From Marasmius tenuissimus (taxonomy: Eukaryota; Basidiomycota; Agaricomycetes; Agaricales; Marasmiaceae), in NCBI GenBank assembly GCA_029532415.1, contig JAQOTA010000047.1, forward strand, positions 1,798,001 through 1,862,000: a stretch of DNA of 64,000 nt, given 5' to 3'. The notes below the pieces were generated by a model. It worked only from the letters and a program-made list of their open reading frames with translations, was not told the origin of the DNA and did no database searches. This document shows, piece after piece, positions 1-64,000 of the stretch. The position numbers and the translations under genes were made by a program. Numbering within the stretch: position 1 is the first letter of the stretch; each line of letters begins with the position of its first letter.

Positions 1-63
1 CGAGCTCTCTACCTGCGGGGTGAAGTTCACAATTGAGATTTGTGAATAAGATGAGGTTCGTTA

Positions 64-497
64 CAGCTGTTGTTGGAACTTAGGGCGGGAACGGCTTTTT
101 CCCGCGCGAGGGAGAAAAACAGTATTTGATTTTTAAGGCTTGTAAATTCGCACCGGGCAATGCGATTTTTGATTCGTTACATACAGAAAAGTCAGGGCTA
201 TTAGCTACCATAATTTTTGTACTATGTATCGTTGAGGAAGATGTTGCAGCCCAGAGGTCTGAAGAGTTTGGGCAGCATGAGAATCTCTCCTGAAAGGGTT
301 GCATACAATACTTGGGCAACCTCCCCCACAGCGGTCGACACAAAAATTATACCATGAGATAGCCCTGATTTTTCTGCTTTCAGCGGTGTAGAAAACATGG
401 TCCTCACCGAAGAGTGGCGAGCTCTAAAAATCAAGAATGGTCCTCATCACTCATGCGGGAAAAAACCCGTTCCCGCCCTAAGTTCCGACAACAGTTG
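64..497. mobile_element. Foldback/MITE-like element with long inverted arms
   Basis: The two halves are inverted copies of each other. The left arm begins with CAGCTGTTGTTGGAACTTAG and the right end, read on the other strand, gives CAACTGTTGTCGGAACTTAG. Matching continues inward for most of each half, including GGGCGGGAACGG and the stretch CAGGGCTAT...CATAATTTTTGT. There is no coding region. No convincing target-site duplication is visible, so the superfamily is not assigned. Ends are approximate to a few bases. Confidence 0.7.
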
Positions 498-2254
498 CAA
501 ACCCACGTACATTTCTGCCTTCATTCATCATTTACCCTATAAATTGTTCAATTTTAGTGTGGTGCTCAATACCCAATTTCACGTTGTTTAAACACTGAAA
601 GCTGATGTTCAGTCCACTTTGGAGTGACTGTCAGGGTGTTCTGTTCTCCCAGTGTCATGACGATGTGTTGAAGGCAGTTTTATACAATGCTTCCTGTATG
701 GTGAGTCTTTCCGGAGCACGTCATCCTGAGACAGCGGTGGCTCAAGTCACAGTTTTGATCACCGATGAGACAGACGGTATAGAGTCGTGTTTACTGTTAT
801 AGAGCCACCAAACATTTGGTACCAGTCGACTGAAACCCTGAAGCCTCAGGCCTCGGCGTAGTCACGGGGAGATCAACATGGTCCAGTATTTAGATTCCAA
901 CTTTATACAATGGAGATCCGGTCCCACCTAGGCATACTTTCATGGCTGCGGGCACTAATGAGGATTCTGATCGATGCCGAGTCGGCTGGACAAACACTAT
1001 ATTGATGAATGGGGCCAGCTGTTGCCGGCTCTTACGAGCTGAATCCAAGTAAGAAAAGAGATCGAGGCTCGTTGCCTCGGGAGTCAGGAGTCGGGTCTCA
1101 GTGACCTCGGGAGTTTGGGGCTCGATGCCTATGATGGGTCGCACCATACGATGCGGGACAGAGACGGGGGTTCCTCACAATCTATCATAGATTGTGAGTT
1201 GAGTGTAAAGGGAATAGAAGGTGACTTACTCACCGACGATTACCCTTGTGCAAACTCTCGTTTAGACCCAATCCAATATGGTTGTTCAGATGAATTTCCT
1301 TAGGATGGCTGGTGCGGCGCGCCGCACATCAAACGATCGGAGCGCCGTAGGCTACCTAATGCAAAAATTTAGAGAGAACTCAATTGCAATCTTTCATGAG
1401 TCATGACCGAGTCAGCCTGTCGGGAAAATGTCCATCTCTCCAATATCTAATGGTCCCGGCATGTCCAAGGTGTGATTTCCACGAATTTGTCATTTCACCG
1501 GGTATATGTATTGTCCGAGAGGTGGCCTTGGTTAGAACTTAGGCTCAACCTAACTTGTAATTTGTTGGCTGTAGATGGAGGGTTCTGAGGTGATCCTTTG
1601 CCTGAGTCATGTTTGCTCCGAAATTATGAAAAGATGTGAAAGAAAATAGTTTAGTGAAGGAGAGGGAAGCAACGAGGTAGGCCTGAGGGAAGAAAAGATG
1701 TTGAAGTGCCTAAGCAGCGCTGACGCTCATACCTCCCATCAATCTTGACTTGGAGATCAGACACCTGGCTAACTCTTTTTGACTGGGTACTGCGACTGGG
1801 GCAACGGAGTTTGAATCATGTGAGCTAGACTGTTCAACATTGCCTTTTCCCAGTGGCCAGCAAGAGCTACCGTAACACTGTATAGCTAACATCATGTAGG
1901 TCTACAAGCTTTTCACAACAAAAGGCGGGCTGAAGTGAATAACTGGGGCAGACAGATTGGCAAAGCCCTGGGGAGGTTGGTGTTGTGTGATTTATTTTTT
2001 ATCTTTTCAATGTTCTGCGGCATATAGAATCCTCATGGTGTGCTCACATGCACATATATGCTCCCATATTAAACTTCAGATTCAGCTGTCATTAATTTGA
2101 TGTGCATCTTCAAATTCAGTGCTTGTAGAAAGGCCGCTCACATTCATGCACCGAGTTCGAGCTTCGAGTCTACCTGTCATGTCCAACCTCGAATTTGAAC
2201 CTCCAGAGAACCGGAGTTGAGAGAATAAGACCCGCCGGTCACCCCTCAACCTGG
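498..2254. other. No gene recognised
   Basis: Only short open frames (under 90 codons) on both strands without recognisable domains, introns or start context. I see nothing I can name. The last part lies just upstream of the GH76-like pseudogene and may contain its former promoter. Confidence 0.4.
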
Positions 2255-2392
2255 ATGGAGACAATTTCCATGCTCATACTTTTTGTGTTGTTATCATCCC
2301 TCCAATCTCAAGCACAGTTCACCCCAACGCCCCTTTGGGTATTGTACCTTTCGCGCAAGCCCTCTGGATGTAGTATTCTGACCAGAAACTAG

Positions 2393-2598
2393 TGATGTGC
2401 GGGCTTGAGCTTGAGCCCTGGTGAGCCCAAGCCGAGCCCGGGGCTTAAAAAGCCCAGCCCAGCCCTGGCAGAGGGCTTCGGGGGGCTCAGGGCTCGGGCT
2501 CAACATTTTATAAGCCCAAGCCCTAGGCTCAGGCCCTCTGAGATTGTTCACCGGCGAGCATTAAAATATACTTCACATATTGGCAGGAACATAGAAAT
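2393..2598. mobile_element. GAGCC-rich small element, hAT-like (degenerate)
   Basis: Absent from the two paralogous copies of the host gene at this point, so it is an insertion. Starts TAGTGATGTGCGGG and is packed with GAGCC/GGCTC motifs in both orientations. The flanks CCAGAAAC and GCAGGAAC could be a decayed 8-bp target duplication (6 of 8 match). It resembles the better preserved elements at 25573-26189 and 45955-46178. Confidence 0.45.
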
Positions 2599-4079
2599 CA
2601 GATGTCGTACAGCCGCTGCAAGATCGTTTGGACGTTTCATTTATAGCATTGGTGGAAGGACCCAAGCAGGTTGTGGAAAGTACGTCGCAATGCATTTCGC
2701 TGTGTCCGTCTCATAGGCTCACGGTGTGTTGTCCTGTAAGTCGGTTCTGAGCAACGGGGCCATTTTCTAGAATCATCGACAGGCTATTCTCAATTTTACG
2801 CAGCCATGGCCAATTTCGAGCTCGCAAGTCATAATGCCACATTTTTAAACCTCGCATCCCAGTATTTCAACACTGCTAGGATGTCCAGGGCTGATGTTCT
2901 AGAACAATTTCCAAACGCCACCATACACGATGTATTGTGAGAAGTGTATCGAAGTTACAGCATAGTTGTTATGTGACCTCATGAACTTTAGAGACCACGG
3001 CTACGCAGCAATTCGTTGGTACAAGGCGCACGGCGACAATTCGTTTCTTCAAGTTGCACGCACGCAGTGGGATCTAGCATATCGGGCCACCATCTCTCCA
3101 GGCACCACGTCTCCGAACGGAGTCACGGCAGGAAAGGGCTTCCCCGTCCCGAAAAACTGCCAGGATTTCTATGGTAATATCTCATTTGAGGGAGCAACGT
3201 TCCGGGTGAGGAATCATCACACTCTGCTGCAAAATGCAAGATCATTGACTAGTATTTGTCAAAGAATGCATCGTCGGATGACGGATTTTTGAGTTCATAC
3301 GAAAGCGCGTGAGTTTAACCCCTTTACAAATGCCAATATAGCTCCGTCACTGAGATTCTTATATTATAGCTTGTTTTCGTTGTGAGTAATCACATTTCAA
3401 CCATGATTAAGTTGAGCCCCAGTATGATTTGAGACCCTGACATATGCCATCTTTGCAAGATTATCAGCCTTACTCGCCGAATCCGAACTCCACGTATTTC
3501 CAGACAGCTACACTCTCACTGGAATTTGTGCTGCGTGAGGCCCACAAAGATGAACAAACTCTGGGCCTTCCAGCACCAATAGGAAAAGCACAGTTGGAAG
3601 GCCAAGGCTGTGACCGAATTTCTCTCCTCAAAGGCGATTCGGTGACGGCTAGAGTTGGCGCCACTCTTGAAACAATGTCTATTCTGCATTCCATAAGTGG
3701 GAGTGAGGATTTGGGTGCAAAGTATGTTTTCACTAGCAATCCTCTATAAAGTGACGCCTAAGTAATATTTTGATTGATTAGACTACAGCAAACTATCGTG
3801 ACAACCTTGGACTCGTTAGGAAATGGATCATTATATCTCGGTTTCAGCCCCGGTGGCGTGCTTTTCAACAGGAACTCGACCAGTATGCTTGGACCACTTG
3901 TCATTACGGATGATGGTGACATGTATCTCCTGAGAGGCCTCGCGGAAGCATATAGACGGGGACAAGAAATACTACCGGTCGATCTGCGGAACAACATGAA
4001 GTTGGTTTTGGCAGTCCATGTGAGTGATATCACTCGCTGTGCTTGGTTCCGACCTATTCCTTACCTACTCAAAGTACTA

Positions 4080-4342
4080 CAGGCGGTGCGAAAATTGATG
4101 TCCCTTACTAATTTGGAAGTATCTCTGACGACAGTCAACTGGCCGTTCTGGTGAGGGTGATGTCTCAGAATGTCTAATGAGAGCCTATATAAGTTTTTTG
4201 GAGCACAGAGATTACAATTTGAAGGCTTTATGAGCAAAAATTTCCAAGGTGTACAAGGAGAAGGGGCCGGGAGGAGCTCCTGGCGCGCGCGTTTCGGAGC
4301 TATTTCCAAATTAGGAAGGGACATCAATTTTCGTACCGCCTG
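4080..4342. mobile_element. MITE with TA target site, inserted in GH76 copy 1
   Basis: Terminal inverted repeats of about 45 bases: left CAGGCGGTGCGAAAATTGAT and the right end on the opposite strand CAGGCGGTACGAAAATTGAT. Flanked on both sides by TA, as in Tc1/mariner-type insertions. The host reading frame stops before it and resumes (GDSNIYSRNWTGPP) after it. No coding capacity of its own. Confidence 0.75.
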
Positions 4343-5019
4343 TACGCTGTCCGGAAACTGGCACGCGTGGGAGATAGTAACATCTACAGTCGAAACTGGA
4401 CGGGCCCTCCGCCAACACAAGTCACTTTTGATTTGTATAATCAAGCTTCTACTGCCCAGATATTGGTCGATGGCATTACACTCCTTGGCTCCAACAGCAC
4501 TCTCTCGTCCAACCCGTCTCGTGCAGTTATTGCTGGAGCAACGGTGGGGTCCGCCGGATTTGCATCACTAGTAACATTTCTCGTCCTCTGGATCATACGC
4601 CATCGGCGCCACAGACATCAGACAGCCCGCCATCTGACGCCCCCGCCTCAGCTATTGAACCATTCGTTGCTACTACATCTCAAAGAAGAGCAGTCTCGGA
4701 CAAACATCCAGCGTCCGAAATACAGCCTCGTGTAGTAGTGCCGGAGGCACGTGTTGAACCTCTCAGGCGTCAGAATTCTGCACTCACAGGGGCAGCCTAT
4801 TTCCCAAATGATCGCCTGGGTATCGTTGGCCACTCCATTATTAGGTCACATTCTGCGAATATCACTCGCCACTCAGATCATGATCAGCCCGAGGCTCGGG
4901 ACATGGAGGTGGATCCTGCGTTTCCTGACATGGTTCGTGCGTTGTATGAACGACTTTGGCAACCCGGTCAGTCGGAGACTCCCCCTGATTATCGTAGCGA
5001 CACCGGAGAGCATCACTAG

Positions 5020-7221
5020 TTGTTCAAATATCTATAGTAGCTATTCGACACCTTCCACTTCTCAAATCTGGCCTATCAATGTATTTCCCCCTCCTTTTCA
5101 CACACAAAGAAACTTATTCCGTTGTACGTGTACACCCCAAACATGATATGAAATTCTGTGTCATCCTCCCATTAAATCGCCTTTTCAAAACATCGGACTA
5201 TAGCTTTGTGCTTGTGTCCGCCGAAGTATACCTATGAAATATCTGAGTGAGCATAAGAGACAACAAAGATTTTTGTATCAGCTTTACACCAGTTGATGTA
5301 TGCTGAACATGTGTATTGGCAACAGTTTTGATTAAGAGCTTCCTACGAGCACTGCAAACCTGATGATTCCAATTCAGGACTCGAATATAATGGTCGTCCC
5401 GGCGAAACGGTTGGGTATCGTCGACCATCTTCCGGCGCACGAGAGTAGAGTTGGAGTTGGGATATGGCGGAGAGAACTCGAACACGATAAATGGTATGTT
5501 TCGCACATTTCGTGAGCTGTGGATACAGAAACATAAAATCGGTGAGCGTAGATGGTGGTTCCGCCCATTCGGCAGATGTTTCAGACATTTTTCGTGTCTG
5601 ATGTGGCTTTGGAGATGTTTGATGTGGACTTGGAGGTGTTTGAGGTGGATTCGGAGATGTTGGGGGTGAACTCGGAGGTGTTTAAAGCAGGTTCACTGCC
5701 GCCCATACCTCTCCCCCTCGCTCAACTGTTCTTGATTTATTTATCTATATATCTGGTCTTCCCAGGTTGTGCCATTCTTTCCACCAAGGGTTGTAAGCAC
5801 GCATTTGCTTCCAGGTTATAAGAACATGGCCAGTGAACAAGTGTCAAGTGGCGTGCAAAATAACTCTGAGATTGCCACATACTCGTGGAATCAGACCGGA
5901 TGTTCACCGGCACCACTAGATGATACGGGGCTTTGTCAGCTACGGATACTAGTAGACGCCTGTCCAGATTGGTAGGGCGACTTTGACGACATAGGGCCAA
6001 CATTCCCAATGTGACCGACCAGAAATGACGAATTGACATCGGCGAGCTAAATGCAGCGGAATTCACTTCTATTGAACACCAGATCTATACTTGGGCTTGT
6101 ATATTGCATCTAGACTGTCGAGGATAGTCATTCCTGATTTACAAGTGGGTCTTGCGTGGTCACGAACTTCAGCTTGGACGGAAAACCTCCCAACCCCGGC
6201 TGACAGTCTACAGAGGGAACAGAATTTCCTTCCGAGAAGCCGATTTGGACTGCTGTTAATACGAGTAAAGAAATAACGTTTAGAATTTGACGAAAGATAA
6301 GGAAACAAACGGTGAATGAGAACCGACGACTGAGCAACATAATGAACATTATCGAGCGGATTTGTGAAGATTCAAAGATTGTGATATCTCAATTTCTGGT
6401 AACCCCTCACATTTGAATGTCAGGTAGCTCTTTAAGAGCCCTAGCAGCGTGCTATTCTCAATCAATCAACGCGGAGAGCTTGGATTTAGCGTACCTAGTA
6501 ACAAACCGAACGCCGCTTCCTCATATTTCCTGGGTCCTAAACTCGTGTGTTTGCCTGAAACCTGAATGGTGGTGTGACTAGGAAAGGGTCTCCTTTGTTC
6601 ATCAGAGATTTTGGCCTGTTAAAACTTTGCGTAGAGATCAAGCGTCGAGTTGAGCCTTCGAGCTTAACAACCCAGTTCATTGATAAACATCTCGATGTGC
6701 CGCTAATTCCAAGCCAAGGTGAAGCAGTAACCAGCTGTCGTTCGAGTTGAACATATTGATGATACATAGTATGTCTCGCTCTCCTTGATTCGATGACTTC
6801 AGGATTCAAAAGGTCATTAATTGGACAGCAATCGAGGGAGCTCGATATCTGATATGACGGTGGGTGTTGCAGTCTGAGAGAAGGGCAAAGAAAAGGCGCT
6901 GAGACATTTCACGTGGCTGACTCGGCTTATCCTGAACCCTGTGCCCCGGAACCTGGACCCACTAAACACGCCGTAGCCCTCTTCAAGAATCCTAAAAAAC
7001 CTGAAGACTAACGGGAGCATGCGACAAATCTCAGGCATTCAGATGACGTCGACGAGGCGTAAAAGTCACCGGCAAGACGCAAGAGTGAAACGAGTAGGTA
7101 AGGGATCGTCCTTTTATACACTTATACCTAAATCTTACGATGATGGCTTCGAGTAGGAAAAAGAATCACGCGGTATTTGGTGGCACGATTGGTCGAAGAG
7201 AGAGATGTGGAACAGTGGATT
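5020..7221. other. Intergenic, no gene recognised
   Basis: Holds a 21-bp minisatellite (5599-5682, listed separately) and scattered short frames on both strands with no recognisable domain. It separates GH76 copy 1 from the inverted E2 pseudogene. Nothing else is supported. Confidence 0.4.
5599..5682 (+). repeat. 21-bp tandem repeat, four units
   Basis: Four imperfect units of the form TGATGTGGACTTGGAGGTGTT stand head to tail. Because the unit is 21 bases it reads as a heptad in any frame; one plus-strand frame gives VALEMFD / VDLEVFE / VDSEMLG / VNSEVFK. The 89-codon frame carrying it has no other recognisable feature. Confidence 0.75.
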
Positions 7222-8017
7222 GTGCGAGGTGCAGTCTGATAAGGCGAGTGTGGAGATTACGTCGCCGTTTGATGGGGTTGTGAAGGAACTGTTGGTCAAA
7301 GAGGGAGAGGTTGCGAAAGCGAAAGTTGGAGAAGGATTATGCTTGATTGAGGTCGATGTGGAAGCTGCTGGGTCACAGGAGGCAGAGGAGACATGGTTGG
7401 ATGCGACACTGACGCCAGCGCCAGTACCGGAGACACAACCAGAAAGCCAGCCAGAGGACCCAACACCTATGACACCGAGAAAAAAGCACCCAATGGATCC
7501 TACATATACGCCTACGCCTGAGGCACCCTCCAGCTCTTCGTCAGCACCACGTATACCCGCAGAAAAGATTCTTGCAGCACCTTCAGTCGGTCACAAGGTG
7601 TTGGCCTATCGCTCGTAGCACCTGGCTCAGGGAGGGACGGACGCGTCGAGAAGAAGGATATCGAGGCTTTTCTTTCTGGTGCTACCTCCAAGTCTACCTC
7701 CACCACCACTACAAGTACAAGCACGAAAGTGGAAGAAGACGTCGTTGAATTAGGCCGCACACGCTATGGAATATGGAAAGCGATGGAGAAGAGCCTTGAG
7801 ATCGCTCATTTCGGCTACTCGATATCGTTGGATCTCACCACTCTCGACTCGGTGCTACCAATTCTAAACCGGGGCATCCCATCTCACTATCTACCTGCCT
7901 CATCCTCACCACCGTTGATGCTGGTCAACCCTGCCAGTGCTCACCCACCCCCCGACTCCACCCGATATTTCAGACGAGGTTAGGTACAAGAAGTTGACGT
8001 ACCCTGCCGTTCTTGTT
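7222..8017 (+). pseudogene. Branched-chain 2-oxoacid dehydrogenase E2, copy 1, 5' part (pseudogene)
   Basis: Matches the intact E2 at 19874-21511 from the lipoyl lysine motif (QSDKASVEITSPFDG) through the proline-rich linker, peripheral-subunit-binding region and the start of the catalytic domain (GRTRYGIWKAMEKSLEI). The mitochondrial presequence and first part of the lipoyl domain are absent. A short deletion after AAPSV shifts the frame, and a LINE interrupts the gene after CCTGCCGTTCTTGTT. The remainder continues at 16626. The copy lies in inverted orientation to the intact gene as one arm of a large inverted duplication. Confidence 0.9.
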
Positions 8018-8313
8018 TTTTTTTTTTTTTTTTTTTTGGAGGGACGTTTACTAGACCCGACGGCTTCCGTCCGGTGCCGCCTTGCGGGCCATTGTCGTTG
8101 TATGCGGGGATTACACCCACACGGATTTTAAGAGAGAAAAAAACCATAGGACCATAGACCATGCCGTACTTTACCATTGAAAGTAGCTTCCTCGGGGAAA
8201 TGCCATTACGCACAAAGTGTGGGGCTCGAGACCTCCTATTTGTTTTCACGAAAGTCTGACAGGGTTCAATCCCTGGCTCTTGCACCAGTTCGAGGAAACT
8301 TCTACTTTCATAC

Positions 8314-11300
8314 TTACCTGTGTCGTTCCCTCACCCCGGTGCGTTTCTCTAAGTCCGTCTCTATACCCACTAAAACCCCGACGTGCGAAACCCATTTCGC
8401 GTCTAGGTTCTCTCTGTTTCGGAGAATCTTCTTCCACGTGTTCTCCACAATGACTGCACTAATTGCTTTTTTCTCAAACCTTTTACTTGTCAGCCTTCTA
8501 TCTAGTTGCAGCCTGTCATTTAACATCCTCTCCCATCTGTTGACCACCTCGTTTTCCGCGAAGGGTCTGTTATCATTCTGTATGACCCTTTCACACCTCA
8601 TACGCCATATCAGGTACGCTGATTCTGCTATGAGAATTGTCCACAGCCTTGCATCCCCCTTCAGGTTCTTTCCCGCTTCTTCATCGATCACTTTTGCCAA
8701 TCCTGCTCCTAGAATTGTGCCCAGTCCTGGTCTTATCCACTGGGTTGTTTCTACTTTATCCCACAACCGTTATACCCGCTGCCATACTTCGTTCTGCCCC
8801 GCAGTTTCACACTCTGTTAGTATGTGCTGAAGTGAGTCAATCTTTTCAAAGCAGTGTTGGCAGTAGGCCCTCTCTCGGGCTTCCCCAGAGAAGGAGGTTC
8901 TCAGCCACTGTGTTCCGACCATGAATGCGTCATGTGCTGCTGTCCACAAGAATTGTCTTGTCTTCCTCATTAGCTCCCTTGATCTCATCGCCTTCCAGAT
9001 TTTCTCTTCTGTGGGCTGGAACCCGAAGACCTCTTCAATTTGTGCTTTAATCAGGTCTACTGATTTTCTCGTGCGTTCCCTAGCCGGCTTCTTCTTTGCT
9101 TTTAGTTCGCGTATCATCCGGTATGCTCTTGCCTGTGTCAGTGACATGAGTTTCATTCCTGTGAGTCTGAGCCTTTCGTCTATTTGGTATTTTATTTCTT
9201 CTGCGGGTAGGCTCTGCGCTCTCTCTGCTTCTTTCACTGCATAGAGACTCTGCGCAATGTCTTTCCTCTCTGACTTTTTGTTCAGGAAGCGTGTTGATGC
9301 CCGCTTTTTGCGTAGGGCTGCTAACACCCCTTTTAGGTGCTCTCGTTCCTTCACGTTTGGGAAATCTAGATCCTCCAGTTCTGCCCTCCTGGCTGATAGT
9401 GCGGAAATAGTCCAGCTCGATAAACCCTCTATCTCTAGTTCTACCTCTGGCGCTATCATTTCTGCCATCTTTGTTATTGCAATCAATTCCCCTGCCTGTC
9501 TTGATTGGTATGATTCCATAGCTGGGAGAGAGAATCTGACTAATGTGCCATCTTCAGGCTCGCTGTGTTTCACCACAGCTGCACTAGCCCTTGCTGTATT
9601 GCTCCCACTACTTGTTAGTTTTGTCCCGATTGTCAAGCGTATCCTGACTTCCATTCTGTGGTTCTCAGTGCCCTTCCAGTATGATGTGTCAGGGAGGGTA
9701 TTGGTTGTTGTTCCTGATGTGAAAACCCGGAAGATTTCTCTCGGGTTTTTGCCAGTTACCAGCCCCTGGTCAAAGGTTATCCAGTCGTCTTCGCCCTCAG
9801 CTTCCTCATGGTCCTTCGCAAAATCCTCTGGGAGGGTTGCTTGGGGGTTCCATTTTTCCGGAAGGGTATTTACCAGTTCTCGTGCTCTCTCTATGCACTT
9901 GTACGGATCTGTGCACCCGTGTTCTCGCCATAGTGTTTCACATTCCTCACAGCTACAGTCTGTCTTGCGGGTATGTTTTATGTTTAGTTCCATTTCTGCT
10001 ATGTCTAGTGCCTCTCCCGCTGTTTGTATTCTGTGATTGTTCCGTAGGCAGTGGCTCGCCATTGACCCGTTAATCAGTCTGATTTTGCTATCTGCTTCTC
10101 GATGGTACCAGATCGGTAGGTCTCTTATGGCACTTCGCCCAAAAGAGATCCCCTCTACTCTAATCCCGTACTTTTTTGCCAGGGTGTCTATTACTATCAG
10201 TTCCTCTGGTAGTTTTGAACCAGTTCCTATGTGAGGGGTCCATGATTGTAGCATGAAACTCAGTCACACATCTGGGTGGACTTTTTGCTGGTCCTTTGGT
10301 AAGTTCAGTGCATAAAGTGCATCCACTACTTTTGCCCACGTACATTGTTCTGGTCCCAAACTTAGGTAATCCTTGGCCCAAATCAAATCTATTGCCTCAT
10401 TTTTGGCCTCTATGTCAAGTAATTTTCTTCCTCCTTGACTTATATCGTCATATACCATGTCTTTGCTGATGGGGTTTCTATCTTTTTCATTCCAGAAGAA
10501 TTTCCAGACACGTTTCTCCAGTCGGTTCTTGATCTGTTTGGGCATTCCCTGTACCTTGGTCAAGTATTGGGTCATTCCCCCGATCACCATTTGCACAATG
10601 TGTGTCCGCCCTTCCATTGTAGGTGAGGTTCTGTTCCATCGTTTGAGAGTTTTATCTATTTTCTCAAGAGTTGGAGCCCAAATTGACTCCTGGTTTGTTT
10701 TGCTTCCAAACCAGGCCCCGAGTATACGCACCGCTTCCCCATCTGTCGGATATGGATTGAGTCCGGGATTTTCTCAATATCAATAGGGGTATCTTCAGTA
10801 TCTGAATTATTTCTCATTTGTGCACTCATGGCTGCTGTAGCATCCTCTACCAAATTTGTGTTGCTGTTCCTGCTTTCGCGGTTCAGTTCTGGGTGGCCAA
10901 CTCTGGATGTGTTTAGAACCCTGAGGGTCCCCATCTTTGTCCGGTGCTCTTGGCTCCCTATCGGGATTATTTCTGTCTTCTTGTCATTAAATTTTGCCCC
11001 TGAGGCACCACACCAGATTTCTTTTATCTTGTCCACCGTGCTCATCTTATCTGTTTCAGAGAGGAAAACTGTTGTGTCGTCCACAAAGAGGTTTGCTACT
11101 ATCTTCTCCTCGATACCCGGTATCTTTATCCCTTCTATTTCTGACTTTCTCAACATTGCCAACAAGGGCTCTATAGCCAGGTCAAATAGGAGGCAGGATA
11201 GAGGGTCCCCCTGCCTAACTCCTCTTACCACCCTGAATTTCTTACTTCTGTGGCCATTCCGGATGACACACGTCTCTGCCAATTCATATAGTGCTCTCAC

Positions 11301-14234
11301 TGTGGTTATGAAACTTTCAGGTAGATTGAAGGCTGCGAGTGTCCTCCATAGGTAATCATGCGCAATCTTATCATATGCTTTCTCTTGGTCCAGCGCTACC
11401 ACAGCTCCATTCTGGTTTGACGCTTCAGCATAGTGCATGATCATTCTTATGAGTTTGGTTTGGTTCGTGATTTGACGGCCTGGGACAAAACCAGCCTGGC
11501 TTGAGTGTATTATCCCGGGTACTACTTTGGCAAGTTTCATCGACAATGTTTTCGTGAATAGTTTGTAGTCTGTGTTGAGTAATGTTATTGGGCGGTAGTT
11601 CTCGATTTGGGTCCTATTGTTTTTCTTGTACAGCGGGCACAGCCATCCGTCTGCGAAACCTGTCTTATCTGACACTCCGTTCTCTTCAATGTCGTTGAAT
11701 ACTTCAAGTAACATTTCTATTACGTCAAAGGCATCCTCGGGGTCCGTGTCTTTTAACCTTTCGAACTCTTCATTGAGAGCCTTCCAGAGCTCAAAGGGTA
11801 TTCCGTCAAGTCCTGGTGCTGACCCATTGGCTGTTGCTGCCAGCGCGCTCAAGAGTTCAACGTACATCACTCTCACATCAAGGTACCTGTTTTCTCTTTC
11901 TGACAACTTTTCGGTGATTGTTCTGAGGCTCTTTTGTATGCACTGTTCCCTTGCATTTATGTCCTCTAACATTCCTTGATACTGTATACTGTTGTGGTGT
12001 TCCATTGCCATCTCTGACATCTTTGTTGATTCCTTTTCGAAGTCCTGATCTCTCTCTGAGTCGGGGTCTGTGTTTTTCTTTCTCAGTGCATGTATCACTT
12101 CCCGTGGTTTTTGTTCCTTGCTACTCCTCGTCCAGTATTTGGACAGTGTCTCGCCTTCCAGCATATGTCTCGCTCCAATGTGTTTCCGTGTGTTAGTGTG
12201 TTGCATCGAGGTTAGTTTCTCTAGTTCCTCCGTTATATCTGATGCTAGGTCCACTTTCTCTTCGTCACCAAGGTTGACATCATTTAGAATGTCCTCCAGG
12301 CGTGCTTCCACTGACTTAATTTCTTCCTCAATTTTCGGGATGTAGGCTTTGTCTCTCTCTTGTGCCTTTGTCAACATGTTTTGTTTGAAATCATGCCAGA
12401 TCAGTTGGGGGTTTTTCTGGTTGGTCCTTTGTTGTGATTTTAGTGCTCTTATCTTTTTCAGCGCTTTCAAACCTTCCTCTCGGATAAAGGTTCGGAAAAC
12501 TTTGTCCTTGAGGAGTCTTGTTGGGAGCACCCACCTGCCTCTCCCCACGCTCGGGGCTTTTTCGCATGAGACTATTACTGACACCAGTTTGTGGTCTGTT
12601 GCTGGGGTCCCAATTGTCTCAGTTTTCCACGCTCGTGTATTTTCAGCCACTTCCCCCTTCATGTAGAACCTATCAAGTCTGGATTGAGACCCTGTTGCTT
12701 TCTGGAGGTATGTGAACATCTTTGTCGATGGGTATGTTTCCCTCCAAGCGTCATGTAGTCCTAGTTGCAGTTTTAGCTCCTCTAGGGCTAGTCTAGCGTC
12801 TTCTGGGTCGTCCCTGGTCGGAAGTCTATCCAGGGCGTTCGACTCAACTATGTTGCAGTCCCCGACCATGATATCCGGTCTCGGGGTTCGTGGGTTGCTT
12901 TCGAAGAACTTGGTTATTTCTTCCCAGAATGATGTGTTATCGCCAACATCTCTTTCTGATACATTCGGGGCATATACCCCCAGAATTGTTATTTTCTTGG
13001 TCTTGTGCCATTCAGTCTCAACTAGAATTGCTCGTCCCGGTACAATTTCTGTAGTTTTGGGTTCCATGCTTAGCTGCATCTTGTTCCTGTTCAGTACAAC
13101 TGCGACTCCTCCGCGTTGGGTGGGGTGCTCCACATCCGCCGACGGGAGAATTTTTAGTCTCCTGCCAAAGACTTCCTCCACTCTCTGGCATCTATCGACA
13201 TCCATGTGAGTTTCCTGTACCACTAGAATCCCTACATTCCGGTCACGGACCAGCTGGTTGACGTGGTTCCATTTATTATCTTCATTGAATAGGTTGGGGT
13301 TTCCGAAACCCCGAATATTCAGTGTTGCTATTTTGACATTTGCTCTTGATATTTTCTTTCTGCCTTGCCTACGGACTCCTGCAACTCGCTGCGCTGTTGC
13401 TTGTCTATTTCGTGGCATAGTTTCTGTTTCGGGAGGTGCTTCTGTGATTTGGATCTGTGTTCTGTTCTCCACGCCATTTCCATCCCTCCCGGGTGTGCTG
13501 TCGTAGACCTCCCAGTCTCTGATTGCTGTCATTAGATTTTCTAGTTCACTCTCTTGGTTTCCTTCATCTGTTGTGTTCTGTGGAACCTCAGTGTGCTCGT
13601 TGCTCGCTACATGTCTGGTAATCTCCTTCTCTTGGAAGAAGTTTTCCCATTCGTCAAAAACGGCCATGGCGTCTTCCATGCTCCGTTCTGTATCATTTCT
13701 AATACTTCTGTCCAACCTCCCTGGCGCCAGTACAGTATTTGTCGGCAGAGTCCCTTCACGGATACTCTCACCCTTGCTCACGATCCTCCCTGCAGGAGTT
13801 GGCGTGGCTTTTGTGGGGTTCTCATCTCGTACGCCGTGATGCCCAGAGTCATCGTAACCTCCCCTTTCTCGGGGTGGCACGGAGAGTTCCGTCTCGTCCT
13901 GTACACCAGAGACGTCGGGTACGCTGTTGGTGTTAGTATTACGATGAGAATAATGAGAGCTTACCTGTACGTAGTTACTTACCTGAGAGACATCTTTGCT
14001 CAAACTGCCTGAGCTCGCCAGATGCTCAGCAACGCGCTCGGGAGGGCGGCCGCTCGTCTGGTAGACAGGGATAGGCCCCCGTGTCCCCTGTCTCCTGCAG
14101 ATTTCGCTCTGCTTGTTTGAGCCGCCTTCCGCCTGCAGGCACAGAAGGCAGGGATGCACCTGGTCCCCGAAACCCTCCCGCGGTCCAGGAGGGTCTGTGG
14201 TGCTAGTCTCAAAATTGTTTTGGTTTCGGTTCAT
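8314..14234 (-). pseudogene. LINE ORF2: endonuclease - reverse transcriptase - RNase H-like (broken)
   Basis: The first 1192 codons (14234-10656) hold an AP-endonuclease domain (VKIATLNIRGFGN ... VVQETHMD ... GDCN ... DHKLVSVIV) and the RT (GSAPGLDG, ALDQEKAYDK, VRQGDPLSCLLF, LFVDDTT). The thumb region resumes in another frame from 10731 (AVRILGAWFGSK), so a frameshift lies around 10760. An in-frame TGA separates this from the block 10254-8770, which carries RNase-H-like sequence (GSNTARASAAVVK ... QSRQAGELIAI) and a terminal CxxC..H..C knuckle (CQHC...HILTEC). An in-frame TAA near 8770 precedes the last 150 codons. At least one frameshift and two stops make it non-functional. Confidence 0.88.
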
Positions 14235-14538
14235 TGCTATTTGTGGCGAAGAGTTCGCCTGGTTTGGTTTTGCATACCTGAGTTCCTCATCGAGGCTTGT
14301 CTCCTACCTCGCTTCACCACATGCTGTTCATGACTCAGGTATGGCTCACGGTCTTAGACGCTCAGTTCAGTGGTGCAGAGTGGGAGGAAGAAGTATATTG
14401 TCATTGTTGTACGTAGTGTCTTATCTGGAAATCATCAATGGGCACTACTTTTGTCTGCGGGCTAGGCTGGGTGGGTAAAGGCTGTCACAGCAGTCATCAG
14501 TACCTCATGTTTTCTCGAGATAATAAAGCTTCAAACCT

Positions 14539-15576
14539 CTAGTTGCCCCGGCCCCTGCCACCCCTGCCTCGAGTGACATGCCCCCTGAAGGTTCCGCGTC
14601 CTCTGATACCATTTCCTCCAGCACCATGTCCTCCAGCGTTGGCAAGGTTTCGGAGCCTGTTGGCAATCGCATCCGCGGTCAAGCCAAACCATCCTGGAAT
14701 CCTTGGGAAAGGACAAGCATGCGAGGGGTGGTTCTCGCTCCGGCAGAGAACACAGGGGTCGAAGGCAGCTTTCCTCGTGTAGAAGCGTGTGAGCCCGATC
14801 CTATAGAAATCGTCGGCGTGGTCTCGGATGATAGACTGGAGGCGACGGTGAGCAGCTGTGGGGATGTTTGGTGGCATTCCTCGAAGTTGGTATGCAGCCG
14901 TCGTAGTGTCGAGCCTGATCGAGGGGATGAAAGCAACATACCACGTTGACATCAGCTCGGCTGTGCGCTCCGTGGTGGTGGTCCCCAGAAACCCTGCCTG
15001 CTGGGCAATTTGGTTTACAAAGGCGACAAACGCGGGGTGTGCAGCTAGGACCATCTTGATGTGCACCAACACCTGGTCGAGGACGGCTTGGTCACCCGAG
15101 AGCCGCTGCGACGAGACCATGTCCATAAGTACCCAGGACTCGGTGTTGGGTTTCACTTCATGGAAGATAACATGGGGGCCCCCAGCCCACGAGAAAACAC
15201 GTTTCGCCTTGATAAAATCCCTGGCGTCAGTGTTCTCCCTTGGGACCCGCGCGATTGCTATGCATGCACCATCAAAAGGCCTGGTGGTGGTGGTGGTGGA
15301 ATCAACCTTGAAGACTTGGACGTTACCCAGCGCCCATGCGTTCATCTTCAACTCGATGTCCGCTTCGACGTCAGGATTCTGCTCGCGATGTTCTCTGCCA
15401 CCACCGTAGAGCTGGGCTAGGAAGTAGTCGTCGGGGCTCTCCTCGATTTCCCTGATCTGGGAGGGAGCCGCGCCATGGACCAGTCTGTGGTATGGTGTCG
15501 ATGGGAAGGGGAAGGGGCCTTCGGAGAACGTATGTTCAATGTGAGCTAACTGGACAGCGGGGGACGCGTCCGTCAT
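14539..15576 (-). CDS. LINE ORF1, nucleic-acid-binding protein
   Basis: An uninterrupted 345-codon frame upstream of ORF2 on the same strand. Near residue 280 it has a CCHC zinc knuckle of spacing C-x2-C-x4-H-x4-C (CVLCRSENHPSHAC), and the C terminus is an Arg/Gly-rich tail (RGRGTFRGH...GRGGRGRGN). Both are typical of the RNA-binding ORF1 product that coats LINE RNA. The middle portion is not recognisable by eye. Start chosen at the first Met of the open frame. It is intact although ORF2 is broken. Confidence 0.75.
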   Translation of the reverse strand: MTDASPAVQLAHIEHTFSEGPFPFPSTPYHRLVHGAAPSQIREIEESPDDYFLAQLYGGGREHREQNPDVEADIELKMNAWALGNVQVFKVDSTTTTTRPFDGACIAIARVPRENTDARDFIKAKRVFSWAGGPHVIFHEVKPNTESWVLMDMVSSQRLSGDQAVLDQVLVHIKMVLAAHPAFVAFVNQIAQQAGFLGTTTTERTAELMSTWYVAFIPSIRLDTTTAAYQLRGMPPNIPTAAHRRLQSIIRDHADDFYRIGLTRFYTRKAAFDPCVLCRSENHPSHACPFPRIPGWFGLTADAIANRLRNLANAGGHGAGGNGIRGRGTFRGHVTRGRGGRGRGN

Positions 15577-16625
15577 TGAGTATGCTGGGTCAAGGTCGCG
15601 TCCTAAAGGGAGACCCTGGAGGTCCTGAAGGTCGACAGGGAAGGGGGGTACAGCCTGGGGGGGTGGCTGTTGCTGCGCCGGCAGGGGGAGCGTAACATTT
15701 TGTTGGCCGTGGGCAGTTCCTAGTTGCCCACCGTTACCGTTAGCAAAGGGCTGAGGTTTAGGAGGGAGTTAATTCTAACCTCCTGTTGCGTTTCCGTTCC
15801 CGTTTTCATTAGACATCACGCCGGGCTGTTGGTTTTGCAGAATGGGCAATTTTCGTCTGGAGCGGGGTGTGTGTTCGTCGAGTGTGTCGTTGTCTCTTTC
15901 AGAATCCTGCGTGGCGTGTTCCCTCGACAGTCAGCACCTTGGTTCCAGCAGTGGGGATAGGTGAAAAATTTTTCTCACCGAGCTATCAAATTCGGTCTTT
16001 TCAAAAGTCTTGCCTTCGCCGCTGGCGCCAGTCCGTCTTGTCTTCGGGCGGCGTTCTTTGGGAGGCGACTGTTGGACGCTCTCGTCAATAGGGATCGGGT
16101 AGAGATTGTCAGACGACAGAGTGGGCAAGAGTGGTCAAGACGGAAGGGATTTTTTCCGGGTCTTATCGCGTTCTGTTTGTTTGTTCCTGTTTTCGGTGTA
16201 TTGTGGGCCCGCTCGCTCAAGGGCGGCACAATTTTCATCGTCGTCGATAGAGCTTCGGGCGTCGTCGTCGATGAGCTCCAATCTTCAAGGTGGGATTCAT
16301 GGTCGTGGTCGTGTTGTAACCCGTGGTGCTGTGTTTTTCCCATGTCATCTCGAAATGAATCATGGTTTCATTTCTATTATGTACTTCAATACATTCTCGG
16401 GATATACCCGATTCCTCCTCCTACATTCGAGGAGGGCTTGCAGTGCTCTTCGGCCTACACGAATCGTTCGTTGTAGTCTGCTTGCGCTCATCGGCGCTGT
16501 TAACCTCGCACACTTCGTGTACGAGGACGTCCTGTTTTTTCCTCGACCATTGCGAGTACTTCCTTGGCCGTCATCTGGGCCGGACGCCGAACCATACTCG
16601 TGGTTCTAGATCAAGGGGTCCTCCA

Positions 16626-17190
16626 CCTGCCGTTCTTGTTGAAGACACTCAGTATGGCGATGATGGAGTCGCCATTACTGCGATCCTCGATTACCCCCAC
16701 ATCCACTTCCTCCTCCGGCAAACTAACACTAACCATCTGTCCGAATACCGACATCTCTGTCGCTCTCTCTACGCCTACAGGACTATACACGTCTACACTT
16801 CAACGCGTTAACACTCACAACGTCTACTCCCTCGCTTCCCAACTCCGAGTTCTCTCACATCTCGGAAGGCAAACGCCCTGCGGTTTGACACCGAAAGAGA
16901 TGCCCAAACGTAGAGGAACGATCAGTGTCTCAAATGTAGGTGCTATTGGCGACGACGAGTACGCCAGTCCAGTCCTTGTACCGGGTGGTGGGGTCGCCAT
17001 CGTCGCTATCGGACGTGCAAAGTGGGTTTGGGATGTGAACTGTCGACCAGAGGGAGAGAGACGTCTGAAAGTGGGTGTTAGTTGGAGTGCAGATCACCGT
17101 GTCGTGGAAGGGGCGGAACTTGCTGCGGGAGACTTGGAGAGGGTATGTTGAGAGACCGGAGAAGCTGATTGATTCGGGGGTTTAAACGTT
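16626..17190 (+). pseudogene. Branched-chain 2-oxoacid dehydrogenase E2, copy 1, 3' part (pseudogene)
   Basis: Continuation of the gene broken by the LINE. It encodes the C-terminal half of the acyltransferase domain (TLQRVNTHNVYSLASQL, LTPKEMPKRRGTISVSNVGA, SADHRVVEGAELAA). The last helix is lost through a frameshift (AAGDLERVC then stop, against AAFVEAWRGYVEKPEKL in the intact copy), although the nucleotides for the lost end are still visible out of frame. Confidence 0.9.
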
Positions 17191-17685
17191 TAGAGACGGA
17201 CTAGTAGAAGGGAATTGTAGATTAGCATATACGTACGGTGGAAAGGAAAGGAAGTTTTTTACAATTTTTTTAATTTTTGGGAGAGAGAGACTTCGTGGGT
17301 GTGTTGAAAGGACTTGTGTCGTTGAGCGTTTATCCGCTCTCGCTTTCACTCCACCATCACTTGATCTTGATCATTAGTCGTCGGTCTAAGACCAATAATA
17401 GTGAAGGGTAACCAACACATGTTGCTACCTACAAGCGCTGTATCCCACAAGAGTTTCGTGCAATTGAGATCCAGCAGTTGATTTCGTCATTCACGTTGAA
17501 CGTTGAACGCTGGTAGAGCACTTCCGCGAGGAGCGTTGGTGGCTTTCGTGGTTGCCCTTCGTTCACAAGTTCGCACACTGGGTACTTGGGAGAAACAGGC
17601 TGGATAAACACGATGAGAATATTAAATATATGACTGTTTTGCCTCGTGTCAAGTCAACGCTCACTTTCAACTTTCCAAAGATGAG

Positions 17686-17851
17686 CTAACTGTATCCCGT
17701 CACGACTTCCGACTTCCCTCCATGTTCCAAACTCTCCACTTGTTCTCCGTTACGGGGCACAACCGACTCGTCGGGCCTTCGGACTTCAAGCACACTCTCA
17801 ACTATCCCTCGACTTTCCCCAGTCCCACCATCACCCTCTCCCAACACGGTG
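17686..17851 (-). pseudogene. 3' fragment of 7TM-type membrane protein gene (inverted copy)
   Basis: Encodes TVLGEGDGGTGESRGIVES, nearly identical to the cytoplasmic C-terminal tail of the 7TM-type gene at 17914-19375 but on the opposite strand. It ends with a different terminus (SEVVTGYS). Only the last exon is present. It is the innermost part of the left arm of the inverted duplication and has no promoter or membrane segments. Confidence 0.8.
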
Positions 17852-17913
17852 AGTTTAACTCTATTGGTACCGCTAATCACTGGGCAACTGACTTATCTTT
17901 GCGCGTGTATCAG

Positions 17914-19375
17914 GTATCCATCTTGTTCTCTTCACAGCGTGCATTTTTGTTCTCGCAAGGCGCCGACATGAACGGATCCATGTTCATCGCTTCCTCGTCA
18001 CCGCCCTCTTTGTGCTGGCCACTTGTGGTCTCGTGCTTGAAGCATGCAATGCTACCCTTACTATGTATACGTACCACGTATTCGGGGTCATTCCTTGCGA
18101 TAAACCCGAATCTGCGGGCTCCAAGGTGAACACAACAACAGAATGGGGACAACGGCCTAGTCTCAGCGACATAGAGTCAGCGACAGAATCACCTCGCCAT
18201 CATATCAAGTGAGTTCCCTTGAAAACACTTTGATTTTAGCATCTTACTCAAATTGCCCACCATAGCAACTTAGATCGTGCGATGCAGGCAATGATAGTCA
18301 CTTCTAAGTACGTTCAGATGCATAGGACTTGCATCTCTTCATTCACATCACGTTCTGACAGCGTGGTCACTGACATAATCCTCGTGCGTGATTCCCCCAA
18401 TTCATAGCACTAGGCTCTAAACCACGTTTCTTCAAGATTTGGAGGTGCTACATCATCTGGGAAAGTCGACGCCACATTGTGTCGCTACCAGCTCTTCTCT
18501 GTCTCGTCAACAATGGTAGGGATTACAATGAACAATTTCATTCCATCACCGCCTCTGACCAAAGTACAGTCATAGGCTACCTTACCCTCTTTCGATTCGA
18601 TGAATCCTCGGGCGGCGTATCATTCTTTATCATCAAAGCCTCCGACACGAGGATCGACGTGCATTCAGTCCTCTTACTCTGCTTCTCATGCGGGACCTTT
18701 TTCAGCAACCTCCTACTGACCGTACTCATAGGCAAGTCCTTAGACGATATTCTACGGGATTACTCACCAATGATCTTTCTACCATTCAGCGGGCCGGGTG
18801 CTTTACTTGAGTCGGCAAATATCATCACTCAACCAACGACCTATTTCAAGGCTGTACCGAACGATAGTTCATGCATCGTGAGATCCAACATATCACAAAC
18901 TTGGGGAACACTGCTAAATACAAAGACCTTTCGCTACCAGGATTGAGTCGGGGATTTTGTATCCCATGACACTGTTTGCGTATACCTTCCTGTTACTTCT
19001 CACCTGGCGTGGCTATTTCTTTTGGGTAATAGATCATAGTCTCGCACAGGCCACGATAGTGCTCCATTCCTGCCTGATTCCGATCATGGTAAGTAACCTC
19101 ACCGCTCTCCCTGGTGGCATTTCTAACCGAAACACACACAGGGAATTGCATCGACTTTGATTATCGTTCGTACGGCACTAGGTATCGCGATCAATGACGA
19201 GAAAACGTTCCGGGCAACCGTGTTGGGAGAGGGTGATGGCGGGAATGGGGAAAGTCGAGGTATAGTTGAGAGTGTTCTCGAGGTCCGGAGACCCGACGAG
19301 TCGGTTGTGCTCCGCGACGGAGAACATGTGGAGAGTTTGGAAGATGGAAGGAAGTCCGAAGTCGCGACGGAATAA
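17914..19375 (+). pseudogene. Seven-TM-type fungal membrane protein, 5'-truncated
   Basis: Multi-exon gene of a membrane-protein family common in Agaricomycetes; no biochemical function is known to me. Readable exons: 17914-18208 (IHLVLFTACIFVLARRRH..), 18266-18307, 18362-18383, 18437-18515 (IWRCYIIWESRRHIVSLPAL), one starting at 18570 (TLFRF), about 18943-19086 (ESGILYPMTLFAYTFLLLL..) and 19141-19375 (GIASTLIIVRTALGIAIN.. plus acidic tail to TAA). Introns are about 50-57 bases with GT..AG ends. The N-terminal first helix exon is missing because the junction of the inverted duplication lies at about 17850. The part between 18620 and 18940 is hard to read cleanly. I therefore call it a truncated gene; a short expressed form cannot be excluded. 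Confidence 0.6.
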
Positions 19376-21240
19376 ATGCTCAACTTTGGAAGGCTGAGAA
19401 CGGACGGTAACTTGACACGAAAGAAAACAATCGTATATTTGATCTTCTCGTGGTGTCTATCTCGCCTGTTTTTTCAATTTTCCAGAGTACCCAGCGTTCA
19501 AACTTGTGGGCAAAGGGCAACCAGGAAAGCAACACACTCTCAGAAGTGCTTTGCCAGTATTTAACACTCATATGAGTGATGCACAAAACTCTTGTAGAAT
19601 ACAGCGCTTGTAGGTAGCAATTCCAACCTTGACGTGTGCTGGCTACCCTTCACCAATATTGATCCTAGTCGGTAGACCAACGACCTGCGATCAAGGGCAA
19701 GTGATGATGGAGTAGAAGCAAGAACAGATAAACCCTCAATAACACGAGTTCTTTCGATATACCCACGAAATCTCTCGTTCCCAAGAGTACGAAGCCGTTG
19801 AAAACGTCCTTTCCTTTCCACCGTACGTATATGATAATCTACAATTCCCTTCTACGAGTCCAACTCTAAACGCTTAAACTCCCGAAGCGATCAGCTTCTC
19901 CGGTTTCTCAACGTACCCTCTCCAAGCCTCCACGAACGCAGCAAGTTCCGCCCCTTCCACAACACGATGGTCTGCACTCCAACTAACACCCACTTTCAGA
20001 CGTCTCTCTCCCTCTGGTCGACGGTTCACATCCCAAACCCACTTCGCCCGTCCGATAGCTACGATAGCTACTCCACCACCAGGTACGAGAACGGGGCTGG
20101 CGTACTCTCCGTCTCCGATAGCACCCACGTTTGAGACACTAATCGTTCCTCCACGTTTAGGCATTTCCTTCGGTGTCAAACCGCAAGGTGTTTGTCTACC
20201 GAGATGTGAGAGAATTCGGAGTTGCGAGGCGAGAGAATAGACATTATGAGTATTGACGCGTTGAAGCGTAGGCGTGTAAAGGCCTGTAGGTGTAGAGAGC
20301 GCAATGGAGATGTCGGTGTTGGGACGAATAGTTAGGGTTGGTTTGCCGGAGGAAGAAGTGGATGAGGGGGTAATCGAGGAACGTAAGAGCGGCCATTCCA
20401 TCATCGCCATACTGAGTGTTTTCAACAAGAACGGCAAGTACGTCAACTTCTTGTACCTACCCTCGTCTGAGACGTCGGGTGGAGTCGGAGGTGGGTGAAC
20501 GCTGGCAGGGTTGACCAGCATCGAGGCCGGAGAAGACGAGGCAGGGAGGTAGTGCGAAGGGATGCCCTCGTTCAGGATGGGTAGTAACGAGTCGAGAGTG
20601 GTGAGATCCAACGAGGTCGAGTAGCCGAAATGAGGAATCTCGAGGCTCTTCTCCATAGCTTTCCACATTCCATAGCGTGTGCGGCCCAGTTCAACGACAA
20701 CGTCTTGTTCCACGTTCGTGCTCGTACTCGTAGTGGTGGTGGAGGTAGACTTGGAGGTAGCACCAGAAAGGAAAGCCTCGATATCCATCTTCTCGACGCG
20801 TCCGTCCCTCCCTGAGCCAGGTGCTACGAGCGACAGGTCAACACCTTGTGACCGAGCAAAATGACGGACTGAAGGCGCGGCAAGGATCTTTTCTGCGGGT
20901 ATACGTGGTGCTGACGAGGAGCTGGAGGATGCCTCAGGCGTAGGCGTATATGTCGGATCCATTGGGTGCTTTTTTCTCGGTGTCGTTGGTGTCGGTTCTT
21001 CTGGCGGGCTTTCTGGCTTCGTTTCCGGTGCTGGCGCTGGCGCTGGTGTCGGCGTCGCATCTAACCGTGTCTCCTCTGCCTCCTGTGACCCAGCAGCTTC
21101 CTCATCGACCTCAATCAAGCATAATCCTTCTCCAACTTTCGCAACCTCTCCCTCTTTGACCAACAATTCCTTCACAACCCCATCAAACGGCGACGTAATC
21201 TCCACACTCGCCTTATCAGACTGAACCTCGCACAACGGGT
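19219..21240 (-). repeat. Right arm of a large inverted duplication
   Basis: Counterpart of 7222-17850 in opposite orientation. It contains the last exon of the 7TM gene, the shared intergenic sequence and the E2 gene. The loop between the arms is about 1.4 kb (17851-19218). Divergence between arms is modest in coding parts and greater in the intergenic part, so the duplication is not very recent. Confidence 0.85.
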
Positions 21241-21511
21241 CAAAAGCCGCTACCGTCGAGTTGGGTGTAATATTCCACTTGATAACCTCGCATTCTGTTA
21301 TCCCCTCTCCGATATCCGCCAGCTTGAACCTCTGAGTGATCTTCTTCCCTGCCCATGCGCTATTTGTTGCGTGATAATGCGCAATAAAGAGGTATCGTCG
21401 AGTTGAGCGGCCCAAGAGACGTGATGTGAGGTAGTTGGTGATCATCGTCCCCGAGACGATGGTGGAGGAAGGAAGGGAAGGGCGACGCGAGAATGAAAAC
21501 CGGTTCCCCAC
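19874..21511 (-). CDS. Lipoamide acyltransferase (E2) of branched-chain 2-oxoacid dehydrogenase complex
   Basis: A 545-residue mitochondrial enzyme that transfers branched acyl groups from lipoamide to CoA in valine/leucine/isoleucine breakdown and forms the core of the complex. The N terminus (about 1-50) is rich in Arg/Ser without acidic residues, a targeting peptide. The lipoyl domain covers about 60-140 with lysine at 100 in SDKASVEI, and GEGITECEVIKW is typical of the branched-chain subtype. A Pro/Thr/Ala linker follows, then the E1/E3-binding domain (211-248) and the catalytic domain (275-545) with His515 in SADHRVVEGAEL. The usual HRxxxDG motif has Glu in place of Asp (HRVVEG). The frame is free of introns, unusual for this kind of genome, and could reflect a retrocopy. 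It is the only intact of four copies. Start is the first Met; Met23 is an alternative. Confidence 0.93.
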   Translation of the reverse strand: MGNRFSFSRRPSLPSSTIVSGTMITNYLTSRLLGRSTRRYLFIAHYHATNSAWAGKKITQRFKLADIGEGITECEVIKWNITPNSTVAAFDPLCEVQSDKASVEITSPFDGVVKELLVKEGEVAKVGEGLCLIEVDEEAAGSQEAEETRLDATPTPAPAPAPETKPESPPEEPTPTTPRKKHPMDPTYTPTPEASSSSSSAPRIPAEKILAAPSVRHFARSQGVDLSLVAPGSGRDGRVEKMDIEAFLSGATSKSTSTTTTSTSTNVEQDVVVELGRTRYGMWKAMEKSLEIPHFGYSTSLDLTTLDSLLPILNEGIPSHYLPASSSPASMLVNPASVHPPPTPPDVSDEGRYKKLTYLPFLLKTLSMAMMEWPLLRSSITPSSTSSSGKPTLTIRPNTDISIALSTPTGLYTPTLQRVNTHNVYSLASQLRILSHLGRQTPCGLTPKEMPKRGGTISVSNVGAIGDGEYASPVLVPGGGVAIVAIGRAKWVWDVNRRPEGERRLKVGVSWSADHRVVEGAELAAFVEAWRGYVEKPEKLIASGV

Positions 21512-24500
21512 TCCAGATCCGGGGTCATAGCTCCGGGTAAAGCACTCCGAGATCCGAGATCCGGCCGCGAAGACCTAGATTGCACGTGCTCCTGTGGGAA
21601 TTGTTGCCGTTCGAGTCAGGAGTCTCTCACGCTCCCTTTTTCGCTTGTTCCCCCCCAACAACCGTTCGCCTGCAAGCAGGGCACCGACCTCCTCTCTCGA
21701 AATATCTCAAGGCACAGTTCAAATCTTCCAGTTCTATTTTCGTCCTTGGACTCGATTCTGCTACACGACTGGCTGTTGGACCTTTTTTAATTCTCGTCAT
21801 GTTCTTCGGCATCGCCTAACCCACAGACAGTCCGACAACGGCAAGGAGAATGGATCTGTTCAGTTTTTCCTCGACACCGCGCTGCAAAGAGAACACGACC
21901 TTTGCTTCAAAACAAGATCAATCTTTGAGAGGTGCGGCTCGAAACTCAAAGGCTCAGCGACTCATGGTCATTCATATTCATATTCAGTAGCCTACAGGAA
22001 TGTTGCTCGTTAGCTTCCCCAACAACCTCTGACGGTTAGCACTGCTCGTCCCACCCCCAGCAACCCCGTTTTCAACCTGCAAGCGATAACCTTACACTTC
22101 GCCGCTATCGAACACCCTCAGAATCGTTCATCAACACGGCACAGAATGTAACTGCGGTTAGAGAGTAATCGTGGACTTCAGCACACATCATACCCTATTC
22201 TCAGTCATTCGGCGTCGTTCGACCCACACACTGACCGGCGACGGAGTCTTCTTCCCAAATTCGATTTTAACACCCACTTCAAGGAGAACTAGGCTTTGGT
22301 GCCAATACCAGGAAAATTGAGCGGCACGGATCGAAACCTAAGGCTCAGCGACTCTCGTTGCGGTACGAGGCGTGAAACGTCCTGTCCCCCAAAATATCCG
22401 ACGTTTAGTAGTCATCCCACCTACTTTTGCCTCCAACCTGTAAGCGTCACATTAATATAGATCTCAAACAAACCCTTACAAACATGAAACTCTTGGCTCT
22501 CGTACTGCTCTTCTTTCTCGTTCAACGCAAACATCTACCTACTTTACGGCCGAAGCGAGAATTCGCATAGTGACCTCGTCAAGCACTCCTCAATTCTTCA
22601 TTTCCGGCTCTCGCTCGAGATTCGAACTCGAAAGAAGTCCAATCCATTCTTCTTTCTTTCCCTAAGACTCGCCCACTTAACTTCGGCCAGATTCTTGCCG
22701 ACCCGTGGTACCGTTCCTTTTCGCATCTGGCTCAAAATCAGCCATCTCGAGGTACGGCCGACTATATCCTAGTATCCCTCGTTCTCAATCCACCGCTTCC
22801 GCTCGCGGGCTCTGCTCCCGACAAGACAACTGGCCAAAGTATCACCGAGAGCTCCTGTTTTCCCTGGCACTACAAAGGGGGTTTGCTCCAATCGTGCTAC
22901 TCGTCTTCAAGCGATCATGTTAAGGTTTGAGTCGAGATGATCCCCTTCTCAAGCTGCCGTCGATGTGAAATGCCAGCAATGGGCCTGTACTCGTATTTGC
23001 ATCCTCCCTACCTGAGCCGATCTTCTCAGTCCGTGAGCCTGTGGTTGGATGGCGAGGAGACAGAGGCACATGCCTCGTTCGTCGAACACTTTTCCGATTT
23101 TTCCAGCACGCACTACGGACGGCTGTTGAGTGAACCTTCGCGAGTGGCAAGTACGATAATTTGGCCTTGGGGCTTTGTTGAATGTACTTACGGGTCGAGC
23201 AAGAACTCAAACGAGTGGGTAGATAGAAACTATATTCTCTGGTCGTCAAGGTAAGCGTCCGAGGAAGTTGTTTATCAACTCAAGTTTCAAGCCCACCCAT
23301 ACGAGCCTTCGCCCGACTAGTGAGCACAACAATCTGATGTACATGTGAGAAACGCTGGGCAGGAGCTGTCCATCCTGTGGCACGGAGTGTCAGGAAACGG
23401 GCCGTTTGATATCTCCCCTAGCGGTGTACTTACGAACTATTTGATCCTTAAGCCTAAAGGGCTGCCTCAGCGCCCTTCCTATACCATTAAATGAGATCAT
23501 TCCCGCTACTGAAAGATAATGGGTTTTACCAGAAGTGCAAAAAAACCGATTTCGCGGCAGCCCCTTTAGATCACGTAGTTTTTTTCTCATGGTCTCATGA
23601 TATTTTCCCCACATTTCCTCCTATAAAACGGCCTCCGTCCCTTGGCAATGTCGCCCACCTTCTCATCTTGACTTGTACAGCTTTCAACATTGATATTTCC
23701 GTTGCTGACTAGCCACCAGCAGCCTATCGCGACCATTTCCTCTTGGAAGTTCTGGTCCTTACACTTCGGCTGTTTGAACCCCAAAGCTGAAGCTTGACCG
23801 GCGCTTGAGCCTCAGTTTCACCGATCCCAATCGCTCGATCTTACTCAAGATGCAGTCAAGTGACGTTTTGATCACTCAATTCTACCAGATTCTACCACTG
23901 TTGGACACAAGAGGTTACTCTCGCTCACTGAGCGGGGACATCAACCATAGCGTATACGAGGGGCAAGTTAAGATTTCTTTTGCTCTCTCAGAAGATTCAT
24001 CTCACATCCGAATCCTAACATTCACAGGCCCGTGCTTCATGACAAATTACTACAGTTGAGTCTATTGATTCCAGTTCCGACTAGTTTATGTACAATCAGG
24101 ACTAGAAAATTTTCTCTGTTCCGATTCCTGAATGATACGCCGGTGGTTTGTGCTAAGGTTGAGTCCATTGAGCCCTTTGAATCGACTTCATATTCCTTCT
24201 AGACTCAAGGATCTGCACCCAAATATTCTGCCTACATCCAGAACATGCTGCAAAGGATATGTTCAATACAATTTACCTGGTCATCATCACCCTCACGCCG
24301 ACAATGTACACCGTACATGATACGTCCCAAGCAATCGGCAACAACGGGAGTGAGATCACCTGCAATGCTGAGTACGTGGACAGAGCGGTAAGGTACGCCA
24401 GAACTACTGCCGGATGAAGAGATTTCCTCCCCTCTCCTCCTTGTTGGGAGGAGCTGGCCAAAGGCCGAGCAACGACCAGCAGGGAGGCCCGACTTGCACA

Positions 24501-24664
24501 ATTGCGGTTCCCCAGGTTATTACCTTTCCTGATTGGCTACCTTTGACTGTGTGCTTGATAGTAACCTGTCGTGTTGTAAATATTATACTTTATCATTGTG
24601 TGGAGCTGCAAGTATCTATGAACTAGTTGGTCCATGCTCACAGGTTGGAGACGGTGACAAGTAT
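21512..24664. other. Noncoding region downstream of the duplication, no gene recognised
   Basis: Only short frames without domains. The segment 21640-22020 is shared with 51620-52010 (listed separately), and a related block recurs at about 22250-22450 (CTCAGCGACTC in both). A motif near 23510-23600 (AAGTGCAAAAAAA followed about 50 bases later by TTTTTTTCTCATG) recurs near 25400-25460, suggesting a small decayed repeat. Nothing else can be named. Confidence 0.4.
21640..22020. repeat. Segmentally duplicated noncoding block, copy A
   Basis: Shares ordered stretches with 51620-52010: CTGCAAGCAGGGCACC, then CCTCCTCT, GGCACAGTTCAA against TGCACAGCTAGG, CGACAACGGCAAG against CGGCGACGGCAAG, and TTTCCTCGA. 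In both places it follows the 5' end of an E2 copy, showing that the duplicated unit extends beyond the gene. Confidence 0.6.
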
Positions 24665-25361
24665 TGTTGAAAACAGCATCATTCCTGTTTAGTCTAAGCA
24701 CAAAGCACCAACAATTGCAACCCAGAAAAATATTGCCTGGGCACAGAATCTTGTTGGATTAAAACTGAGAAAAGGCAGTAGTGGGCTCTGCCTATTGAGC
24801 CAGCATAGTTAAATGCACAGTGAGATGAAACTAAAACCTCACATATTGACTATAAGAGAATTCTTGTGTTCTTGCAGATGCTTGCTAGAGGTGATAATCA
24901 GATTGTCTAATCAAGTAGATTGTCTAATCAAGTAGATTGTCTAATCAAGTAGATTGTCCTGAAGCTTTGAGACACAAAGTCTCCAGCTTTTATACAAGAG
25001 TCCTTGTCTATCTACGAGTCATAGAACATAGGTAAGTGAGAATATAGCATATGGTACATATTGCATATCAGTAAGCATAAGTGCTTGAAGAGCAGAGTGA
25101 GTAAGTAGGCATAGTCATACTAGCTTTCTATCTAAGTAATCTAGAGAGAAAGCTCAGTCAGCTTTGAATGCTAGGTGCAAAGCTAAACCTTGTTATAAAC
25201 CATGAAGATAAGGTGTGAGTACTGACTAACTACAGAGTCCATCTGAGTAAGTACAAAATCTTTCATATGAGTGCAAGTGTCATAGTGAAAGAGTCTATAA
25301 ATAATAGACTTGTAAACAACACATCAATAAAGTGTATCACATGGTAACCACATGTTCAACA
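24665..25361 (+). mobile_element. Candidate solo LTR (copia-type ends)
   Basis: Begins TGTTGAAAACAGC and ends CATGTTCAACA, the TGTTGA..TCAACA termini common in copia LTRs. Near its end it has a TATA-like CTATAAATAATAG and an AATAAAG signal. No matching 5-bp target duplication (AGTAT against CTGCT) and no second copy in the window, so this is tentative. Confidence 0.4.
24901..24958 (+). repeat. 17-bp tandem repeat, about 3.4 units
   Basis: Perfect repeats of GATTGTCTAATCAAGTA at 24901, 24918 and 24935, followed by a partial GATTGTC. They lie inside the candidate solo LTR. Confidence 0.9.
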
Positions 25362-25572
25362 CTGCTGCTTGCTGGTGTCTAGCAAATAGAGGGTTTAACC
25401 GTAAGTGCAAAAAAATTGTTTTTGTTGAAGCCCTTTCAAAAAGCATGACTTTTTTCTCATGATCAGAGTTGTGGATCTTCATGAATACACGCTGTGGCAG
25501 GCTGAGTACACAGTGTATGTATGGTATTTACACCCTGGCAGTTTGTAGTAGGACCAAGCTGTGTATCTATCT

Positions 25573-26189
25573 TAGTGTTGCCAACGGTTGGCTCAGCTCG
25601 GCTCCAGCTCAGGAGCTGCAGCTCAAACTGGACTGTGGCTCCACGAGCCGTTGACAGATAGCGGCTCAGCTCTTTGAGCCGCTCAGAGTGGCTAAGCTGC
25701 GGCTTGAGCTACTACAAAAAAAAACTTTCAAAATCAAATAAAAGCCTGATTCATGGTACACAGAGCCCTTGTGGCTATTTTGTACAGAGACCTTTGGCAT
25801 TGGAACACTACTGTGCCTCAAAAAGCAGCACCTGTGCCCACACAGAGGTTCTTGCATGTAATGACCCACTGGGGGGTCATCTTTCCCATGCTGAGACCAG
25901 GGCTCATCCACCTGGAAATGTCTTGTATTTGCTAAATTTTTAATGTCTCTGTATTCTACCTGGTCTAAAATCTATTTAAATCTATTTACAGAGCCCATAT
26001 CGTGTTTGAAAACAAGGGGAAACTCAAATATATTTTACAACAGCTCCAACTGGTTGAGCTGGTTTGGAGCTGGTTTGGAGCTGCTCCTGTAATTTGGCTC
26101 CTGGTGAGCCATTTTTCTTGAGTGGCTCCACCCCGGTCCAGCTCCAAGCCGCTCGAGCCGTGGTTTGAGCTGAGCCATTGGGAATGCTA
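25573..26189. mobile_element. Non-autonomous hAT-like element, GAGCC-rich ends
   Basis: Starts TAGTGTTGCCAACGG and ends, on the opposite strand, TAGCATTCCCAATGG. Both fit the hAT terminal pattern TAGNG. Flanked by ATCTATCT (25565-25572) and ATCTATCC (26190-26197), an 8-bp target duplication with one mismatch. The outer 100-150 bases on each side are filled with GAGC/GCTC motifs able to form hairpins. The centre has no transposase. Confidence 0.7.
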
Positions 26190-26197
26190 ATCTATCC

Positions 26198-26997
26198 ATC
26201 TATCTTGATCAATACATCATATTTTCTTATAAACTTTGACTTCCCACCAGAGTGTTTATCCCTACCATCACCATTCTCTTGTCTCCATCTACGTGTCTTT
26301 CATTCCCAGCATACCTCATGCCTTCTCATTGAGAATCCTTCTCAACCTCATTCAGACATGTTCAGCCTTCTTGGATGGCTTCAATCTCAGTTCAGGATGA
26401 ATTGATACACATTGTAACGAGCCTACCCCCATACCAAGTTCTCAACATCCCTGGAGGTTCTATCAGCCCTTGTCACAAATTTCCAGACGACATTATAAAG
26501 GGGGGGGGGGTCCCTAATATAGTCCCGGTCTGAGCTTATATGTACCTTTTAAGGGCCTAATATGTTGGGGCCATATGTTATTTTCGGACACGGCTGATGG
26601 TATTCTATCTTATTCTATTTGGATTCCATACACTCACCCAGTAGTCCCTACAAATTACTATAGGCACTAGTAATAATGAAGCACAAACGGACTTAGCACA
26701 AAAATTTTAAACGGCAGAGTGGGGACAAACTCGCCACTTACTTGCCTGAAGGCTACATTGCCTGTTGCACATCTTTCTCTGGATTCCTGAGGTGCTCTAG
26801 TCTTGCTCTCAGGAGAAATAGCACTACAGTGACTCAAGTATAAGTCAAGTAGGTGTTGCAATTTTTGAGTCTTGCCAGCGGCTGATAAAGTATGGTTTTC
26901 TGACTGCTATGTCACCTGTTTTCCTTATTTCTCAATGCCGGCATGGTTTAGCCTTAGTATAGAAGCCTTTGTTCTATGTCTCACAGCCAAAATTGTC
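26198..26997. other. Intergenic, no gene recognised
   Basis: Short frames only, with a G-run of ten at about 26501-26510. I see no domain, repeat pair or RNA structure that I can support. It abuts the decayed LTR of the copia element. Confidence 0.35.
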
Positions 26998-27264
26998 AGT
27001 AGTTACTATTGAATCCGGACTACCGGATATATGGACCATTGTATTGGGCCACATCTATGCTTCAATTGTTTTACTATGATCTATGCTATTCCTAGTCCCT
27101 CCTGTTATAGTAGCTACAATCACCTCTGTATAGTATATAAGTAGCTCTGTATCTACATGCAATACCAGTCCTTTCACTACTCTTGTTGCTGCCTCTAAGC
27201 CTATCTCCAGGTGAGCTAGTCTGTCCCATGCTGCCACTGTGTGGGCAGGACCTCTGCCTCAACA
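26998..27264 (+). repeat. Degenerate 5' LTR of copia element 1
   Basis: Resembles the LTR of the intact copia at 36512-42901 in layout (ATTGAATCCGGACTACCGG, ACCATTGTATT, TATATAAGTAGCT) and ends CCTCAACA immediately before a primer-binding site. The start is approximate because of divergence. Confidence 0.55.
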
Positions 27265-27279
27265 GGTTATGGGCCCCAG
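27265..27279 (+). promoter_or_regulatory. Copia 1 primer-binding site (tRNA-iMet anticodon region)
   Basis: GGTTATGGGCCCCAG directly follows the LTR end. It is complementary to the anticodon region of initiator methionine tRNA, as in Drosophila copia, where a 5' half-tRNA primes reverse transcription. The intact copia has the same site (42566-42580). Confidence 0.7.
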
Positions 27280-27491
27280 TGCTGTGCCCTGCAATGGCAG
27301 CTCTCTAGGATGTGCACCTTTACTGTGTGCTGCCTATGATGATGCGCTATTGTGGTGGTTGCACTCGATAACCATTGTGACTGCTTAATTGCCGTTGTGA
27401 TGGGCAGACCGTTAACACCGGTTCTGGACCTGTGAAGTTGACATCTTCATTGATGTTTGACGATGGTGGACTGTGTCTTCAACAATGATCA

Positions 27492-30400
27492 ATGGCTATT
27501 GCTGTTGACCGTGCAGTGATTTCTTTTATCATTGCTTATGGTGATGAACCTATGCTGATCATTGTTTTAATACTCCAGATTGTTATAGCTCCTGTTAGGT
27601 CTACCCTTATCCCCACTGTTGAGGTCTTCAGCGGTGTCAACTGGCGCAAGTGGTCCAAGGGTCTTGGAACCTATGCTATGATCAACGAGTTCTACGACCA
27701 CTACACCAATGACAATCCTGAGCCTGATGAACCTGAGAAACCTACCAAACCTACTCGACCAACAGCAACTACTCGCACTGTCACTGTTGCTGCTACAACT
27801 ACAACTGAAGCAACTACATGTACAGAGACAGTCTCTCCTACTGACACGCAGATGCAGCAGTACGCTACAGATCTTGAGCAGTATGCTAAGGATTTGGAGA
27901 AGTATGAGAAGGATCTCATCAGGTGTGACAAGGAGAATTGATGTTGGAAGAAGTATGAATTCAAGGCCATGGGTGCACTACGTGCCACTACCACCATTGC
28001 CATGCAGAGTATTATCAAGGAGTGATGATACAGCTTGGAACACTTGGGAGAAGACCAAGGCTCATTATGGTCAACAGACTTCTGTTTCTGTTTGGGCTGA
28101 CTTCAAGTCGGTCATGGAGTTTCGTTTGTCTGGTGGTAACCTCATTCCTGAGATTGCCAAACTCGAACTCCTATTTGGCCAACTCACTGAAGCGCAGATT
28201 GATCTTCCTACCCTCATCAGAGCCATGCTCCTCCTCTCTATCATTCCACAGTCATGGGCCAACGCTTGTGAATTTGCTACCAATGGTAACTCGCCAGCTG
28301 AACTTACTTACAAAGTGGCTCGTGATGCTGTCATTAACCACCATGAATCTCGGAAACCTGCTCCTCTTGTGTTGGCATTTCTTCTGTCAAGAAGAAGGAC
28401 AAGGACCTGAAGTTTAACCAGCAGTCCAATCCTCCTTCGTCGTCGTCTAACAATAACAACCAGTCTAAGAATGACAACAACCAGAAGAAGAAGAACAACC
28501 AACATGGCAGGAAGAAGAAGGGTGATTCTCAGGACAACAAGGGTGACTCCTCTCACAAGGGTCATTCTCATATCGCGTCCCTCGCTCATTTGTCCATCTC
28601 CTCACCCCCCATCGTTCCTGACACTCCATCTGTTGTACATCCCGTGGACTGATCCCGGGATCCACTCCACATGCAGCGTTTCTCCGGTGCTACTTCCAGT
28701 GGTACTGTTTTTGAGAATGCTCAGGCTGCTTGCAGTCTTGCCAATCGTCTTGGTGTTCCCAAGTATGCCCATGTCCTTGAACCTATGGAGCAGGGATATG
28801 CGGCTGCTTCCTCTTCCTCCCTTAAGCATCGTATTGATGGTCCCTCCTTCACTGCTCTACCTGCAAAGCGTGCTAAGAGCGTTGAGAAGGTTTACGACGT
28901 CTATGATTCTTTCTATGAGGACTCCGACTCTGAATGTGAGGATTGTAATGTGTTGAACACTGTTAATGATTCTTTGCACACAGAGATTGCGAGTGGGAGT
29001 GCCATAGATGTTGACAGCGAGATTGCAGATGCTGCTGGTTTTTCCAACAATGTTGAGTATGATTTGGTCTCCATTGGATCTGAGGAATCTGACGATGACA
29101 GGCAAGTGCCTTATCTCAGTCTTTCTTCTAACACTGATATGAACCTACAGTGCGCCGCTCTATTAGCCACTTCTAAACACAGTAGTTCAAGTATCGTGTC
29201 CCACATGAAATTTGCTCGATTTATTGGTGATGATTTTGCCACATGTGCGAATTGTAAGGGAAAGAAGGCAACTGGAAGCTCGCAAGAGTGGATTGTTGAT
29301 TTGGGTGCTTCATTGCACTTCACTAATGATCTTGAAGATTTTGCCAAGTATGAACCCATGAACAATGGACCGCAGCTAAACACTGCGAACAAGGCCAACC
29401 CTATTCAAATTAAGGGGAAAGGGACTGTGTTTATCTCTCATTCTGTTGAAGGATCTGACGATCATATGGAGGAATGCAATATGCAACTCTATCCTGTCTA
29501 TTATGTTCCACTTCTGTCAATTCGACTTCTCTCTCTTGAACAATTCTTGCAAGGTGGTTTGAAAGTACGCTGATCGTCTAGCAAATTGGCTTTTTATTAC
29601 AAGGGTCGACGCCAATCATTGGTATCGTATCTGCTCACGCCTGGTCAAACCATTTTTTGGGTTAGCTCACAGAAAGCCTCTGCTCATAGCTTAATGGCCA
29701 AGTCAACAATGGATAAAGTTGACTACAAGGTTCTACACAGATGCTTTGGACATTGTTCAGACAAGGCTCTGGATAAAGCTTGGAAGCATACTAAGAACTT
29801 CCCAGAATTCGACAAAAAACCGAAGAAAACCCAATTATGCTGAGGATGTGCAGAAGGAAAGATGCACTCCAGATTGTTCCCTGACTCCACTACCCGTGCC
29901 TCAAAACCCTTTGAGAAAATCCACTCCGACCTCAAACAATTCCCCACTGAGTTGTACCACAAATACAAATGGTATATGTCATTTGTTGAGGACTGTACTT
30001 CACATGGCTGGACAATGCTCATGTGATGCAAATCTGACTCTATCAAGATGCTCTGTGACTTTATTGCTATGGTGAAGGTGCAATTTGGTGTTGATATTAA
30101 GGAATGGATGTCCGATGGAGAGGGAGAGTACAAATCACATGTCTTTGATGATGTACGAAAGGAGCATGGTATCAAAATTCTGACCAGCATTCTATATATG
30201 CCGGAACAGAATGGTCGTGCAGAACAGTTCAATCAGACCATTGTTGAGAAAGCTCAAGCTCTTTGCTTTGATGCTTGTCTTCCACCTTCTTGGTGGGAAT
30301 TCTGTGTGTTGCACGCTGTTGCACTTCACAATTGGACGCTGTCCCAGCGTTTACGTTGGTTGACCCCACATGAGAAATTGCATGGCAGTGCACTGGATGT

Positions 30401-32437
30401 TTCGGATCTCTGAGTCTTCAGATGTGCAGCGTATGCGTTTATTCCGGAAAAGCGTTGAGTTAACAAGTTATCTCCGCGTTTGGAACTGATGACCTTCATT
30501 GGTTTTTCAGGAAGGCATGAAAGGATATGTCTTCATGAAGATGTCCAATAATGCTATCTTCAAAAGCACTACTGCTCTGTTTGATGAGAACTTGTTCCTG
30601 AAGTGTTCTGATAAGAAACCTTGTGGCTTTACCCTGGTGGGTGAAATCCCTGAAATACCACCGGTATTGGGTGAAAATCCCAACTTCCCTTTGGATAGTG
30701 ATGATCCGTCTGATGATGATCTTTATCCTCCCAACAACCTTCCAAAGCGATTGGAATCTCCACATGACGATGATGGAGATGGTCCTGTACTTCAGGGTGA
30801 ACATCTTGATCCTGATCCTGATCCTCTGTTCCAGCCTCCTAGGCCACCTACACCAGTGGGTGGACAAGAGCAGACTCTGCTGCCAAGGTGTTCAGGCAGG
30901 AAACGGACGGGTGCTAAGCAACCTGATAATGTATTTGGTGAACAACAAGACCCAAATAATCCCTCGCGCATTGTGCGTGACATGGAGAAAAATTCTACAT
31001 GGAGAGATGCCACGGGTGATAGAGAACCCATGGATCCACCTACTACTCGTAGGAGAGGCAGACCCAGAAAGGTTCCTGGGACTAATTGTGCCAGTCTGTC
31101 TACCATGTGTAACTCCAGGGGGAGTCAGCCTGATATCTTAGTGCAACAATTATCCCAAGAAGGGGGAGTAGGTTTCGTGATTTATCTGTTAAATTGGGCA
31201 GCTCCCATTCACAATGACCTCACCGATATGTCTAACATTTGAGAGTGGACTCTCCGTGACATACTGAAGCTGCCAGCTGAGCAGCAGAGAGAATGGAAGG
31301 CTGCTTGCCGCGATAAACTAGAGGCTCTTTGCAAGCACCAGGTCTCCGAATTGGATGACCTACCTAAAGGTCGCAAGGCTGTCAAGAATAGATGGGTGTT
31401 TGACGTTAAGTCAGATGGTCAAAAAAAAGCTCGACTTGTTGCCAAGGGTTTCTCTCAGGTTAAAGGTGTTGATTGATGAGATCTTCTCACCAGTTGTGCG
31501 GTTTGAAACTGTATGGATGATGCTCGCATTAGCAGCTCTCAAAAACTGACACATTCAGGCATTGGATGTGAAGAACGCCTTTCTTTATGGTGAACTTCAA
31601 GAAGAGATCTATATGGATCAACCTGAAGGTTTCAAGGTTAAGGGTCAGGAAGGCAAAGTCTATCACCTTTGCTGTGCATTATATGGACTGAAGCAAGCTG
31701 CTTTTGAGTGGTGGCATGCCCAGCTCATCCATAGAAGTAATGGGCTTCAAACGCTTAACTTCTGATGCAGGTCTCTTCAAGTTGCAATACTGCAGGGAGC
31801 AGGAGAAAGAGAGAAGGCAGAAAGCCTCAAGCGGTGGTAACAAACCGCTGAGGTAGAATGGTATTCCTAGCTAGCTTATATATGAGAGTACAAGATAGCT
31901 AGAATATGGTAGAATGGAGTAGAATGTACTGTGCATGATGTAGGTCCAACTGTGCATGATGTACGTAGGAGTAAGTATGATCAGTAAGGCAAAGGGTTGT
32001 GGAGTATGGAGGAGTATAGTGAGTAATGTAGGGCAAAGGGATAATGATATCATACAATGTGTAGGGTCAGGTAGGCGCAATGGTTAGCTAGGCCGAAGTT
32101 GCCATACCTAGAATATTGACTCTTCATCTGCAAAGATCATGAGACTGGTGAAGAATGTATTGCTTTGATCTATGTTGATGATGCATTATTCCTTGGACCC
32201 AACAAAGCCTTTGTCAAAAAGAAGAAAGCAAAATTTATGGCTTGTTGGGAATGCCATGATCCTGGAGAAGTTAAAGAGTTCTTGCACATGTGTATTTGTC
32301 GCAAAGGCTGTAAAATCCTTCTTGACCAGAACAAATACTTGAAGAAGGTCTTAAAGCGATTGGGCATGCAGAATGCAAAAGTAGCTGATACTCCTCTTTC
32401 TGCTGGCTATATTCCACAACCCAACAAAGGTCCTTGT
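27492..32437 (+). pseudogene. Copia 1 Gag-Pol polyprotein (pseudogene)
   Basis: Fragments in order: Gag (TVEVFSGVNWRKWSKGLGTY at 27612; VMEFRLSGGNLIPEIAKLEL near 28112), protease region (EWIVDLGASLHFTNDL at 29287, with the usual DSGA changed to DLGA), GAG-pre-integrase (CFGHCSDKALDKAWKHT), integrase core (KEWMSDGEGEYKSH; YMPEQNGRAEQFNQTIVEKA), linker, and RT ([55 protein letters not shown]). At least six stops are TGA in place of Arg or Trp codons (29571, 29841, 30411, 30456, 31240, 31547), plus several frameshifts. Confidence 0.85.
31780..32119. mobile_element. Unclassified 340-bp insertion in copia 1 RT
   Basis: Interrupts the RT between SDAGLF and ICKDHETGE. Flanked by the direct repeat CTCTTCA (31773-31779 and 32120-32126). 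It contains a TATA-like AGCTTATATATGAGAG but no coding frame, and its ends do not show TG..CA, so solo LTR, MITE or SINE cannot be decided. Confidence 0.55.
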
Positions 32438-32572
32438 CTCTTCTTGCTTCTATTGCTCATATGCAGTCTTTCACAGCTCCACTAATATTAGATCGTTAGG
32501 GGAGCTCAAGGAATCAAAGGATCATGCTGAACAACCATTACACTTTTTTACTTTGATCAATCCTCCCGTTCC

Positions 32573-33024
32573 ATGAAGCCCTTCTCTCTTTTGCCTCTGT
32601 TTCTGTTGTTTCTACCCCTCATCTCCTGAGGGGATTTTGTCCCAAGCCCACTTTGGGTATTATATCCCCCCGAAACTGCCATTGTTTTCTGACTAGTTGG
32701 ATTACAGAATACAAATGTCACTCAGTTGTGGCAGGATTGTCAGGACACCGTGTATTTAGCATTGATTGAGGGACCTTGGCACGTGATCAAAGGTTTGTGG
32801 CCGGATTATCTTTGTCTCACATGCTCATCTCATCCCTATCATCTCTGACACTGGACCTCAATGTCCAAAGTTGCTCTCCTGCCTTTCAACAACCCTGAAG
32901 CGGGGGCCCCCGAATTTTATATGGCTGTGGCCAACTTTGAGCTCATCAATCAGGATAACAACATGTTCCATGCACTTGCGTCACAATATTTCACACTTCC
33001 TCAGAACATAACCCAACCAGAAGA
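32573..33024 (+). pseudogene. GH76-like glycoside hydrolase, copy 3, 5' fragment
   Basis: Signal peptide MKPFSLLPLFLLFLPLIS is followed by an in-frame TGA. The first intron (GTATTATAT..TTACAG) sits at the same place as in the other copies, then NTNVTQLWQDCQDTVYLALI and, further on, FYMAVANFELINQDNNMFHA. The copy stops at 33024, where the Gypsy LTR begins, and no continuation is found beyond 45707. Clearly non-functional. Confidence 0.75.
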
Positions 33025-33404
33025 TGTCAGCAATCACCAGTTCTGACCTGGTGACACATTGCACTAAGCTTTCAGACAACGAAGAATGAGGCAAAGAATA
33101 GAGAACTCAATACTGGTGAGGAATAAACCAGCTCAAGACTGGGGAATACATACAGAGTATCTACTTCTTATATACTACTTAGAGGACTGCAGCGTGTGTC
33201 TACAGTGAGGTATGACATCAAGGTATGACATTGTGAAACAGTATCTGAAACAGGACCGACATGTGTCCACAGCATGTGGGTCCCTTCATGTATCTACCAT
33301 GTGTCCATATGATAAGATATGAGTCATGTGAGGGATAAGATATAGATAAGATGAAAAAGGATAAGATGAGGAGAAAAGATAAGATTGGAGGGAAATTCAT
33401 GACA
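33025..33404 (-). repeat. Gypsy 3' LTR
   Basis: 380 bp, TGTCAG..ATGACA. Almost identical to 45328-45707. It interrupts GH76 copy 3 and is followed on the inner side by the polypurine tract. Confidence 0.9.
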
Positions 33405-33519
33405 TTACCCCCCCTTTAAGGATCATATCTTTGTGATGAGAAGATTGTATTCCTGTTATCTGAGAGGTCGGATATAGTAATGTGTACATAACTAGATATC
33501 GAAAGTTCTTTGGCTTAGG

Positions 33520-36506
33520 AGCCATAGGGTTTATTCTATGAAAGTCTGCAATCGCTTCCTTCGCATTCTTTAAGTTACTCATGGGTTCCCAAGTGTTTTC
33601 TCTACAGGATAACCCTTCCAACTGACATAGTATTCTATCTTTCCTTTATTGTTCAATTGACTATCTACAATCTCTTCAACTTCATATTCTTTTCCACCAT
33701 CTGCTTCAATAGGAGGGGGAGGAGGAGGTTTCTCTTGTGAGGGGAATTCAGGAGGATGGTATGGAGTAAGTAGAGCTTCATTAAAGACTGGACGTATCTT
33801 CCAGGTATTTGGGAGTTCTAGTTTGTATGACGTAGAACCAATCTTTTTCAAGACCTTGAAAGGACCATGACGTTTATTATCTAGTTTCTTGGCCGGACGT
33901 TTACTGGATATATTTGTGGCCTCAACATAGACTTGGTCACCCTCTTCATATTCCCTGGAGTCAGACCGGTTTTGATTGTAGAAGTGTTTCATGGTTTCTG
34001 CTGCATGTTTCAGTGATGATGCAGCTTCTTCTCGGATCTGATCCATGGTCTTACTAAAGTGCTCTGCTTGTGGACTCCTAGTCCCATTCCTCCTTGGTTC
34101 CATTCCTTTCCAAGGTGGTTGTCCGTAATTCATGAAGAACAGCGATTGACCAGTACTTGAATGAACCTTATCATTGTATGAAAACTGGGCAATAGCTAAC
34201 CAGTTAAAGTCATCTTGTCTGAAATTGACAAAGATTTGTAGGTACTTTTCAATTTCTTGGTTCACTCGTTCTGTCTGACCATCTGTCTGAGGGTGGTATG
34301 CCGTTGACTTGTTTGAGTCAATTCCAAGTATGTGAAATAAGCTCTCCATGAATTTCAAATCAAACTGAGGCCCTCGGTCTGAGATGACCTTCCGGGGTAA
34401 TCCATGTTCCTTGAACACATGTTCAATGTAAAGCCATGCTGTTCCTTCCAAAGTGATCTGTTGGTTTGTGGGAATGAAGATTGCCTTCTTGGTCAAACAA
34501 TCTACAACAACCATGATCATATCTTGGCCCTGAGATAATGGGAGTGGGCCTATGAAGTCAATCGTTACTATTTCCCATGCTTTCTCTGGAATTTCATTTG
34601 GCTGGAGCAGTGCCGCGAGCTTCTCTCTTCTTGGTTTAGCCTTTTGACATCTGTCACATCCATTGATGTAGTGTTTGACATCAAAGTTGATCTTAGGCCA
34701 CCAATAGTTTCAGGTAATCAGCTCTAGCGTCTTAAACTGTCCTGGATGTCCAGCTAGGGAGGTATCATGATGAAGATGAATAATATCTTCCCTAAGCTTT
34801 TCATTTTTAGGAACATAGACCCTGTCCTTCCATGTGACAACATTGTCATTCTCTTCCCAGCCTTTTTCCTTCTTAGTCAATGATTCAATCACAGACTGAT
34901 CTCGATCTTTGTTTTCTTTGATCCGAGTCATTATGCTTTTGTCTAGTGATGCTATGACAATGAGGCGAAAAAGTTCTGGTTTGAGTAAAACAACGTTTTT
35001 GTTGTCATTTACCCCCCTCTCATGACCTGCTCGTCTCGACAGGTAGTCCGCTTTAGCATTTTGCTGTCCAGGTTTATGGTGCAGGGTAAAGTGGTAGTCC
35101 TGCATCATAGTTACCCATCTGGCCTGTCGTCGGTTGAAATCCTGTGGTTTCCTGAAGTATTCAAGGTTCTTATGATCTGTCCAGATCTCAAAATCTTCCA
35201 TAGTACCCAACAGGTATTGTCTCCATTCACGAAGGGCTATCACAATGGCAAGCATTTCCTTGTTGTAGATCTCGTAATTTCTCTCTGCTTTGTTCAGTGA
35301 GTGAGAAAGGAATGCAATTGATTTCCATTTGCCATCTTGGTACTGTGATAGTATAGCCCCTACTGCAAAGTCTGATGAATCTGCTTCAATGCGGAATTTC
35401 CCATCATCTCTGGGTATGGCTAGCACAGGGGCCGTTGTGACTCTTATCTTCAGGTCATTAAAGGCCTCTTCTTGTGCATTTGTCCATTCTCAGCTCTGTT
35501 TCCCAGTTAGCTTGTGCAAAGCATGTGCCACATGTGAGAAATCTCAGATGAAACGTCGGTAAAAGTTGATGAATCTGAGGAACTGTTGTACATCCCTCTT
35601 GTCTTTTGGTGTGGGCCATTCACTGACAGCTTTCACCTTGACTGGATCCATTCTGACTTGTCCCTTTCCAATGATCAAACCAAGGAATTCGATTTCGAGT
35701 TGTTCAAATTGGCATTTCTCTGGTTTCAAGTACAACTTGTGTGCACGAAGCTTATCTAGGATTCAGCGAACCATCTCCCTGTGTTCCTCCAACGTCTTCG
35801 TGAAGACAAGGATATCGTCCATGTATACAATGACTTTCCCTGTGTTGATTTCTTCACGGAGAATGGTATTCATCATTGTCTGGAACATTGCAGGTGAATT
35901 GGTCAGACCAAAAAACATGACGAGCAGTTCAAACATCCCTCTGTTTGTGAGGAATGCTGCCTTCCATTCATCTCCCTCCTTGATCCTGATATTATTGAAA
36001 CCCCATCAAACGTCCATCTTTGAAAACCAAACGGGCCAATGAGTTCCTGTGTCAACAGCAGAGGATAGCGATTTTTGATTGTCTGCTCGTTGAGTTTTCT
36101 GTAGTCTTGTACAGGTCTCAGTTTCCCATCCTTCTTTTTGACAAAGAAGAAGGGTGACGCCATTGGTGACTTAGATGGTCAAATTTGACCGGTTCTCAAG
36201 TTCTCCTCTAGGAATACATCAAGCTCTTGTTGTTCTGCCAGGCTGAGAGGGTATATCTTAGCAGAGTTCTGACCTTTTGCTCCTGGGATCAATTTGATGG
36301 CATGGTCCCAGGGGCGTCTTGGTGGTAATTGGTCAAAATCCTTCTTATCAAAGATGTCCCTGAAGTCCTGGTATGCTTCTGGAACAATCTCTTCAAAGGT
36401 CTGCTCTTCCTTTCCCTTCTTGGCTTCATGTGCCAGTTTGGTGGACACATTTTCTCAAGCTCGTATGTGTAATTCCTGTTGGATGTCTACTACAAGTATT
36501 CAATCT
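33520..36506 (-). pseudogene. Gypsy Pol: RT - RNase H - integrase - chromodomain (broken)
   Basis: RT begins after FDQLPPRRPWDHAIKLIPGA with [20 protein letters not shown] and LKPEKCQFEQLEIEFLG. RNase H reads FRIEADSSDFAVGAILSQY..YNKEMLAI. Integrase has the HHx..Cxx C-type entry (INGCDRCQKAKPRREK), the D,D,E core (DFIGPLPLSQGQD; SDRGPQFDLKFM; HPQTDGQTERVNQEIEKYL) and the C-terminal GDQVYVEATN. The chromodomain (YEVEEIVDSQLNNKGKIEYY..YPVEKT) is cut by a frameshift near 33600. Stops are all TGA (36179, 35763, 35544, 35490, 34710). Confidence 0.9.
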
Positions 36507-36511
36507 CCAGC

Positions 36512-36832
36512 TGATGAGCCGGCATGACGCCTAGCGCAGAGGACTACAACATAGCTATACTACTACTTACCAGAGAGGAGTTTAGAGAGGTAGAGGCGAG
36601 ACGTAGAAGCTCAAGCACACTATAGATTCAAGTAGAGAACTACGAGCTTATATACATGTAGATACAATAGAGTTACCATATAGGGACGACAATAGGAATT
36701 GTACATATGAGCATATAGAACAATGAAGAATAGAACAATGGCGTATGCATTGTCCCGCATAATACAATGGCGGGAAGTATGAACCGGGACTTCGGATATA
36801 CCGGGATCTAATTATAGTCCACGTATTCAACA
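36512..36832 (-). repeat. Copia 2 3' LTR
   Basis: 321 bp, begins TGATGAGCC and ends TATTCAACA on the plus strand. It differs from the other LTR (42581-42901) at three positions by direct comparison. The 5-bp target duplication CCAGC precedes it (36507-36511). Confidence 0.95.
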
Positions 36833-36874
36833 CACCCCCTCGCTAAGTGCAGCTGAAAAGCGCATCTGAGCGAA

Positions 36875-39800
36875 TCAAGTGGACGAATAGAATTCAAGTC
36901 CAAGGTGATCTCTGAATCGTAAGAACTTCTCGTGTCCGAGATTTTTCGTAAACATATCTGCGGGGTTATAGAGTCCTTCAATAAAGAACAACTCGACTTT
37001 GCCATCTTCAACACATGATCGAATATAGTGATATCGAATATCGATGTGCTTGGTTCGGTGTTCTTGAACCAGATTAGATGCAATGAAGATAGAGCCTTGA
37101 TTATCTCCGCAGATTGGAATAGGACCTAAGTCGATTCCAAGTTCAGAGAGTAGCGATCTTATCCAGGAAGCTTGACGACTGCAATCCGACAGTGCCATAT
37201 ACTCAGCTTCAGTGGAAGAAAGAGCTACAGTCTTCTGGGCGTGTGATTGCCACGGGAAGATGCCGCCTGCTAACTTGAAGAAGTAGCCAGTTATCGAACG
37301 GCGTTTGATGGGATCGGCAGCCCAATCCGAGTCTGTGAACGCAAGAAGACCTCCATCAGAGTCACCATCATAGACAAGTGAATAATCTGATGTGCCAGCA
37401 AGATAGCGGCAGATGTAGAGTGCTTTATCAAGGTGTTCCTTCGTTGGATTAGAAGAGAACTGGGAAAGCTTCGTAACTGCATAGGCAATATCAGGATGTG
37501 TGCCCAGCATAATGTACAGAAGCGACCCAATCACAGACTGGAATCTGGAGCGGATGGCAGGATTAACTGGACCATCGTTGGGAATTGGCACATAGCCAGC
37601 TGGTAAGGGCGTAGGAGCACCTTTCGCATTCTGCATCCCAAAACGTTCAAGGACCTTCTTCAGATAATCCTTTTGGTCAATCATAATCTTATTGCCTTCG
37701 CGACGAATGCTCATGCGGAGAAACTCGCTAGCATCGCCCATATCGCGGCATTCCCATCGAGCCATGAATTCAGCTTTCTTCTTGTCAACAAAAGCTTTGT
37801 TAGGACCCATGAAGAGTGCATCATCAACGTATATGATCGCATACACAACTTCACCACTCTTCGGATCTTTGCAGATGAAGAGTCCAGCATCAGAAGTCAG
37901 ACGTTTGAAGCCTAATACTTCCATGGACGAGCTGAGAGTTCGCCACCACTCAAGGGCAGCTTGCTTCAGTCCATATAATGCACGACGCAGGCGTAGTACC
38001 TTACGTTCTTGGCCCTTGACTTTGAAGCCTTCAGGTTGTTCCATGTAAATCTCCTCAACAAGATCGCCATAAAGGAAGGCGTTTTTAACATCAACAGAGG
38101 TGATGTACCAGTTCTTGAGAGCTGCGAGAGCAAGCATCATACGAACAGTCTCATAACGAACAACTGGTGAGAAGATCTCATCAAAGTCGACACCTTCGAC
38201 CTGAGAGAAACCTTTGGCAACAAGCCTCGCTTTCTTGCGACCATTCGACTTGACGTCGAAGACCCATCTATTTCTGATGGCTTTGCGACCTTTAGGCAAG
38301 TCACAGAGTTCGAAGACCTTGCGCTTACGAAGTGCCTCAAGTTCTTCGTGGCAAGCAGTCTTCCATTCCTTCTGTTGCTCAACAGGCAACTTTAGAATAT
38401 CACGGAGTGTCCACTCTCTGATGTTAGAGAAATCAGGAGTATCGGACGTTGGAAGCGAATCGTGAACTGGAACGGCATTGTTCAACAGGTAAATCACGAA
38501 TCCTACTCCCCCTTCTTGGGTCAGTCTTTCGACTACGCTTTCTTCCTCATGCGACTCAGTGCTTCCACTGGGTTCTGGAGCAGGCGGAGGCGGAAGTGGA
38601 CCAGGAATCCCCTTTTTACCACCTTTGCCTTTCCTAGATTGCGAAGAGCTAGGACGATCAACTGGATGTGAAGGTTCTTTATCTCCAGTGACGTTTCTCC
38701 AAGTATTCTTATTTTCTAAGTCGCGAATAATATCTGAGGGTCTATTTGGGTTCCGCTGTTCACCAAATATGTTACCAGGTTGCGTTGTACCCTTCCGCTG
38801 CCTCGAAGACCGGCGTGGACCATCCGCTGCTGGTGCAGGCGGAGGAACGGCGGGTTCGCCTGGAGGCGTCGGAGGACCAGATTCAGGGAGTGGCAAATCC
38901 CCTGGCGCAGGGCCACCTGCAGGTTCGTCAACCTGAGGTTCTGATCTCTTAGAAGGTTCGGAGCGACGTCTGAGATCTGGGAACGGAGTATCGTCCCAAT
39001 TGTCATCAGAGTCTTCATCTTCCAAAGGAATGTTGGGATTTTCACCCAAAGTAAATGGTTCACTACCGACAGGTGTGAAGCCACGAGTTTTGGCATCAGG
39101 ACACTTATTGTATAGCGTTTCATCGAATAGTGCAGTGCTACCTTTGAATACGGAATTATTACTTCGCATGAACAGGAAGCCTTTCATCCCATCTTGGTAG
39201 CCGATGAAAGCCATCAACTCACTGCGAGGAGCGAGCTTATTCTTCCTACGATCTTCAGGAATGAAGACGTAGGCTGCACAACCCATAACTCGGAGATGTG
39301 AAACATCAGGTGCTTCGCCGTAAAGCATTTCGAACAGAGTTCGCCAGCTCAAACGTTGCACAGGAGTGCGATTGTAGAGGTGGACGGCGTGCACATGGCA
39401 GAATTCCCACCAGGACTGAGGCATACAAGCTTCAAAGCGAAGAGCTTCAGCCTTTTCATGAATAGTCCTGTTAAATCGTTCAGCACGACCGTTTTGTTGT
39501 GGTGTATACAGTATGCTTTGATCCCTCTGGATCCCATACTCTTTCAGTACTGCATCGAACTTATCTCCTTTGTACTCTCCCCCTTCATCGGACATCCAGG
39601 TTTTGACGACAGCATTGAATTGCGTCTTGACCATAGTAAGGAAGTCCCTCAAAGCAGGTACTGCCTCGTCTTCCGTCTTGAGCTTGGAGGTCCAAACGTA
39701 GGACGTGCAGTCATCGAGAAAAGAGATGTAGTATTTGTACCGGTGATATGATTCAGCCGGGTACGACTTTAAATCCGAATGTATGCGTTCAAACGGTTTA

Positions 39801-42280
39801 GAAGCTCTCGTTGTAGAGTTGGGGAACGATTTCTCATGCATCTTGCCTTCAGCACAACCACGACACAGAGGTGTCTTCTTAGTAGGCATCTTAAGGTCAA
39901 GTGGGAAACCTTGCGTATGTTTCCGAGCTTTATTCAGGGCTTTATCCGACGGATGCCCAAAGCGTCTGTGCTCAATGTCGTAGTCGACGTTGTAAACGAC
40001 CGACTTGGCCATTAAAACCTCAGCAGATGCTTTCCGCGAGTGTACCCAATAAATGGTTTGACCAGGCATATGAGGGTAGGAAACAAGTGACTGTCGTCGC
40101 TGTGATGAGTAGAAGGCTAACTTCTTCGCGTTTCCACGAATTGATAGACCATCTTGAAGGAACTCTCCCATTGATAGTAGACGTATGTCCAATTGAGGTA
40201 TGTAATAGACAGGATAGAGACGTGAAACACGCTCAGTAAGTTTCCCGTTATGTCCTTCAACATTATGCTTAATGAAGACTGTGCCTTTACCCTTGATCTG
40301 TATAGGGTTGCCCTTATTCGCAGTATTTACGATAGGACCATCAAGCGATTCATATTCAGCGAAATCATTCAAATCATTCGTGAAATGAGAGGAGGCACCA
40401 GAATCAAGGAGCCAACCCTGTGCGTTGTTCACACTTTTCTTTCCCTTACATTGTGTACACCCCACGAAGTGGGAACTGATTGCATGACAATAATATACAA
40501 GTGATTCCAGATCACTACGACTACCCCGCGAACTACTGATACCAACTAATTGTGAGCATCGCTGTAGGGTCGTATCAGTTTGGGAAAGCAGGTCAAGGTA
40601 TGGTACTTGCCTGTCATCGTGGAAAGATCCAAGAGAGACGTCATCCGGGACGTCCTCAACCCCTGCAGCTTCGGCAATATCGTTGTCAACATCATTACCG
40701 AATAGAGAGGTCATGTCTTCCATACCGTCGTTAGATCCCCAGTCCATCTCTACATCTTCATCAGGATCAGCGCTACGAGAGCGTTTAGAAGAAGTAGAAG
40801 AAGGAGATCCGGCTCCCTCATATCCCTCATCATCCTCCAAAAGACGCTTGGACGAGGACGCACGTGGTTGTTCAATGCGATCCTGGAGCGAACGATTGGT
40901 GGCGGACGTGACGATCTGTTCGAAGGGTTTGAGATACCGCGCCGTCTTAGGAGCACCAAGTCTGTCAGCAAGGGAACGTGCTCCACGGACATCATCAAAT
41001 ACTGACTGAGATGGCTTGAAGCCAGTGAAGGACTGCATAGCAGCCGGGTTCTTCTTGACAACTGGCTGAGGAACAGTGCTGTCACAAGACTTGTCCCAGT
41101 GACCAGTGAAGTGAGCTGGGGGCGGTGATCCCATAGCGCGAACAGGAGGGGCGCTGGCGATCTCGGCACGCAAGGAGTTGTTGACCGCGTTCAACGCGAT
41201 ACGTTCCCTGCGGTCGGTAATCGAGGAATAAGGACGGACCAGAGCGGGGGAAGCTACGACGGATGCATATGATGCCAGATGAGAGTGACCATGCGACCGA
41301 TTGTTACCGTTGTTACCGCCGGCGTTGCCGGGACCCTGATGCTGGTTGATGCCACCGCGGGTTCCACGCTGCTGCTGCTTCTTCTTCTTACCGTTGTTCT
41401 GGTTCGAAGAGGGGCGTTGCTGCTGCTGCTGTGGTTGACGCTGTTGGCCACGCTGCTGCTGTCCGCGCTGCTGACGTTGCTGCTGTGGACGCTGCTGCTG
41501 ACCAAAAGATGGCTCACGGTTACCAGCACACTTGACCGCAGAGAGGCGGTTAGCAAGCTGAGGGTTCTGGCGCTCGTATTCGACCATGATAGCTTCATGA
41601 ACGTCGGCGACGGTGAGGGCGCTGGAGCTCTCAGGATCCCTATCAAAGTCATGAAGGGACTTGGAGGAAGCGGCGTCCCATTTGGGAGGAATTGCTGCGA
41701 TGAGAAGGAGGGCTTTGATCAACTCGGGGAGTTCAACCCCGACCTCGGCAAGACGTTCAATGTAATGCTTGAACTTGGCGATGCCAGCCTGGGGATGGCT
41801 GGTGGTAAGCCGGAAGGACACCAACTTGACGAAGTCACCATAAATGGCAGACAAGGTTGGTTCGCCATAGGTGGTGACAATGGTGGACCAGGCTTTGGCA
41901 GTGTCCATGTCCTTGAGAGGTTCAAAGACTTCCTTCGTAGAGGTCAACTGAATGATACCCATCAGCTGGAGATCTTTCTCCTCCCATGCTTCCAGCGCAG
42001 TATTGTACGCCGTGATCTGAGCATCGGTGGGAGGGTGACGATCAGGTTCGTCGTCACTGTCAGTTCCAGCTGCAGGCGGAGCAGTTCCACCAGGGGGAGT
42101 AGTGACCGTAATGGTCGGAACAATAGGTTCCCCCAGCGGGTACGTAGGCTTCTTAGCCGCACCAGTAAGGTGACGATAAAGGCCTTGAGCCTTAGTTACA
42201 GCTTCCATTTCGCCGTTATAAGTCTGGCGGAAACCAGTGCCATTGAAGCGACCGGAGAAGAATTTCTTAACGTCGAACAT
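36875..42280 (-). CDS. Copia 2 Gag-Pol polyprotein
   Basis: A single 1801-residue frame without stops. Gag is in about residues 1-330 with a Gln-rich stretch (QQRPQQQRQQRGQQQ) and no obvious zinc knuckle. The protease is near 627 (WLLDSGASSHF), the GAG-pre-integrase near 780 (RFGHPSDKALNKARKHTQGF) and the integrase D,D,E core at about 810-920 (RIHSDLKSY, WMSDEGGEYKG, TPQQNGRAERFNRTI). A Pro-rich linker follows, then the RT at about 1335-1560 ([43 protein letters not shown]) and RNase H near 1650-1800 (AFTDSDWAADP, ALSSTEAEYMALSD, HRTKHIDIRYHYIR). It is translated as one product, so Gag excess must come from protein processing or another mechanism not visible here. Confidence 0.96.
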   Translation of the reverse strand: MFDVKKFFSGRFNGTGFRQTYNGEMEAVTKAQGLYRHLTGAAKKPTYPLGEPIVPTITVTTPPGGTAPPAAGTDSDDEPDRHPPTDAQITAYNTALEAWEEKDLQLMGIIQLTSTKEVFEPLKDMDTAKAWSTIVTTYGEPTLSAIYGDFVKLVSFRLTTSHPQAGIAKFKHYIERLAEVGVELPELIKALLLIAAIPPKWDAASSKSLHDFDRDPESSSALTVADVHEAIMVEYERQNPQLANRLSAVKCAGNREPSFGQQQRPQQQRQQRGQQQRGQQRQPQQQQQRPSSNQNNGKKKKQQQRGTRGGINQHQGPGNAGGNNGNNRSHGHSHLASYASVVASPALVRPYSSITDRRERIALNAVNNSLRAEIASAPPVRAMGSPPPAHFTGHWDKSCDSTVPQPVVKKNPAAMQSFTGFKPSQSVFDDVRGARSLADRLGAPKTARYLKPFEQIVTSATNRSLQDRIEQPRASSSKRLLEDDEGYEGAGSPSSTSSKRSRSADPDEDVEMDWGSNDGMEDMTSLFGNDVDNDIAEAAGVEDVPDDVSLGSFHDDRQVPYLDLLSQTDTTLQRCSQLVGISSSRGSRSDLESLVYYCHAISSHFVGCTQCKGKKSVNNAQGWLLDSGASSHFTNDLNDFAEYESLDGPIVNTANKGNPIQIKGKGTVFIKHNVEGHNGKLTERVSRLYPVYYIPQLDIRLLSMGEFLQDGLSIRGNAKKLAFYSSQRRQSLVSYPHMPGQTIYWVHSRKASAEVLMAKSVVYNVDYDIEHRRFGHPSDKALNKARKHTQGFPLDLKMPTKKTPLCRGCAEGKMHEKSFPNSTTRASKPFERIHSDLKSYPAESYHRYKYYISFLDDCTSYVWTSKLKTEDEAVPALRDFLTMVKTQFNAVVKTWMSDEGGEYKGDKFDAVLKEYGIQRDQSILYTPQQNGRAERFNRTIHEKAEALRFEACMPQSWWEFCHVHAVHLYNRTPVQRLSWRTLFEMLYGEAPDVSHLRVMGCAAYVFIPEDRRKNKLAPRSELMAFIGYQDGMKGFLFMRSNNSVFKGSTALFDETLYNKCPDAKTRGFTPVGSEPFTLGENPNIPLEDEDSDDNWDDTPFPDLRRRSEPSKRSEPQVDEPAGGPAPGDLPLPESGPPTPPGEPAVPPPAPAADGPRRSSRQRKGTTQPGNIFGEQRNPNRPSDIIRDLENKNTWRNVTGDKEPSHPVDRPSSSQSRKGKGGKKGIPGPLPPPPAPEPSGSTESHEEESVVERLTQEGGVGFVIYLLNNAVPVHDSLPTSDTPDFSNIREWTLRDILKLPVEQQKEWKTACHEELEALRKRKVFELCDLPKGRKAIRNRWVFDVKSNGRKKARLVAKGFSQVEGVDFDEIFSPVVRYETVRMMLALAALKNWYITSVDVKNAFLYGDLVEEIYMEQPEGFKVKGQERKVLRLRRALYGLKQAALEWWRTLSSSMEVLGFKRLTSDAGLFICKDPKSGEVVYAIIYVDDALFMGPNKAFVDKKKAEFMARWECRDMGDASEFLRMSIRREGNKIMIDQKDYLKKVLERFGMQNAKGAPTPLPAGYVPIPNDGPVNPAIRSRFQSVIGSLLYIMLGTHPDIAYAVTKLSQFSSNPTKEHLDKALYICRYLAGTSDYSLVYDGDSDGGLLAFTDSDWAADPIKRRSITGYFFKLAGGIFPWQSHAQKTVALSSTEAEYMALSDCSRQASWIRSLLSELGIDLGPIPICGDNQGSIFIASNLVQEHRTKHIDIRYHYIRSCVEDGKVELFFIEGLYNPADMFTKNLGHEKFLRFRDHLGLEFYSST

Positions 42281-42565
42281 GATAGTAAGAGGTTAGGTAG
42301 TTTGGTGTTGGATCTAGAAAAGACAGCATCAGCATGCGTCTAATCAACACAGGGAGCAGCCATCAAGGCGCTATGCTCAACGAGGAGCATTGGATCCTTG
42401 AGATCCGATGTCGTCGAAGGACGTACATCAATGCCATAGATCGAGCACTCAATTAAGAGGTCGATGGCAACATGCAGGTCTAGCCTAGCTAGCCGATGAC
42501 AGCAGCCTAGGGGCGCTCGTCGCTGACAGCAGCCATTAAGGCGCTCGTCATTGTAGTCGGGCTAA

Positions 42566-42580
42566 CCGGGGCCCATAACC
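42566..42580 (-). promoter_or_regulatory. Copia 2 primer-binding site (tRNA-iMet anticodon region)
   Basis: On the minus strand GGTTATGGGCCCCGG immediately follows the 5' LTR. It is complementary to the anticodon loop/stem of initiator Met tRNA, the half-tRNA type of priming known from Drosophila copia, not to a tRNA 3' end. Confidence 0.75.
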
Positions 42581-42901
42581 TGATGAGCTGGCATGACGCC
42601 TAGCACAGAGGACTACAACATAGCTATACTACTACTTACCAGAGAGGAGTTTAGAGAGGTAGAGGCGAGACGTAGAAGCTCAAGCACACTATAGATTCAA
42701 GTAGAGAACTACGAGCTTATATACATGTAGATACAATAGAGTTACCATATAGGGACGACAATAGGAATTGTACATATGAGCATATAGAACAATGAAGAAT
42801 AGAACAATGGCGTATGCATTGTCCCGCATAATACAATGGCGGGAAGTATGAACCGGGACTTCGGATATACCGGGATCTAATTATAGTCCACATATTCAAC
42901 A
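42581..42901 (-). repeat. Copia 2 5' LTR
   Basis: 321 bp, TGATGAGCT..TATTCAACA on the plus strand, followed by the target duplication CCAGC. It contains a TATATA stretch (AGCTTATATACATG) that may belong to the promoter. Confidence 0.95.
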
Positions 42902-42906
42902 CCAGC

Positions 42907-44091
42907 TTCTATTTCTGGATCATCGTCCTCATCAGGATCATCTTCTGGTTTGGCATCAGATTCAACGGGTCGGCATTTTTCAGGGCATCTATTGAACATG
43001 ATTTCTCCTGTTTGCCAGTCAACACTGGGGTTGTGTTGCTTAAGCCATTCATGACCAATAAATATATCAGCTTTGCCAAGGTTGGTAACTGCAAAACTAA
43101 GTGTCTCGACATGATTTCTTATCGTGACTCTCAGATCAACATATTCCGAGATTGGACCTCCAGAATTGAGTGTTCCGTCTGCATTGTATACAGGGATCAA
43201 TCTGACATACTTCTTGGTATTAATGCCATGTTCTTGAATGAATCATTGATTGATTGCACTGCCTGTGCACCCACTATTGAGTAGTGCCTTTACATCTAAA
43301 GATCTTTGATCATCTAGTGTAGTGACAACCAAATCTATGTTCATTTGGCTTCCGTTTCCTCAAATGTAGTGGGGTGGTGTCTTTAGTTCATTAAGAGCTT
43401 CAACAACATTCCAGTCATTCAGTAGATTGAGCTCTCTTAGAACTAGTTCAGTGCATTCAACTCATCTCTTTGGGTGTACCATTGTTCTGAGTAAGGTAAT
43501 TCCCATGTCCGAGGGCATTTGCCGTAACCATTGTGCGTACCACTGGCTTGTCCAGGGTCGCACCACCAGTTGTTGAACCGTGGACCCTTTTCAATTTGTT
43601 TCAGTGCATCGTCTATTTCTGGAATGACTAAGCTATGGTCTACAAACCGAAAAGTGTGCTTCCCTCTGGAGTTTTCACTATTTCCAGGGGTTCTTTCAGG
43701 GTCCTGGTCCAACAAATCCTTCAACAATCCGTTTCTGTCTTCCTGTGTCATTGTCTGAACATCAGTTCTCTCCTTCTCTTTGTCCCCTTCTTCAGGGCAA
43801 TCAAAGAATTTGTGTCCTGGCTTTTGGCATTCAAAGCACAGGCCTTTCCTCTTCATGGTTTCCCTGTCCATTTTCCCTGGAACTGGGATGGTATCTTTCT
43901 TTGCTGGTGGTGGTGGATCTATCTTGGGTTCTTGTGTCGTCGGTGGTTGTATGCGGTTGGGAATTACTTCAACAGATGTAATAGATTGGGTGGTGTTGGC
44001 TGTTACACCCTTGTACTATAGGAGGATTGTCTGATATAAGACCCATAGGAGAGTGAGGAAGTCAGGAGCGGGTTGTTGAACGTGGTTCATG
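42907..44091 (-). pseudogene. Gypsy Gag remnant and aspartic protease (broken)
   Basis: Starts with a short Gag N terminus (MNHVQQPAPDFLTLLWVLYQ) and then directly a Pro-rich part and zinc knuckle (CFECQKPGHKFFDC, C-x2-C-x4-H-x4-C), so the capsid region seems deleted. The protease active site, expected as DSG, reads NSGCTGS near 43280, an Asp to Asn change, and is followed by a TGA. The flap and later motif (GKADIFIGHEWLKQHNPSVDW) is preserved. It ends at the copia insertion site. Confidence 0.75.
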
Positions 44092-44546
44092 GTGTGTGGA
44101 TGTGCGGGTTAAAGTGTGGTATTCTTGGTTTCACAAGGTAAAATGTAATCTAAAGTCCACTACTAAACTGATTGAGATCTTATATTTTCGATCACAGATC
44201 AATCGTTTGTCTCCTTCTTTGCTGACTACCTCACTCAGGTAGATGCGGGTTCTATCGTAAAGGTATCTATCGTATCAACTTGTCTAGTTCAACTTTCCTT
44301 CAAAACTGAACTTGTTCTTTGTCAATTGGCTTCGTAAGGAAACCAACCCCGGGTTGTACCGTATGTAAGTAAATGTAAATACGTAGCAACAGAGCCCGAG
44401 AACTTCTATCAATTCGCAATTGCCCAGCTGATGTCTCTCAGTTTAGAAGCTGAGATAGCCGAAGTCTTCCTGGGAAGGGCAATTGGCCCCTAAACTACCC
44501 CCAATGAAGGAGAATAGCCAAAGCTCGTTTCAATAAAAGTGGCTTC

Positions 44547-45030
44547 TGTCATGAAGACGCCACTTTTCCCTCCACCATTTGCTCACATGATTATCACATG
44601 TCCTTTTCTCACGGTCACTTACTATACATCCTTATTTCTCACGATTCCCTTTCTTAACCCACCATCGCGCAGCCTTAACCCACATCGTGCAGCCATCCCA
44701 TTATCTCATACCGACTCATTCCTTATTCATCCTTGACTCATACTTACTCATACACAACTCATAGGTAGCCACTCCGACTCCAGCTCTGACTGTAGGATAG
44801 GTATATAAGCTAGCTAGTCTTCACCTGGTCCCTCATCTTGACCTCTTGTCGTTGGGACCAGGTGAGTAGTACAGTCTCCTTCGCTTTCCTTCTCTACAAT
44901 AGATCTAACTTGTCGTTGGGACCAGTTCTGCCTTATCTTTGCCTGAGTCGAGCCTGCTGCTCCTCTCCTAGCTTGCTACCACCGCTCTCTGCCTTCGCCG
45001 TCTCTGATAGACGCTCAGCACTTCGTGACA
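44547..45030 (+). mobile_element. Solo LTR of another LTR element
   Basis: 484 bp, starts TGTCATGAAG and ends CTTCGTGACA (imperfect inverted termini). Flanked on both sides by the 5-bp target duplication GCTTC (44542-44546, 45031-45035). It holds a TATA-like box (GGTATATAAGCTAGC) and twice the motif TTGTCGTTGGGACCAG. Inserted in the leader of the Gypsy element. It is not related to the Gypsy's own LTRs by eye. Confidence 0.85.
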
Positions 45031-45327
45031 GCTTCTTTCACTGATTGGGTGCGCTGGACCTTCTTCGGGCAGCCAACTCAGCAAGACCAACAGTATACCC
45101 GGAAATATATGTGGGATTTATCCAGTCACTGGCGGAAGAGGAAAGATGATGAAAGGGGAAAAGGGATGAGGGTGTGGGAGGTTATGGAATGCGTAGGATA
45201 AGATAAGGGAGGTGTAGTGTGTAGGATCAAAGTTTCAGGATAGGGGATAGGATGTAATATGAAAGATCAAAGGTTTGGGGTAGGGGGATGTGCAACAGTC
45301 AAGAGGAATAAGGAAGTCTTGAGCTAA

Positions 45328-45707
45328 TGTCAGCAATCACCAGTTCTGACCTGGTGACACGTTGCACTAAGCTTTCAGACAACGAAGAATGAGGCAAAGA
45401 ATAGAGAACTCAATACTGGTGAGGAATAAACCAGCTCAAGACTGGGGAATACATACAGAGTATCTACTTCTTATATACTACTTAGAGGACTGCAGCGTGT
45501 GTCTACAGTGAGGTATGACATCAAGGTATGACATTGTGAAACAGTATCTGAAACAGGACCGACATGTGTCCACAGCATGTGGGTCCCTTCATGTATCTAC
45601 CATGTGTCCATATGATAAGATATGAGTCATGTGAGGGATAAGATATAGATAAGATGGAAAATGATAAGATAAGGAGAAAAGATAAGATAGGAGGGAAATT
45701 CATGACA
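45328..45707 (-). repeat. Gypsy 5' LTR
   Basis: 380 bp, near-identical partner of 33025-33404. On its inner side I do not recognise a standard primer-binding site (TTAGCTCAAGACTTCC on the minus strand), and its outer flank does not continue GH76 copy 3. Confidence 0.88.
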
Positions 45708-45954
45708 GGCTTGAGCCAACATATCTTGCCCTTTCATTTACTTGTGTTTAATCAAGTAAAATCCATTCAAAAAAGTATATTTCATATGCATTCTATCAAG
45801 AGAACCTAAATAATGAATTCAGAAGCCTGAATTTGCATGGAAGAGCAGGTCCTAGCCAAACATCAGGGTCCGGACTGTGGCTGTACAACCACCCACGTCT
45901 GACATGGATTCAACCTCGTGGCGTGTCAGAGCAAAGAGACCTGTCATACTGGTT

Positions 45955-46178
45955 TAGAGAGCTTTGCACACAGTAGGGAGGCATTGTACAATGAAAAGTA
46001 CGCAAAATCATGATAATTCCCCTTTATATCTTTACCGTTGGAAAATGACTGGCTTGAGCTGGCTTCAAGCCAAGCCAAACAACTGGCTCCAATGGAGCCA
46101 TTTTTGGCACTGGCTTGGCTTGGCTTGGCTTTAAGCTGGCTCAGCCACGGCTCAAGCCGAGCCATAGGTAACACTAGT
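45955..46178. mobile_element. Small hAT-like element, GAGCC/AAGCC-rich
   Basis: Flanked by the direct repeat ATACTGGTT (45946-45954 and 46179-46187). It begins TAGAGAG, and the right end on the opposite strand reads TAGTGTTACC. The right half is full of GGCTTGGCTT / GAGCC motifs as in the elements at 25573 and 2393. No coding frame. Confidence 0.6.
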
Positions 46179-46438
46179 ATACTGGTTAGGAGCCTTCAAA
46201 GCGGAAGACATGAGGTAAGTAACTTACTTGCCTTTATCCAGTGATCCACAGCTCAATACCATGATTCAGGGAGACAATTGATGTTTTGACCAGCAAGTCA
46301 CATCTCACCGATACCGAGTCACACATTCTTGCAGAGCTGTGTAGTCAGTTGGAGGTTGTTCTTGAGCTTTTTCGCAAGTGACAACCCATCATAACCCCAT
46401 GTCTACTGGCTTGTTTTTTAGAGGGAAGGTCCAATGGC

Positions 46439-47671
46439 GTGGAAGGCTTTGTGCTGGGGTTGCCCTCTGACATGACCGAGGAAGAGCGGGCTGATTATGG
46501 TGCCACCCAGTTGGGGATTCAGGAGGGAGAATTGCGTCAAAGCCATGCCTATGAGGTGGTGAACAACCTCCACATCAACTGCCAAAAAATTGAGGTTCTA
46601 GTGCTAAACAAACACCAGAGTGTCTCCACTGAGAAGGTACACATGTGGAACCAGAAGAGTATCAACAACGCTCTAGATGTTTGTATGCAGCTGCTGGCAG
46701 TCTACAATCATAATCGCCAGATGTTAACTGAACTCAATATCATTGCAGAAGATGACAATCAGTTACTGCCACTGTCCCCCAGCAATACTGAGCGGAAGGA
46801 CGTCAATCAAAGGAGGCGGATGACAGACTCAAAGTGCCAAGACAGAACACTTTGGACAGTTGGCCCTACAGTTCTCAAGAAACTTCCCAATATCCCACTC
46901 AGCTCTGGTAAAGTGGGCCCAAGTTGGAGACCTGCCAAGCGCAACTAAGATGACGCAACAAAACGGTACGAGGCTCTTGTTACCATTAGTATCCTGTCTC
47001 ATTGCCCTCAATCTAGTACGCTATTCCCGGTCAATCTGAGAAGGTCTTGTGGAAGCAGCGAAGAAGTCTAAGTGAGAGAACCAAGACCCAGCAGGCCCAA
47101 AGAAGCCGAAAAATGCCCAGGAGGAACAAGAGGCCAAACATGACAAAAGTAAGTCAAATCATACTGCACCTTGTTAGCTGTGGGTGACAATTCTCCTAGG
47201 GTTTACCAAACCAGCAGTAGACAACAAAGGCCTCCTGTGGACAATGGGGTCTAGGAGAGGGCTCAAGAGAGATGACCCAGCCGCCCTCGACACCTTTCAA
47301 GAGACGGGTATGTTTCCATTCTTAGTTGTGGGCTTATGACTAATGCCTTGACTTGTGTAGGGGATCGTATCTCTTGGACCTGTCAGCAGGCAGAGGTCTT
47401 TCGCTGGATGGAAGACTTTGAGAGGAAACACGTGGAGTTCCACTGGATGATCCGCTACTACTGGAAGATGGAGGTTGCATGGAAGACTATCACAGAAAAC
47501 CCCGAAGCACCAACAAACACTGTCAGGCGTATAGACAACAACGCAGAGACCAGGGCAGCCAAGGTCAATGCTCTCAAGGCCCCCTTGAGAGTGATTGAGT
47601 TCTCTCAAGTGTCGAAAGAGAGTGTGAACTGTAGACTTTACATTCCACTGAGACCTCCTGAGATTTCTTAA
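46439..47671 (+). pseudogene. KDZ-type transposase, C-terminal remnant
   Basis: Two readable pieces separated by intron-like or damaged sequence. The first (LPSDMTEEERADYGATQLGI.. with a long helical stretch) resembles the alpha-helical C-terminal region of Kyakuja-Dileera-Zisupton transposases common in agarics, where LPS..T.EER.. is followed by a segment on an N..GQ/N..NTR-like core. The second (SWTCQQAEVFRWMEDFERKH..MIRYYWKMEVAWK) fits the final coiled segment. The catalytic core is missing. This recognition is by pattern memory and moderate only. Confidence 0.45.
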
Positions 47672-47775
47672 GATTTCTTAAGATCTCAAGGTAAGGGCCA
47701 CTCAAGGGCGGTCTTAAGGACTCTTTGAGTCTCCTTACATCTCCTTAAGTCACTTGAAATCTTAAGATATCAATA
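47570..47775. repeat. CTTAAG/CTCAAG-rich repeat
   Basis: Dense, partly inverted short motifs: TTTCTTAAGATTTCTTAAG, CTCAAGG, CCTTAAG, TCTTAAG. It may be the end of a decayed element but no boundaries or target duplication are visible. Confidence 0.4.
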
Positions 47776-48023
47776 GATTACCCAATGTGGAACACCAGGT
47801 AGTACCAGGTAATGATATGGAGGCCAGAATGCAATGGTGAGAACATGTAACCATGGAACATAAAGAAAAAAACATGAGGAAAAAGTACCTGGGGACCAAG
47901 AGAAGGGAAAACAATGCGTGGATTTGTAACAGGTGCCACGTGACAGAGCGAGAGGACGGCCGGCATTGTTGCTTTCGACCCATCCATTGATCCTTGATTG
48001 ATAGAGGTGTAGCAAGTGATAAG

Positions 48024-48640
48024 TTAACCCTTTTCAACCAAATAGAGAGGCAAACTGAATGTGTTGTCAAACCCTTTCCTGCAGGTATGCTTGCTGTCAA
48101 GTTGGAAGTGGAAGAAGATCCAGCCATAGGAGCACAGGTCTAGTGGGCATGTTGAATGTGCATCTTGGTGTTGTTGGTTTCGACTCTTTTGGGTTTTCCG
48201 TACTGATGCCAGCGTTGGGTGGTGTGTCGCATCGATCCATGTCTCCTCTTCAGCAACCTCCTCATCCATGTCTTTCATTATTTTTCCCTCCTCGACCCAC
48301 AATGCCTTCATAGATCCATCCAACGGCAAGTTGATCTCCAAGCTTGTCTGATCTGACTGAGCCTTGCACAGCGGGTCAAATACCACTGCTGTCAAAGTGT
48401 GCATAATTACACCTGATAATCTCACACTCCGTTATCTCCTCCCTGAGGCTCCCGTGATCTTCCTCCCTGCCTATTGATATCCGGTGCGTATTGCGTGGTG
48501 GTGTCCTTTAGATAGGTAGAATTGAGTTGTATGGCTGAGGGGATGTGGAGTTGGGTAGTTGCTGATCATTGTCTCGAGACGATGGTTAAGGAAAAGAAAT
48601 AAGACGACAGGACAACGTGAAAATGAAAACCGGTTCCCCC
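48024..48640 (-). pseudogene. Branched-chain 2-oxoacid dehydrogenase E2, copy 2, 5' fragment (pseudogene)
   Basis: Aligns with the 5' half of the intact E2: presequence region (AATGAAAACCGGTTCCCC shared), lipoyl domain with the lysine position changed (KAQSDQTSLEINLPLDG against EVQSDKASVEITSPFDG) and part of the linker. The catalytic domain is absent, as are parts of the lipoyl fold. Many small changes make it older than copy 1. It is followed by a MULE in its former promoter region. Confidence 0.85.
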
Positions 48641-48747
48641 ACTCCTCGACTTGAGCAATGTACGCTGAGAGCCGAGATCCAGCCCCGAGATCACATGTGC
48701 TCCTGTCAATTATTAGTTTGAGTCAGAAGTGTGACACAGAGTTGGGC

Positions 48748-51192
48748 ACTTTTCGCCCCATGACACGTGATAGTCCTGTCCAAAAAAGGATAGCCGGCAA
48801 ATGCCGCCATCAGTCCCGCGTCACAGATGCTCACATAGGTCATAGATATGAAATATATATTCCAATAGATTTAATCCACGTGAACCTAGGTTTGGTTGAG
48901 ATCTTGCGACTCCCAACACTGGCACCAACTGATTCACGCGTCCTGACGCGTTTGAACGTGTTTGTGTCAGCATGGAGACATAATGTCCTATTATTCTAAG
49001 TACTTCGTACATGTACTAGTAGATGGAGCTGAACTGGCAGCCATTTTCCCTTGCAATTGAGCTATTAAATCCTTGTTACAACCCTTGATTTTCATGCCAT
49101 GATAGCGACACAGAACATTGAGTTCTTGACACTGCATACTGTTAAGGGCGCGGGTGTATGAAAGGCTGAATCGGGTGGGGTCAAAGGCTATAGCTGCTGG
49201 AGAAGGAAAAACAGCTGCTTGTGTGGGTGCCGGAGTGCCTGAAACAGCTAGAGATGTTGGTGCTGGTGCATGGAGGGAAGCACTAGAGCCAGTTGTAGGT
49301 GTTGAGGTGGGTCCCGCAAGTCCTTGGGGGCCTCGTGCATCTTTCTTTGCCTTCTTACCTGCCCTCTCGCCTGCATATGGATCCGGGTGGGTAGATTTCC
49401 GTTTGGACTTAATGGGAGCATTCATTACTTCCTGTGTCTCGGGCCAAGAATGCTGATTGGGGGCCACCTTTTTCTCACGCAGTAGTAGAGAGTTTAAGTT
49501 GGTGAGCTCTGATGTGAATCTTGAGAGTTGGCTGTGAAAGTCTCAGAAGTTGTCAGTGATAACTCCCGGAGGCTTGGTCCGAAGCAGGAGCTCAAGAGAT
49601 GAGAGTTTAGAAATCACTTGGGAAGTGAATTGCTCAGGCCCCTCATCGTGTGGCTCAGAATCAGAGGCATCATGATTATTGTTGAGGGTTTGCGATGGAC
49701 TGGGAGGGGTATCAACAAGAAGGGTAGAGGGAATAGGGGTGAATGACTCCGGAAAATGTTTCTGCACTGCAGCGACATGCTTGCAAAACCAAATGATTGG
49801 GAAGGAAAGGCATGAACATGAATAGGCATCGAGGTCAACCTCGTAGGAGACTGTGTGATCCGATTGAGATAGGACCATAAAAATAGACTCAGCAGTACGG
49901 GAAATATTAGATATTTCAATTGATTGAGCGCGTAGCTCAATCTCTTTCCGCCGTTTCAACTCGAGGTCTGGCCCTTCAAACCCATAGGCTTGGCGGCGAT
50001 GTCTACGGATGAAATATGGAATGGCGACATTGACTAAGATATAGATAAGATGGTCAAGTCTCCTGTTCCACTTTCCCTGGAGGAAGTCGCCTTTAAAATG
50101 ACTTACGCCTCCACAAGCATATTTGTGTCGGACAATCCAAAAACTGTTCGGTCTTGCCAATGTACTGCTTACCACATCTTAACATCCGGAAGCCAATAGA
50201 CACAGAAGTAGTGAATCAGGTGGAGGATTGTTGGCACTTGTCTTCAACTCTACAAAATGACCCAATCCCTGCAAGTTCTTAACCCATTCCAAGACTGATG
50301 CACCATCTTGAGAAGCCAGTCTAATCATCTCTTCCTCTATTACCTTTTGTATTCTCCGGACATCCGCTCGTGTTGCAAACTCACTTCGGTTTGCACTACT
50401 GCTATTCAGTTCCTCCAAGGTCTCCTCAGTAACCTTCCCCCCTTGAATCTGCTCGAGAACCTTCGCCGGATCAACACCTAACCGTAGTAAGCGCTCAATC
50501 TCCTGTTGTGTCTCCTTTGACAAGCGCGTGTACTTTGCGTTGGCGTCCCCAGTCTCGTGGTTGTGGGTATCTGTATATTTCCCAAGAACTGTCGGAGTTG
50601 ACGGGTATGTTCTGATTGCCAGGCGTGCCTTGCAGTCGCATTTCTTGGTATCAACCTTCCGGGTCCAATTTGGGTTCTTCTTGGTATAGTTCTTCTTCTT
50701 CCCATCACTGTTCCCCCGGCTACAGACATAGAATGAGGTATAGACCCCCCCTGTACCAGCAGCCTTCCTCTTCTCCTTCAGCACAAATTCAACCATCTTC
50801 CTCGATTCTTCTCCCTCTAACCACCACTCCATACTCTCTATTGATTCTCATTCCAGTGTGTAACCTGCGGCGCGGTCGGCATCAAGTCGGTTTGAATTGG
50901 GTTCCTGAATGTTTATGTTGATGTTGATGTCATTTGGTGAACCGAGATCGGAGGTGTCGATAGAGGGGGGATCAGACGATGGAGGAATATAAAACTCGAA
51001 GAACAACATCTCAGAGGACGAGGGGACAGTCAGAAAGCTCGACAGGGGGGATAGGTCAGAAATCAACCAAACACGCTTTGTTCAGAGGGCGTGACCATGT
51101 TATCATTCCAATAAAACATACATCGAAATAGTATTATTATTGAGGTATGTCAGACAATCCCCATTTGGCTGTCACGTGTGTGGGGCGAAAAG
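48748..51192 (-). mobile_element. Mutator-like element (MULE), internally deleted
   Basis: Ends are inverted repeats: left ACTTTTCGCCCCATGACACG and the right end on the opposite strand ACTTTTCGCCCCACACACG, followed by similar GTGA(T/C)AG. It encloses one damaged transposase gene. No exact 9-bp target duplication is seen. It lies between the E2 copy 2 promoter side and the shared noncoding block, so it split the duplicated unit. Confidence 0.7.
48991..50832 (-). pseudogene. MULE transposase lacking its DDE core
   Basis: The N-terminal part (50832-50182) is a FAR1/WRKY-GCM1-like DNA-binding region (KKCDCKARLAIRTY...DTHNHETGD). After an in-frame stop it continues directly with the C-terminal part (FLQGKWNRRLDHLIYILVNV, PYFIRRHRRQAYGFEGPDLE) and a SWIM zinc finger (YSCSC...FCKHVAAVQKHF). 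After a second in-frame TGA at 49543 comes a basic/Pro-rich tail with a SAP-like motif (ELNVLCRYHGMKIKGCNKDL). The MULE catalytic domain between N and C parts is missing, yet the reading frame is kept across the gap. Full-length MULE transposases are several hundred residues longer. Confidence 0.75.
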
Positions 51193-51205
51193 TCAAAGAC
51201 TGTGA

Positions 51206-51590
51206 CACTGCTGCCCAATCAAGATTTTTCGGCCGTAATTAGAAAGGCAAAAGGCTTTGTAAAAACTTTAGTTTTACGGCCAAATTCACGGGCGTCAAAA
51301 TCAATTTTTCTAGCGCGCAGAAACACACGAAACACACGAGGCAAAAAGAATATTTTTACGAGGGCGAAATTGTCCCGGAAAAATCTCGGAAGTGTTTTTA
51401 CGAGCGCAAAAAGGGAAAACAACGAGAAAGGGCACGTTTTTCCTTTGTAAAAACCCAACTTTTTCCTGGCCTGTTTTGCGCGCTAGAAAAGATGGTTTTG
51501 ACACCCGTGAATTTGGCCGTAAAACTAAAGTTTTTACAAAGCCTTTTGCCTTTCTAATTACGGCCGAAAAATCTTGATTGGGCAGCAGTG
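51206..51590. mobile_element. MITE with long CACTG-type inverted repeats
   Basis: Inverted repeats of about 120 bases starting CACTGCTGCCCAATCAAG at both ends, with one mismatch in the first 94 positions (by eye). Flanked by the 3-bp duplication TGA (51203-51205, 51591-51593). CACTG ends with 3-bp duplications fit the CACTA/EnSpm superfamily. The open frames on both strands come from the palindrome, not from a gene. Confidence 0.85.
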
Positions 51591-51619
51591 TGATACAGTC
51601 CCTCTTCAAGTGTTTTCCC

Positions 51620-52010
51620 AATGTACGTTCCCCTGCAAGCAGGGCACCAACCTCCTCTTTGGGAATACCACAATGCACAGCTAGGTGAAGCTCAAGTCTT
51701 TCTGTTCTATACTTGATTTGCAAATCGACTACCTGTCAGACCTCGCTTAACACGCAGATAGTTCGGCGACGGCAAGAAGAATGTGTATCTGCTCGGTCTT
51801 TCCTCGAGATCCTGACCATAACCAGAACACCCCACTGTTTGAAAGAACCACACTGGTGCGTCAATGTAAGACCAACAATTGGGAGGCGCGAACAAATATT
51901 CAAGCTCAAGACCCAGCGACTCGTGGGCATTCATAGCGAGCCACCTTAACGGAGTGGCTCGGAGCTCCAGGAGCCCGCAAGAATGTTGTGGTACAGACTG
52001 TAAATCGTCT
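51620..52010. repeat. Segmentally duplicated noncoding block, copy B
   Basis: Partner of 21640-22020; see there. Its position upstream of GH76 copy 2 and downstream of E2 copy 2 fixes the order of the duplicated unit. Confidence 0.6.
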
Positions 52011-52324
52011 TCTATACGAGTCAATGTTATCTAGCTTTAGTGACCTCGTTCCCAAACTTCGAGTCGCCACTATCGAATACCCTCGGAAGCATCTAATCCT
52101 TGTGTCCTCCTTTCTTGTCTAACAAAAAATAGCAGGAGGCGGCGCAGAATGCAACTAATTGACTCTACGAGTTTCTCATAGCGACCTTACTGACCATTTC
52201 CTAAGTATTTCGTGTCCGTCTCCGACTCTCGCTCAAAAATCTGGATCGAAATTTAGAGAACACGCCACTCAGTCAGGGGTGTTAACCATACAAATTCGGT
52301 GAAATAGGTCAGTATTAGACTGTT

Positions 52325-52509
52325 TGCGCAAAATGGCCATGGCTGAAAATGGCATTGCGCAGAACGGCCATGGCCGTCATTGACGTTGACCAGCCCCACA
52401 AGCCGGGGAGAACCCCGTTCTTCGGCTGTGGCCGAAGATTACGGCCAAAGTAGGGCTTCTTGGTGGGGAGACTGTGCGATGCCGATTTTCGGCCATGGTC
52501 GTTTTGCGT
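52325..52509. mobile_element. Short foldback MITE
   Basis: Left end TGCGCAAAATGGCCATGGCT and right end on the opposite strand TACGCAAAACGACCATGGCC, followed by GAAAAT(G/C)GGCAT(T/C)GC in both. About 40 bases of inverted repeat and a short middle. The target duplication is not clear. Confidence 0.65.
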
Positions 52510-53450
52510 ATTCTCATAGGTATCGGTTACAATTTGTGCCGAACAGATTGCCGTATCTATCGTAGTTCGGTTACTTGAGACTAAACTGCACCTTGCATAG
52601 CTCAAAACATGAAGGCTTACTAGGACAGACCCGATCGCAAGACCTAGAGCCTTTGCATGTGGTCCTCTGTGAAGTATTCCTTCTGGAGGGAGTGGGAGTG
52701 TGTTTCACGGGGTCTTTTGCCCAGAACCGCATGCAGACCCATAGCATGAAGCTGAATAATCAAAGTATCATCTGGTAGCCTCCATACAAGTTCTGATTCA
52801 GTTAGGTCCTGTGCATCAGACGTCGCTTCTTTTGTTAATACTCAGGAACTCATCAAACCTTGGGACTATATATCACCCCCGTATCAGTACAGGCCTTTTC
52901 TTCTGTTGAATGCGATGCTTGGTGAGGCGATGGGGACTCGTTTTGTGGGCGGGTCAGTGTCATATGTGTGACCATTTTTCATAACGCTCAAATGCATATT
53001 ACTTGGCTGATGCTGATTTGTTCTAGTAGTAGAAGGTTTGCTCCCATGCTGCCAGCTTGAATTTGGGGTTTGCTTATCATCAACTAAATTTAGTTTACTT
53101 GAGAAAATAGTAGGTGCTGGAACTCGTAAGTTTTGAGGAGAAATTGAAAACTTATGCAAAAACTTATTTAGGGAGAATGTACGAGGCCTATGCAGGAGAT
53201 ATTCGATCCCAACTCGACCCAAATAGTAGAGAAATCAGATTTAAAACCCAAATCTGGCATTTCTATCACGTTTTCATTCATTTATGGGACTGAGTATCTC
53301 TTTCTTTGGTTCCGTGACTTGTGCTAAGATCTCCCCAAATATAGTTCAGCATCAATCTCAAATACCCCTTGAAACTTATGTGATCCTGCACCCAGTGACA
53401 AAACACAGGATAATAAATACCGGCGCAGCTCACCAGGTCGCCCTCACTTT
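52510..53450. other. Upstream region of GH76 copy 2, no gene recognised
   Basis: Short frames only. It lies directly in front of a signal-peptide start codon and presumably contained its promoter; I cannot point to specific elements. Confidence 0.35.
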
Positions 53451-55767
53451 TGATGGAGACATCCCTTTTGTTCGCTCTATCCGCATGGTTTCTACTCCTC
53501 AGCTCCCAAGCGCAAATATTCTCCCCAACCCCACTTTGGGTATTTTACTTCCTCGAGACTCTCAAGCTGTATTTTGACTGGAACTACAGAAATCAAATGT
53601 CACTCAACCATTTCAAGATCGTTTGGACACCGCATATCTAGCATTCCTCGAAGGACCTCAACATATCGATGAAAGTTTGTGGTCGCGCAGCGAATTATCT
53701 CCTCTTTACACACTCACACCTGACGCTGGCGGATATTGGTTGAAGTTGCTAATCTGGATTACTTGAATTACTCCGCTGGCACTTCCCAATATTATTCGGC
53801 CATGGCCAACTTTGACCTCATAAATCAGACTAACTCCACATTCCATGAACTTGCGGCGCAGCACTTCACAATGCAGGACCGACCCCCTGGCACTTCCGAC
53901 TTGGGTTCCGGAATTCCCGTGATCAGCGCACTGTGAGTCTGTTAGTCAACTTGGTTGTTGTCTACCCTAACGTTCTGGCAGTGAGGACGGCTATGCTGCG
54001 ATACGCTGGTACAAGGCCCGTGGTGACCTTGTTTTCCTCTCAGCGGCACGCCAACAGTGGGAATTGGGATACTGTCTCTCCGGAGACCACATCCTCGGGC
54101 GGAACCATGACAAAGAAAGGGTACCCCGAATCAGGAAGCTGTCAATACTCAAATAACCTCCCGGTAGAGGGTGCAACATCTCGAGTGAGGCATCCACTCC
54201 AGTTTAGCTGTTGCTGCTATTTAGTACTCACTATCGCTATAGAATACATCTTTGGACGACAAGGGACTAGGCTTTTATGAGAGCGCGTGAGTTGCACATC
54301 GGAGACCCGAATGTCTGAGTTTTGGACTAACATCCCTTGTATAATAGCTTGTTTTCATTGTAAGCGTGACTCCTCGTTGCCTTCCGAATTACCTTGAGGC
54401 ACTCAAGTCTATATTCTTTATGAGGTTATCAGTCTTACTTGCTCAGGCGGATCCATCAAACGGAACATATGCTCGTGCAGCCACACTATCATTGGACTTC
54501 GCTCTCCGCGAGGCTGCCGCCAACGATTACTCCTCGCGCCTACCAAGTTTACCTTTTGAAACATTGGTGGGTCAAGGTTGTAAACCCCTCTTTTTTCTTC
54601 ATGGTATAGGGACAACTGGTCTCGGTACCACAATCGAAGCAATGTCCATCATGCACTCAATCATAAGCGGAAGTGAATATAACCTTCCAAAGTATGTTTG
54701 GTGATTATGAAATTTATTCTGACCCAGTGAGCTGACCGATCACAATCCGTCACGCCTAGAATACAAGACGTCATTACTTCAACCTTGAATGGGCTCGATC
54801 TTGATGCCAGTGGCGTGCTCACAAACTTCCAGACTACCGTGCTCAGTGCGGGACTAAACCAGACCCTTGACGCTGGCGACATTAACCTGGTGAGAGGCCT
54901 CGCAGAAGCATATAGAAGGAGTAAGGGTGGATTCTCGGCTGGAATACGAGATAACGTGAAGACATTCTTGGGAGTGCATGTACGTATTTTCCCCCTGTCT
55001 CTCCCGGGGGGGGCAGCCAACACTAACGCTTCCACTTGCAGTACAATGCTATTCGAGACTTGGCAACCTCGGGAGACAGTGTTTATGGGCGCGAATGGAG
55101 GGGTCCCCGCCCGGCACAAGTGACCTTCGACTTGTATAATCAGGCTGCTGCGGCTCAGATACTGGTTGATGGCATCAGCATATTCAATGGCTCCGATAAT
55201 ATGCCACCCTCACCCAGTCCCTCCGCCACCGTCGCCTCGCCCAAGCCATCTGCTGCACTCATCGCTGGAGTAACGGTTGGCACCATTGTAGGTGCATCAT
55301 TGGTAATGTATGGGGCGTTTTATGTGGTACGCCGGCGACGTAGCAGGTATGGTGCAGCGCCGTCATCCGAGTCCAATGACACGGTCCCGGTAATAGAGCC
55401 ATTCATCGCGACTACATTTGAAAAAACCACGGCATTCCCAAACAAGTATCCAGTACCTGAAACGCAGGCTCGTACTGAGGTGGTGCGGGAGCCACACCTT
55501 GAACCCCTCAGACAACGTAATCCCAGCTCACCGGAAGCTATAGACGTGTCGAGGAGTCACCAGAACATCTCCGGCTCATCTACCAGTGAGGCTGCCTCGA
55601 CAGATAATACACGAGAACGTGATCAAGCTGAAGTGCGGAGTATGGAGATGGATCCAACGTTTCCTGACATGGTTCGCGCAGTGTATCAACGCCTTTGGCA
55701 GTCCAATGGATCAGAGAATCCACCGGACTATCCTAGTGAGGCAGGCGAGCCTACTCGACGAGTTTGA
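53451..55767 (+). pseudogene. GH76-like membrane-anchored glycoside hydrolase, copy 2 (best preserved, one frameshift)
   Basis: Signal peptide METSLLFALSAWFLLLSSQAQ, then exons separated by short introns: KSNVTQPFQDRLDTAYLAFL, SQYYSAMANFDLINQTNSTF, YAAIRWYKARGDLVFLSAAR, SLDDKGLGFYESA, a 12-base micro-exon (54348-54359), LLSVLLAQADPSNGTYARAA, DAGDINLVRGLAEAYRRSKG and YNAIRDLATSGDSVYGREW. A Ser/Pro stalk, a TM helix (ALIAGVTVGTIVGASLVMYG), a basic stop-transfer (RRRRSR) and a cytoplasmic tail ending PTRRV follow. Such proteins are membrane-bound six-hairpin GH76-type enzymes, presumably acting on cell-wall mannan. Compared with copy 1, eight bases are missing after RQQWELGY near 54083, which throws the frame to a stop at about 54155. 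Unless this is a sequence error it is a pseudogene, though the rest is open. Confidence 0.7.
54348..54359 (+). other. 12-base micro-exon of GH76 copy 2
   Basis: CTTGTTTTCATT lies between ..ATAATAG and GTAAGCG. It is needed to join ..YESA to LLSVLLAQ in frame (ESALFSLLSVLLAQ). Copy 1 has the same arrangement (3370-3381, CTTGTTTTCGTT), while the flanking introns have diverged. Confidence 0.75.
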
Positions 55768-56819
55768 GGTGTAGCTTGATGTGCCTCAGCTGGCCAGGTC
55801 TCAGTGCTCACCAGTATTGTAACTCCCTTTCCATTCTCTAGTTCTAAACAAGACTTAATTAATTATTGGTTCAACTTGTATTGAAAATAGAAGTGAAAGA
55901 GATTATATTGGATGCTCGTTCTGAACAGGTTTATATACTCTAAGTACAAGTATCTAGAATGTTCATGTATCTACTGTGCTGGGTAAAGATGACTAAGGAA
56001 ATGAGTCGAAAATGAGTCCATGGAAACCGTGAGAACTTTCTATGATATTCCATCATGCATACACTCACAAATCTGGATCCACAACAACGAAACCTACTCG
56101 TTCCAAATATTCTGGGTATGGTATATCACTTCGACACCAAGGCCAATAGATTCTGATTGTCTTACAACAATCAAATGTTGTTCAGTCATTTCTCAGGTTT
56201 CCCATACTATCCCCTCGGTGTCCCCCGGGTGCAATTCCTTAACTTCTTCAGCTCTCTGACGCCCATACCAATGCTCAGAAAGGGGATGGTGTTTAGTGAA
56301 TGACGGCTAATCTGAATAGGGAAGATAATTCGATAACTCACGGTGGTGCGTTCTTGACACCCCATTGCCCGGTTGAAGAGGGGTTCAAGAAGGAGGAGTC
56401 AAGGCCATCTTTATGAGAGCCGAGCTACCCGCCGGCTCAGGTAGAGAACCCATCGTTGGGCTCGAGTGAGTACCTGTCACTGGCGTGAAGTACGAAGGCA
56501 CAAGGGTCAAAATGAACTGTTTATAAAGCCCTGAAGAGCGAGAACGGATGCCTTAAACGAAGTCAGAGAGAAGGAATCAATTATTTTTTTTGCGGTTCAG
56601 CTTTGAGCGACTGAGGGTTTACGGTCTTTTTCATCGCATTCCTTGTGACGTAGCAATGAAGCCCCACGACGTCTTATGTATACATGCCCATCCATTTCGC
56701 TCCTGGGACAGGTGCAATGAATGACCGCTTAATGCTGGGTATGAATGCGGAGAGCGACAGACCGAGTGTTGGAGGAAGACTGAAGCAGTAGCGGTCATTT
56801 CATCATTACTGTGAATAGC
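55768..56819. other. Intergenic, no gene recognised
   Basis: Short frames without domains. A stretch near 56095-56200 (TCTGGGTATGG...CAATCAAATGTTGTTCAGTCA) faintly resembles the first intron/second exon of the GH76 family, but too weakly to annotate as a gene copy. Confidence 0.35.
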
Positions 56820-57308
56820 GTCTTGGGGTACCTGGTACGCCTGGTAGCCCGGAGGCGGATGAACGCTGGCTGATTTGACCGGCATCGAGCTGGAGATGTC
56901 AAGAAAGGATGATGATGATCTCGAGGCTCTTCCAGATTGCCTTCTACATCCCAGCGCATATATGATCGAGTTGGATTTTGGGAAGACGCCATCTTTGCAC
57001 TCATAGTGGTGCTTGTGGTGGAAGTGGGCTTGGGGGTAGCAACAGAGATAAAAAAACTATATGTCTTTCTTTTCGACGCACTCATTACGGCCTGGGCAAG
57101 AAGCAACGAGCAATAAGCCAATGCCTTTTGGCCCAGCGATGACGAGCTGCAAAACGCACCGCAAATGCCAGATTTCTCCGTAGGTATGCGTGGCGATTCA
57201 TGAGGGAGAATTTGAGAACGTCTCAGGCGTCGAGTACACATCGAATTGAGTAGATGTTTTCTTCTCGGTGTCATTGGCGTGTTTTTGGTCATCCAACTAT
57301 ATCTCCTC
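56820..57308 (-). pseudogene. E2, copy 3, middle part (pseudogene)
   Basis: Matches the linker, subunit-binding region and beginning of the catalytic domain of the intact E2 (for example TPMTPRRKHL against TPTTPRKKHP, and the stretch around GATCTCGAGGCTCTTC). Frame is lost repeatedly. The hAT element is inserted at ATCTCCTC (57301-57308); the 5' part lies beyond it at 62787. The C-terminal catalytic half is absent. Confidence 0.8.
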
Positions 57309-57341
57309 TAGCGTTGCGTCAGTTTGGTCTGGGGGAGGATA

Positions 57342-57404
57342 CTTACCCGTAACTTACCGGGAGGGTCTGGGGAGGCCTGGTAAGTTACTTGTAAGTTACC
57401 GGTA
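57342..57404. repeat. Subterminal GTAACTTACC repeats, left end
   Basis: ACTTACCCGTAACTTACC and GGTAAGTTACTTGTAAGTT lie close together in both orientations within about 95 bases of the terminus, matching the cluster at the other end (62671-62740). Such arrays are usual transposase-binding sites in hAT elements; that role is inferred. Confidence 0.75.
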
Positions 57405-57544
57405 ACTTTGGCCGGTCCGGAACTCCGGGTAGGCCAGAAATATTCTTCGCGCTATGCGCGTTCAGTAAACACTCAAGCTACAGCTTCCTTGGTCTGCAGA
57501 TAGGTTCAGCACAAGGCTATAAGTATGATAGATCAATTGTACGT

Positions 57545-60500
57545 CTACATCAAACTAATACTAAAATTTTGATTTGTGTCACCCAAATCTGTCTCGTTCG
57601 ACATCTTTGAGACTTTTGCAACCGCCTTCGAGACTGCGGTATTGGCTACCCTACTCTTGCTGAGCAAACCCTGAAGATATGGACTGTCAAGGTTCACTAC
57701 GGTCTTCACTACCTGAAGCAGTCGGTGCCAGCTCCCAGGTGACTCCAAGTCTGCCTCCTCGTCTTCATCCGCCCGCTCATCAATCCACCTGTCATCCTCT
57801 TCTTCCTCAAGAGGTTTGGCGTCTTCACTGCCCGCAGTTAAGGCCGATTCCCTCTCTGCTTTCACGATCTGATGGTACTTGAGAATCGGTTGCGGATTTG
57901 ATTTGCGAGTCTGGGATGGAAGGTGAGCGCTGAGTGAGCAAGTTTTTACATGTTGGAGAGAACCAAACATACCACAATGTCGTTAGCCTTGTAATACTGA
58001 CGGACTGTTGTCATATCTGACATTGTTGCGATACTCATTCTGTTACGAACTGGGGGTGTAATCCATGTGAAGTTGGAGACAGTCCTTTCTTCTGCCATAG
58101 AGTTCGGTCGTAGAGCATAGATCTTGAGAGCAACAGCCTATCGTGACGTTCAAGGAGGAAATTATTAGCATGCGACATGAGACTGAATACGCTATCCAAA
58201 ATCGAAACTTACCGGCAGAATTTCCTCTGGTTCAGCTGCCTGAACCCGGCTCCACCACTCCTGAGGCGATGTAGAGTTGATATCGAAAATACCATCGTAG
58301 GGGAAACGGCGGCGGGCATAAGCAACACACTCGTGCTTCAAGCGAGTAGAGAACTGAGTTCCATACTCCCTATACTGAGTAAAGAGCAGGTTGTCGCCGT
58401 TTTTGACCTCCGGGAGTGCAACATAGTCGTGAAGGTAGTTCAAAACTCTGACGAAAACGCCGACTGAGTGAATACCACGATAATCCTCCTTAGAGTTGTC
58501 ACGATCCTCGCAGAAAATTCCAGACTCTCGATCCATGTACCCTGATGGGGTGATCATCAACAATTCAAAGTAGATTATGTTACCAGCGAGCACTCACCAG
58601 GGTTCAGGTACGCCGCTGCGAGGAACACTGGGCTTCCGAGAGCGGGATTTAGTCCAAAAAGCTGGTTGTATCGGTAGGCAACCTTATCCATAATCTCCGT
58701 TTTGACATCTGTCGGCATCTCCGAGATTCTTTCACCTTCCAACGCTTTAGAAATTGTGTAAATGAGAGCGTGCCAGTAGACAAAGACATCAGCACAGGTG
58801 GCTTGTGTGGCTTCAAGGCAGCGAATCACGATAACAATTGGATGGCCGACTGAAACGAACTGGCGGTGTCGTACATCATACTGGGCAGTCGCTAACATCG
58901 AGCCGCCCATAAATTCTGCGAAATCCTGAAGAAGGGATGTCAGAGATGTGGTTAACAGGGAACCTGTATTGCTTATGCACGTACTGTGCAATCTGTAGCT
59001 CCATTTTTGACTATGGCTTGTATAGCTGCATTGCACCTCTGAACAGAGATTGCAGCATGTACAACCCCACCAAAACGTGTCTTCCCTATCCCTTCGAGCC
59101 CCCGGCCGATTCCGCGATTCTGACGCTCTGCAGCAAGCTCAGCGATTCCAGAATGTGACTTATGAAAGCGCTGGATGATTATCCTATCCACCGCAATGGG
59201 CTGGAATATTGATCAGTGATAGTGCCAAAGAAACGCTACAGCCAAGAGTCCTTACCTCCTTGAAGTGCTCTACGCGGACCAAGTCCTTGACAAGTAGATT
59301 GAGGTGATGAACTGTATCCGGCATTTCGATTATTGTGGGTATTTCTCGTACAAGAAGGCGGCGGAAAGCACGGGTGTTCCCTGTGCTATCACAGACAACA
59401 CCTGCAAAGTGATTGCGGCCAATGTCATCAATGACCTGTAGTAATGTCAGAAATCAGAATGATCGATAACAGAAGAAAAACTCTACTCACCGGGAGACAT
59501 ACTGAGTTCAAGATCCAATCTGCGTCGTGTGAGACGGCCGTTGCTTCAAGAGTCAACATTTTATAAACATCTCCATTGCCAGTTGCTACGTGAGCGTTCC
59601 AAAACGAGTCTCGCCCGCGACTGGTGCCTCCATCGCACGAGAAGGTAAGGTTTTGGCGAGTCTTCAGGTAGGTGAGCTGGTGTTGATGACAGAGCGTAGA
59701 CTCGGATTGGATGCTGTGGGTAAGAAGGTCCTTTCCTTGAGGATTGTAGGTGGGATCTGCAATCTGCCAGGCTCTCGTCCACTCAGGCCGTGATGCGAGG
59801 AAAGGTGGAAGGCCAGCGATGCAGTACAGCTGTGTGATGGCAAGATCTAGTCTAGCATGTCTGATCTGACGTCCTGTTTTAGTGACAACAGAAGCGACGG
59901 ACGGTTGATTGGGATCCTCGACAAAAACCCTTCCATCCTCAATCTTCAACCTCTTTGCAGGAGGCTCTTTACTTCCATCGTCACCAGCAGCCACTTTCCC
60001 GGAGTCCACCAGCTCTTTGTTACCCTCCATGTTGGCCACAACCCTCGACGGCGCAAGTGCAATCTGTGCTTGTATCGCTTCCTTTTTCACTTCCGGAAGT
60101 ATACCTCGACACTCCGAGACCGCATGAGCCAACCAACGATGTTTGTTAAGATTTACCAACGTGCCAGAGCAACCTGGAGCTTTACACCAATAGAACCATT
60201 CGCCTTCGGGTTTCGACTTGTCATAGGCTCGACCCGTGATCTTCTTCAGAACTGGATTAGGTGCACGACCACCATTCGCCGCGATACGCTGAATAGGATC
60301 TCTAACCCAGGTGCTGGTATTGACTTTCCCAACAACGACCGCTTGTGTTCCTTCTCCTTCGTCTACGACCTCCGCCTCCGTATTCTCGCTCTTTGTATCT
60401 GACTTCGGCTGTATAGGTTGGGAGAGGAAGGCTTCCTCAATTGGTCGTTTCAGGCCAGGAGACGGTTTACCATTATTCTTCTTTTTGTGCGCCTTCGGTT

Positions 60501-62064
60501 TCAGTGCAGCAGAAGTCGATGGTTGCTTGTTTTGATTGCCCGGGGTACGCTTTAGCAACGACACATCTGGCGCTTTGCCTTTCGAAGCTCCACCATGCAA
60601 GTCAAGGCTTGTCCCGTCAAGAACCGAAACCATTGCCGTCGAAGAGGCATTGGCTCGCTGATGGATATCAGGATCAAGGAGATTGAATTCGGATGAATCC
60701 TAACAGCAAATAGACGAATGTATGTGAGTGATTCCCTTTTTTCTTTCTGAGCAACGATTGCTTACCGAGGATTTCCCTTTTTCAATGTCTCTCAAGACCG
60801 CAAGAAGTGTCCAAATCCGTCCTTCCAAACACTTCGAAGCATCAAGTGCAGGGAAACGAGCAGGGTAGAAGGATGTCATGAGACAATTGGCTGCTAAAAT
60901 CCCACAAGATACGTCGTCCCTCTGCGTGCTGCACCCGAGGCGTGTATCCAGAAGCACACTTCCCCTTCCATGCTGTTCGAGCCACCACTCGATAGCCTCC
61001 CTCAATTCCTCTGGCAACTCATTTTCTTCTGACCACGAATCCCCAAACCCTAGCATCATCGTCGGCATATCCACTTTCACTGTCACCCAGTGATTTGCAT
61101 CCGATGCTCGCGCTGGAATCATGACACCCTTTCCAGTGAGCTGGACCCCCGCATTGAACGCCAACGTCTTTACTTCTCCCGTTCCCAAAAGGTTCCCAAG
61201 TCGGTGCAACCACTGGTGCTGGTTGGGCTGCTGCAGGTATGTCGTGCGACTCGTTCGGTATGCGGATATCAATTTACATGCGAAAAAGGGACCAACAACC
61301 CGACGCGGCGAGACACCAGTGAAGGATGCCGAGTCCAATAACCGTTGGAGCATCCATGCTACCAAGTTGAGCTGCTCGTCGCCGATCCAACGGTTACTGC
61401 AGAAAACTGCAAGGTGCTGCGTGAAGGACCCCATTCTATTCGGCATCTCCAGCCCCCAGGGCATCTCCTTCAACACTGCCAATATGTCTTCATCGTTCTC
61501 TTTCAGCCATGCCTCAGCCGCTTCCCAGTTTCGTTTTGCATTTCTAACCTCCTCCAGTTCATACCAATATGTGAACGACCACATCGGGATCGTGTCCGTA
61601 CCAACCCTGACTGCAACACAACCATCCTGCTGAGCCTTTGCGGCACGCTCAAAAAGCTGTTCGAGCTGCGTAAAAGGTGGCGAGCACACATCTGTCAGTA
61701 TGCCCTTGAGCCCATCTTGTTCGTCCTCGCTAACAGAGAGATCGTTGGTGAAGGTGATGGCACTGACATCGAAGTTCTGGTCAGTGATTGCTGGTGGCAG
61801 AGCGAATTTTTTGAGAGACGTGAGGGAGTCGAGACGGGAAGGAAGAAGGAGCGGCCCAAGAACGAGAGGAATCGGGAACGTGGCTTGGAGACGGTCTGAA
61901 AATGGCTCGGGAAGCTCATCAATATCGAGAATTGGGGGAGGATCTTCGAGGAAACTCATGGCGAGATCCACGAGTAGGAGAAGCGGAAGTAGAAGAAGCA
62001 GAGGCGACGCAGTAGGAGATGGCAAGGAAAAAATTTCAAATGGATGTGATTGTTGGTGGGCCAA
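57545..62064 (-). CDS. Ulp1-like (C48) protease fused to BED finger and hAT transposase
   Basis: Exons, 5' to 3': 62064-60766, 60699-59491, 59435-59256, 59200-58985, 58925-58598, 58541-58213, 58137-57973, 57910-57545. All seven introns (55-75 bases) have GT..AG ends and the joined length is 4092 bases, 1363 residues plus stop. N-terminal Ulp1-like domain: WIGDEQLNLVAWML (226-239), His325 (ANHWV), Asp342 (GFGDSW), Gln381 and Cys387 (TQRDDVSCG), a complete C48 set. A Lys/Pro-rich linker follows, then a BED-like finger (C605, C610, H620, H625), the hAT core (FSCDGGTSRGRDSFWNAHV; VVCDSTGNTRAFRRLL; HHLNLLVKDL), the dimerisation region (SPQEWWSRV; LRPNSMAEERTVSNFTW) and an acidic tail. The first splice joins protease and transposase in frame (GKSS/DSSEFNL). 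Met36 (61959) is an alternative start. Confidence 0.9.
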
Positions 62065-62670
62065 TGATTATGCCCAGCATTATAAGCGTTGCTTCTCATG
62101 TGCACTCGGAATTGGTGAAGGACAAAGTAAGTGATGCATTTCTAGTATAATGTGTATGGTATCCCTCTACTATATTTGGTAGGGATAGTGGTTGTGATAG
62201 GTGAGGTTAAGATTTGTAGTCCATTGGTACCGACTAGAAGTCGTGGTGGTGCAATAACGATAATTGCAGGCCATAGATATCCAAAAGAACATTAGTTAGG
62301 TAGAGGAAATGATTGATATATCACGCACTTTGCTGCTGCATGAAAGACAACAGATGCCGCCTGATACTCTTCAGTTCCTGTAGAATTCCTAGCCGACGGT
62401 CTCCAATCCGCGAGTTCAAAAGTGTTCGCAGATTTTTGCGGGGAGCTGGAATCTAGAATGCCAAAGGACTGAGATAAGAGACAGTGATATACTGCGGCAC
62501 AGGAAAATATGGCTCACCTTCTTTCAAATTGACAGCCAGGAGCAGGAGGGAGCAGGAAAGACGACGGAGCAAGGAATATGGGGTCAGGCTGTGCGATGTT
62601 CGTCCAGGCGGCTGGTGCGGGGCTGACTAAGGGGCCTTCCCTATATGGAGGCGCCGGACCGGTGGCTCCG

Positions 62671-62740
62671 GGGTAACTTACCAGAAGCCTCTCAGACCCT
62701 CCTGGTAACTTACCAGTAACTTACGGGTAACTTACCAGGT
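62671..62740. repeat. Subterminal GTAACTTACC repeats, right end
   Basis: Four to five copies of GTAACTTACC-type motifs (GGTAACTTACCAGAAG, GGTAACTTACCAGTAACTTA, GGGTAACTTACCAGGTAAG) next to the right terminus, the mirror of the left cluster. Confidence 0.8.
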
Positions 62741-62786
62741 AAGTTTGAAAAATGGTAACTTTGGCAGGGTTTGTGACGCAACGCTA

Positions 62787-63034
62787 ATCTCCTCCCATCT
62801 CTGCGCCTCAGCAACCTCTCAAGCCATCTCAATCAAACACGCCCCCCCTCCAACCCTTCACAACCCCAACAGACGGTGATCAATCTCTCTATTCAACTTC
62901 TCTGTCCGTGGATATTGCGTGGTAGCGGGCAATATAGGGATTGCCCCGGGGTAAGCAGCCCAAGGGACGTGATGTCAGGCAATTGACGAGCCTCGTCTTC
63001 ATACAATGATGGAAAAAGAGAAGGACGCGAAAAT
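62787..63034 (-). pseudogene. E2, copy 3, 5' part (pseudogene)
   Basis: Resembles the lipoyl domain and presequence of the intact E2 at the nucleotide level: CAATCAAACACGC against CAATCAAGCATAA, AGCCCAAGGGACGTGATGTCAGGCAATTG against AGCGGCCCAAGAGACGTGATG. Frame destroyed by deletions including the lipoyl-lysine region. Homology ends at GACGCGAAAA, where unrelated sequence begins. Confidence 0.75.
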
Positions 63035-63071
63035 TAGTGCGCCCGCGATTAGGTCAGAGTTATTAGCAGTG

Positions 63072-63162
63072 CTAATTAGCAAGCGCTAATTAGCAGCTAA
63101 TTAGCGACACCCTCGGGACCCCCCAAAAATTCGATGCTAATTAGATAGTAGCTGCTAATTAG
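63072..63162. repeat. Cluster of CTAATTAG palindromes
   Basis: Five copies of CTAATTAG at 63072, 63086, 63097, 63137 and 63155, mostly as GCTAATTAGC. The cluster begins just after E2 homology stops and precedes the gene at 63363. It could be subterminal repeats of a further element or binding sites; neither can be shown here. Confidence 0.8.
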
Positions 63163-63362
63163 GTTCTATAGTGAATTTATCGGCGTAGAGACTACTTTCG
63201 ATGCATTTTCTGGCTCAACACGTCCAGACATTGGTCGCAATAGCTCATGACGTAGTGGTAGAAGTGGCAGTGCCCACGCGCCTAAAATTTTGTCGCGTCC
63301 AAAGGGTGTGCTCGTGATCCCAGACGCGTCCACCGATCACTGATCGAGTCAAAACCCTCCAA

Positions 63363-64000
63363 ATGGATACTCAAGAGGTCAGTGACCTACACAAGCTCAG
63401 GATTCTTATGAAGAATCTCCCGGAAGCTCTCCCACTCCATTCACAAGACGACACCTATCACCCTGCCCTCTTTAACTGGTCTATTGACGATGGATGGGCG
63501 CAGGATGTCGGGAAAGATGGTGCCATCAACCGAGCATTAGAGGCAGCAATTGGTCCGAGGAAAAGCGGCGGCATATTTCCCATCCTAGAGAGAGGGCCTG
63601 CGATGGAAAATCTAGCCAAGATACTTGATACATACAGCAAGGAGCTTCCCGACTCGTTCTTGATCAATAATTGGATCCAAAATGCGATTGCATCTGCTGA
63701 GAGTGTCTTGAAAGAGCATAGGACCGCAGTGCGTACTATTCTCATACTTATGCTGAGTTTCATGACTCAAATTGCCAGCAGCTGCCAGATTTCACCCAGT
63801 CCGAGAGCGAGAATGCACAGGCAGCAGTTAGTCTCCGAGCTAGTGTACCTCCGCAGGATGCGGACCCAGGGAATGCACGTTCTTCAAATGGTCCTAAAGA
63901 GACTACTGCCGTTATCCAGGCTCGAAAGAAGGGGAAAAGCAAGCCGACGAAACGGGACACCAAGGCCATGACCGAAGCAGATATTGCGGACGATAGGTAC
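63363..64000 (+). CDS. Unrecognised gene, 5' part (cut by window end)
   Basis: Starts MDTQEVSDLHKLRILMKNLP and runs 122 codons to EHRTA at 63728. A 51-base intron follows (63729-63779, GTGCGT..TTGCCAG), and the frame continues with QLPDFTQSESENAQAAVSL and a Lys-rich stretch (ARKKGKSKPTKRDTKAM) to the window end. The first exon is helical with a Gly/Pro-poor profile and contains ALFNWSIDDGWAQDVGKDG. I do not recognise a domain. Clean splicing and codon structure suggest a real gene; the surrounding context (E2 homology ending abruptly, palindrome cluster) suggests it belongs to another mobile element. Confidence 0.55.

Follow-up and report, generated by a model that had tools for sequence, protein, structure and literature searches.

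Sequence analysis confirmed a hAT-like transposon with a Ulp1-like protease, predicted to be fused to its transposase, at positions 57309-62786 of the window, the whole 64,000-nt stretch of DNA that was analyzed. The reading that we give slightly better than an even chance is an intact cut-and-paste hAT element encoding one predicted protein, in which an N-terminal Ulp1-like (C48) protease is followed by a zinc-finger-like linker and a transposase and would act as a tethered deconjugase.

Architecture of the element and its gene

The hAT-like element is bounded by perfect 13-bp terminal inverted repeats (TIRs), the left TAGCGTTGCGTCA at 57309..57321 on the plus strand and its exact match at 62774..62786 on the minus strand, and by identical 8-bp target site duplications (TSDs), ATCTCCTC, at 57301..57308 and 62787..62794. 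Both features had been described in an earlier note on this DNA and are exact at both ends. Nine subterminal GTAACTT repeats, four at 57349..57408 on the left and five at 62673..62761 on the right, are putative transposase-binding sites. The in-window TIR count is by itself weak proof, because two matches with no more than two mismatches were found where 0.67 were expected and 16 of 100 shuffles contained at least two. A search of the 71-Mb genome found four exact occurrences of the 13-mer, which form two inverted pairs with a separate 8-bp TSD around each; the reversed pattern, used as the control, occurred once. A chance origin of the TIRs is excluded by their exact, inverted match with identical 8-bp flanks and by the genome-wide pairing of the 13-mer within a family of copies. 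The search for TIR-bounded copies proposed in the note recovered six short non-autonomous copies with both ends; the TSD is identical in five of these and matches at 7 of 8 bases in the other, making six of seven identical when the window element is included. One of the short copies, C12, is 686 bp long. The element family has therefore moved. Only one full-length copy was found in the genome, which counts against the favored reading.

The gene lies on the minus strand, and its eight exons join through GT-AG introns of 55-75 nt into a frame without stops, as had been claimed. The 1363 codons assigned to it earlier are 35 too many: the predicted product has 1328 residues from the first in-frame ATG at 61959, and there is no ATG upstream in the open frame. 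Exon 1 (60766..61959) encodes the Ulp1-like protease (398 residues) and is connected by the fusing intron (66 nt, phase 0, 60700..60765, a predicted splice) to exon 2 (59491..60699), which contains the linker, a CCHH zinc-finger-like motif and the start of the transposase core. Exon 3 (59256..59435) carries D817, D841xxH844 and part of the DUF659 match, and is followed by exons 4 (58985..59200), 5 (58598..58925) and 6 (58213..58541), by exon 7 (57973..58137) with the hATC-like region and E1169, and by exon 8 (57545..57910) with the C-terminal tail. The fusing splice is a prediction, and its phase supports the earlier claim that the protease and transposase would be one polypeptide. An unrelated gene merely trapped between the TIRs is not favored, since the two modules are encoded on the same strand with an intron between them that preserves the frame, and relatives also have a leading module.

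The Ulp1-like protease and its relatives

The assignment of residues 1-398 as a divergent Ulp1-like (C48) cysteine protease is supported by alignments and profiles. The predicted catalytic residues are H290 (codon 61090-61092), D307 (61039-61041), Q346 (60922-60924) and C352 (60904-60906), all on the minus strand. The note had picked the same four residues but numbered them His325, Asp342, Gln381 and Cys387; the numbering changes because the product begins at the ATG at 61959, 35 codons fewer. The H290-D307 spacing of 17 and the Q346-C352 spacing of 6 equal those of the aligned yeast Ulp1, and the Q-C spacing is 7 in the C10 and C11 relatives, which counts against the assignment. The H, D and C are aligned and invariant in five of five related proteases, and in six of six in a second alignment with one extra member, at 23-33% identity. 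The exon junction lies 46 residues past C352, which we take to be about where a Ulp1 domain usually ends.

Pfam analysis of the full product returned no C48 match at E ≤ 1, and the protease half alone had no PDB match. The direct hit anticipated from a C48 profile search thus failed, while the aligned catalytic residues held and two relatives, C10 and C11, exceeded the Pfam C48 cut-off (24.4 and 28.0 bits versus 20.7); the C69 and C29 relatives were under it. The C48 and hAT calls accordingly rest on relatives and profiles, as the product itself has no direct Pfam C48 or Dimer_Tnp_hAT match. The window protease matched C69, C10 and C11 with 87.8, 60.5 and 44.7 bits, compared with 26.9 for the best of 200 shuffles against any of the three. 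The Cys of C69 is doubtful because its open frame stops just past that residue and lacks the Gln, a point counted against the assignment. A joint protease profile had yeast Ulp1 as its top match (E 4e-4 and 2.3e-5 for two profiles), and 20 of 21 and 21 of 24 of the chains listed are named as proteases, deubiquitinases or SENP1. The modifier is not settled as SUMO because the profile matches deubiquitinases and deneddylases as well. A single-sequence AlphaFold model of the protease had a mean pLDDT of 36 and was unusable. No protease relative outside the genome was confirmed in the viral contigs scanned with both alignments.

Homologous proteases are also located upstream of a second, unclassified transposon family in this genome. 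The C10-type transposon (L030:755-7468) has the protease 5′ in its gene, followed by a predicted phase-0 intron, and, like the window hAT, has a TSD of 8 bp. Its TIRs are 27 bp (26 matching) and start with AGGACCCC, whereas those of the window element are 13 bp, and its transposase-like ORF, unlike the window hAT, had no hAT similarity in the searches run. This ORF gave no meaningful PDB or Pfam match; it may look P-element-like. The C10 protease can be joined in frame through the phase-0 intron to a linker (748 residues, no stop), and a search allowing one or two introns found no open splice from the protease to its 645-residue ORF. One ORF in C4 covers both the protease's C-terminal part and what follows it.

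The genome's KDZ elements also have C48 beside the transposase on the same strand, but downstream: among the KDZ matches listed, a KDZ transposase precedes at least 13 of the 23 C48 loci by 1.0-2.6 kb, forming candidate pairs. None of the KDZ-linked C48 loci was matched by the window protease at E 1e-3. When 26 C48 matches were compared with 30 matches to the hAT dimerization domain, none were within 10 kb of each other and the nearest were 287 kb apart. At the C29 locus (L029), one strand carries a protease, a linker and an ORF that looks pogo-like by eye. The protease frame there has a stop and no claim is made for it as a transposon-protease case; a TIR search was empty and Pfam DDE_1 was absent from the pogo-like ORF.

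The hAT-like transposase

Conserved residues and a shared domain support the assignment of residues 399-1328 as a hAT-like transposase. D754 (codon 59632-59634, exon 2), D817 (59388-59390, exon 3), D841xxH844 (59307-59318, exon 3) and E1169 (58087-58089, exon 7), all on the minus strand, are invariant in the three aligned hATs (the window element and two others from the same genome). By analogy with Hermes these are the presumed catalytic positions; the alignment to Hermes covered the E region only. Around SSAASERT the C-terminal region can be aligned with Hermes (E 0.023), and four of the five PDB matches to a transposase profile are transposases, two of them named Hermes (E 0.023-0.03). The transposase half alone had no PDB match. 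DUF659 was the sole Pfam match of the product, at 34.5 bits versus a cut-off of 34.7, and was detected in all three hATs at E ≤ 1 with a best E of 5.9e-9. The Dimer_Tnp_hAT profile, suggested earlier as a check, was absent at E ≤ 1, and NCBIfam returned nothing but one match far under its cut-off. The CCHH motif (C570, C575, H585 and H590; 60124-60186, minus strand) was read by eye, and a zinc-finger domain search of the product gave zero matches. C39, the closest relative of the transposase, is a relic that aligns from residue 893 onward only, which counts against the favored reading. KDZ membership was rejected: the product has no KDZ match, and among the KDZ matches listed none falls in C23:1855309-1860786.

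In the two other hATs the place of the protease is taken by an unrelated N-terminal module, which in one of them is joined by a predicted phase-0 intron. A leading module therefore appears normal for these relatives, and the protease looks like a swapped N-terminal exon. A protease-free hAT has one end 248 bp from the element.

Proposed role, alternatives and known systems

Transposon silencing and DNA repair both have links to SUMO. The protease may have entered the element as an N-terminal exon that replaced a different N-terminal module. By binding the subterminal GTAACTT repeats, the transposase would deliver an active deconjugating protease to the element and to the sites where it inserts. 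There the tethered enzyme could strip SUMO, or a different ubiquitin-like modifier, from proteins of silencing or repair or from the transposase itself. Tag removal would then raise transposition, and intron retention could additionally yield free protease. Support by analogy comes from a study in which SUMO1 co-transfection mitigated HMGXB4-enhanced Sleeping Beauty transposition and PIAS1 had no obvious effect (PMC10138897). A broader proposal, which we hold tentatively and think rather more likely wrong than right, is that a transposon-borne lineage of Ulp1-like proteases passes between the genome's DNA transposon superfamilies in the form of a phase-0 N-terminal exon; tethered to the hAT transposase, it would act as a deconjugase that lifts, at the element, SUMO-dependent control by silencing or repair. 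The hAT with its apparently fused protease, the protease-free hAT beside it and the short non-autonomous copies, all in one genome, are a clean set for testing the role of the protease in transposition.

The locus might instead give two products, a 419-residue free protease from the retained intron and a transposase from internal initiation or a separate transcript, with the fusion minor or absent. This is unlikely but carries some weight: the fusing intron contains an in-frame stop near its end, so retention would terminate translation shortly past the protease, a Met lies in exon 2 at residue 421 (60631-60633), and the C48 loci downstream of KDZ transposases also count in its favor. However, the donor and acceptor of this intron look by eye like those of the gene's other six predicted introns, and the leading modules of the two other hATs, the in-frame C10 join and the C4 ORF all argue for fusion. 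Release of the protease by cutting itself from the transposase is very improbable. The product has one LxGG site (LHGG, residues 432-435), 34 residues past the junction, but with five GG sites in the product, about 0.4 would by estimate be expected to have L two positions before the first G, and no GG was seen by eye in the short linker exon that follows the C10 protease (the next exon has one).

A catalytically dead or structural protease, whose only importance would be as a leading domain comparable to the unrelated module in the neighboring hATs, is distinctly unlikely. The window protein lacks a C48 match and has S before the catalytic Cys where yeast Ulp1 has D, but this S is common to all six aligned proteins, and H290, D307 and C352 are invariant at 23-33% identity. 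Passenger capture (transduplication), meaning chance acquisition of a protease exon that plays no part in transposition, is improbable, although less so than a dead enzyme. Across 398 codons the reading frame is open and the splice sites and active-site residues are preserved, the junction falls near the presumed end of the Ulp1 domain, and homologous proteases are found again upstream of another transposon family. On the other side stand the single full-length copy, the absence of C48 within 10 kb of the hAT dimerization-domain matches, and the frequent, independent capture of ULP by plant MULEs described in PMC2528002. The fused, tethered deconjugase is the reading that we retain.

Transposons of unrelated groups carry Ulp1-like domains, to which no agreed function is attached (PMC2836005, PMC2528002). 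The earlier statement that such proteases are usually separate genes is too narrow, as same-protein cases exist in Ginger1 (PMC2836005) and CACTA-ULP (PMC2528002). Ginger1 transposases resemble the window element in having Ulp1 (pfam02902) in the same protein, but there it is C-terminal and the transposase is Gypsy-integrase-like (PMC2836005); the window element, with its N-terminal protease and hAT-like transposase, was not assigned to Ginger1. Rice proteins of CACTA-ULP contain both Tnp2 and ULP1, and CACTA-ULP, like the ULP-bearing MULEs, including KI-MULE, combines a Ulp1-like region with a cut-and-paste transposase; these are plant elements of other transposase superfamilies, and in grapevine MULEs the ULP is downstream in either orientation (PMC2528002). 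CryptonF and CryptonS are eukaryotic transposons that also carry a C48 peptidase, an additional protein in CryptonS, but Cryptons are tyrosine-recombinase elements, and domain shuffling between their groups has been suggested (PMC3212892).

Ulp1-transposase fusions are thus already known, and none was found for hAT in the open-access literature searched; this agrees with the earlier remark that the exact fusion was not known to have been described. The Puccinia hAT7 elements are fungal hATs that likewise carry an accessory enzyme gene, a TET/JBP dioxygenase located upstream of the transposase in the same orientation in three families, but their TSD is 7 bp and that of the window hAT, with its protease, is 8 bp (PMC12730594). 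The main text of that paper does not contain the terms protease, SUMO or peptidase. The window element shares with the hAT superfamily (Ac/Tam3/Hermes and fungal hAT) the 8-bp TSD, short TIRs, a DDE transposase with DxxH, DUF659 and an end that is hATC-like by its alignment to Hermes, and differs from it in the 398-residue N-terminal exon with the Ulp1-like protease.

Ends, copies and gene of the window element

The transposon at 57309-62786 carries perfect 13-bp terminal inverted repeats (TIRs) and is flanked at both ends by an identical 8-bp target site duplication, ATCTCCTC, exactly as the earlier note had read them. The searched genome (71 Mb in 70 contigs; the window is C23:1798001-1862000) has short introns and numerous KDZ transposases, features that point to a fungus, probably a basidiomycete. 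Four exact matches to the TIR exist in it, forming two inverted pairs that belong to the window element and to a 686-bp copy on contig C12. This copy has its own duplication, TCCAGCAG, and is a TIR-bounded copy at a different target of the kind the note had proposed to look for. A search with the element's two ends gave eight places per end, which include five further short both-ended copies (C64, C3, C30, C28 and C2), a left end alone on C39 and a right end alone on C7. The exact TIR is found only in C12 among the six short non-autonomous copies (L035-L040), and the other five have the variant TAG[CT]GTTGCGTAAG. Their 8-bp duplications are identical in five of six and agree at 7 of 8 bases in C3. 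The element has nine GTAACTT motifs, every one of them no more than 114 bp from an end, compared with four in the window's other 58,522 bp; those near the ends are probably transposase-binding sites.

The rest of the window is transposon-rich, with a LINE-like ORF (10656-14303), a gypsy-like fragment (33579-35489) and a long open copia-like polyprotein (36875-42292), all named by eye from their translations. An ORF at 19874-21574 resembles, by eye, the E2 subunit of 2-oxo acid dehydrogenase and is probably a host gene.

The predicted gene lies on the minus strand, with eight exons and GT-AG introns of 55-75 nt; read from its first in-frame ATG, at 61959, it has 1328 codons. The eight exons join without stops as claimed earlier; the previous count of 1363 codons included 35 upstream of this ATG. 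Intron 1 (60700-60765), in phase 0, has an in-frame stop close to its end. Its splicing would keep the frame open into a protease-transposase fusion, and its retention would give a 419-aa protease. The in-phase junction stands, and the single polypeptide is a prediction from sequence.

The transposase and protease halves

DUF659 (Pfam) aligns at residues 743-864 of the whole product with 34.5 bits, just below the 34.7 cut-off, and scores above it (36.2 bits) with residues 641-1204 alone. Dimer_Tnp_hAT, the profile suggested in the earlier note, gave no match at E ≤ 1 with either query. Asp754, Asp817, Asp841, His844 and Glu1169 are invariant in an alignment with pieces of two hATs, on C55 and neighbouring on C23. 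The transposase sequence alone had no PDB match. A three-hAT profile gave five, four of them transposase chains including Hermes (weak, E 0.023-0.03) and the fifth a gas vesicle protein (E 0.1), and aligned Glu1169 to the Glu of the Hermes ASERT motif. The 8-bp duplications and these sequence data argue with good confidence for a hAT-like transposase. A decayed close relative of it (L024, about C39:841800-843900) differs at 314 of 1535 sites, with 156 C>T plus G>A changes versus 83 in the reverse direction, a bias suggestive of RIP-like or deamination decay.

Residues 1-398, encoded by exon 1, have relatives on C69 (E 3e-19), C29 (3e-10), C10 (2e-7) and C11 (1e-4). Pfam C48 does not match the window protein itself; the C10 and C11 relatives exceed the C48 cut-off and those on C69 and C29 fall below it. 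A joint protease profile has yeast Ulp1 as its top match (E 4e-4, or 2.3e-5 when a C7 piece is included); most of the matches below it are SENP1 and bacterial deubiquitinase and deneddylase structures. The C48 similarity expected earlier was therefore found through the relatives and the joint profile, not in the product alone. The proposed catalytic His, Asp and Cys (His290, Asp307 and Cys352) are invariant across the five proteases; the C69 open frame stops just past the aligned Cys and is without the Gln. Spacings in the window protease (His-Asp 17, Gln-Cys 6) equal those of aligned Ulp1, and in the C10 and C11 proteases they are 17 and 7. Window protease scores against C69, C10 and C11 are 87.8, 60.5 and 44.7 bits, and the best of 200 shuffles reaches 26.9. 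The relatives' C48 matches, the Ulp1-topped profile, the residue spacing and the shuffle test support, at the level of sequence, reading residues 1-398 as a C48-like protease that retains its catalytic residues.

A proposed exchange of N-terminal modules and other protease-transposase pairs

A second, complete-looking hAT begins 248 bp from the window element's end (L026:1036-5266; window 63035-64000, continuing to about 67265), with a perfect 21-bp TIR, TAGTGCGCCCGCGATTAGGTC, and the duplication GCGAAAAT. No protease was found in it by tblastn with the window protein, which aligned from residue 453 onward only. Ahead of its transposase lies a 122-aa module (L026:1364-1729), linked to the transposase by a predicted 50-nt phase-0 intron; a homologue of this module occurs in the C55 hAT (25% identity, E 2e-8 between the two). 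Because these two hATs carry a different N-terminal module, the predicted gene structures place the protease of the window element in the position of another N-terminal exon. Genome-wide, at least 30 hAT dimerisation-domain matches and at least 26 C48 matches, lower bounds that both omit the window element, form no pair within 10 kb, the nearest being 287 kb apart.

The C10 protease relative sits inside a complete unclassified DNA transposon (L030:755-7468; C10:6600254-6606967) with 27-bp TIRs, 26 positions matching, and the 8-bp duplication GGAAAAGT. Its C48 protease lies on the 5′ side of a 645-aa transposase-like ORF. A predicted phase-0 intron follows the protease exon here too, and across it the reading frame stays open into a linker, giving 748 aa with no stop; the join is traced as far as the linker. 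On C7 and C4, too, relatives of the 645-aa ORF have a C48 sequence upstream of them in the same orientation, and on C4 the C-terminal protease part and the following sequence share one 529-codon ORF. Further relatives occur on C19, C30 and C12; tblastn detected no protease in the stretches fetched around those on C19 and C30. This ORF family showed no hAT similarity in the searches made and no meaningful Pfam or PDB match. C48 lies upstream in these C10-type relatives (C10, C7 and C4), whereas at KDZ loci it lies downstream of the transposase, on the same strand and at 1.0-2.6 kb, in at least 13 of 23 C48 loci (counted with 22 of 167 KDZ matches; for example C62:124297-127485). At a decayed locus (L029:4450-7482), a related protease is upstream of an ORF named pogo-like by eye.

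Proposed role and known systems

Wholly by inference, the fusion most likely delivers a deconjugating protease to the element: the DNA-binding transposase part would bring the fused protease to the transposon, where it may strip SUMO, or a modifier like it, from silencing factors, repair factors or the transposase. This proposal is supported by analogy with Sleeping Beauty, where SUMO1 co-transfection mitigated HMGXB4-enhanced transposition, although PIAS1 had no obvious effect (PMC10138897), and with the suggestion of the Ginger1 authors that repair factors may be activated by Ulp1 and OTU domains (PMC2836005).

A separate protease, made as the 419-aa product of intron retention in place of the fusion, is a tentative alternative, and capture of the protease as a passenger is somewhat less probable. 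That the protease is an inactive module is improbable, and self-processing, by which it would release itself from the transposase, is very improbable. Tethered deconjugation by the fusion is the reading we prefer.

The earlier note knew of no such fusion, and among the matches listed in the open-access literature we found no hAT with an Ulp1-type protease. What appears new here is the pairing of an Ulp1-like protease with a hAT; association of Ulp1 with transposases is already known from other transposons, including CACTA-ULP elements and MULEs (PMC2528002) and Cryptons (PMC3212892). Ulp1 is C-terminal in the Ginger1 fusion (PMC2836005), whereas the protease of the window element is N-terminal.
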